NCBI GenBank assembly: GCA_017881725.1
Contig: JADGQO010000036.1
Span: forward strand, 1-34,923
Length of the DNA: 34,923 nucleotides
Direction of reading: 5' to 3'
Source of the DNA: Fibrobacteria bacterium
GTDB lineage: Bacteria; Fibrobacterota; Fibrobacteria; UBA11236
Part shown: in pieces, positions 1-34,923 of the stretch
Numbering within the stretch: position 1 is the stretch's first letter
How the letters are laid out: each line of letters opens with the position of its first letter
Notes under the pieces: generated by a model
What the model saw: only the letters and a program-made list of their open reading frames with translations
What the model was told of the DNA's origin: nothing
Databases searched by the model: none
Made by a program: the position numbers and the translations under genes

Positions 1-1455
1 AAGCGCATCGGTTTTTTTTTCGATCGGAAATTCATTCCCATCCGCGTCAAGTTCACCATTTCCATGGTCGTTACCATGTTGGTTTTCGGCGCGATCAACT
101 TTTCCATCTCCTATGTGTTCGTGAAACAGTCCACCTTGGAACATATTGGGCAAAAGGTGGAGCTCGTTGTGCACGTGATTCACAGCCAATTGCAAAACGA
201 TTTGGACGCGGGGGATTTCGCAAAGGCGGGGCTCTTGATTTCGGACGCCAAGGAAGGTGACCCGGAAATCCATTATATCCTGGTCTTGGACGGCAAAGGA
301 AAAATCCTGGCCAGCACTTTCGAACCCGGGCAATTGCCGGAGTTCCAGTCCAACGACGTGGTGGCGAAAATGCCCGACTATTATTTCGACCAACGGGCCG
401 GCGAGCGCATCCACAATCGGGTCTTTCCCATCCGCGCAGGGGTGCCGGGCAGCATCGTATTCGGAACCAATGAAAGCGCCGCGTCCGGGCTGGCCCTGCG
501 TTTCGGATTCATCATGATCGGCATGATCGCCTTTTTCCTGGTGCTCGGCATCGGCGGTTCCATGATTTTCTCCTATTTCATCTCCGACCCCATTTACAAG
601 ATTCTGAAAGGCTTCGACGCCTTTGTTCCGGGAGGCGATATGCCCGAGATCCAAACCCTCGTGAACGACGAGTTGCGCCTCTTGGCCCACGGTTTCCGAT
701 CCATGATGGACCGGATCAACGAAATTGATCGGAATTACAAAAGCACGCAAGCGAAAATCCTGGAAACCGAACGGCTCGCCAGCATGGGCACTTTGGCCAC
801 GGGCTTGGCGCACGAAATCAACAATCCCATCGCCGGCATCCAGATGTGCCTCCGGCGCGTGCAGAAATCCCAGAACCTGGACGCCCGTCAAACCGAGTAC
901 TTGCTTCTCATCTCGGAAGCGACCAACCATATCAAGACCGTGGTCCAGGACCTTTTGAGTTACGCGCAGGAGTCCGATCGGAAAAAAGACGCGACCGATC
1001 TCCGGGCCGTGGTCATCGACGCCGCCAAATTGGTGCAACCCCGGCTCAACCGCAACAATATCCATTTCCATTTGGAAGCGCCTCCCGCCCCCTGCGTCAT
1101 CCAAGGCGTCAAATCCCACCTGATCCAGGTGATCGTGAACGGGATCATCAATTCCATCGACGCGGTCCACGACTCGGGTAACATTTGGGTTACCCTGAAG
1201 GAATCTCCCGAAGCCTACCGCATCACCGTGGAGGACGACGGTCCCGGAATAGCTCCCGAAACCGCAGCCAAGGCCTTCGAGCCGTTCTTCACCACCAAGG
1301 GAAAAAAAGGCACGGGACTCGGCCTCTACGTTTCTTTCGGAATCATCATGGCGCACCACGGGAAAATCGATTTGCGCGGACGGTCATCCGGTCGGGGAAC
1401 GGTTCTGGAAGTGGACTTGCCGATCGAAAGGACCCATGAATATTCTCATCGCTGA
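1..1455 (+). CDS. Sensor histidine kinase, 5' partial
   Basis: The frame is open from base 1, so the true start lies upstream; the first ATG in view (64) falls inside the first membrane segment and is unlikely to be the start. Visible order: TM helix (about 46-125), periplasmic sensor region of about 120 residues with no heme motif, second TM helix (about 500-590), HAMP-like linker, short coiled coil, dimerisation domain with H-box (AHEINNP, His codon at 811) and a C-terminal HATPase with N-box (IVNGIINSID), G1 (EDDGPGIAP) and G2 (GTGLGLYV). It should autophosphorylate and signal to the response regulator that starts 20 nt before its stop codon, so the two are translationally coupled. The sensed signal cannot be read from the sequence. 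Family assignment is secure. Confidence 0.93.
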   Translation, partial: KRIGFFFDRKFIPIRVKFTISMVVTMLVFGAINFSISYVFVKQSTLEHIGQKVELVVHVIHSQLQNDLDAGDFAKAGLLISDAKEGDPEIHYILVLDGKGKILASTFEPGQLPEFQSNDVVAKMPDYYFDQRAGERIHNRVFPIRAGVPGSIVFGTNESAASGLALRFGFIMIGMIAFFLVLGIGGSMIFSYFISDPIYKILKGFDAFVPGGDMPEIQTLVNDELRLLAHGFRSMMDRINEIDRNYKSTQAKILETERLASMGTLATGLAHEINNPIAGIQMCLRRVQKSQNLDARQTEYLLLISEATNHIKTVVQDLLSYAQESDRKKDATDLRAVVIDAAKLVQPRLNRNNIHFHLEAPPAPCVIQGVKSHLIQVIVNGIINSIDAVHDSGNIWVTLKESPEAYRITVEDDGPGIAPETAAKAFEPFFTTKGKKGTGLGLYVSFGIIMAHHGKIDLRGRSSGRGTVLEVDLPIERTHEYSHR

Positions 1456-2863
1456 GGACGAGAAAAGCCTGCGCCTGGCCCTCCAGGACGAGCTTCAAGA
1501 AGCCGGCTATAACGTGGACGTGGCCCCCAACGGCGAAGAAGCCATCCAAAAATTGGGCGCCCAGGATTTTGACTTGGTCGTGTGCGACCTGGTGATGGAC
1601 GGCGCCGGAGGCAAGGAAGTCCTCGAATATATCAAGACCAACCGTCCCGCGACGTCCTTCGTGCTGATGACGGCGCACGCCACCATCCAATCGGCCATCG
1701 AGATCTTGAAAATCGGCGCGGTGGATTACCTGCGCAAGCCCTTCGAGATCGAGCAGTTGATGGGCATCATCCGGCAAGTCAAGGAAACCATCCGGCTCCG
1801 CAAGGAACAAGGCGAAACCTTCGAGCAGTGGGAAGGCTGCCGTAGTTTCGGCAATTTGATCGGCCGATCCAAAGCCATGCACGAGTCCTTCGATATGGCC
1901 GCCATAGTGGCCAACGCCGATTCCACCGTGATGATCATCGGCGAGACGGGCACGGGCAAAAACGTAATGGCCGAGGCCATCCACTACGACAGCCAGCGAA
2001 GGAACCACCCCTTCATCATGGTCAGCTGCGCGTCGCTGTCCCGCGAATTGCTGGAGTCCGAATTGTTCGGGCATGAGAAAGGCGCGTTCACCGGTTCCAT
2101 CCGCCAGAAAAAAGGCCGCTTCGAACTGGCCCACAAAGGCACCCTGTTCCTGGACGAAGTGGACGACATTCCGATGGAGACCCAGGTGCGCCTCCTCAAC
2201 TTCACCCAGACCGGGAACTTCGAGCGCGTGGGCGGCGAGGCCACCATCCACGCCAATGTCCGCATCATCGCGGCCACCAAGAAGGATTTGGTCAAGCAGG
2301 TGGATAAGGGTCTTTTCCGCCAGGATTTGTTTTACCGCCTCAACGTGCTGCAAATCAGGATTCCGCCGCTGCGCGAGCGCGTGGGCGACATTCCCCTCCT
2401 GGTCGATCATTTCCTGCGCAAATATTCTCCGGAGCGGAAGTTGAACGTTTCGCCGGAAATCATGGACATCCTCAAAAAGCATACTTGGGATGGCAACGTG
2501 CGCGAACTGGAACACGTGATCGAGCGCCTGGTGCTGCTGAATCGCGACGGGACCATCGAACGCTCCGCGCTGCCCTTGAATATCATCGACGCGGCGGGAC
2601 GCGTTCCCGGATTCGGCTGGGGCCAGGCTTCCCTGCATGAGTACCTGGATCAGCTGGAGGATCGCCTGTTGCGGGACGCCTTGGCCAAGTGCCGGGGTAA
2701 CAAGCGTGATACGGCAGCGTTGTTGAAAATCCCATTGCCGACCCTCAAGAGCAAGCTGTTGAAGTTCCACCTCGGCAAGACGGAAGACCCGGATCAAACG
2801 GATCACCCCGAGCGCCGGGATCAAGCCGATCCCTCCGAGAGCGCTGCGGCCGCTGCGTCTTAA
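1436..2863 (+). CDS. NtrC-family sigma54-dependent response regulator
   Basis: 475 aa, complete. Receiver domain (about 1-115) has all canonical residues: D8, phospho-acceptor D51, T79 and K101. The AAA+ domain has Walker A GETGTGKN (169-176), the sigma54-contacting GAFTGS loop (216-221), Walker B GTLFLDEV and an arginine-finger region (RQDLFYRL). A Fis-type helix-turn-helix lies near residues 405-445. It should activate sigma54 promoters when phosphorylated by the upstream kinase, whose gene it overlaps by 20 nt. The last 30 residues are a low-complexity Asp/Ala tail. No sigma54 promoter could be convincingly assigned by eye in the window, so its targets are unknown; the cytochrome genes downstream are candidates only by proximity. 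It is the intact counterpart of the degenerate NtrC-like protein at 20252-21601. Confidence 0.95.
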   Translation: MNILIAEDEKSLRLALQDELQEAGYNVDVAPNGEEAIQKLGAQDFDLVVCDLVMDGAGGKEVLEYIKTNRPATSFVLMTAHATIQSAIEILKIGAVDYLRKPFEIEQLMGIIRQVKETIRLRKEQGETFEQWEGCRSFGNLIGRSKAMHESFDMAAIVANADSTVMIIGETGTGKNVMAEAIHYDSQRRNHPFIMVSCASLSRELLESELFGHEKGAFTGSIRQKKGRFELAHKGTLFLDEVDDIPMETQVRLLNFTQTGNFERVGGEATIHANVRIIAATKKDLVKQVDKGLFRQDLFYRLNVLQIRIPPLRERVGDIPLLVDHFLRKYSPERKLNVSPEIMDILKKHTWDGNVRELEHVIERLVLLNRDGTIERSALPLNIIDAAGRVPGFGWGQASLHEYLDQLEDRLLRDALAKCRGNKRDTAALLKIPLPTLKSKLLKFHLGKTEDPDQTDHPERRDQADPSESAAAAAS

Positions 2864-2894
2864 CCCGGAAAATTCTGAAATTCGAAGAGTCAAC

Positions 2895-3136
2895 AACCAC
2901 GGGCCAAGCCCGTGGTTTGCGGGACGGGCCATAGGCCCGGGACCCAAAGGCGCGACAGCGCCTTTGATGATCGTTCGCGTTGCACCCCCGTGCCTAGCAC
3001 GGGGTCCATGTCTAAGCCGTAGGCGTATTCAACGCGAACAATTGATGCCGACCCTCCGGTAATCCTGGAAACACAACCTGTACCATTCGGTACATTTTCC
3101 CCAAAATCACCCCCCGACTTAAGGCCTGTCGCCTTA
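2895..3136. repeat. Cluster of small palindromic hairpins in intergenic DNA
   Basis: The 320-bp gap 2864-3183 holds no gene but contains a run of perfect inverted repeats: 2895-2904/2908-2917 (10 bp, loop CAA); 2925-2930/2934-2939 (6 bp, loop ATA); 2946-2953/2958-2965 (8 bp, loop GACA); 2986-2993/2997-3004 (8 bp, loop CTA), itself enclosed by a 10-bp inverted repeat 2973-2982/3030-3039; 3079-3084/3089-3094 (6 bp, loop ATTC); 3120-3125/3131-3136 (6 bp, loop CTGTC). The first may also end the upstream two-component transcript. The dense, tiny-loop organisation resembles dispersed extragenic palindromic elements; a structured RNA is the alternative. No other copy was seen in this window. Confidence 0.7.
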
Positions 3137-3183
3137 GATTAATCCTGCCTCTGGACGGTTCCCTTTTCAACTTCAGGTAATAC

Positions 3184-6100
3184 ATGACTCGATTTAGTTT
3201 CGTGCTAAGCGTTGTTGCGGTCCTGACCACGGCGGGATTGGGTTATGCACCGGTGGGAACGATCCCATCCACCCCCGGATCCGGACATGCGCGTATTTCG
3301 GACCAAGATCTCAAAACCATGGCCCGTTCGATCATAAACACGCAGGCATCCGCGACAACACCAGGAATAAATGCGCAGGCCCTGCCTCCACTTCCAGTTT
3401 CGGCTTCGGCGCCGAATCATCGCATGCCTATCGGCGCAATCGCTCGGCTCCCCGTTCCAGGCCGCCTCGCGCCAAGCACGGAAGGCATCTCCTGGCGTGC
3501 AGACCGAGGGACGCCGGCATTTTTGGACGGACGCTGCCTCAGTGAGCCGCAGGTATCTGGTACGCAAGGGATGGCCGGATTTGGGAGTGTTAACGCCGCC
3601 GCTGGATCCACAACGCCAGGGGCGATTACCGCCGCGTCCGGTCCCACAACACCCGGGGACCGCGCCATGGCGTACTTCCAGGCCAATCGAGAGATTTTCA
3701 AACTTCGCGATCCTGCGGGGGAATTGCGATTCCATACCCAAAGCGTGGATCGATTGGGAAGCCGCCACGAGATTTTTCAGCAAATGTTCCAGGGTGTTCC
3801 GGTTTGGGGCGGCCAGATCAACGCCCATTTCGATCGCGAAGGCACGCTATACGCCGTCAACGCCGCCCATTTTCCCACCCCGAATTTTCATTCGGGCCGG
3901 ACCTGGCGGTTGGACCAGAAAACCGCCGTGGACCGCGCCGTGCGGGACGTTTCCGCCCATGGGCCGATGGAGGCGTTCACTTCGCAAATGCAGGACCTAT
4001 TAGGCTATGCGGGCCCGATCGCGGAGCGCAACGTCTGGCTGGAACCAGAGGGAGGCGCGGCGCATTGGGCCTGGCGCGTGGAGATTCGTCCGAACATATT
4101 GGAACTCTGGCGTTATTTCATCGATGCGACCACGGGCGAAATTTTGGAAAAGTATGACGTCTCCAACACCGACGGCGTCAAGACGGCCTCGGCCAAGGAT
4201 TTATTAGGCGTTTCCCATACCTTGAATACTTACCAAGTGGGTTCGACCTATTATCTCATCGACGGAACGCGCAAGAGTTTCAATCCAAGGTCCTCCCTCC
4301 CGAATGATCCCAAAGGCGCCTTGGTGACCATGACGGCGGGAAATACGGACTTGGTCAAAGTCTCGCAAGTCACGTCCGACAACAATACTTGGAACGACGC
4401 GGCGTCGGTGTCGGCGCATTACAACATGGCGAAGGTGTATGAATATTATTTGAATACCTTCAATCGCCTCGGCATCGACGGCGCGGGCGGCACCATGATT
4501 GCGGCCATTCACGTCACCTCCGGCGGCCAATCCATGGACAATGCATATTTCAACGGTAAACTGATGGCTTACGGCGACGGTGGCCGTAACTTCAAGTCGA
4601 CGGCCAGGGCCCTCGACGTGGCCGGGCACGAAATGACCCACGGCGTGATCGCCGCCACGGTAAATCTGGATTATAAGGGCCAGTCCGGATCGCTCAACGA
4701 ATCCCTGGCCGACGTATTCGGCGTCATGATCGATCGCAAGAATTGGACGCTCGGCGAGGACATCGTGAACTCCTCACTCTTCCCCACCGGGTCCATCCGC
4801 GACTTTCTGGATCCGCATAATGGAGGCAGGAGCCCATCCGACGTGGATTGGCAACCCTCGCACATGGTGGAATTCGTCAAGGCGACCATGGCCGACGACA
4901 ACGGCGGCGTGCACATCAACAGCGGCATCCCCAACCATGCCTGCTACCTGATCGCCAACGCCATCGGGCGCGAGAAGACCGAGCAAATTTATTACCGGGT
5001 GCTGGACGCCCGTTACCTAAACCCGGGATCGCAATTCATGGACATGCGTCTCGGGGCCGTGCGCGCGGCCAAGGACCTGTATGGAGAGAATTCCCCAGAG
5101 GTCCTGGCGGTTAAGCAGGGGTTCACCGGAGTCGGCATCGGATCCGACACGTCCTCGGACATCCCCACGCCCAGGCCTCCCGACCGCGCGCCCGCGACCG
5201 GACAACAATACGTCGCCTATCTCGACGCGAAACCCGGGGACAGCAGTCTCTACATGGCCAAGGCGGTTGTGACCTCCGCTGCGGATATCACGCATTTAAG
5301 CTCGACCCAGGTATTCGTCGGATCGGGACGCCCCATCGCCGTCTCGGCGGACGGATCCATCATCCTGTTCATCGATAATAAGCACGCCATCCGGATCATC
5401 GACGCCGCCGGAGAGCGCGTGGTCGGCACAGCGGGCACCTGGAAATCAGTCGCCGTATCGCCCGACGGAACCAAAGCCGCGGCCACCACCGTGGATCAGG
5501 ACGGAAAAATCCATATCCTCGACTTGGCCAACCCCGACCAGAGCCGGGCCATACAACTGTACACGCCCTCCGCCGGCCAAGCGGGTCAAGCCAACAACGT
5601 GGTCTACGCCGACGCCTTGGAATTCAATTCCACCGGCGAGAGCCTGGTCTATGACGCGCTGAACCGCGTGCCGCAGGCCCAAGGCAATCCCATCGAATTC
5701 TGGAACGCGAACCTGCTCGAAATCAATTCCGGAGTGATCACGCCCTTTCTACCGACCTTGCCCGACGGCGTGAATGTCGGCAACCCCTCCTTCTCCAAGA
5801 CTAATGATATGAACGTCGTCTTCGACTTGATCGACGATTATTCCGGGACCTTCAGCGTCATGGCAGCCGACCTTTTCACCGGAACCTTCCGCGCCCTCGA
5901 TAGCGGGGCCGTGGTTCCCGGCAGCCCGCGCTTTTCAACCCGGGACGACAAAATCGTTTTCACCAAGGCCACGGGCACCACGCTCAATGTTTTCGAGATC
6001 AATCTCGCCCAGGACAAACTCACGCCCGCGGGCAAGGCCGTATCCTATATGGCGAACGCGCAGAAACCGGTGTGGTTCGTGAAGACGCTGCGTCCCTCCG

Positions 6101-6381
6101 GCGTGCCGGGTGCGCAAGCGTCAACAAGTTGGGACGGATTCCTGACCGAGGAAGCGGGCGGCGGCTTCCGATTGGCCTTATCCCAACCCGCTGATGTTAA
6201 CGTGGAACTTTTTGATCCGAACGGGAAATTCCGCGCCAACCTCGCGCGCGGCCGTTATCCCGCAGGCGCACACCGCATCGGGTGGATTTCCGGATTGAAG
6301 TCCGGAATTTATCTGTTGCGCATGACCATGCAACCCGAGACGGGTCCGATCCAATCCATTACCCGGCGCATCATCCGCTAG
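3184..6381 (+). CDS. Secreted M4 (thermolysin-like) metalloprotease with propeller and sorting-type tail
   Basis: 1065 aa, about twice the usual size of thermolysin-like precursors. Signal peptide 1-22 (cleavage near GLGYA). An FTP-type propeptide lies near 160-215, then a PepSY-like inhibitory segment to about 320. The catalytic domain carries the zinc motif HEMTH (482-486), third ligand E506 in NESLADVFG and catalytic H577 in GGVHINSG, so it should be an active zinc endopeptidase. A Pro-rich linker (about 655-675) precedes a WD40/TolB-like beta-propeller (about 676-960). The last 80 residues (VELFDPNGKF to SGIYLLRM to ITRRIIR) resemble type IX secretion sorting tails; this is a resemblance only. 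Two Thr/Pro/Ala-rich stretches occur in the N-terminal 160 residues. It stands alone between the hairpin cluster and the convergent cytochrome operon. Confidence 0.93.
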   Translation: MTRFSFVLSVVAVLTTAGLGYAPVGTIPSTPGSGHARISDQDLKTMARSIINTQASATTPGINAQALPPLPVSASAPNHRMPIGAIARLPVPGRLAPSTEGISWRADRGTPAFLDGRCLSEPQVSGTQGMAGFGSVNAAAGSTTPGAITAASGPTTPGDRAMAYFQANREIFKLRDPAGELRFHTQSVDRLGSRHEIFQQMFQGVPVWGGQINAHFDREGTLYAVNAAHFPTPNFHSGRTWRLDQKTAVDRAVRDVSAHGPMEAFTSQMQDLLGYAGPIAERNVWLEPEGGAAHWAWRVEIRPNILELWRYFIDATTGEILEKYDVSNTDGVKTASAKDLLGVSHTLNTYQVGSTYYLIDGTRKSFNPRSSLPNDPKGALVTMTAGNTDLVKVSQVTSDNNTWNDAASVSAHYNMAKVYEYYLNTFNRLGIDGAGGTMIAAIHVTSGGQSMDNAYFNGKLMAYGDGGRNFKSTARALDVAGHEMTHGVIAATVNLDYKGQSGSLNESLADVFGVMIDRKNWTLGEDIVNSSLFPTGSIRDFLDPHNGGRSPSDVDWQPSHMVEFVKATMADDNGGVHINSGIPNHACYLIANAIGREKTEQIYYRVLDARYLNPGSQFMDMRLGAVRAAKDLYGENSPEVLAVKQGFTGVGIGSDTSSDIPTPRPPDRAPATGQQYVAYLDAKPGDSSLYMAKAVVTSAADITHLSSTQVFVGSGRPIAVSADGSIILFIDNKHAIRIIDAAGERVVGTAGTWKSVAVSPDGTKAAATTVDQDGKIHILDLANPDQSRAIQLYTPSAGQAGQANNVVYADALEFNSTGESLVYDALNRVPQAQGNPIEFWNANLLEINSGVITPFLPTLPDGVNVGNPSFSKTNDMNVVFDLIDDYSGTFSVMAADLFTGTFRALDSGAVVPGSPRFSTRDDKIVFTKATGTTLNVFEINLAQDKLTPAGKAVSYMANAQKPVWFVKTLRPSGVPGAQASTSWDGFLTEEAGGGFRLALSQPADVNVELFDPNGKFRANLARGRYPAGAHRIGWISGLKSGIYLLRMTMQPETGPIQSITRRIIR

Positions 6382-6487
6382 CGTTCCGGAATAACCTTCA
6401 GCTACCCGGAACAAGCCTACGGCACCAACCGGGGCATCAAAATATGGATTGGCGGAGATAACAATATCGGAAGGCCCACCCTTCGCC

Positions 6488-7699
6488 TCACTTCTTATGG
6501 CACTGTAGGCACAACTCCTTTTTCGGATCCTTGGGCAAATACTTGGGGAAGTCGGAGTTGTGCAATTTATGGCAGCCCAGGCAGGTGAGCGGTTTTCCCG
6601 TCATGGGATTGATGGCTTTGTCGCCCAGGGGATGCGAGCCGTGGCTCTTGGTATGGCATTGCATGCACAATTCGGATCCCACCGCGCGTAGATATTTGTC
6701 GTTGTCGCCTCCGTGGGGGTTGTGACAGCGGTTGCAATTGAAATCCGGATGGGTGATGAAATGTTTCTTTTCATCCTCGGTTTTGCCCTTGAGATGGCAG
6801 CCGATGCAAAGTTCCTTGGGCGGCAGACGGAGCAGCGAATCATTTTCCGAGGCGTGCGGGAAATGGCAGTTCATGCACGCGCCCGGCTTGTCCATGATAT
6901 GCCGGAACGGGAGTTTCTCGGCTTCCTTCATGTCCTTATGGCACTTGAAGCACAATTCCTTCATGTCGGATTTGAGCGCTGCGGAAAGCTGGTTTTTATT
7001 CACGGCATGGCAATCGTCGCATTTTCCGCCCGCGAAGGGCTTATGCTGCTTGGACATCAAAAGGCCCTTTTGATCCGAGGCATGGGGATTGTGGCAGACC
7101 AGGCAATTCACCTTGGGCGAAAAGTTCGCGGCATGGGCCTTCAAAAGCTTGGGCGTCTGCTTGTGGCAGGTCCAGCATAATTGCGGCACCGAGTCCTTGA
7201 GAATGCGCGGGTTGCCGGAGCTGTGCGGGTCATGGCAGTCGTAACATTTCTTGCCGACGGGATCATGGACGTATTTCTTTTTGAGCCATTCGACCGCTTG
7301 CTTATGGCAACGCGTGCAGAGTTCCGGCTTTCCCGAAGTGAGCATTTTTTCGTTGTCGGTGGCGTGGGGATCATGGCAAGCCTGGCAATCCCCGCCCTGG
7401 AAAGGCTTATGCACGTTGGGCGCAGCCTGCTTTTCCTTCATCTTTTCATGGCAGGAAACGCATAGCTTCAAGGGATCGATATTGAGCAAATCCTCGTGCT
7501 TGGAGGCGTGGGGATTATGGCAATCCGGGCAACGGCCTTCCTGGTACACCTTATGGACATGCTTCTTGGCCAGAAGTTCCTTTTTATCCTTGTGGCACTC
7601 GAAGCATACGTTGGGATAATCCACGGGCGGGACCTGGGCGCGCGCGGCAGACGCGGCAAAGACGCCGAACCAAATTGCGATCAAGATCACGTTTTTCAT
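6488..7699 (-). CDS. 16-heme periplasmic cytochrome c (doubled-CXXCH family)
   Basis: 403 aa with a signal peptide ending near ASAARA. I count 16 CXXCH motifs (first CFECH, last CLQCH two residues before the end), about one heme per 25 residues. Motifs alternate in the doubled-CXXCH pattern, with many CXXCHNPH/CXXCHDPH units where the trailing His is a likely distal axial ligand. No enzymatic domain is visible, so it is most simply an electron conduit. Its ATG shares a 4-nt ATGA overlap (7696-7699) with the stop of the 26-heme gene; it is the last gene of the seven-gene operon. It looks like a shorter paralogue of the 26-heme protein. Periplasmic or outer-membrane location is inferred. Confidence 0.95.
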   Translation of the reverse strand: MKNVILIAIWFGVFAASAARAQVPPVDYPNVCFECHKDKKELLAKKHVHKVYQEGRCPDCHNPHASKHEDLLNIDPLKLCVSCHEKMKEKQAAPNVHKPFQGGDCQACHDPHATDNEKMLTSGKPELCTRCHKQAVEWLKKKYVHDPVGKKCYDCHDPHSSGNPRILKDSVPQLCWTCHKQTPKLLKAHAANFSPKVNCLVCHNPHASDQKGLLMSKQHKPFAGGKCDDCHAVNKNQLSAALKSDMKELCFKCHKDMKEAEKLPFRHIMDKPGACMNCHFPHASENDSLLRLPPKELCIGCHLKGKTEDEKKHFITHPDFNCNRCHNPHGGDNDKYLRAVGSELCMQCHTKSHGSHPLGDKAINPMTGKPLTCLGCHKLHNSDFPKYLPKDPKKELCLQCHKK

Positions 7700-9741
7700 T
7701 TTTTATCCGCCTTCGGTTGGGGCGGGGCGACAGGCGGAGGCGTCGCGGGGACTTTATCCTTATGGCAGGCCTTGCAATTCCGTTTTTCAAAAGGCGGGTG
7801 GGAGTTTTCCTGCAACAGCCCTTTCGCCTCGGAAACGTGCGGGTCATGGCACTTGCGGCAATCGATGACGGCGTCCTTGATGTTCAGATGCTTGGACTGC
7901 CAGGATTTTTCGTCGGTGTCGTGGCATTCCTTGCACAGGGCCGGCACGCCTTTGCGCAGCAGGGTTTCCTTCTTGCTGTTATGCGGCTTATGGCAATCCA
8001 GGCAGGTGCCGTCGGCCAGGGCCTCGTGGATTTCGCCCTTTTCCATCCGCTTCTTCAGGTCCTTATGGCAGCTCAGGCACAAATCCTTATCCTTGTCGAG
8101 GAGCAACTTCTTCACCTTGCCCATATGCGGCTGGTGGCACAGCATGCATTTTCCGTCCTTCACCGGCGCATGGTTGCTCACGACGTCCTTCAGGTCCTTC
8201 ATGGCGGTATGGCAGGAATAACACAAGGAGTCGCCCGGCAGCTTGAGTAACTTCGCATTCGGCGATGCGTGGGTCAGATGGCAGGAGTCGCAAGCCTTGT
8301 CCGCGAAGGGCTTGTGCGCGATGGTGTCGATCTTATTATTGAACAGCTTTTCATGGCACTTTTCGCACAGCTCGGATTTGGTGGGAGCCTTGAGCAGTTT
8401 GGCGTTGGCCGAAGAATGGGGTTCATGGCAATCGTTGCATTTGCCGTTGGTCACGGGAGAATGCACGTCCGCCTTTTTGTTCCACTCGCCGACCTGGGAG
8501 TGGCATTCGCCGCATAATGCGCGCCGCGGGGCCTTGGTCAGCTTCTCGTATTTCGAACCGTGCGACAAGTGGCAATCCAAGCAATCGCCGTCGCCGAAGG
8601 ATTCATGCACCACCTTGTTCTTGAATTCGGCCTTGGTCTTGGGATGGCACTCCAGGCACATGGGCGTGGTTTCCTTGGCGATGAGATGCTTCTTCTCATT
8701 GCCGTGAGCCTTGTGGCAGAGCAGGCAGTTTTTCTTGGCGGGCTCGTGCTGGGACAAAAGGTTGAGCTTGGGCCCGATTTCCTTATGGCATTCCAGGCAT
8801 ATTTGTTCCGGATCCTTCGCAAGTAACGCGGGTCGCGCGGAACCGTGGGCATCGTGACAAGTCGTGCATTTGCCCTTGGCGACGGGATCATGCGTGCCGT
8901 CCTTCACCATGTCTTTTTGCTTGTGACAGTTTAGGCATAGCTCGTTGGTATCGGCCTTGAGCTTGACGGGCTGTCCTGGCGCGGACGCCAAATGGCAGGC
9001 GCCGCATTGGTGCTTGGCGACGGGCGCGTGGATGGATCGAGTGAACAGGCCGGCCGTGTCGGAGGCGTGCGAGGCATGGCAGGCCGTGCATTTGGATCCG
9101 TCCATCGGGTATCCCTGGTGGGCGGCGACAAAGGCTTTTTTGTCCGGCTTGTGGCATTCGAAACAAAACCCTTTGGGATCCGATTTCAGCATGGAGGCGT
9201 TGTTGCTGCCGTGGGCCTCATGGCAGCTGAAGCATCCGTCCTTCATGGGCTTGTGGCGCTCTTTGCCTTGGAAATGCGAGCTGTCATGGCAATTGACGCA
9301 TAGCTTTTCCAAATCCGTTTTCAACATGCCCGGCGCTTTGCCCGCATGCGGCTCATGGCACACGTCGCACTTCCCTTGCGCTTCGGGAGGATGCACGTGC
9401 GCTTTGTTCAGACCCAGCTTTTCCTTATCGTGGCATTCCATGCACAGCTTGGCGTTGTCTTCCTTGAGCAACAAGATGGGCACCTTGCCGTGCGGCTTAT
9501 GGCATGCGAGACACTCTTCCTTCTTATAGGGCTTGTGCAACACATCGCCCGGGAAGGCATCTTTTTTATGGCAGCCCGCAGTGAGGCAATTGCTGGTTTT
9601 ATCGAAACGGCCGCCCGAACTGAATTGCGCCCACGCGCCCGGTGGGACGCAGAGTGCCAGCGCGAATACGAGCCAAGCCAGGCCGGCGCGGCCAGCGAGG
9701 CCGGCAAGACCCGCAGATAGGGAATTAAATCGATTTTCCAA
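7696..9741 (-). CDS. 26-heme cytochrome c
   Basis: 681 aa. N-terminal signal peptide (about 1-38, ending PPGAWAQ). I count 26 heme-binding motifs: the first is an expanded CX4CH (CLTAGCH), followed by 25 CXXCH, about one heme per 26 residues. Repeated CXXCHxPH/CXXCHxAHG units match the doubled-CXXCH family. The C-terminus is a short Pro/Lys-rich tail (PPPVAPPQPKADKK) that could tether or bind a partner. The start is TTG at 9741, 17 nt inside the prolyl isomerase gene, with a weak GGAAC ribosome site; no better start precedes the signal sequence. A role as a long electron wire spanning the periplasm or entering the outer-membrane complex is inferred from heme density and from the beta-barrel in the same operon. 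Confidence 0.94.
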   Translation of the reverse strand: MENRFNSLSAGLAGLAGRAGLAWLVFALALCVPPGAWAQFSSGGRFDKTSNCLTAGCHKKDAFPGDVLHKPYKKEECLACHKPHGKVPILLLKEDNAKLCMECHDKEKLGLNKAHVHPPEAQGKCDVCHEPHAGKAPGMLKTDLEKLCVNCHDSSHFQGKERHKPMKDGCFSCHEAHGSNNASMLKSDPKGFCFECHKPDKKAFVAAHQGYPMDGSKCTACHASHASDTAGLFTRSIHAPVAKHQCGACHLASAPGQPVKLKADTNELCLNCHKQKDMVKDGTHDPVAKGKCTTCHDAHGSARPALLAKDPEQICLECHKEIGPKLNLLSQHEPAKKNCLLCHKAHGNEKKHLIAKETTPMCLECHPKTKAEFKNKVVHESFGDGDCLDCHLSHGSKYEKLTKAPRRALCGECHSQVGEWNKKADVHSPVTNGKCNDCHEPHSSANAKLLKAPTKSELCEKCHEKLFNNKIDTIAHKPFADKACDSCHLTHASPNAKLLKLPGDSLCYSCHTAMKDLKDVVSNHAPVKDGKCMLCHQPHMGKVKKLLLDKDKDLCLSCHKDLKKRMEKGEIHEALADGTCLDCHKPHNSKKETLLRKGVPALCKECHDTDEKSWQSKHLNIKDAVIDCRKCHDPHVSEAKGLLQENSHPPFEKRNCKACHKDKVPATPPPVAPPQPKADKK

Positions 9742-11401
9742 AATAGTTCCGAATGTTTTCTTGGAAATACACGACGTTGGAATTCTTCTTCAGCGTGGCC
9801 AGAACGGCGTCCAACCCCGCCTTGAACTTGCGTTGGAACATGACCTGGCGGATTTGCATATCCACCTCTTCCATGGTCTTGATGCGGCCCTTGCGCCGAT
9901 CCTCGACATTGAAAATCACCCAGCCTTCGGTGGTGCCGTACGCGCCGGAATGGCCGCCCACAGGGAGGTCCTTCATCTGGCGTTGGACATTAGCCGGCAA
10001 GGTTTCCATGGTGACCCATTCTTCGGAACTGTTTACCAGGGTTTGCGTCGTACTTCCTTTGGGGATTTGCGAGGCCAGGTATTTGAAGTCCGTGCCCTTG
10101 TTGAGCCGCTGTACCCATTGATCGGCCGTGTCTTTGGACACGATCTTCACCTGGGTGAGCTTGAATTGATCCGGCAACCGGAAATCTTCCTGGTGCTGCG
10201 CGTAATAATCCGCAAACTCCTGCTTGTTGAATTTGATGTTCTTCACGACCATTTCCTGGATGTACATCTCGATGAGACAGCTATCCTGCGCCCGCTTCGC
10301 TGCGGCGTTCACCGATGGCTTGGCCAAATACCCTTTTTGTTTGACCACCGCGTCCAACGAGGCTTCCGCTTGCAGGGATTTGAGGGCCCGTTCCACCAAT
10401 TTTTGATACCCAACATTGCCGTCGCTCATGACATAGCGCGAGACCCGCGTGCGGAAAGCCTGGTCGGTCACGCCGGAACCGCCGGGAATTTGGATGACAA
10501 CGGTCGTATCGCCTTTGAGATAGTCGGCGCTGAGCACGCGGACGGAATCCATCGCGATGCGATCGAACGCCTTTTGATTGATGACGGGCGCGCGGCCAAT
10601 CTGGATTTGCGCCAGGAATTTCTCCCACGCCGCCTGTTTTTTTTCATCCAGAAGCATGGCGCGGATGCTGGCCTCGAATTTGGGCAACTCCTTGGGGTCG
10701 GCCGGCAGGGCTTTTTCCACCCGCAATAGGCTATAGGCGTCGTGGAAGGGATAGGGCGCGGACATCTCGCCCACCGGCAATTTTTCGGCGATGTCACGGA
10801 GTTGGTTTTCGATGTCGGCGTAATGCAACAGGGGATGCAAACCGCCATCGTAACGGCGCGTGTCCAGGGACATGGCCTTGGCCAGGGAATCCATGGAGAC
10901 GCCGGATTTGATTTCCGCCGCCCGTCGTTGCGCCTCCGCCAAGGTCGGCAGCGCCAAGGTCCGGATTTGGAAACGGCGGTAATACCGGGCGAAGGCCGTG
11001 GCGATTTCCGGCTTGGAGACCACGGTCGGAGGATGAAAATTCTGTTTCAGGTATTGTCCTAAACCGATGTTGGCGCGTATGGAAGCGACCGTAGCCTGGA
11101 CGTGCTCATCCTTGTCCATCTGCATGGCCTCGGCCTCTTGCAGGAGCAGAAGATCGTTGACGGCTTTCTTCAGCAAGTTTTCGTAATCGAACTTGGACCG
11201 ATCCGAATTGGTGAGTTTGCTGTGGAAATCGATGATCGCCTGATTCATGTCCTTGCCGCGTATGGTATCCAGACCAATCACGGCCAGCGGCAGTCCGCTC
11301 CCTTGGGGTTTGACGGCGGCGGCGGAACTCCAGGCGGGCAGAACGGCCAAGAAAAAACCGGCGGACCGAAGGATAGGGGAACTCATGGGCAAGGATTTCA
11401 T
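9725..11401 (-). CDS. Periplasmic peptidyl-prolyl isomerase with two parvulin-like modules
   Basis: 558 aa from the ATG at 11401, chosen because it forms an ATGA overlap with the upstream stop and begins a signal peptide (about 1-28); the frame is open further upstream but that would overlap the preceding gene. Organisation resembles SurA/PpiD-type chaperones: N-terminal helical region, a first PpiC/parvulin-like module near 131-232 (EIKSG..DSLAKAMS..DGGL..YSLLRVE) and a second near 395-505 (NKGTDFKYLA, DLPVGGHSGAY, GWVIFNVEDRRKG). Such proteins assist folding of exported and outer-membrane proteins. Its place between the beta-barrel/CsgG-like genes and the two giant cytochromes suggests it is dedicated to them. 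Prolyl isomerase genes are also known beside Geobacter filament cytochromes. Confidence 0.87.
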   Translation of the reverse strand: MKSLPMSSPILRSAGFFLAVLPAWSSAAAVKPQGSGLPLAVIGLDTIRGKDMNQAIIDFHSKLTNSDRSKFDYENLLKKAVNDLLLLQEAEAMQMDKDEHVQATVASIRANIGLGQYLKQNFHPPTVVSKPEIATAFARYYRRFQIRTLALPTLAEAQRRAAEIKSGVSMDSLAKAMSLDTRRYDGGLHPLLHYADIENQLRDIAEKLPVGEMSAPYPFHDAYSLLRVEKALPADPKELPKFEASIRAMLLDEKKQAAWEKFLAQIQIGRAPVINQKAFDRIAMDSVRVLSADYLKGDTTVVIQIPGGSGVTDQAFRTRVSRYVMSDGNVGYQKLVERALKSLQAEASLDAVVKQKGYLAKPSVNAAAKRAQDSCLIEMYIQEMVVKNIKFNKQEFADYYAQHQEDFRLPDQFKLTQVKIVSKDTADQWVQRLNKGTDFKYLASQIPKGSTTQTLVNSSEEWVTMETLPANVQRQMKDLPVGGHSGAYGTTEGWVIFNVEDRRKGRIKTMEEVDMQIRQVMFQRKFKAGLDAVLATLKKNSNVVYFQENIRNYFGKSI

Positions 11402-12576
11402 GGCTTGGGTACCTCGGTTTTCGCGATGCGGGCGATGCGCGAAATGCGCGTAAAGGGTTGCAGATCCAGTAATTTCCCGAGCTGATCGGTGATCAGGTTG
11501 GCGAAGGAATATTGACGTCCCACTCCGAAAATCCATTCGCTTTGCTGTCCGGCGGTCTGTCCGGACATGAGACCGGCTACCGAGCGGCTGCCGGTCCAAA
11601 GATACCGGACCGTCATTTCCACCTGCGGATTGGAAGTCTTCTCGTCGCCGCGTCCGGGAGAAAAATCATCCACCGATCCGGTGACGACGAAATCGACTCC
11701 GAAGCGATCTTTAAGCTCCGCCATGGTTTCGAGATCGATTTCTCCGCGCGGCATGGTTTTGCGCGTCGCCAGCAATTCCTCCACCACTCCCGGTTCGATG
11801 ACCTCGAGCTTCATGGACGCCAGTTTGGGCAACATCAGCGCGGTAACGATATCCCCGGCGCGGGATTCTTCGCTTTGATTGTCGAAAGGAATGATCACGG
11901 CGGAATATCCCGTCGCGGTGGCTGCCCGGCAAGCCGCGCTGACGCATGCGGGCATGCTGCGGAATAATTTATCGACGACGCGCTCCGTCAGTTTTCCGGG
12001 GTCGCCGATGCGTCCCAATCCGAAAGCCCAGACGCCGTCCTGTCCGGATTGCGCCGCGCTCGCGGCCCAGACCACCTTGGCCGTCCCGGCATCCAACAAC
12101 CGCAAGGTCACGCCGACCTCGGGGATCCGTCCATCCGCGTACACGTCGATGGCGCCGATGGCGATATAATCGATGCCTCCGTCGCGGCGCAAAGCCTCGG
12201 CTCCGGCGGCGCTGATGCCTCCCACGCTGCGGAGGCGATATTTCCGGATTAAGCCGCGCAGCGCATTCTCAGGATAAACCGTGAATCCACGTTTGCGAAA
12301 TTTATCGGCGAAAGCGGCAGCCACCCCTTGCGCCCCCTCCCGGCGTTCGGAAAGATTCAACAGCGGAAGGATAGCCACGGTTCCTTGACTTGGCACAGCC
12401 GGTTTTCCGGCCGCGACCTGGGCTTTTGGGATGGAGACGGATTGCGCGTTAGAGGGTGAAATGGAGGATGAAACGGAAGGCAACGCGATCGAGGCGGAAC
12501 CCGCATGGCATCGCGCCGAGAACGCCGCCAGGCCGGCGAATAAAATGGTTACAAGGGTGCGCGTGACGAACTGCAT
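11398..12576 (-). CDS. Secreted protein with two CsgG/GNA1162-like domains
   Basis: 392 aa with a signal peptide (about 1-25; SARCHA is not a good lipobox because of Arg before Cys). Two tandem alpha/beta modules share the CsgG/GNA1162/TolB-N-like layout: the first, near 67-210, starts TVAILPLLNLS and has GIDYIAIGAID; the second, near 225-370, starts SAVIIPFDNQS and has GVDFVVTGSVD. CsgG itself is the outer-membrane curli secretion channel and GNA1162-like proteins are outer-membrane-associated lipoproteins. Here a role in assembling or gating the cytochrome/beta-barrel complex is inferred only from context. It overlaps the next gene by ATGA and follows the related lipoprotein gene by 1 nt. 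Confidence 0.68.
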   Translation of the reverse strand: MQFVTRTLVTILFAGLAAFSARCHAGSASIALPSVSSSISPSNAQSVSIPKAQVAAGKPAVPSQGTVAILPLLNLSERREGAQGVAAAFADKFRKRGFTVYPENALRGLIRKYRLRSVGGISAAGAEALRRDGGIDYIAIGAIDVYADGRIPEVGVTLRLLDAGTAKVVWAASAAQSGQDGVWAFGLGRIGDPGKLTERVVDKLFRSMPACVSAACRAATATGYSAVIIPFDNQSEESRAGDIVTALMLPKLASMKLEVIEPGVVEELLATRKTMPRGEIDLETMAELKDRFGVDFVVTGSVDDFSPGRGDEKTSNPQVEMTVRYLWTGSRSVAGLMSGQTAGQQSEWIFGVGRQYSFANLITDQLGKLLDLQPFTRISRIARIAKTEVPKP

Positions 12577-12577
12577 A

Positions 12578-13189
12578 TTATCGTATAAGAGTTTTGATCA
12601 AACCTTTGACGCATCCGATGGTGACGCGGCTTTTGGTATCCGGCTCCAATCCGAATATCACCTGGAAAAAACTCCGGCCGCCTACCGTATAGCTCGCCGA
12701 CCAAACCGTGGTGCCTTTTTCGGCCTCCACCAAACGCGCGACCAAGGTCACCTCGCTGGGATTCGTACCGCCGTTGCGGCTCGCGGTGGATTCGTTCACG
12801 GATCCAAAGAATAGAGCCTGTACGCCGAGCGTTTTGGCCAGTTCGCGCATCTGATCCTTTTGCAAATCCCCGGTGCGTACCAGCGAGTATTTCTCCAAAG
12901 CCTTGGTCACCTCTCCGGGCTCGACCACGTCGAAGGCGCGCCTGGAAAGCAGTTCGGCGACGAATACCCGGGTTACCCGCCCGGCCGCGCCCGCGTCATC
13001 GGATAGGTTTTCGAAGGGAATCACGGCCACGGATTCGATGGATTTGAAATTGAAATCCGTGTTCAGGAACAGGCTGCCCCGATTGCCCGCGCACGAGGAC
13101 AGGAGACACGCCGCGCCGAACAGGAAGGCTGCATGAATAAAGCCCATTGACTTAGAAAGGTTCTGGACGGATTTTTTTAGCGACAACAT
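12578..13189 (-). CDS. CsgG/GNA1162-like outer-membrane lipoprotein
   Basis: 203 aa lipoprotein: hydrophobic signal followed by lipobox LSSC with lipidated Cys33. An internal Met15 could also start the signal peptide; the ATG at 13189 gives 5-nt spacing from the upstream stop. One alpha/beta module with the family's opening strand (SVAVIPFENLS) and LGVQALFFGSVNES, closely paralleling each half of the neighbouring double-domain protein, so the two genes look like products of duplication. No enzymatic motif. The short C-terminus after the domain (GCVKGLIKTLIR) lacks the long beta-hairpin region of true CsgG pores as far as I can see, so pore formation is unproven. Confidence 0.7.
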   Translation of the reverse strand: MLSLKKSVQNLSKSMGFIHAAFLFGAACLLSSCAGNRGSLFLNTDFNFKSIESVAVIPFENLSDDAGAAGRVTRVFVAELLSRRAFDVVEPGEVTKALEKYSLVRTGDLQKDQMRELAKTLGVQALFFGSVNESTASRNGGTNPSEVTLVARLVEAEKGTTVWSASYTVGGRSFFQVIFGLEPDTKSRVTIGCVKGLIKTLIR

Positions 13190-13194
13190 GGCGG

Positions 13195-15272
13195 TTAAAA
13201 ACCCGTATGGACGCCGACCATGGCGGACAAGGATTTGTCTCCGCCAGCAGTCCAGGCATCGTACTTGTTAATCTGGCAATACATCGTGCCATTTCTGGCA
13301 AACTCATAGTTGAGATAATACGCGTAACGCTCGGTTCCTACGCCGTTTTGGCGCGATGTAAACGCGGATTGGGCCCCGAAACTCACCTTCGGGACAATGT
13401 GCCAGTTGAGGTTATACTCCTGATTCACGGAAATCGCCCCATCTTCGAGCACATCGGTTTCACCGGTGATAAGTATGGTTTGAGTGAGTCTAAGCGTAAG
13501 GTTTCCACTAAACCTGTTTTGCGCAATTCGCATGCCGGAATGCGTCTCGCGGGAAGTTCTGTAAGCGTAGGTCATCATCGCCCCCAATTTTTTGAAAACG
13601 TCGCCGTCTAGGGATAATTGGTAGTTCCAAGTTTCAAATTCCTTATCGGACTCCAATTGAAGATTGCGGTTGAATCCCACCTCGCTGGACAAGTTCAAGG
13701 CCGGCAAGAGGCTCCCGTGCAGCTGCGTCAGGACGGACGCGTTTTCCTGGGCTTCGCGCCCTTGGAAAAAACTCCAAAGATCGGTGACCGATAGACCCAA
13801 GTCCAGGGCGTCCCAAGGATGGTATTGCAAGTTGTAATTCATCAGGCGAGTCTCGGTGGATAACTGGTCGTCGCCGACGTTGCCTTGGTCATCTTGAACG
13901 CGCGCCGTGCCGGAAACGAATTGCGAAAAGCGCTGATGGCTGGACACGGCGACATACATATCATTTTTTTTTTAACCTCTGGCGAGGAAAAGGGTTCGTT
14001 TTGGAAGCCCATGTCCAGCGACAGGTCATACCTATCGGAAATCAGGTAGGTGGAGTTCATGCTGAGGATTTGCGTGGAGGTTTGCTGGAAATCGTGGCTG
14101 CGCCCCACCTCCGACCGCATGGCCTCAAGTTCGGTGATGGCCACGCGGCCCGTATCGGCTGTGCCTTTGAAAACCACCTTGAGGAATTGGCTGGTCGTAT
14201 TCGGAAAACTGATTTCAAAACGCTGGTAGGCCGCGTCGAAACGGCTTTCCACCGGATCCGTCAATGCCTCCCATTGCATTTCGTTGCCGTAAAAATCCGC
14301 CTTGGACACGTAAATGGTCCAAACGCCCGGTGATAAGGTCTTTTTGTTGGTGTACAGGTATACGGTGCCAATTTCCTTAGGACTTCCGAAATCCATGGCG
14401 ATATTCCCGTCCAGGTTTTCCTGACCCACTTCAATGTCCGGCGTCACGGCCGCCGTTTTATTACCGTCCAACAGGCCCGTCACGGAATCCAGCACGCTGT
14501 ACTGGGGCGAGGGATCGACCGCGTAGAATACGCGCTGCACCGGGACCCATTGCAGGATGGGGACGCCCGCGGGTTTCGCATAGTCGCTGGTCAAATAACT
14601 CAGGGCATAATCGCTGCGTACGCGCAGTTTCTGGTTCAGGAAGGCTTGGTTTTGGTTCCAGCGAAAGGTTTGTGAGGTCCTCTGCTCCACGGCGGCGAGG
14701 TTCGCGTTTTCCGTTTGTTGGCCATTGGCATTGTACGCGAAGTTTTGGGTTCCGTACTGCCAACTGAGCCCTCCCCGCACGGCGCTCTCGTAAATGTCGC
14801 GGTCGGCGGGATTCTCCGGCGTATACAGATGATCGGCGTCCAATCCCAGGTTGAGTCGGGGCCAGGTCTGGTTTTTGGTGTGGAAACTCAGGCTGCCGTT
14901 ATCGCGCGTGATATCCTGATCGGAATTATCCGATTGCGAAATTTGCCGCTCCCCCAAGGCGCCCACGGTGAACCAGGGGGTATTCCAGGTCAATTGGCCC
15001 ATGGGCGCCATTTGGCTGTTGTAGGATCGCACGCCATCCATTTCCTGGCCTTGATGGTCGAAATGCAAGGCCGCGTCGCCGGATAAATAAGGCGTGAACG
15101 TGCGGTTGATGGACAAGGCGTATTTCTGGTTCAAGACGGACACGTAGCTCCCGTTCAACCGCATGTCCGTCTGGGTAACATCCACGTTACCCGTCAGGTT
15201 CAAGGGATCCTGGGCTGCGGCCGCTCCCAGGCACGCGCATAGGCCAAGGCATGCTTTCATTCCGGTTTTCAT
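13195..15272 (-). pseudogene. Outer-membrane beta-barrel with inserted discoidin-like domain; frame broken at an A10 tract
   Basis: One gene read in two frames. The first part (15272 to about 13965) has a signal peptide (1-20), alternating beta-strand segments and, near residues 262-386, a jelly-roll segment resembling F5/8 type C (discoidin) domains (VYLYTNKKTLSPGVWTIYVS, FLKVVFKG, VAITELEAM). At a run of ten A on the coding strand (T10 at 13964-13973) the frame changes; the continuation ends at 13195 and shows more amphipathic strands finishing VGVHTGF with a terminal Phe typical of barrels. Adding one A, or removing two, restores an open frame of roughly 690 codons (EVKKK-NDMYVAVSS). A sequencing or assembly indel, or true slippage, could explain it, so inactivity is not established. 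Starts with an ATGA overlap; likely the porin partner of the multiheme cytochromes. Confidence 0.8.
13964..13973 (-). repeat. A10 homopolymer at the frame break of the barrel gene
   Basis: Ten consecutive T on the plus strand, A10 on the coding strand. Upstream reading gives PEVKKK; the two flanking frames join if the run is 11 or 8 long. It could be a technical indel or a slip-prone site. Confidence 0.9.
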
Positions 15273-17527
15273 TGGGCGAAACTCACTGCTTCGGGATTTT
15301 TACCCGTGTCCAGGTATCCCTGGTTTTCCCAACTGTTGGCGTTGTAAAAACCGATTTTCCCCGCATTGGGGAACACCACGACCAGGCGCTTGGTTTCCGG
15401 GTCCAGGGCGATTTTTCCGGGCGTGCGGTCGAGGTTGATGGAACCGATTTCCAGGTTGTTTTCCGGTTTAAGGATAGCGATGCTGTTGCATTCCGGAAGC
15501 GAGGCGAACAGGACGCGCAGCGTCGGTTGCCAGGCGAATCCTTGCGCGGGCGCGCACATCCTTAAGTTGGCCAGCACGGAGTTACGCGCGATGTCGACGA
15601 AGGCCACTTGCCTTTGCGCCGGCAAACTGACCATCAGTCTCCGGTCCCCCCCGGTATACACAACCTCCCCCAGGTTGCCTGCGAAGCGTTGCACCGTCGC
15701 GACCGCAAACGAGGCCGGATCAATGCCGAAGAGCCGTTCCGATTCGGGGCTGGCGACATAGACCACCTGGTTTTGTTCATCCACAGCAAAGGAGGCTGGA
15801 GCCGCCTCCAGCCGAACACGTCGAGTTTCCCGGTACCCGGCGAGATCAATGATGGATACGCTGTTGGATCCGGCGTTCAGGACATAGAGCCGGTTCTGAT
15901 CCGCCGACACGGCGAGACGCATGGGATCATCGCCCACCCGCAAGGCGATACTCCTCTGGAGCCGGCAGGTATGCGCGTCGATCACGGACACATTGTCCGA
16001 CCCGGAGTTCGCGGTAAAAACCTCCTGGCGGCGCGACGCATAGGCCAAGTCCCGGGGATTTTGTCCCACCGCGACGACGTCCACCACCCGCTGCCCGAAC
16101 CTGTCCGCGCAAGTCACGGTATGCGAACCGGAATTCGCGATGAACATGAGTGATCCCGTCGCCACGGTCCGGGCCCCTTGCACGGTCAGGGAAGGGCGCA
16201 AAGCCTTGCCGTCGCTGGCATCCTTTCCGGATTCCCAAACGAGGAAGATGGGGAAGGCGCTCCCGGGCCGCACGTCGATTCCGAGCGGAATTTCGACGCG
16301 TTGATCGGGATATGCAGACAACGGTTGGCCCGCATGCGGGGCGGCCCGGATGTGTTTGAGGCACACGCCGAGCGACGAATATTGGCCGACCGGAAGCGGC
16401 TGCTCGCACAGCAGGACTTGCCTGCCGGAAAGCTCCTTGGACTTGAAAGCCGGAAACTCCAAGGACAACCTTAGTGTGTCCTTCGCTCCGCAGAACTCCA
16501 AAGTATCCACGACCATTTCCACCTCATGGTCATGGCCCGCCGGTGACTCGAAATAGACAGCAGCCAACCCTGTGCCCGGGGCGGAAGCCCATGCCATGCG
16601 CACCGAGGCGAACATGAGAGCAAAAACGAAAATGGCCCAGCCCAAGGCCGGGGACCGGGAAGGATTCTGCGAGGGATTGGTTTGCGCCTCTGCGTTTTTT
16701 CGAAAGTCCGGATCCGCAATTTTTTCTTGCGTCAATCCAACGGGCAAATAGTAAAGGCTGAAACGCGAGCGGTGGGCCATGGCATAAGATCGAAATTCCG
16801 GATCTCGGAGTAATGGGTGGCGGCGCGACACTACATAAAGCGGACGGCTGCGACCATGGCAAAGCCCATCCAGGAATTCGCAGATCGAAGCGGCGGACAC
16901 CGGCCCGGTGTAAAGCTTGAAATGCTCCACTCCGCGCGCATCGACGGCAGAGAGCTGCAGCAAACCGTCGCGGATTTTTTCGGGCTCCCATAGGAAATAA
17001 ATTTCCGCACGATTCAGGCGCGCGTCGGTTTTGATTTTCACATATTCTGCGGCAAACCATTCCCGTTCCGCCTCGGTGGCCGCGTGCGCGCCAAGCCTGG
17101 ACGAGGGTTTCGTCCGGAAAAATTTGTACAAGGGAGGATGCGCGACTACGCCCAATTGAACGAATAACCGAGCCACGGAGGCCGGGCTTAATTCCAAGCC
17201 ATGCTGGTATCTCAGTAAATCGCCTACGAGTTCACGCGTCCATAGCCCGCCCCCCAAATGGAAATCGTTCGGCGCGTGTGCCACGAGCGTCTTGAGTACT
17301 GCTTCCGACTGCTCCAGCTCCAATTTTTTTGGACGACCCACGATCCGCTTGGCCTTCAACGCGCCCGTTCCACCATCCCGGAATTTTGCCATCCACCGGT
17401 AAATGCAGGAGCGCGAGAGACCCAGCGACTGGACCACCGACGCGGGACTTTCCCCGTTCGCGACCTTATCCATCGCCAGGAGGCGGATGGATTCCAAGGT
17501 CATGTGATCGTATTTGCGGCCGTCCAT
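15269..17527 (-). CDS. Fusion: catalytically dead IS630-type transposase region + signal anchor + YVTN beta-propeller
   Basis: 752 aa in one uninterrupted frame. Residues 1-65 form a helix-turn-helix (SPASVVQSLGLSRSCIYRWM) and 70-135 a winged HTH with the IS630-type pattern (LWTRELVGDLL, SPASVARLFVQLGV). Residues 155-265 follow the DDE fold, but the first acidic residue is Trp180 (EIYFLWE), the expected DN pair is Ser-Arg (YVVSRRHP) and the final Glu motif is gone (LPVGLTQ). A hydrophobic segment (294-308) ends in a signal-peptidase-like AWASA (to 316). The rest, from about 410, is a YVTN-type seven-blade propeller (FIANSGSHTV, FTANSGSDNVSVID, YVLNAGSNSVSIID). It could be a membrane-spanning DNA-binding sensor, or a secreted propeller fused to a relic. 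First gene of the operon; ATGA overlap with the barrel gene. Confidence 0.85.
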   Translation of the reverse strand: MDGRKYDHMTLESIRLLAMDKVANGESPASVVQSLGLSRSCIYRWMAKFRDGGTGALKAKRIVGRPKKLELEQSEAVLKTLVAHAPNDFHLGGGLWTRELVGDLLRYQHGLELSPASVARLFVQLGVVAHPPLYKFFRTKPSSRLGAHAATEAEREWFAAEYVKIKTDARLNRAEIYFLWEPEKIRDGLLQLSAVDARGVEHFKLYTGPVSAASICEFLDGLCHGRSRPLYVVSRRHPLLRDPEFRSYAMAHRSRFSLYYLPVGLTQEKIADPDFRKNAEAQTNPSQNPSRSPALGWAIFVFALMFASVRMAWASAPGTGLAAVYFESPAGHDHEVEMVVDTLEFCGAKDTLRLSLEFPAFKSKELSGRQVLLCEQPLPVGQYSSLGVCLKHIRAAPHAGQPLSAYPDQRVEIPLGIDVRPGSAFPIFLVWESGKDASDGKALRPSLTVQGARTVATGSLMFIANSGSHTVTCADRFGQRVVDVVAVGQNPRDLAYASRRQEVFTANSGSDNVSVIDAHTCRLQRSIALRVGDDPMRLAVSADQNRLYVLNAGSNSVSIIDLAGYRETRRVRLEAAPASFAVDEQNQVVYVASPESERLFGIDPASFAVATVQRFAGNLGEVVYTGGDRRLMVSLPAQRQVAFVDIARNSVLANLRMCAPAQGFAWQPTLRVLFASLPECNSIAILKPENNLEIGSINLDRTPGKIALDPETKRLVVVFPNAGKIGFYNANSWENQGYLDTGKNPEAVSFAQ

Positions 17528-17621
17528 TTTATTCTCGAAGTTTAAATTGTCTCGTTTATGTATCGATTTTGTACCGATTATGTCTTCTTACTTTTGGACC
17601 AATCGAAAATTTTCGGCGAAA

Positions 17622-17649
17622 GAAACGCCCAAACCAGGTTGGGCGTTTC
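17622..17649 (-). terminator. Rho-independent-like terminator after the hexaheme gene
   Basis: Perfect 11-bp inverted repeat GAAACGCCCAA / TTGGGCGTTTC (17622-17632 and 17639-17649) with a 6-nt loop, 12 nt past the stop of the hexaheme cytochrome gene on the minus strand. The following tract on that strand is T-rich but short (TTTCGCC). It separates the filament gene from the seven-gene operon that starts at 17527. Confidence 0.75.
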
Positions 17650-17661
17650 CGTTAAATCAAA

Positions 17662-18726
17662 TCAGATCTTCGGACGGTCGTAGGCGTCCTTGACATGGCA
17701 CTTGTTGCACAGCGAACGTTGGTTAACGCTCGTGTACGGATTGGCCAAGGCATAGGATCCAGAAGCGACGCCGTCATCCGACAGGAAGGTGACGTTGAAG
17801 TCCCAGCGTCCGGCATTCGGAGCGGAGGAACCATGGGCGCGATGGCAGGTCAAGCACATGACTTGGCTGGTGGCGGTCGGAGAGGCCGTCGAGGCAATCG
17901 TGTTGGCCGGATCCTCGAAGGGAACTTGCGCCAAGTACGAGGTGGCCGGATTGCCGCCGGTGATATCGTCCGTGCCGTTATACAGCGAGTAGTTGCTGGC
18001 GATGGTGCCGCCCAAGGGCATGCCCGACGGATGGATGGACTTGGTGCCGCCGGCTTGCGCATGGAAGTCTCCATGGCAATTGCCGCACCAGCCGCTCATG
18101 CCGCTCTTATACGCGGTATGGTTGGTGTTGGTTTCCGTACCACCGGTGCTTCCGACGTCCAGGCCCACGGCCACGGGAGCGGGATTCAGGAAGGTATAAT
18201 TGCCTTGGGTCACTACGCGGCCCGCGCCGTACAGCATGCGGAAATCGGAGGTACCATGCGGATCATGGCAGCTGGAGCAGCCCAAAACGCCTGCGGGGTA
18301 GTTGCCGCCGGGTGATTTGGTCAGGGTGGCGTCCGGTGACAAGCCGAATGCCGGGGCATTCAAATTATGGCCGGCGCGATCGCCCGAAATGGGACTGGTG
18401 GCTCCACTATGACCGTCGTTCAAATTGGCGGCCTTTAAGAACACAAAATTACCGCCGCCCTTGGTGGGACCAGGTACCAACGGATCGGCAGCTAAGAGCG
18501 CGCCGTTGCTGGTGGCATGGCAACCCAAGCACACGTCGCTGGGCGTTGATTTCTTGAGCAACCATCCATTTCCATTGGGATGATCGGGGTCAACAAGCAC
18601 GCCTCCGGCGCTGTTGTGCATGGTATGGCAGCCGTTACAATGGGCCGCGCCTCCATCATGGAATGCGAAAACGTTGGTGGTCAACCCTGCAGCTATTACG
18701 AGTGCAGTGGCCATAATCTTAATCAT
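17662..18726 (-). CDS. omcS-like: OmcS-like hexaheme cytochrome c, predicted filament (nanowire) subunit
   Basis: 354 aa (Geobacter OmcS is somewhat longer). Signal peptide 1-21 (TTNVFA) gives a mature N-terminus FHDGGAAHCNGCHTMHNS that aligns residue for residue with recalled OmcS (FHSGGVAECEGCHTMHNS). Six CXXCH motifs occur in the OmcS order: CNGCH, CLGCH, CSSCH, CGNCH, CLTCH, CNKCH, with family landmarks GGNYPAGVLGCSSCHDPHG, GMSGWCGNCHGDFH, AQVPFEDP and CNKCHVKDAYDRP. His37 (His16 of the mature form) is kept; in OmcS filaments this His ligates heme 5 of the next subunit, so polymerisation is predicted. The gene has its own strong ribosome site and terminator and lies between the maturation operon and the export/conduit operon. 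Homology is judged from recalled family sequence, not a search. Confidence 0.92.
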   Translation of the reverse strand: MIKIMATALVIAAGLTTNVFAFHDGGAAHCNGCHTMHNSAGGVLVDPDHPNGNGWLLKKSTPSDVCLGCHATSNGALLAADPLVPGPTKGGGNFVFLKAANLNDGHSGATSPISGDRAGHNLNAPAFGLSPDATLTKSPGGNYPAGVLGCSSCHDPHGTSDFRMLYGAGRVVTQGNYTFLNPAPVAVGLDVGSTGGTETNTNHTAYKSGMSGWCGNCHGDFHAQAGGTKSIHPSGMPLGGTIASNYSLYNGTDDITGGNPATSYLAQVPFEDPANTIASTASPTATSQVMCLTCHRAHGSSAPNAGRWDFNVTFLSDDGVASGSYALANPYTSVNQRSLCNKCHVKDAYDRPKI

Positions 18727-18730
18727 CTTA

Positions 18731-18737
18731 CTCCTCC
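18731..18737 (-). promoter_or_regulatory. Strong ribosome-binding site of the hexaheme cytochrome
   Basis: GGAGGAG on the minus strand ends 4 nt before the ATG at 18726 (core GGAGG at 6 nt). It is the strongest Shine-Dalgarno I noticed in the window and fits a highly expressed structural subunit. Confidence 0.85.
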
Positions 18738-18754
18738 GGGTTTGGTGAATGGCT

Positions 18755-18772
18755 AGTATTAAATTTAATACT
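18755..18772. promoter_or_regulatory. 18-bp perfect palindrome upstream of the hexaheme gene
   Basis: AGTATTAAATTTAATACT is a perfect palindrome 28 nt upstream of the start codon, in the leader or core-promoter zone. It could be a dimeric repressor operator or a leader stem. An AT-rich TTTTATAAAA element lies at about 18804-18813, but no confident -35/-10 pair could be assigned. Confidence 0.55.
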
Positions 18773-19227
18773 GAATTACTCCATGGATCTACTACTGTGA
18801 AGTTTTATAAAACCCGATTTTGACACGGATGAAATAACATTCGGATGCCGAATTCTACTACTCTTTTCACGCGATTAAAAAAACACTGACAATCGCCTAT
18901 TTTTCGCCTGGGTCGACGTTCCAATATTTGCCCCGGGTGCCATAATCCGGCGCAGGGGCGAAAATCATCTCATTTGAGGCGTCGTCCCATGCGTCGGAAG
19001 TGGCACCAATGCCGGATTCTGGCGCATCCTCAACGCATGCAGAGGGAATTTGCCGGAGTAATGGTGAATATTGCGCCGATTGCCAAGGAGTCGCGGTTCG
19101 CATGCCGATTTGCAGGAGCGAAAGCGGGATGAAAGTTCAACCTTCCGGTCGGAATTTCCGCCATAACGGAATTGGACGCGGAAAACCAGAAAACCGATGG
19201 GAAATTTTACAGTCAAACGAATGGAAA

Positions 19228-19245
19228 ATGGCGCCGAAGCGCCAT
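19228..19245 (-). terminator. UUCG-tetraloop terminator of the maturation/regulator operon
   Basis: On the minus strand ATGGCGC-TTCG-GCGCCAT forms a 7-bp stem with the very stable UUCG loop, overlapping the last base of the stop codon of the NHL-repeat gene and followed by TTT. This is a compact intrinsic terminator closing the 25374-19245 transcript before the hexaheme gene. Confidence 0.75.
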
Positions 19246-20249
19246 CACTTTGAAGAGGCTTGATCCGGAATCAGGAAGGCGACCGGTTTGCAAACCTGAA
19301 TCACGTTGTTCATGACTTGGCCGACGATGATCTCGTTCCGGTTGTTCACCGCGATGCGTTCCGGCCCATAGAACCAGCCCGGGCCTTCTCCCATGCCGCC
19401 GAACTCGCCGATGAATTTCCCGTCTTGCGAATAGCAGACGACGTTGAAGCGCTCCTTGTCGAGAATGTGCACGACCCCATCGCGGTTGACGGCCACGGCG
19501 ATGGGAAAAGCCAAATCGCCGGTGGCCGAGCCCTTGGATCCGATGGTCCGCACGAATTCTCCCGCGGTGGTGTATACGGCGACCATGCCGGTCATGGAGA
19601 GCGGCACATAGATGAGATCGCCGTAAATGGAAATGGAGCCGTAAACCAGCTCGTTGCGTTCCTTTTCCGGAAGGAACCGCGCGACCGGAATGCGTTTCGA
19701 GAATTTTCCCGTGGTATCCAGTGAAAGGATTTGGTGGGAAACCTGATCCAACAAATACACCGTTCCGTCCGATCCTGCCGCCAAGCTGGAAATCGCGGAA
19801 GCGTTGCCGCCCAGCAAGTTCGCCAGATCATAAGTCGCAAGGAACTCGCCGTCGAAATCGAATTTCACCAGATTCCGGCCCGATGGGCTGGAACCCAGCA
19901 CATAAATGTAGCCCTCGCCCGTGACGGCCATATCCATCGGCATGCTCATATGTTCGCCGGCGTAGAATTCAAACCGGAAAACCATATTGCTGTCGAAAAT
20001 CAGGATGCGGTTATTCCCCGGGTCCACCACGTAGAGTTCCTGGAATTCCGGGGCGAAAACAATCCGGCCCGGCTCCTTGATATGATTAGCCTTTCCCGGC
20101 GGCGCGACATATTGGGAAAAAATAGCCGGCAGCGACAGCTCGGCCGTTCTCTTCACGGGGCGCGCGGACGCGGTCGGCTTGTCGGGCGCCCCGGACCAGG
20201 CCAAACCGAGGGCCAGCACCGTCGCAACGATTGTGAATCGGCGCTTCAT
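19245..20249 (-). CDS. NHL-repeat (six-bladed propeller) exported protein
   Basis: 334 aa from the ATG at 20249, which follows the preceding stop by 2 nt and begins a signal peptide (MKRRFTIVATVLALGLAWSG); the open frame further upstream overlaps the regulator gene and was rejected. The rest is a beta-propeller of NHL type: FAPEFQELYVVDPGNNRILIF, VTGEGYIYVLG, SDGTVYLLDQVSHQILSLD, AVNRDGVVHILDKERFNVVC, AVNNRNEIIVGQVMNNVIQV. No catalytic motif. NHL proteins recur beside Geobacter filament cytochromes, probably as periplasmic scaffolds; that role is inferred here from its position directly upstream of the hexaheme gene. It is cotranscribed with the degenerate NtrC-like gene and ends in the UUCG terminator. 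Confidence 0.85.
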   Translation of the reverse strand: MKRRFTIVATVLALGLAWSGAPDKPTASARPVKRTAELSLPAIFSQYVAPPGKANHIKEPGRIVFAPEFQELYVVDPGNNRILIFDSNMVFRFEFYAGEHMSMPMDMAVTGEGYIYVLGSSPSGRNLVKFDFDGEFLATYDLANLLGGNASAISSLAAGSDGTVYLLDQVSHQILSLDTTGKFSKRIPVARFLPEKERNELVYGSISIYGDLIYVPLSMTGMVAVYTTAGEFVRTIGSKGSATGDLAFPIAVAVNRDGVVHILDKERFNVVCYSQDGKFIGEFGGMGEGPGWFYGPERIAVNNRNEIIVGQVMNNVIQVCKPVAFLIPDQASSK

Positions 20250-20251
20250 AA

Positions 20252-21601
20252 TCAGTGCTCCAGGTGGTATTTCTGGAGTTTGATCCGGAAAGACGAATAG
20301 GGGACTTTCAGGTTGCGGGCCGCTTCCTTCATATTCCCGTTGGTCGCATGCAAAGCCTTTTTGATCACCATGCATTCCACTTGCGCGACGATGTCCTCCA
20401 GTGATTTATCCGAATCCAAATCGAAGTTGCCGAGATGATCCTGGGTGATTTCCTCCGGCAGGTGATGGCGGAATATCACCGGGCCGGGCACGGTAAGCAC
20501 CAGGCGCTCAATGATGGTTTCCAGTTGCCGGATATTCCCGGGCCAACGGTAATTGACAAGCAGCTTCATGGCGTCCGGATACACTTCGAAATGCGTTTGC
20601 GGCGAAAACTTGGCGAGAAAATACTCCACCAGTTGCGGGATGTCGTTCTGCCTCTCCCGCAGCGGCGGCATGTCGATGGGCAAAATACTGATGCGGTAAT
20701 AAAGCTCGTACCGGAACTGGCTTTTCTGCGTCAGCTCCAGGAGGTTGGCCCCGGTGCCGGCGATGATCCGCGCGGGCGCGGGCACGGGCTTGTCCCCGGC
20801 GGGACGCGCCGCTTGGGCGGCCTTGGCCTGGAAAAACTCGATCAGTTTGAGCTGGGTTTCCAACGGGATATGCTCGACTTCGTCCAGGAACAGCGTGCCT
20901 CCGGAGGCCATTTCCATCGCGCCTTTTTTTTGGATAACTCCAAGGTTACCCGTATCTTGAAGGTTACCGAATAATTCCGCGTCGAAAAGTTCCTTGGGAA
21001 CGATGGAACAGGAAAACTTCAGGAACGGCCCGCGCCGCCGGTCGCTGTTCTGATGGATGGCCTTGGCGACTTTGTCCTTGCCGGTGCCGATCTCACCCTG
21101 GATCAGCACCGTCCCCTGGTTATGGGAGACCACCTCGATTTTCTCGTACAACTGGTGCATTTCGGGCGTTTGGCCGATCAATTCGAAAAAGCGGTACTTG
21201 CGCGCGAGCAAGGAAGTCTGCAGTTCGGCGGGATGGGAAAAGCGGGCCGGCGCCTCCATTTGGTGGAAAAACAAATCCAGCGATTCCGCGGTGACGGGTT
21301 TGCGCAGAAACTCGCAGGCCCCTTTGTTCAACAGTTGGTGGGCCACGGAACTGCCGTTCATGTCCCCGGTCAAGGCAACGAACAGGGCCGGATTTTCGCG
21401 CCGGAGTTCCTGGAGATCCAGGGCATCCTGTTCATGGAATTGGCCGAGGTTCCAGATCAATCCATTCGGCGCCTCCTTGCGGATGACCGGCAGGGCCTCC
21501 GTCGCGGCGCGGAACATCAAGGGTTCGCAACCGCGCGCGGAAAGCATCGGCCCCAATTTGGCCAGGAAGGCTTCGTCCTTATCGATGACGCAGATTTTCA
21601 T
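20252..21601 (-). CDS. NtrC-like regulator with degenerate receiver and no GAFTGA loop
   Basis: 449 aa. The receiver-like domain (1-110) keeps acidic residues D7, D9 and E10 and K101, but the phospho-acceptor is Asn51 (LIWNLGQ). The AAA+ domain keeps Walker A GEIGTGKD (169-176), Walker B GGTLFLDEV and the arginine-finger region (FRYELYYRI). The sigma54-contacting GAFTGA stretch is absent: where it belongs (about 212-224) the sequence reads NLQDTGNLGVIQK. A Fis-type HTH closes the protein (about 412-446). It therefore probably does not respond to phosphorylation and cannot open sigma54 promoters in the usual way; TyrR-like sigma70 control or repression are alternatives. It sits 25 nt after CcsA and 2 nt before the NHL gene. 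Confidence 0.88.
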   Translation of the reverse strand: MKICVIDKDEAFLAKLGPMLSARGCEPLMFRAATEALPVIRKEAPNGLIWNLGQFHEQDALDLQELRRENPALFVALTGDMNGSSVAHQLLNKGACEFLRKPVTAESLDLFFHQMEAPARFSHPAELQTSLLARKYRFFELIGQTPEMHQLYEKIEVVSHNQGTVLIQGEIGTGKDKVAKAIHQNSDRRRGPFLKFSCSIVPKELFDAELFGNLQDTGNLGVIQKKGAMEMASGGTLFLDEVEHIPLETQLKLIEFFQAKAAQAARPAGDKPVPAPARIIAGTGANLLELTQKSQFRYELYYRISILPIDMPPLRERQNDIPQLVEYFLAKFSPQTHFEVYPDAMKLLVNYRWPGNIRQLETIIERLVLTVPGPVIFRHHLPEEITQDHLGNFDLDSDKSLEDIVAQVECMVIKKALHATNGNMKEAARNLKVPYSSFRIKLQKYHLEH

Positions 21602-21626
21602 GCGGCCGGCTTTCCATCCCGGGCGA

Positions 21627-23540
21627 TCATGTCGGCAGCGACTTGGCGTCCGCTCTTTTCACCAGGTAAAGCATGGCCGCCAAAAAGACCGCCTCGCCGC
21701 CGACATAGGCCGAGAGGGCCGTCGCCACGCCGGTGGTGAAGCCGTAAGAGTGGAGACCCACGCCCAGCAGGTTGATGCCGAACCAGGCCATCATCACGAC
21801 GATGATGCCGAGCACCGCGCCCACGGCCATGCCTAGCGCCCCGATCATCTTGCCGACCTTGGCGTGGAACAGGATCGAACCCCAAAGCACAATCATCAGC
21901 GCGCCGTTTTCCTTGGGATCCCAGCCCCAGAAACGGCCCCAGCTTTGATCCGCCCAAACTCCTCCCAATACCGTGCCGATGAAGGAGAAAATCAATCCGA
22001 AGGCCAGGATGGCGTAGGTCATGCGGATCATGGCATCGAGCTTTTCCCCGGCCTTATTGTTCCAGGCCCGCTGGATGATGTAGAAGTGGCCCAAGACCCC
22101 GGCCAGGCACATTCCGGCGTAACCCAGGCTGATGGTAATCACGTGCGTGGAAAGCCAGAAATTCGAATTCAATACGGCCACGAGCACGCCGATGGTATCC
22201 CCGTCCGTATCGTAACGGCCCGAGAGCAAAAGCACCAGGAAGCCCGTCATCGATCCGACCAAAACGCCGAAGCCTTTGCGGTTGAAGAATTCCAGAGCCA
22301 GGCCCAGCACTCCGCCTACCCAGGAGACGAACAGGAAGGTTTCGAACAGGTTCGACACCGGCGCGCGCCCGCTGATGGCCACGCGCAAGGCCAGACCCGC
22401 GCCTTGGATCAGGGCTGCGGCGATCAGCAAAAACACGGTGGGCCAGTAAATCCATTTCCGCATCACCATCATCCCGATGAGAGCGCCGAGGATGGCGAAG
22501 CCCAACAGGATTTTGGTCAGATAGAACGGATCCAGCGCGTTGTATGCCAACTCCAATTTGATGCGCGTGGGATTCACCAATCCGGCTCCCAGCTTTCCCG
22601 TAAATGCCGTAATGTTGGTCACGGCTTGATCAAACTCCTCCGGTTGTCCGGCGATATATGCCGAGGCCATGGCATGCAAAGATTGGATGGCGGCTTTGAC
22701 TTCCGGATCCATGTTGGGCTTGCCGACCAATGACCACGGGCCGATCCACATTTCGGAGCCCTTTTCCATCGGCGGGATCAACGCCGGCGGGAAATCGCGA
22801 TAATGCTGGGTCCAATTGGTGAAGTTCTGGAACAGATGGTAAGCGCCCATTTCGGCGGATGACCAAGTCGTCGGATCGCGCGCTCCGGGACCGCCATTTT
22901 CGCCGGCCATCAACGGTTGCACCAGGGAAGCCATTTGGCCCATATGCCCACGGATATCCATGTAGCTGTAGGGTTGCGGCCGGGGGTCAAGACCCAGCGC
23001 CTTGGCCGTGGCCGTGTCGGTCACCTTGAAATCCGGACTGGGAATGGCGAAAAGAAACGCGTTGGAAATCCCCACGTAAACGCTGAGGTTGTTGGCGACG
23101 CGGATGATTTCCGATTCCACCGGCGTGCGCTTCTTCTCGTCCACCTTCATGGCGGCATCGGCCAGATCGGAAAGCTTCGAGATGGCGGGGCTGATCTGCG
23201 CAAAGGTATAACGGCTGTCCGACTGCGGCTCCACGCCGATGGAATAAACCACGTCCGGGTTGTTGATGCGGAAAACCTTGTCGTCCATCGCATCCTTGGG
23301 CGTGAACATCACGCGCGCCAGCCATTCTACCGCCGCTTGGCCCTTGTAGGCGCTGCGGGCGCTGAGCTGCATCAGGGTCACGCGCGCATAGGTATCGAGT
23401 GGCTTGACGCGCCCGCCGTCCAATACGGGCATGGCCTTGAATTTGTCCAAGGAAATTTTCGGGGAGGCGACGGCTGAGAGGCAGGCTGACAACCCGATCG
23501 CTCCGGCCAGGGAAATCTTGAAGAGCGCTTGGAATTTCAT
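21627..23540 (-). CDS. ccsA: CcsA/ResC-type cytochrome c biogenesis protein (heme handling) with large N-terminal extension
   Basis: 637 aa, roughly twice a minimal CcsA. Residues 1-25 form a signal peptide and about 26-335 a soluble extracytoplasmic domain (PVLDGGRVKPLDTYARVT). The remainder is polytopic with the heme-binding WWD-type segment WGRFWGWDPKENGALMIVLW and the C-terminal NLLGVGLHSYGF signature of CcsA/ResC. In System II this protein exports heme and, with ResB/CcsB, attaches it to CXXCH cysteines on the outer face of the inner membrane. It overlaps resB by ATGA (23537-23540). A dedicated maturation pair beside genes needing dozens of hemes makes functional sense. Confidence 0.92.
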   Translation of the reverse strand: MKFQALFKISLAGAIGLSACLSAVASPKISLDKFKAMPVLDGGRVKPLDTYARVTLMQLSARSAYKGQAAVEWLARVMFTPKDAMDDKVFRINNPDVVYSIGVEPQSDSRYTFAQISPAISKLSDLADAAMKVDEKKRTPVESEIIRVANNLSVYVGISNAFLFAIPSPDFKVTDTATAKALGLDPRPQPYSYMDIRGHMGQMASLVQPLMAGENGGPGARDPTTWSSAEMGAYHLFQNFTNWTQHYRDFPPALIPPMEKGSEMWIGPWSLVGKPNMDPEVKAAIQSLHAMASAYIAGQPEEFDQAVTNITAFTGKLGAGLVNPTRIKLELAYNALDPFYLTKILLGFAILGALIGMMVMRKWIYWPTVFLLIAAALIQGAGLALRVAISGRAPVSNLFETFLFVSWVGGVLGLALEFFNRKGFGVLVGSMTGFLVLLLSGRYDTDGDTIGVLVAVLNSNFWLSTHVITISLGYAGMCLAGVLGHFYIIQRAWNNKAGEKLDAMIRMTYAILAFGLIFSFIGTVLGGVWADQSWGRFWGWDPKENGALMIVLWGSILFHAKVGKMIGALGMAVGAVLGIIVVMMAWFGINLLGVGLHSYGFTTGVATALSAYVGGEAVFLAAMLYLVKRADAKSLPT

Positions 23541-24742
23541 TTCACCACCTCACCGGGCGACTTGACATTAGCGGATTTCCCGGCGTGATTTCCGTAACGG
23601 AAGAGCATCACCAGGAAATGGAAAAGCATGCCGCAGAAAATCATGGCTCCGCTGATATACGGCAGCAGTTTGCCTGAATTCTCCACCACGGCGAAAACCG
23701 AGGACTCATGGCCCTGGGCGTCCACGTCATAAGAGCTTTGATAAAAAGTGAAGTCCTTATAATGCAAGGGATGGTTCATGTTGATGCGGGTCTTGAAACT
23801 CATCGCGCCTTCGGCTTTGACCTCCACGTCGCTTTGATAGGTCCGCGCGATGCCCGTGCCCGGATACTCCTCTTTCTTGACGTCGATAAGGCGGATGCTT
23901 ACGGGCAGCGGATGGCGCTGCTTACGTAGGGTGACCTGGATGAGATGGCCTTGCACGTCCACCGTGAGCGGTTCCAATTGGCCGCCATAGAGCAGAAGCT
24001 CTTGGGCATCGCCGCCGGCGGGCTTGATGCGCAGCCGGGCTCCGGCAATATTATCCTCCGGATCCTGAGCGGGCCTGCGCGTGACCAGGTTGCCGAGCTT
24101 GCGCATCTCGGCGGGGCCGGACATGCCTGTGGTGTCCGCAGTCGGGTCGCAATTACGGTAATAATTCTCCAATATGGCTTTGAATCCGAATTCGGAGAAG
24201 TCGATCTCCTCGCCCACTTGGCCGGTCCCGAGTTGTACCGCGGAAACCTTGCGCTCCAACCCGCCTTCGCCGTCGCTCCACACGGCCAATTCCCAAGCGC
24301 GCCGATCCAGGGATACGTTGGATACCTCCTTTTCGGCGAGCGGAAGATAGGACTCCTGGGCGAACTTGAAGGTCACGAAAGAACCGGCCAGGAGGAACAG
24401 GAATCCGGAATGCGTGAGGATGTTTCCGATATTCGCGAAGCTGTAAGTGACGCGGAAAACCATGGAGGCGATGAGGTTGAAGAACAAAACCCACATTACC
24501 AGTTGCGCGCCGGGTAGGGGAAGAAATCCCCCGACTAAAAAGTACCATGAGAAGAAAAAACGGGTTTGGGCCGCGTACAATCCGGCCTCGGCCTGATAAA
24601 TCGTTCCCCAAGCGGTGAGGATCAACAAGAGCAGGAGGCATACCACTGATATCTTGAGGGATGCCAGGCGGGGCGCCCAGGATCGCAGCGTCGGCATGGA
24701 GCCGAACCATGCCTTCGCCCTTGCGTCGATGGGCGAGCTCAT
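23537..24742 (-). CDS. resB: ResB/CcsB-like cytochrome c biogenesis protein
   Basis: 401 aa. Three hydrophobic helices in the first 130 residues (LKISVVCLLLLLILTAW near 28-44; LVMWVLFFNLIASMVF; HSGFLFLLAGSFVTF), a large extracytoplasmic domain (about 130-355) and a last TM helix (YISGAMIFCGMLFHFLVMLF), the ResB/CcsB topology. HPLHYKDFTFYQSSY in the soluble domain is a ResB hallmark. It partners CcsA in thioether heme attachment. ATGA overlaps join it to the upstream lipoprotein gene (24739-24742) and downstream ccsA. Confidence 0.92.
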   Translation of the reverse strand: MSSPIDARAKAWFGSMPTLRSWAPRLASLKISVVCLLLLLILTAWGTIYQAEAGLYAAQTRFFFSWYFLVGGFLPLPGAQLVMWVLFFNLIASMVFRVTYSFANIGNILTHSGFLFLLAGSFVTFKFAQESYLPLAEKEVSNVSLDRRAWELAVWSDGEGGLERKVSAVQLGTGQVGEEIDFSEFGFKAILENYYRNCDPTADTTGMSGPAEMRKLGNLVTRRPAQDPEDNIAGARLRIKPAGGDAQELLLYGGQLEPLTVDVQGHLIQVTLRKQRHPLPVSIRLIDVKKEEYPGTGIARTYQSDVEVKAEGAMSFKTRINMNHPLHYKDFTFYQSSYDVDAQGHESSVFAVVENSGKLLPYISGAMIFCGMLFHFLVMLFRYGNHAGKSANVKSPGEVVK

Positions 24743-25374
24743 TGGATGGCCAACGATTCGCAGAACTTCACGAAATCGGCCTTTTGCTTAGTGATACCCG
24801 CCTTGGTGCCGGTCAGCTTGATGAAATACGAGTCGCCGCCGGGCTTGGCGACGCCCACCAACATGCTGTGGCTTTCCGGGGCTTGCGCGAGGGAATTGAA
24901 ATCCACCACCGTTACGTCAATGTTTCCCTTGGACTTGACCTTCTCCTGCTTGCCGATGAAGCCGGGCAGGCTGTTCTCCGGCAGCGAAATCCCGAGCTGT
25001 CCGAGCCAACGGGCCACATTGGCCTGCATCCCACCGGCCTCGCCGGCCAACATCACGATGGAAATCTCGTCCGCGTCGCCTTTAGCCGAGGTCTTCACCA
25101 CCGCGTAATACATCCCGTGGCCCGGCTGCGCAGTCCAGCCCGCCGGCAGGGTCCATGTCAACTTGGCAGCGGGAGCCTCTGCGGCGCCGGCCTCGTGAGG
25201 CATGGTTTTGGGCATTTCGATGGCTTGCCCCTGGACGGGAGTATCGAATCCCTTCACCTCGGAAAAGGATTTCTTCTCCGCCTTGTCGCGGCAGCTCAAA
25301 AACACTAGTCCAAATACGGATATCACCAGAAAGAAGAAAAGTTTCAGGCGGAGTCGGAAAGGGATGCGAATCAT
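24739..25374 (-). CDS. Lipoprotein of unknown function at the head of the cytochrome maturation operon
   Basis: 211 aa from the ATG at 25374, which has a ribosome site (GGAG at 6 nt); a TTG four codons earlier is less likely. Signal sequence with an LVFLSC lipobox. The mature part has a short Ala/Pro linker, then one globular domain beginning LTWTLPAGWTAQPGHGMYYAVV and containing SIVMLAGEAGGMQANVARWLGQLG and YFIKLTGTKAGITKQKADFVKFCESL. I do not recognise a named family; the layout (amphipathic strand, WLGQLG helix, terminal helix) resembles small alpha/beta lipoprotein domains. No CXXC or heme motif, so it is not an obvious thioredoxin or cytochrome. The ATGA overlap with resB suggests a role in heme delivery or apocytochrome handling. 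Confidence 0.75.
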   Translation of the reverse strand: MIRIPFRLRLKLFFFLVISVFGLVFLSCRDKAEKKSFSEVKGFDTPVQGQAIEMPKTMPHEAGAAEAPAAKLTWTLPAGWTAQPGHGMYYAVVKTSAKGDADEISIVMLAGEAGGMQANVARWLGQLGISLPENSLPGFIGKQEKVKSKGNIDVTVVDFNSLAQAPESHSMLVGVAKPGGDSYFIKLTGTKAGITKQKADFVKFCESLAIQ

Positions 25375-25923
25375 GTTTTTCTCCAATGTTTAAAAGGCCG
25401 CCGTGGATCCGAAACCCGGATAGGCCCGGTTCCACTATTAATCATTTTGCTATACAACCGCATATCCGGAGCCCATGAATTCATCGCCTTCATCCGGGCC
25501 CCCGGCGGTCATGCCATCCAAGGTAACATGCGCCGAACGCCGGGAGCAATCCGACGCGGCGTTAAGTTTTGTGCCATTATGGCAATCATTGTAAATTCGT
25601 CCAAAATGCAAGCAAGGGCCTTTTTCCTTTGCCACATTCATCAAAAGCGCTAAGCCAGAAAATTTGAGGACCCCGTTTGCCGTTTTCTCCGCGACCGAAT
25701 AATGGCCGCCCGAGAGGGTATTTAGGGAAATCAATGTTGTCCAGACCATAGACACTCCATGTCCACGTCCTAGTGAGCAAGCGACATGCCACGGCTCTGG
25801 ACTCAGCCGAGGAATAGATCTCGAATCACCGATTGCTCCGCCGTCGGATGGAAATGGCACGTCCGGATCTCCGGGGATGCCGAGCTTCTGTGGGACTGAT
25901 TTTTCCTTGAAATCACCAACAGA

Positions 25924-25965
25924 GGATGAAATCTCATCCAATTTTAAGATGATTTCTCATCTTAA
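25924..25965. promoter_or_regulatory. Twin palindromes sharing a GATGA-N4-TCATC core
   Basis: Two adjacent inverted repeats: GGATGA-AATC-TCATCC (25924-25939) and TTAAGATGA-TTTC-TCATCTTAA (25944-25965). Both have the same core arms and a 4-nt centre, with centres 23 bp apart, about two helical turns. They lie between divergent operons and look like paired operator sites. Confidence 0.55.
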
Positions 25966-26069
25966 TGAGTTCCACTGCAAATCAAAAACCCAAGGAAACC
26001 AATGGTCACTGATGCAACCTTTGGAAACCTTGCCCTTATCCGCATGATTGCAAGGTTGGGTTTACAAAA

Positions 26070-26105
26070 TTGGCAAAAGCAGGATGTAAAATGGACTAAT
26101 TGTCT
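26070..26105 (+). promoter_or_regulatory. Conserved upstream box, copy 1
   Basis: A 36-nt element starting TTGGCAAAAGCAGGATG and ending ATGGACTAATTGTCT, 247 nt before the first monoheme cytochrome start. It matches copy 2 at 27120-27155 at 35 of 36 positions although flanking DNA has diverged, suggesting a promoter or activator site. A TTGGCA with a downstream ACTAAT is a possible -35/-10 pair with long (19 nt) spacing. Confidence 0.65.
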
Positions 26106-26316
26106 CAGCAGCCCGAATTCGAGGGCGACTAACCGCCGGTTCGTCCAGTTTTCATAAGACTAATTCCGCCGATTTCAATTGGATCGGCAATTGCTCACTT
26201 GCTTGAAAAGAATGGATTCATGGACTTCGCAATGCGGCTCATCCACAAAACCCGGAATCAATGATCCATGCCATCGGAATTCCCATAATCCACCGAACCC
26301 TAGAAAGGAAAACACC

Positions 26317-26721
26317 ATGTGGAAATTGACATTCACATCATTCGCGGCAGGCATCGTCCTGATTTGTTTGGGAGCCTCGCGGGCCAGCGCAGGAGACGCC
26401 GTAGCGCCCGGACAGAAGATCTTCACGGACAATAAATGCACGCAATGCCATGCCATCGACGCCTTGAAAATCGCCAAGGTCAAATCCGACGAGGAGGAGA
26501 AGGACGACGATGAGGGCGGCAAGAAGGTGGAGCCCCCGGATTTGGGCGATGCCGGCAAGGACCATGACGCCGCGTTCATCACCAAGTGGCTGATGAAAGA
26601 GGAAAAGATCGACGGCAAGAAGCACAAGAAGAAGTTCAAGGGCAGCGAAGAGGATTTGAAGGTTCTGGCCGACTGGCTCGCGACCCTCAAGTACGATGTT
26701 CCCAAGAAGAAGGACAAGTAG
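26317..26721 (+). CDS. Small monoheme cytochrome c, copy 1
   Basis: 134 aa from the ATG at 26317, preceded by AAGGAA at 6 nt; upstream in-frame ATG codons lack ribosome sites and would bury the signal peptide. Signal peptide MWKLTFTSFAAGIVLICLGASRASA, then a class I-like cytochrome c domain: GQKIFTDNKCTQCHAID with one CTQCH heme motif, a highly acidic insert (SDEEEKDDDEGG), then PPDLGDAGKDHDAAFITKWL and a Lys-rich segment GKKHKKKFKGSEEDLKVLADWL. The usual distal Met is not obvious; Met in WLMKEE is absent from copy 2, whereas His in KKHKKKF is shared. A soluble periplasmic electron carrier is likely. Half of a tandem duplication. Confidence 0.88.
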   Translation: MWKLTFTSFAAGIVLICLGASRASAGDAVAPGQKIFTDNKCTQCHAIDALKIAKVKSDEEEKDDDEGGKKVEPPDLGDAGKDHDAAFITKWLMKEEKIDGKKHKKKFKGSEEDLKVLADWLATLKYDVPKKKDK

Positions 26722-27367
26722 TCGATTTGGAATTGGCCGGGCCGGTTCCATGGCAACCGCAGTTACATGGCAACCGGTTCGCATCGCTGTCTATTCCCTA
26801 TACACTCCGTGTCAAGCGGCTATTGAGCATGCGGCATGCCACGGTTATTCCCCATGCGCCCGACCCAGCTATGAAGACCAGGGTACCATCCCGGTTTCCC
26901 CGAAATTCCCGTTAAGACCGTTCACCGAGCCTTCCGTCACAAGCCCGAGCTTTCCTTTAAATTCATCGCTTGGCGTGAAATTTTAGGCGAAAGAGCGGAT
27001 TATTTTTCATCCAACGCTTAGGATTCAACTCAAAATCAGACTGGTTGGCGTGTGACCGCCGATCCAACCTAGGGTAACCTTTGCATTCTATTCATCAATT
27101 CCTCAGGCTGCGTGCAATTTTGGCAAAAGCAGGATGAAAAATGGACTAATTGTCTTTTCGTCCAGGCCTCTCCCTTTGAATGCCCACGGCACTCCACTTA
27201 TTAGCAAGCGCTTGGACCGATCGATTCGATTGGATCGCTAATTGCTCTCTACCTGAAGAGTAATGGATTCACGGAATTCGACATGGGCCTCATACTCTGA
27301 AAACGGAATCAATGAACCAGGCCGAAAGACTCTCGATAATCCACCTAACCCTAGAAAGGAAATCATT
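26722..27367. other. 646-bp intergenic region between the duplicated cytochromes
   Basis: Mostly the control-region half of the second duplication unit. Just after the first gene there is a direct repeat CATGGCAACCG at 26749-26759 and 26766-26776. No coding frame with a recognisable product and no clear intrinsic terminator were found, so read-through from copy 1 into copy 2 is possible. Confidence 0.55.
27120..27155 (+). promoter_or_regulatory. Conserved upstream box, copy 2
   Basis: Second copy of the 36-nt element (TTGGCAAAAGCAGGATG at 27120), one mismatch (A for T at position 18), 248 nt before the second monoheme cytochrome start. A 37-nt stretch following copy 1 is absent after copy 2. 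Confidence 0.65.
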
Positions 27368-27766
27368 ATGTGGAAACTAACACTCACCTCATTCGCGGCA
27401 GGCATCGCCCTGATCTGTATGGGCGCCTCGCGCGCCAGCGCCGGAGACGTTCCTGCAGGACAGAAAATCTTCACTGAGAATAAATGCACGCAGTGCCATT
27501 CCATCGACTCGCTGAAGATCGCCAAGGTCAAATCCGCCGATGACGAAGAAGTGAAGGATGAGAACGGCAAGAAGTTGGAACCTCCGGATCTCTCCGGCAT
27601 CGGAAAGGACCACGATGCGGCCTGGTTCACCAAGTGGCTGAAGAAGGAACAGGAAGTCGACGGACACAAGCACAAGAAGAAGTTCAAGGGTTCGGAAGAC
27701 GAATTGAAAACTCTCACCGAGTGGATTGTTTCCGACTTGAAATACAACGTACCGAAGAAGAAGTAG
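27368..27766 (+). CDS. Small monoheme cytochrome c, copy 2
   Basis: 132 aa from the ATG at 27368, with AGAAAGGAA upstream as in copy 1. Signal peptide MWKLTLTSFAAGIALICMGASRASA, one heme site GQKIFTENKCTQCHSID, a shorter acidic insert, PPDLSGIGKDHDAAWFTKWL, then GHKHKKKFKGSEDELKTLTEWI and a PKKK end. The position of Met in copy 1 (WLMKEE) is Lys here, so copy 2 has no Met after the heme site and a His (DGHKHKKKF) is the best candidate second axial ligand. A low-potential periplasmic carrier is a reasonable inference. It precedes the pentaheme cytochrome gene with a strong hairpin between them. Confidence 0.88.
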   Translation: MWKLTLTSFAAGIALICMGASRASAGDVPAGQKIFTENKCTQCHSIDSLKIAKVKSADDEEVKDENGKKLEPPDLSGIGKDHDAAWFTKWLKKEQEVDGHKHKKKFKGSEDELKTLTEWIVSDLKYNVPKKK

Positions 27767-27784
27767 TAGTAGTGTAAATGGGAA

Positions 27785-27810
27785 GCCCTCCCGTCTAACG
27801 GCGGGAGGGC
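27785..27810 (+). terminator. Strong GC hairpin after the second monoheme cytochrome
   Basis: GCCCTCCCG (27785-27793) pairs with CGGGAGGGC (27802-27810); one further C-G and a G-T pair close a TAAC loop. It is 18 nt after the stop codon. There is no T-run behind it, so it may be a partial terminator or an mRNA-stabilising stem that lowers expression of the downstream complex relative to the small cytochrome. Confidence 0.6.
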
Positions 27811-27836
27811 CGACAAAGCAACAACAGGAAGTTCGG

Positions 27837-28403
27837 ATGTCCATTAAGCGCAATCTTCTCATCGGCGGAATTCTCGCCCTGGCAACCGGCCTCATCCAGC
27901 TAGGCTGCGACAAGTCGCCCACCGGCGCAGCCGCGTCCAAGCATGGGGTTGACCCCTTGGCATGGTTCCGGAGCGCACCCATCAAGCAACCGGTGGAATT
28001 CAATCACAAGATTCATATCGATTCCGAGCAAATGGAATGCACCGATTGCCATCGGTACGCCAACAAAGCTTCGCATGCCACGCTGCCCAAGATAGCGGAT
28101 TGCAAAGACTGCCATTCCCAACCCCAGGGAAAGAGCCCCGAAGAGGCCAAGGTGAAGCAGTATCTCAAAGAGGGAAAAGAAATCCCCTGGATAGTCGTGA
28201 ACCGACTGCCCGGCCACGTTTACTTCTCCCACCAGGCCCACGTGAATTACGCAGAGATGAAGTGCTGGGATTGCCATACCGACATGCGCAAGGAGACCCA
28301 CCCAATTGCCCGCTCCGATATCAGTTACCTGTCCATGGGGAAATGCATGGAATGCCATAAGGAGAAAGGTGTGGGCCTCGATTGCCTGAAATGCCACAAA
28401 TGA
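27837..28403 (+). CDS. Pentaheme cytochrome c subunit (class III type), membrane-anchored
   Basis: 188 aa. The N-terminal hydrophobic segment (7-22) ends QLGC, a poor lipobox, so an uncleaved anchor or lipidation are both possible. Five CXXCH motifs: C68-H72, C89-H93, C143-H147, C170-H174 and C183-H187, with spaced His residues (FNHKIH, FSHQAH) typical of class III bis-His cytochromes. It is the first gene of the module with the molybdopterin-family, ferredoxin and NrfD subunits, matching the cytochrome subunit of Qrc (QrcA, hexaheme) or alternative complex III (ActA, pentaheme). Electrons would pass between the iron-sulfur subunit and soluble periplasmic cytochromes. It ends in an ATGA overlap with the next gene; ribosome site AGGAAG. 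Confidence 0.9.
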   Translation: MSIKRNLLIGGILALATGLIQLGCDKSPTGAAASKHGVDPLAWFRSAPIKQPVEFNHKIHIDSEQMECTDCHRYANKASHATLPKIADCKDCHSQPQGKSPEEAKVKQYLKEGKEIPWIVVNRLPGHVYFSHQAHVNYAEMKCWDCHTDMRKETHPIARSDISYLSMGKCMECHKEKGVGLDCLKCHK

Positions 28404-30832
28404 AAAACGAAAACAAAAAACAGAGCGATTTACCGCGACGTAATTTCTTCAAGGTCGCAGGAGCGGCCGCCGGCGGGCTTATCCTTGTGGGCTGCGGCGT
28501 TAAAGAAGACCCTTTCGAACTCGCAAAGCCTCCCGTTCCCGGCGCCGACGGTTGGGCCATGGGAGAGGAAAAATGGGTCAACAGCGTGTGCGGCCAATGT
28601 CCGGCCGGATGCGGAATCCACGTCCGGGTCGTCGAAGGCCGGGCCGTCAAGATTGAAGGGAACCCGACGTATCCCACAAACCGTGGGGGCTTGGGTCCCA
28701 AAGGACAATCGGGCCTGCAAATGCTTTACAATCCGGACCGCGTCAAAGGTCCCATGCGCCGTGCCGGTGCGCGCGGAGAAGGCAAATGGACCCCCGTCTC
28801 CTGGAACGAAGCGATTAAGGAAGTGGGAAAGAATCTGCGGGAGCTCCGCCAGAAGGGGACTCCGGAAGGCCTGGTGGTACTCAATGGCCTGAGGCGCGGA
28901 GTGAACACCCAGCTTTGGGATCGATTCCTGGCCGCTTACGGCAGCCCCAACATGATCGATCATCTCTCGACCTCGGAAGGCGGCAAGGTGCTCGCCATGC
29001 ATTACATGCAAGGGGTCCACGAACTGCCCGCCTACGATTGGGAGAAGACCCGTTATGTGCTCGGGTTCGGTTCGAGCCTTTTTGAATCCTGGTGCCAAAC
29101 CATCCACCTGACGCGCGCCTCCAGCATCATGCGCGGCACTCCCGGCAAGCGCGTGAAGATCGTCCAGATCTCGCCCCGCTTCTCGATGACGGCCGCCAAG
29201 GCCGACGAGTGGGTCCCCATCAATCCCGCGACGTACGGAGCCCTGGCGCTCGGCATCGCCGCGGTACTGGTGAGAGACAAATTGTTCGACGAAGCGTTCG
29301 TGCGCGATCACACCTTCGGCTTTGAAGACTGGAAAGACGCCCATGGGCATTCGCATCGCGGCTTCCGCGCGCTGCTGGAAGAATATTCTCCCGCCAAGGT
29401 CGCCGAGATTACCGGCGTGACGGCGGAGACGATTGAAAGATTGGCGCACGAAATGTCCGACAACCGTCCGGCTGTTTCCCTGGCCGACGGCGGCGCAGCC
29501 GCGGCCACGAACGGACTGGGTACGGCCATGGCGATTCACTCGTTGAACGCCTTGTTGGGCAACCTGGAAAGGCCCGGTGGCATGCTGGTCCAACACCCTG
29601 CGCCATTCACCGGTTGGGCACAGGTGGCATCGGATGAGATAGCGAAAAAGGGACGCTTATCCCCGCGCATTGATGGAGCGGGAAGCTCCGAGTGTCCGCT
29701 GGGAACAAGCCATCTCCAGGCCACTCCGGAAGCCGTGCTCTCCGGAAAACCTTACCCGGCCCAAGCGCTGTTCATGCATTATTCCAACCCCATTTTTTCC
29801 AAGCCCGACGGGCGCAAATGGATCGAAGCGATTCAAAAAGTTCCTCTCGTCGTCAGCTTCTCGCCCATCATGGACGAGTCGGCGCTGTATGCCGATTGGC
29901 TCCTGCCGGAACCCACCTATCTGGAACGATGGGAATTGGTTGAACCAGTACCGGCTGTCGGGTATCCCATTGTGGGTCTCCGCCAACCCGCAGTGAAGCC
30001 TCTCTACGATACTATGGTTACCGGTGATGTCATGATGCGGCTGGCGAAGGAGATTGGCTCCCCCATGGATGCGGCCTTCCCTTGGAAGGACGCGAAAGAG
30101 GCATCACTCGAACGATTGACCGGACTTTTGCACGCAAAGGGTGGATCGGTCGCCGCCACTGACATCGATGAGCTGAGCAAGGGTCTCCAGAAAACCGGAG
30201 GCTGGTGGGCGCCGGGGTATGATTTCGAGCAATGGGAGAAAGCGTTTCCGACGCCCTCCGGAAAATTTGAATTCTATTCCCAGTCCATCGCGGCGCGTCT
30301 GGCGGAAGTTTTCCCCGATGCCGCCAAGTTGGAGGCCCACCTCGCAGCGAAGGGCGTGGTCAGCCGGGGAGACGATCTCTGCCTCCCGCATTGGGAACCT
30401 CAGCAATTCGTCGGCAGCGAAGCGGACTTTCCTTTCGTGCTGATGGCTTACCGCGGAATCGAATACGCGGAAGGCGGCGCGCGGCACATCCCCAGGCTTC
30501 AAGAACTCCCCTCGATGGGAAGAAAGTCTTGGAAGGAAAGCTGCGATCTCAATCCCGAGGACGCCAAAAAGCTCGGCTTCCGCGAGGGCGATTCGATATG
30601 GGTCGAGTCCCCGGCGGGTCGCCGCAAACTCAACGTCAAATTTACGGCCGGAATCCGTCCGGGCATGGTCGGTGTGGCCTTGGGCCATGGGCAATGGCCT
30701 CCGACTCCGCTGGCTACGGAGCCTGCGGGCGAATACGGCCTTCTGGCCAATGTCAGTGATCCTTTGGCCGGCATCCTCGCGGTGCAAGGAACCCGGGTCC
30801 GGCTCCTGAAAGAGGGGAAGCAAAATGTGTAG
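28400..30832 (+). CDS. Molybdopterin-oxidoreductase-family subunit (QrcB/ActB-like), Tat lipoprotein
   Basis: 810 aa from the ATG at 28400 (ATGA overlap; TTG 28382 and ATG 28391 are less likely). A twin-arginine signal (LPRRNFFKVAGAAAGG) is followed by the lipobox LVGC (Cys32), suggesting Tat export and lipidation. The N-terminal iron-sulfur motif is incomplete: C64, C67 and C71 are present (CGQCPAGC), but the fourth Cys expected in NRGGLxPKG is Gly99. The remainder has the family's fold landmarks (GNPTYPTNRGG, SLNALLGNLERPGG, LLPEPTYLERWE, dinucleotide-binding C-terminal domain from about 680). Loss of cluster residues is typical of the non-catalytic MopB-like subunits of Qrc and ACIII, so it may hold neither a standard cluster nor Mo. 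Polysulfide/thiosulfate-reductase-like catalysis is the alternative. Confidence 0.9.
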   Translation: MKNENKKQSDLPRRNFFKVAGAAAGGLILVGCGVKEDPFELAKPPVPGADGWAMGEEKWVNSVCGQCPAGCGIHVRVVEGRAVKIEGNPTYPTNRGGLGPKGQSGLQMLYNPDRVKGPMRRAGARGEGKWTPVSWNEAIKEVGKNLRELRQKGTPEGLVVLNGLRRGVNTQLWDRFLAAYGSPNMIDHLSTSEGGKVLAMHYMQGVHELPAYDWEKTRYVLGFGSSLFESWCQTIHLTRASSIMRGTPGKRVKIVQISPRFSMTAAKADEWVPINPATYGALALGIAAVLVRDKLFDEAFVRDHTFGFEDWKDAHGHSHRGFRALLEEYSPAKVAEITGVTAETIERLAHEMSDNRPAVSLADGGAAAATNGLGTAMAIHSLNALLGNLERPGGMLVQHPAPFTGWAQVASDEIAKKGRLSPRIDGAGSSECPLGTSHLQATPEAVLSGKPYPAQALFMHYSNPIFSKPDGRKWIEAIQKVPLVVSFSPIMDESALYADWLLPEPTYLERWELVEPVPAVGYPIVGLRQPAVKPLYDTMVTGDVMMRLAKEIGSPMDAAFPWKDAKEASLERLTGLLHAKGGSVAATDIDELSKGLQKTGGWWAPGYDFEQWEKAFPTPSGKFEFYSQSIAARLAEVFPDAAKLEAHLAAKGVVSRGDDLCLPHWEPQQFVGSEADFPFVLMAYRGIEYAEGGARHIPRLQELPSMGRKSWKESCDLNPEDAKKLGFREGDSIWVESPAGRRKLNVKFTAGIRPGMVGVALGHGQWPPTPLATEPAGEYGLLANVSDPLAGILAVQGTRVRLLKEGKQNV

Positions 30833-31757
30833 TCCTGAAGGGTGCAGTTGCGGGAAACAAGATCCGGTTCCCGAACAAACAAAAGCCATCGGCGCTCCCG
30901 AGAATACCGATCCCACCAAGTCTCGCCGTAATCTGCTGGGAACGCTGGGCGGGCTGCTGGGACTCGGCGCCGCGGTCACGCTTTTCCGCGTACGCCCGGC
31001 TTCGGCGGCGGAACATGAGCATGTCAAGGTACCGCTTCCCGGAACCGGAGGCGCGAAGAAACCCAAGTGGGGCATGGTCATCGATCTCGACAAATGCACG
31101 GGTTGCCAAGGATGCGTCATCTCCTGCAAGGTCGAGAACAACGTGCCGATCGCGGGCGATCAACAAATTGAGGCCGGCCGCGGAATTTTCTGGATGGATC
31201 TCCTGAAAGAACAAGAAGGAGAGTATCCGGATCTGAAATCGCAGTTCATGCCCGTCCCTTGCAACCATTGCGAGAACGCGCCGTGCGTCAAGGTTTGCCC
31301 CGTCGGGGCGACGTTCATCAACGAAGAGGGCATCGTCGCCCAGATTTGGGATCGCTGCATCGGCTGCCGGTATTGCACGACCGCCTGTCCTTACAGCCGC
31401 CGTTATTTCAATTGGCAGAAACCGGAATGGCCGGAAATCGCCAAGAGTTCCCTGAATCCCGACGTGGCCACCCGGCCCAGGGGCGTGGTGGAGAAGTGCA
31501 CGTTCTGCCATCACCGCATCCGGGGAGCTCGTGAGAAAGCCCGCGCTGAGGGCAGACCGCTTACGGACGCGGACATGGTCAAGCTTCCCGCTTGCGCCCA
31601 GGCGTGCCCGGCGGATGCCATCGTGTTCGGCGATTTGAACGACCCCAATTCGGAAGTTTCGCGACTGTCCAAGAGTCCCCGCGCCTTCCATTTATTGGAG
31701 GAGCTGGGAACTCGTCCCAAACTGACGTACTTGCGGGAGGCAAAATGGCGGGAGTAG
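30825..31757 (+). CDS. Four-cluster ferredoxin subunit (QrcC/PsrB-like)
   Basis: 310 aa. Overlaps the previous gene by 8 nt. Unusually, a Cys-rich start (MCSPEGCSCG) precedes a twin-arginine-like region (KSRRNLLGTLGGLLGLGAAVTLF, split here: RR at 34-35, hydrophobic 37-54). The Cys sets for four [4Fe-4S] clusters are complete: C91/94/97/101, C146/149/154/158, C178/181/184/188 and C225/228 with C257/261. It should wire the MopB-like subunit and pentaheme cytochrome to the quinone-reactive NrfD subunit on the periplasmic side. Its family is the DmsB/PsrB/NrfC/QrcC group. The N-terminal Cys triplet is not part of the four standard sets. Confidence 0.92.
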   Translation: MCSPEGCSCGKQDPVPEQTKAIGAPENTDPTKSRRNLLGTLGGLLGLGAAVTLFRVRPASAAEHEHVKVPLPGTGGAKKPKWGMVIDLDKCTGCQGCVISCKVENNVPIAGDQQIEAGRGIFWMDLLKEQEGEYPDLKSQFMPVPCNHCENAPCVKVCPVGATFINEEGIVAQIWDRCIGCRYCTTACPYSRRYFNWQKPEWPEIAKSSLNPDVATRPRGVVEKCTFCHHRIRGAREKARAEGRPLTDADMVKLPACAQACPADAIVFGDLNDPNSEVSRLSKSPRAFHLLEELGTRPKLTYLREAKWRE

Positions 31758-33082
31758 CAAAGTTTTCGTTCGAGGTAGATGGCATCCTCGCTCCTCTTCA
31801 GAGGACGACCTGGAAGTTCCGTCTCGCCTGGGTAGCCCTGCTGGCCATCGCGGGATGGGGCGCTTTCGCCTTCTTCTGGCAATGGACGCACGGCCTGGCG
31901 GAGACCGGATTGAACCGCCCCGTTTACTGGGGCATGTACATCGGCAACTTCGTGTTCTTCGTTTCCATCAGCCTGGCGGGCACCTTGATCTCGGCCATCC
32001 TGCGCATCATCCACGCGGAGTGGCGCAGGCCGATCACGCGTTGCGCGGAGTTGATCACGGCCCTGTCCCTGCTCTTCGCCGTGGTGAACATCGTCGTGGA
32101 CATGGGGCGGCCCGAGCGGTTGCTGAATGTCCTGCGGTTTCCCCATGGCCATTCGCCCATCCTCTGGGACGTCATCAGCGTCAACACCTACCTGACCGCC
32201 AGCATCATCTACCTGTTCCTCCCCATGATTCCCGACCTCGCCATCCTCAGGGATCGCGGCATCGGGTGGCCGCGCCTTTACAAGTTCCTGGCGCTGGGCT
32301 ACACGGGCACGGCGAAGCAGACGGCCTGGTTGGAGCGCATCATTTCCATCATCGCCGTCGTGATAATTCCCATCGGCATCTCCGTCCACACTGTGACGGC
32401 GTATCTTTTCGCGACCACCATCCAGCCGGTTTGGCACAGCACCATCTACGGGCCATTCTTCGTCGTGGGCGCGCTCTACACCGGCACGGCCACCTTGATC
32501 CTCATCATGGCCATCTTGCGTAAGGCGCTGCACTTGGAAGGGATTCTCAAGGATATCCACTTCAACAACCTGGGGCTGGTGCTTTTGGCCGAGGGTTGCC
32601 TGGTGACCTACTTCCTCATCTGCATTTACGTGATTGAGATCACAGGACAAGAGCCGCACATCTTGAGGGTGGTGATGAGCGAGATCAACGGGGACTTCGC
32701 CCCCATGTTCTGGACCATGATTATCGGCGGCATCCTGCTTCCCCCCATCCTGCTGGCCTTCAAGAAGATGCGGACCGTCACAGGCTGCATCATCGCCTCG
32801 TCGCTGGTGGTGGTGGCGATGTGGATTGAACGCTTCCTGATCGTGGTGCCCACGCTTTCCCATCCCCGGCTCCCCTGGGGCGATGGGATGTACCACCCCA
32901 CCTGGGTCGAGTGGTCCATCACAGCAGCATGCGTGGCGGCGTTCGCGCTGCTGTACATGACGTTCACGAAGTTCTTCCCCATCATCTCCCTGTGGGAAGT
33001 GCAGGAAGGCATCGACAAGGCCATGCCCGAAGTCAAGCACCGCTACGCGGAGTTGATGCCCGATGGTTTGGAAACGCCGTGA
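31745..33082 (+). CDS. NrfD/PsrC-family integral membrane quinone-interacting subunit
   Basis: 445 aa from the ATG at 31745, which has a good GGGAGG site and overlaps the ferredoxin gene by 13 nt; the longer upstream frame is inside that gene. Polytopic, about ten hydrophobic helices (for example WVALLAIAGWGAFAFFW, FVFFVSISLAGTLISAIL, ITALSLLFAVVNIVVDM, VVIIPIGISVHTVTAYLFA, MFWTMIIGGILLPPILLAF). GISVHTVTAYLF and VDMGRPERLLNVLRFP are NrfD-family landmarks. It should bind and oxidise or reduce menaquinone and pass electrons to the ferredoxin subunit. It completes the cytochrome-MopB-FeS-NrfD module; the heme-sensor kinase gene starts 20 nt before its stop. Confidence 0.92.
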   Translation: MAGVAKFSFEVDGILAPLQRTTWKFRLAWVALLAIAGWGAFAFFWQWTHGLAETGLNRPVYWGMYIGNFVFFVSISLAGTLISAILRIIHAEWRRPITRCAELITALSLLFAVVNIVVDMGRPERLLNVLRFPHGHSPILWDVISVNTYLTASIIYLFLPMIPDLAILRDRGIGWPRLYKFLALGYTGTAKQTAWLERIISIIAVVIIPIGISVHTVTAYLFATTIQPVWHSTIYGPFFVVGALYTGTATLILIMAILRKALHLEGILKDIHFNNLGLVLLAEGCLVTYFLICIYVIEITGQEPHILRVVMSEINGDFAPMFWTMIIGGILLPPILLAFKKMRTVTGCIIASSLVVVAMWIERFLIVVPTLSHPRLPWGDGMYHPTWVEWSITAACVAAFALLYMTFTKFFPIISLWEVQEGIDKAMPEVKHRYAELMPDGLETP

Positions 33083-34673
33083 AGGGGTGACCCGCTTTCA
33101 CGGACGGGGGCCATCCTTGTCTTTCCGCACCAAAATCACATTGCTCGTGCTGGCCTTCGGACTCTCCGAGGCCATATTGCTCGGAGTCATCGGTTACAAC
33201 AGCGTCTCCGTCGTTTCGTCCAACGCTGCGGAAATGCGGCGGATCAGCCAGGCCATCGAGGGCGTCCGCTCCTTGAGTGTTTCCTTGAGCCAGATTTCCT
33301 CCCCAGCCGACCTGCTCATGCAAGATGATACGACATCCGCCCGGGAACTTTTCGTCGGGGAAATGTCGAACATGGAACACAAAGTGAAAACGTGCGCCGC
33401 CACTTCCTGCCACGGGTATGATAAACGCCCTCCGGAGATGGCCCAGAAGGTTCTGCGCGATCTGGTGGGGATCCGCCAGGCCGGTGTCCACGTCCTTTCC
33501 GGCCGGCTCCCCGGCGCATCGCCTCCCTTGGCGGAATGGTCAAAAGCCGTGGACAGTCCGTCCAAACGGGTCTTCCAGGCCACAAGCGATATGTCGGACG
33601 AGCTGATGAAAAAGGCCAAGGAATTGGAAACATCCTCGCGGGAGACGGAAAGGTCTGCGCTTTACCTAGTGGCCATCGCGGCGCTGGTCTGCATCCTCGC
33701 GGCCATCGCCCTGTGCCATCCCATCGCGTTGGCATTCACGCGCCCGCTGGAGCGCCTGGCATTGCAAAGCCGGCGGATCGCGAGGGGGAACCTGAACGTC
33801 CGGGCCGAAGAGGACGGGCCGCAAGAGGTGGTTTTCCTGGCCCAATCCTTCAACTTGATGCTCACCGACCTCGACCGGAACCGGAAAGAACTCCTCGCGC
33901 ATCAGGAACACCTGGAGCAGACCGTGGCGGACAGGCTCAGGGAACTTCAACGGAAGGACGAACAACTCCGGCGGGTGGAACGGTTGGCCGGGATCGGCCT
34001 GGTCGCGGGGACGGTGGCGCATGATCTTAACAATCCGCTTTCCAATCTGATCCTGAATGCGGAGGTGCTCCAGAACGCCTTGCCCGAAGGGGATCCGTCG
34101 CGCAAAATTGCCGACGATATCCGCATGAGCTCGCTGCGTTGCCGGCAAATCGCCATGGACATCCGCGTGCTGGGCCGCGAAGGGGAGATCGTCCAGGATT
34201 CCTGCAACCTGGTGGAACTGGTCCAAGAAGCCATCGACCTGCTCCGATCCAAATGGGAACCCCGGAAGATCAACGTCCGCTGCGATGGCGGTGAAGCCCC
34301 GGTAGGCTGCCTGTGCAGCTCGACGCATATGGTCCAGGTCCTGGTCAACCTGATTGAAAACGCCGTCCACGCTTCGGCCGAAGGAGGCGCCGTCGATGTT
34401 CGCCTCCGGGAAACGGAGCGCGGCGTGACCATCGAGGTGGAGGATCACGGGGCGGGGATTCCGAGCCTGCAGCGGGATTCCGTCGGCAAACTTTTTTTCA
34501 CGACCAAACCCGACGGGACCGGCCTGGGAGTCGCGATTTGCAAACGCATCGTCGAACGGCACGGGGGCGCTTTCGAAATCGAGACGCGGACGGCGGAGGA
34601 TTCTCCGGGCCGGGAGACGGGGACGCTGGTCCGGATTATTCTGCCGCTTGCGAAAGAGAAGGGGATCGCATGA
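33063..34673 (+). CDS. Histidine kinase with a c-type heme motif (CX4CH) in its periplasmic sensor domain
   Basis: 536 aa. TM1 about 26-47, periplasmic domain about 48-200, TM2 about 202-224, HAMP (about 225-280), coiled coil, dimerisation domain with H-box VAHDLNNPL (His320), then HATPase with N-box NLIENAVHA, G1 EDHGAGIP and G2 GTGLGVAI. The periplasmic domain, mostly helical, carries CAATSCH (Cys111, Cys116, His117), a CX4CH motif of the sort used for covalent heme in cytochromes c3; the first heme of the 26-heme protein here has the same spacing. If heme is attached, the kinase would sense redox state or a diatomic gas. It overlaps the NrfD gene by 20 nt and the next regulator by ATGA, so it reports on or controls the oxidoreductase module. 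Confidence 0.92.
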   Translation: MVWKRREGVTRFHGRGPSLSFRTKITLLVLAFGLSEAILLGVIGYNSVSVVSSNAAEMRRISQAIEGVRSLSVSLSQISSPADLLMQDDTTSARELFVGEMSNMEHKVKTCAATSCHGYDKRPPEMAQKVLRDLVGIRQAGVHVLSGRLPGASPPLAEWSKAVDSPSKRVFQATSDMSDELMKKAKELETSSRETERSALYLVAIAALVCILAAIALCHPIALAFTRPLERLALQSRRIARGNLNVRAEEDGPQEVVFLAQSFNLMLTDLDRNRKELLAHQEHLEQTVADRLRELQRKDEQLRRVERLAGIGLVAGTVAHDLNNPLSNLILNAEVLQNALPEGDPSRKIADDIRMSSLRCRQIAMDIRVLGREGEIVQDSCNLVELVQEAIDLLRSKWEPRKINVRCDGGEAPVGCLCSSTHMVQVLVNLIENAVHASAEGGAVDVRLRETERGVTIEVEDHGAGIPSLQRDSVGKLFFTTKPDGTGLGVAICKRIVERHGGAFEIETRTAEDSPGRETGTLVRIILPLAKEKGIA

Positions 34674-34923
34674 GCGCGCATCCGGAGGGCGCCATCCTGG
34701 TGATCGACGACGAGACCGCTACCGTCGACGCCATCGTGAGGACATTGGAGGCGGAAGGCTTCCGCGTGTGCGGCGTCTCGTCCGGGGAGGCTGCCCTGGC
34801 TCGCATCGAGCAGGAGAGCTTCGACATGATCCTCTGCGACATACGCCTCAAAGGCATGGACGGCCTGACGCTCCAGAAACGGCTGCGGACGGTTTACCCC
34901 GAAGTTCCCGTCGTCATGATTAC
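34670..34923 (+). CDS. Response regulator, 3' partial
   Basis: The start ATG overlaps the kinase stop (ATGA, 34670-34673), so it is the cognate regulator. The 84 visible codons are a receiver domain with acidic pair D13/D14 and E15, phospho-acceptor D57 (MILCDIRLKGMDG), and VVMIT at the window edge, where the conserved Thr belongs. The effector domain lies outside; an NtrC-type output would be in keeping with the kinase type but cannot be seen. Confidence 0.93.
   Translation, partial: MSAHPEGAILVIDDETATVDAIVRTLEAEGFRVCGVSSGEAALARIEQESFDMILCDIRLKGMDGLTLQKRLRTVYPEVPVVMI

Follow-up and report, generated by a model that had tools for sequence, protein, structure and literature searches.

As a single open frame in the window (the whole stretch of 34,923 nucleotides analysed here) joins a transposase part to a beta-propeller, we were interested whether it encodes a regulator made from a mobile element or a host protein that carries the relic of an insertion sequence. 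In the preliminary description the frame was a dead IS630 transposase fused to a propeller through a hydrophobic segment and domesticated as a one-component transmembrane regulator in the style of ToxR or CadC. Profile matches, alignment and the unbroken frame agree with the first half of this statement, and the hydrophobic segment was found between the two parts:

15269..17527 (-): fusion ORF of 752 codons, ATG start at 17527, the last 4 bases overlapping the next gene (ATGA)
17348..17527 (-): residues 1-60, first helix-turn-helix (HTH) of an IS630 transposase, 16/16 conserved columns kept
17114..17347 (-): residues 61-138, winged HTH, partly decayed, 11/18 conserved columns kept
16742..17104 (-): residues 142-262, what is left of the DDE/RNase H-like domain, without its catalytic residues, core predicted to fold
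16649..16741 (-): residues 263-293, junction and linker clearly resembling neither parent
16580..16648 (-): residues 294-316, hydrophobic segment, aligning with signal peptides of related propeller lipoproteins
16610..16612 (-): codon 306 (TTC, Phe), near the lipobox Cys of the relatives, the exact register being set by inspection
16178..16576 (-): residues 318-450, N-terminal domain typical of the propeller protein family, conserved in relatives
15272..16177 (-): residues 451-752, YVTN/YncE-type beta-propeller, with PF21783 and TIGR02276 matches at 450-748

Residues 16-178 match the IS630 transposase model NF033545 of NCBIfam with E=2e-22 and 80 bits, below its 100-bit cut-off, and matches to HTH_23/28/29/32 exceed the Pfam cut-offs; all Pfam HTH matches were of HTH_23/28/29/32/33 and transposase type, and an OmpR-like winged HTH was absent. 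Residues 2-262 show 33-40% identity to IS630 transposases, and the relatives of this part are ordinary, mostly intact members of that family, several with terminal inverted repeats. Alignment with 11 intact IS630 transposases and with L003, at 40% the nearest relative, confirmed that all three positions of the DDE/DDD catalytic triad are lost, as had been proposed: a deletion has removed the strand and loop bearing the first catalytic Asp, VVSRRHP stands in place of VVDGHP and lacks the second Asp and its Gly, and similarity stops at Leu-Pro, ahead of the final Glu, the end of the catalytic domain being missing. Outside the first HTH, 23 of the 50 conserved residues are kept; the catalytic region retains 12 of its 32 conserved columns, and ten of the lost ones lie in one deleted stretch. 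With a larger transposase set the counts were 15/16 for the first HTH, 10/16 for the winged HTH and 13/30 for the catalytic region. Both HTHs had been called intact, which is correct for the first and not for the winged one. Structure prediction of the DDE-like region led to an RNase H-like core (residues 152-261, pLDDT ~80) with Mos1 as best PDB match; a sequence search of the PDB with the transposase part gave no useful match. The part thus has the N-terminal HTH, winged HTH and RNase H-like core in the same order as IS630 transposases (NF033545; ISAzo33/IS885-like group; Tc1/mariner superfamily), and differs from them in the missing Asp/Asp/Glu, in a C-terminus replaced by the propeller protein and in unclear terminal repeats. 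Such repeats, expected of an insertion-sequence origin, were not demonstrable for the relic: the upstream PWM match is weak (P=0.10), none was found downstream, and a 22/33 match to the G092 repeat was picked after inspection. L003 (5452-6993) is an IS630-like gene of a Nitrospira MAG, truncated at the final catalytic motif; it belongs to an exopolysaccharide operon, where it starts 12 nt after a NusG/RfaH-like gene. As a domesticated cousin it was rejected; the first two of its catalytic motifs persist, unrelated sequence has taken the place of its tail, and it is more likely a decaying copy.

For the other parent, residues 294-752 were searched against 396 genomes of the phylum of this Nitrospira MAG. 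Relatives were detected in 56 of them, most in frames of ~470-560 codons, and all 11 examined open with a hydrophobic signal peptide, which lines up with residues 294-316, and a lipobox (SYGC, GVGC, LIGC, MTGC, WIGC, MVGC, FPAC, TAGC, PPGC, LAGC or LLGC), after which they carry the N-terminal domain and then the propeller, with no transposase and no DNA-binding part. The segment of the window protein, PALGWAIFVFALMFASVRMAWASA, aligns with these signal peptides, without the lipobox Cys, indicating its inheritance from the propeller parent; since the relatives begin there without a transposase, the transposase part is the addition. Going by this alignment, the membrane segment is an old lipoprotein signal peptide whose Cys is gone, and not a linker evolved for signalling; it comes with an AWA/SA signal-peptidase-like site. 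Compared to the Nitrospira-phylum lipoproteins (L106-L115, L122), the window protein shares the N-terminal domain and propeller (22-28% identity, residues 319-752) and the operon context of cytochrome, barrel, LpoB and PPIase genes, whereas those proteins start with a lipobox signal peptide and the window protein has 293 extra residues before the segment and no Cys. The propeller had been recognised before, while the separate domain at 318-450 had been overlooked. Among solved structures, the surface-layer protein 1l0q and hydrazine synthase beta are closest to the propeller in sequence; AlphaFold gave a pLDDT of 44 for the propeller half when run without an alignment, and the seven blades described earlier are putative. 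The same fusion, which the preliminary description had suggested looking for in related genomes, occurs in this genome only among 564 genomes of two phyla (168 of the window's phylum and 396 of the Nitrospira phylum), and appears to be an isolated accident of this lineage. Another candidate fusion (G302:C85), in a 1090-aa open frame, was rejected as artefactual, an intact transposase being followed there by a stretch of N.

The neighbouring genes form a conserved porin-cytochrome-like operon at 6488-15272 and 17662-18726 (-), with counterparts in L116, L117 and L119-L122, comprising genes for a cytochrome, an NHL protein, the propeller lipoprotein, a barrel, LpoB/CsgG-like proteins, a PPIase and decaheme cytochromes. 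The stop codon of the fusion overlaps the start of the barrel gene, so that the fusion heads a run of same-strand genes:

17556..17583 (-): tandem 11-bp repeat, 2.5 copies, consensus TTATGTACCGA, between an upstream inverted repeat and the fusion start codon
13842..15272 (-): N-terminal part of a porin-like outer-membrane barrel, downstream of and overlapping the fusion
13195..13959 (-): C-terminal part of this barrel, read in a different frame beyond 10 consecutive A

LpoB-like and CsgG-like genes, a PPIase and decaheme cytochromes come after the propeller gene in L116, L117, L119, L120 and L121, arranged as in the window; L122 has the same set in another arrangement, its cytochromes and PPIase lying on the opposite side, and L118, where the contig ends, has just the propeller, a cytochrome and a sigma-54 regulator. 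Most neighbourhoods have, upstream of the propeller gene, an NHL protein or a cytochrome like that of 17662-18726, and a transposase fusion was found in none of L116-L122. The barrel is matched in L120 and L122, and an unmatched frame of 776-777 codons takes its place in L116 and L117. Putative Nitrospira-phylum counterparts of the barrel are single frames of ~777 codons; the split in the window, at the 10-A run (~13961-13970), may reflect a sequencing error, a slippage site or a real break. As the barrel, CsgG-like and PPIase genes had no match in the other searched genomes of the window's own phylum, the operon was probably acquired horizontally or kept in this lineage only. Upstream of it, 20252-24742 (-) encodes a sigma-54 response regulator and cytochrome c maturation proteins (CcsB-like, ResB-like), and this response regulator is more likely than the fusion to control the cluster.

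The state of the transposase frame bears on whether its product is retained. Its 262 decayed codons contain no stop, where ~5 are expected under neutral decay (P=0.007) in a simulation set to lose the same number of conserved residues as observed, and its indels relative to IS630 transposases all keep the frame. A complete first HTH had P=0.005 under neutral simulation. On a fixed tree, the window branch measures 0.54 substitutions per site in the first HTH and 1.57 and 1.64 in the other two regions, which makes the first HTH about three times slower-evolving than the rest of the transposase part; an ordinary L003-like branch with the excess of the other regions (expected ~1.22) was rejected for it (2dlnL ~11). 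The nearest relatives are likewise slower there, with HTH/rest rate ratios of 0.41 (L003), 0.41 (L104) and 0.49 (L032) vs 0.34 for the window, so part of the conservation signal predates the fusion, and the open frame alone is explicable because the propeller may depend on translation from the transposase start. Drawn from one sequence and distant relatives, the no-stop and first-HTH tests are suggestive that this HTH is better preserved than decay alone would leave, and a retained DNA-binding part is possible. The absent stops and complete first HTH argue against purely neutral evolution of the N-terminal region, which had been named as a sign of chance fusion. Codon usage is native-like over the first 70 codons, weaker over codons 71-140 and intermediate in the propeller, the parts being not clearly separable.

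Taken together, the fusion is real and is best read as probably translated and born from an insertion-sequence relic, a regulatory role being possible. The reading that we prefer, at a probability of roughly 0.58, is that an IS630 relic was fused to the exported propeller of a conserved electron-transport operon and that the transposase part is mainly a passenger. An IS630-family insertion sequence would have landed between the multiheme cytochrome gene and the propeller gene, and a deletion would then have removed its right end together with the start region of the propeller gene, joining the transposase frame in frame to the signal peptide. Ribosomes would start at the transposase ATG, codon 1, or translation through the transposase frame would otherwise keep it open. 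The hydrophobic segment may still act as export signal and place the propeller outside the cytoplasmic membrane as a component of an electron conduit, where an uncleaved signal-anchor would hold it or cleavage at AWA/SA by signal peptidase I would set it free; it would lack the lipid anchor of the relatives. The transposase remnant would stay in the cytoplasm, where its first HTH may or may not bind DNA. The complete first HTH, its short branch and the predicted fold of the RNase H-like core speak against a pure passenger.

The complete, slowly evolving first HTH and the open frame would favour exaptation of the HTH, in that a chance fusion was later retained as a membrane-tethered one-component regulator which binds DNA close to the promoter of its own operon and responds to the propeller outside. 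An N-in/C-out topology is possible because the signal segment comes after 293 residues, and the lost lipobox would favour an uncleaved anchor, but the segment itself is an inherited signal peptide with a signal-peptidase-like site, the winged HTH has decayed, the slow first HTH is common to the nearest relatives, and the fusion is confined to one genome. The fusion is also the first gene past the inverted repeat behind the cytochrome gene, with the 11-bp repeat just upstream, which may be a candidate operator or binding site or due to chance. We consider this exaptation unlikely; that the HTH, as a transposon derivative, recognises an operator at the promoter of its own operon, with the 11-bp repeats as candidate, and that the propeller reports the state of the conduit is more doubtful still. 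A ToxR/CadC-style regulator is thus unsupported as the default: the order of a cytoplasmic DNA-binding part, one membrane segment and an outer sensor-like domain is possibly common to both, but here the DNA-binding part is of transposase origin and not OmpR-like, and the propeller relatives examined, which have no DNA-binding part, begin at the position of residues 290-316, as had been predicted for a chance fusion with a relic. The insertion-sequence relic is the better supported reading, and the regulator a minority one.

The start codon of the original propeller gene would be expected in or near residues 263-293, and the fusion might be an illusion of annotation if the propeller starts internally (ATG250, TTG261 or TTG265) with a long signal-peptide n-region, the upstream part being untranslated or decaying separately, in frame by chance. 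ATG250 and TTG265 are indeed present in frame, and the n-regions of some relatives (L110, L111) may be ~45 residues long. The in-frame scan revealed no ATG, GTG or TTG between codons 265 and 295, however, and no Shine-Dalgarno-like sequence at any in-frame start within codons 250-316, whereas the upstream cytochrome gene has one; the missing stops and frame-keeping indels likewise speak against an internal start, which is improbable. Hardly credible is an assembly artefact or pseudogene, whether from a contig join or a decaying gene, which the 235 contigs of this fragmented genome and the broken barrel gene next door might suggest: genes of one theme, for cytochromes, their maturation and the conduit, flank the transposase part on both sides, the reading frame continues through the join, the propeller part is undamaged, and the genes of the operon are open except for the barrel.

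A transposase-propeller fusion was not found described in the literature searched. Recruitment of mobile genetic elements in prokaryotes has been reviewed (PMC8987985), animals have transposon-derived transcription factors (PMC10027918), and TldR is a mobile-element protein exapted as a regulator (PMC13418256). The likeness to such cases is a mobile-element protein possibly kept for DNA binding; TldR, however, is an RNA-guided, conserved family, and the window fusion is a single case with a putative function. If it is a relic only, it provides a worked example of an insertion sequence fusing to a bacterial host gene, and illustrates that a single-genome fusion needs to be checked against where the relatives of the partner begin. 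As a by-product, a conserved porin-cytochrome-like operon common to this genome and Nitrospira-phylum genomes has been recognised. If the HTH is functional, the protein would be the bacterial parallel to fusion regulators that animals have derived from transposases and may represent a young stage in the rise of membrane-bound regulators.

Follow-up and report, generated by a model that had tools for sequence, protein, structure and literature searches.

In OmcS of Geobacter sulfurreducens (PDB 6ef8 and 6nef) twelve histidines serve as heme ligands; eleven come from the subunit itself, while the remaining one, which binds heme 5, is supplied by an adjacent subunit (available portion of PMC6584659). 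The same ligation of heme 5 by a neighbour's histidine is given in the available portion of PMC7096707. Among the hexaheme cytochromes of Geobacter, the accessible part of PMC12977616 states only of OmcS that it forms a wire, with OmcT, OmcJ and GSU2501 left there without an assigned function. That part of the source also links the eight-gene block GSU2500-GSU2493, which lies behind omcS-like genes, to the maturation and secretion of OmcS, and gives GSU2495 as a 26-heme protein. Proposed roles in this osc operon are folding for OscH, secretion for OscE, OscF and OscG, and morphology for OscD (PMC13194489, in part). Homologs of OmcS outside Geobacter have already been reported, including in syntrophic sulfate reducers and other bacteria (PMC10553843 and PMC10954620, each in part), so the gene described here adds a member to a known family.

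Here we analyse a window of 34.9 kb, the whole stretch of DNA under study, which is one contig of a 5.2-Mb genome (235 contigs, 90% complete) and puts an OmcS-family gene and a nearly complete osc-type block in a lineage remote from Geobacter. A literature search covering Fibrobacter, Fibrobacterota and related phyla found no paper describing such a case; the principal publication about the osc genes lay outside that search and may list such genomes.

A compact member of the OmcS family

The cytochrome gene and its signal peptide are as follows.

17662..18726, minus strand: OmcS-family hexaheme cytochrome, 354 aa (from sequence, heme ligands and predicted fold)
aa 1-21 of this gene: signal peptide, assigned by eye, leaving a mature protein of 333 aa from base 18663

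The first-pass annotation had read the gene as an OmcS-type cytochrome with the six heme motifs in the OmcS order, and the translation bears this out. The six CXXCH motifs run CNGCH, CLGCH, CSSCH, CGNCH, CLTCH and CNKCH, and the mature N-terminus FHDGGAAHCNGCHTMHNS and the landmarks GGNYPAG, CSSCHDPHG and CNKCHVKD that it had listed are all found in the 354-aa product. A phmmer search against all PDB chain sequences, the homology check it had called for, returned OmcS as the nearest and sole match at E up to 1 (E=7e-42), in two significant stretches covering query residues 22-162 and 160-336, and the full-length similarity is significant; Pfam reports generic heme-motif families only. Judged by sequence, the similarity to OmcS is far beyond chance, and we regard the gene as encoding a secreted member of the OmcS family, with the family membership firm.

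Cutting the signal peptide before F22, a site chosen by eye, would give a mature protein that begins with FH, the first residues of OmcS in the PDB. Given this cut, His37 of the precursor becomes mature His16, and F1, H2, C9, C12, H13 and H16 occupy the same columns as in OmcS without a gap, as the earlier claim of a heme-ligating histidine at the same mature position requires. The two proteins are thus alike in the order of the six CXXCH motifs, in the twelve histidines, mature His2 and His16 included, and in predicted fold, whereas the window protein is 74 residues shorter when mature (333 versus 407 residues), is 32-40% identical to OmcS depending on the alignment, and belongs to a separate deep clade and a different phylum.

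Predicted fold

The structural model, built from 34 aligned sequences, is of moderate quality (mean pLDDT 62.8, pTM 0.67), and in residues 1-36, which include the His16 region, the pLDDT lies below 50 for all but one residue. When the single-chain model was searched against the PDB with Foldseek, the sole match was OmcS 6ef8 (E=4.7e-15), with a TM-score of 0.65 normalised to the query and 0.55 normalised to the target, and VIA-align, comparing one chain, superposed model and OmcS with a Z of 20.1 and an rmsd of 3.7 Å over 292 residues. The single-chain overlay on OmcS points to an OmcS-like fold, with model confidence only moderate.

Heme ligands and the inter-subunit histidine

The heme ligands were compared in an alignment of 35 sequences, namely the window gene, a paralog from the same genome, OmcS from the PDB, and 32 of 80 pattern-scan loci, themselves the best 80 of at least 88 relatives; left out were L034 and L035, which are incomplete, and 46 others that are distant or duplicate. 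Twelve histidine columns stand out, the six CXXCH histidines and those at OmcS mature positions 2, 16, 110, 147, 257 and 335, and these match the number of histidine ligands in OmcS. Eleven of the columns are filled in all 35 sequences and His16 in 34, the exception being L036 (Geomonas oryzae), while the next-best columns reach 23/35, 19/35 and 19/35. Both search patterns contain His13 and the pair His144/His147, so that part of the conservation seen for these three comes from the search itself; the patterns do not include His2, His16, His110, His257 or His335. The window protein has the six CXXCH motifs and the six further conserved histidines, which make up twelve axial ligands.

We take His16 to be the residue that OmcS donates to heme 5 of the neighbouring subunit. 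Its presence was the earlier argument for a filament, and here the argument weakens: His16 is kept in 34/35 family members, and a wider comparison finds its counterpart well beyond them. In 45 further pattern-scan loci, among the matches listed and leaving out L073 (a second match on the L022 contig), a histidine three residues after the first heme histidine occurs in 35, and in 25/25 of those with exactly six CXXCH motifs. Because an equally spaced histidine is found in all of these distant hexahemes, the histidine alone cannot show filament formation. His16 is also kept in genes sitting directly before the propeller gene, which on our reading is the OscC position, and OscC is, in the accessible part of PMC12977616, not known to form wires. 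On sequence comparison, then, the inter-subunit histidine appears common to the whole OmcS family and not specific to filament formers, and it should not by itself serve to call nanowires in genomes. The distant hexahemes that share CXXCHxxH at heme 1 (L038-L066) come from Chloroflexi, Neobacillus, Planctomycetota and others.

The adjoining osc-type genes

Stronger evidence for a filament than His16, as far as gene content can suggest one, is the osc-type block beside the gene. Downstream of the OmcS-like gene and on the same strand lies the following run.

15269..17527, minus strand: beta-propeller protein, OscD-like, from about aa 298 (Pfam YNCE and HTH), with an N-terminal IS630-like fusion in frame and a hydrophobic segment
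13195..15272, minus strand: beta-barrel-like protein, OscE-like, in two frames (putative barrel; no Pfam match)
12578..13189, minus strand: LpoB/GNA1162-like lipoprotein, OscF-like (Pfam just under curated cut-offs)
11398..12576, minus strand: LpoB/GNA1162/CsgG-like protein, OscG-like (Pfam just under curated cut-offs)
9725..11599, minus strand: PpiC-type peptidyl-prolyl isomerase, OscH-like, its actual start probably internal to the ORF
7696..9741, minus strand: large multiheme cytochrome, OscI-like, 681 aa, 25 CXXCH and one CX4CH
6488..7699, minus strand: 16-CXXCH cytochrome, OscJ-like, 403 aa

By domains and order, the run has the content D-E-F-G-H-I-J beside an omcS-like gene, the letters being given by order and domain and the G. 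sulfurreducens Osc proteins being known here by description, not by sequence. It resembles the block GSU2500-GSU2493 in having propeller, barrel-like, two LpoB-like, PPIase, 26-heme and 16-heme genes in order, but differs in the fusion of the propeller to an IS630-like region, in the broken frame of the barrel gene, and in the CcsB/ResB genes and sigma-54 regulator that stand upstream. The genes upstream are listed next.

19245..20375, minus strand: NHL/six-bladed propeller secreted protein, upstream of the OmcS-like gene, probable start ~20249
20252..21601, minus strand: sigma-54-dependent response regulator, a possible regulator of the run (domain matches)
21627..23540, minus strand: CcsB-type cytochrome c maturation protein (genus relatives present)
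23537..24742, minus strand: ResB-type cytochrome c maturation protein (relative present in the same-genus genome G003)

Related loci vary in how much of this block they carry. Of the eight osc-type parts sought, at least two were found in 21 of 32 related loci, one in 2 and none in 9, counts to be read with many loci cut off at contig edges and with cytochrome matches that may be generic heme repeats. L007 (Krumholzibacteriota) has seven parts in the window order, L017 has all eight in a different arrangement, and propeller and LpoB-type genes are common to the window and the Geobacteraceae loci L023, L024, L026 and L033.

The broken frame of the OscE-like gene raises the reading that the locus is decaying and exports nothing. 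The frame changes at an A10 run (13964-13973, minus strand), at a gene that has one open frame in L004 and L007, and another contig (C143) carries a 151-bp remnant of one more OmcS copy. A homopolymer run is, however, a typical site of sequencing or assembly error, and the reading frames of OmcS and the remaining block genes are uninterrupted; we consider decay improbable.

The extra N-terminal residues of the propeller ORF (aa 1 to about 290) resemble an IS630 transposase (HTH and the start of the catalytic region) and are followed by the hydrophobic segment. The IS630 Pfam match is below its cut-off, the five relatives checked align to the ORF only from about residue 270-356 onward, and within the genus the IS630-like part has one weak match (25%) in 1/5 other members. 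A sigma-54 promoter before the OmcS-like gene, an idea suggested by the adjoining regulator, was rejected: a scan of the window allowing up to 2 mismatches gave 5 matches against 6.64 expected, none of them in front of that gene.

Position in the family tree

In the tree the window gene pairs with its 61% identical paralog (89/74) within a clade (100/100) from Krumholzibacteriota, Delongbacteria, Calditrichota, Acidobacteriota and other MAGs. Under midpoint rooting, a 99/96 branch parts this clade from a group, mostly Geobacter-related and Nitrospirota, in which OmcS and OscC-position genes both occur. The window gene does not form a group with OmcS that leaves out OscC-position genes (e.g. 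L018, L021, L033), and the tree does not tie it to OmcS rather than to them. Its placement and the relatives of the host's own phylum do agree with the earlier view that the organism is not a Geobacter.

The nearest OmcS-like genes (L004-L011, L014 and L067, from Krumholzibacteriota, Delongbacteria, Calditrichota, Acidobacteriota and two MAGs) are 50-66% identical to the window gene and similar in length, and several have osc-type genes; they differ from it in phylum. No osc-type genes were found in the available DNA around L008 and L010. In the compact clade, nature provides a shorter variant on which to probe the minimum required for polymerisation and export.

A filament subunit or a carrier

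Because the full ligand set is present and an assembly block is attached, we consider it rather probable that this compact OmcS-family protein is secreted and forms a heme filament by head-to-tail polymerisation, assembled by the adjoining osc-type genes. The filament inference of the first-pass annotation is in this sense reasonable, mainly through the attached block and not through His16. A possible source of electrons lies on the plus strand.

27837..28403, plus strand: small cytochrome, 5 CXXCH, head of a Qrc-like gene set
28382..30832, plus strand: molybdopterin-oxidoreductase-family subunit
30825..31757, plus strand: 4Fe-4S protein
31592..33082, plus strand: NrfD-type membrane subunit, possible quinol-side electron source

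This set at 27837-33082 (cytochrome, molybdopterin protein, 4Fe-4S protein and NrfD) presumably resembles a Qrc-type quinone complex. Quinol electrons would exit via an inner-membrane complex, perhaps this one, and would then pass through the 26- and 16-heme cytochromes into the filament. In this scheme the task of the OscH-like isomerase would be to maintain subunits in a competent state, and their export would fall to the OscE/F/G-like barrel and lipoproteins. On joining, each subunit would use its His16 to complete the next one's heme 5.

Several findings count against a filament: the window gene is parted by the 99/96 branch from the group with OmcS, it is the only copy at the locus and stands in the OscC position, its subunit is 74 residues shorter than that of OmcS, the His16 region is poorly modelled, the OscE-like gene is frame-broken in the assembly, and 9/32 related loci have no osc-type part in the DNA examined and 2/32 have one. 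Whether cells need OmcS for current production or Fe(III) oxide reduction is itself a matter of dispute (PMC13194489 and PMC11077965, each in part).

The main rival reading makes the protein an OscC-like (GSU2501-like) cytochrome that cooperates with the osc machinery, either as a carrier in the periplasm or at the cell surface or as an assembly factor, and does not itself polymerise. Like OscC/GSU2501 of the Geobacter osc operon, compared here by description only, it belongs to the same hexaheme family and stands directly before the block, at a locus where it is the sole copy, although it lacks a specific tree grouping with OscC-position genes. The tree does not place it with OmcS rather than with those genes either. 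In some Geobacter genomes only a GSU2501-like gene accompanies the block (PMC12977616, in part), and oscC is listed as periplasmic (PMC13194489, in part). Against a carrier, we found no sequence features that separate OmcS from OscC roles, and all twelve histidines are kept; with eleven ligands from the same chain, heme 5 would stay incomplete unless a partner joined. We regard the carrier as unlikely, yet as an alternative to be taken seriously beside the filament subunit.

Genome context and origin of the locus

The flanks of the block have relatives within the genus. CcsB is 66% identical to a protein of G003 and an M4 peptidase at the other contig end 63% identical, with the search for both confined to the genus, and interrupted DNA synteny with G003 extends across 21.7-28.4 kb. 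The NHL, 26-heme and barrel genes, on the other hand, have no match in five other genus members, and OmcS has none (E up to 0.001) in 166 further genomes examined in the phylum, among them 88 with a completeness of 90% or more and a contamination of 5% or less. The OscF-like protein finds matches in 14/167 phylum genomes including its own, the others at no more than 30% identity, and in the genus a 27% match in one other member. Paired-CXXCH matches number 26 in the host genome, most of them in the osc-type block, versus 0 or 1 per genome in five genus members.

With flanking genes that have relatives in the genus and OmcS, NHL, barrel and 26-heme genes that have none, it is likely, on this comparison of sequences, that the block was gained horizontally from another phylum and came to lie between flanking genus genes; such a gain is a simpler reading than loss elsewhere. 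We hold it possible, though a little short of probable, that compact OmcS and the osc-type secretion block move as a unit between phyla, a wire together with its assembly module, and that a single species thereby obtained a conductive filament of smaller subunits in a phylum, probably Fibrobacterota, that otherwise lacks OmcS. Foreign base composition was set aside as a sign of transfer: the GC and GC3 of the block, with GC3 taken without the NHL gene and the propeller part, are near those of the flanks.

The same absence of OmcS from the 166 other genomes could mean that the contig was binned from another organism. The CcsB and M4 peptidase on this very contig tell against such contamination, even if closer relatives outside the genus are possible, as do the synteny with G003 and a second full-length paralog elsewhere in the genome, and we judge it very improbable.

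That second OmcS-family gene, the 61% identical paralog (L002, 1402-2499 of contig C52), adjoins a gene with two CXXCH motifs; none of the window's osc-type genes was found on its 19-kb contig. The 151-bp remnant (L003, 1488-1638 of contig C143) shares 80% identity with the final 150 bases of the OmcS gene in the window and adjoins a metal-ATPase-like gene. A 20-kb stretch of G003, in which no osc-type genes were found, carries three other multiheme cytochromes along with a porin-like gene near ResB/CcsB (L093, 1708-5849). In the window, two small monoheme cytochrome genes (CTQCH; ~26317-26721 and 27368-27766, plus strand) form an apparent tandem duplication with a counterpart in G003. The probable assignment of the host to Fibrobacterota draws on Fib_succ_major matches, which number 64-72 per genome in genus g4 of the same class, while only 1/14 control genomes have any; the host genome has 1 and the members of its genus 0-2.
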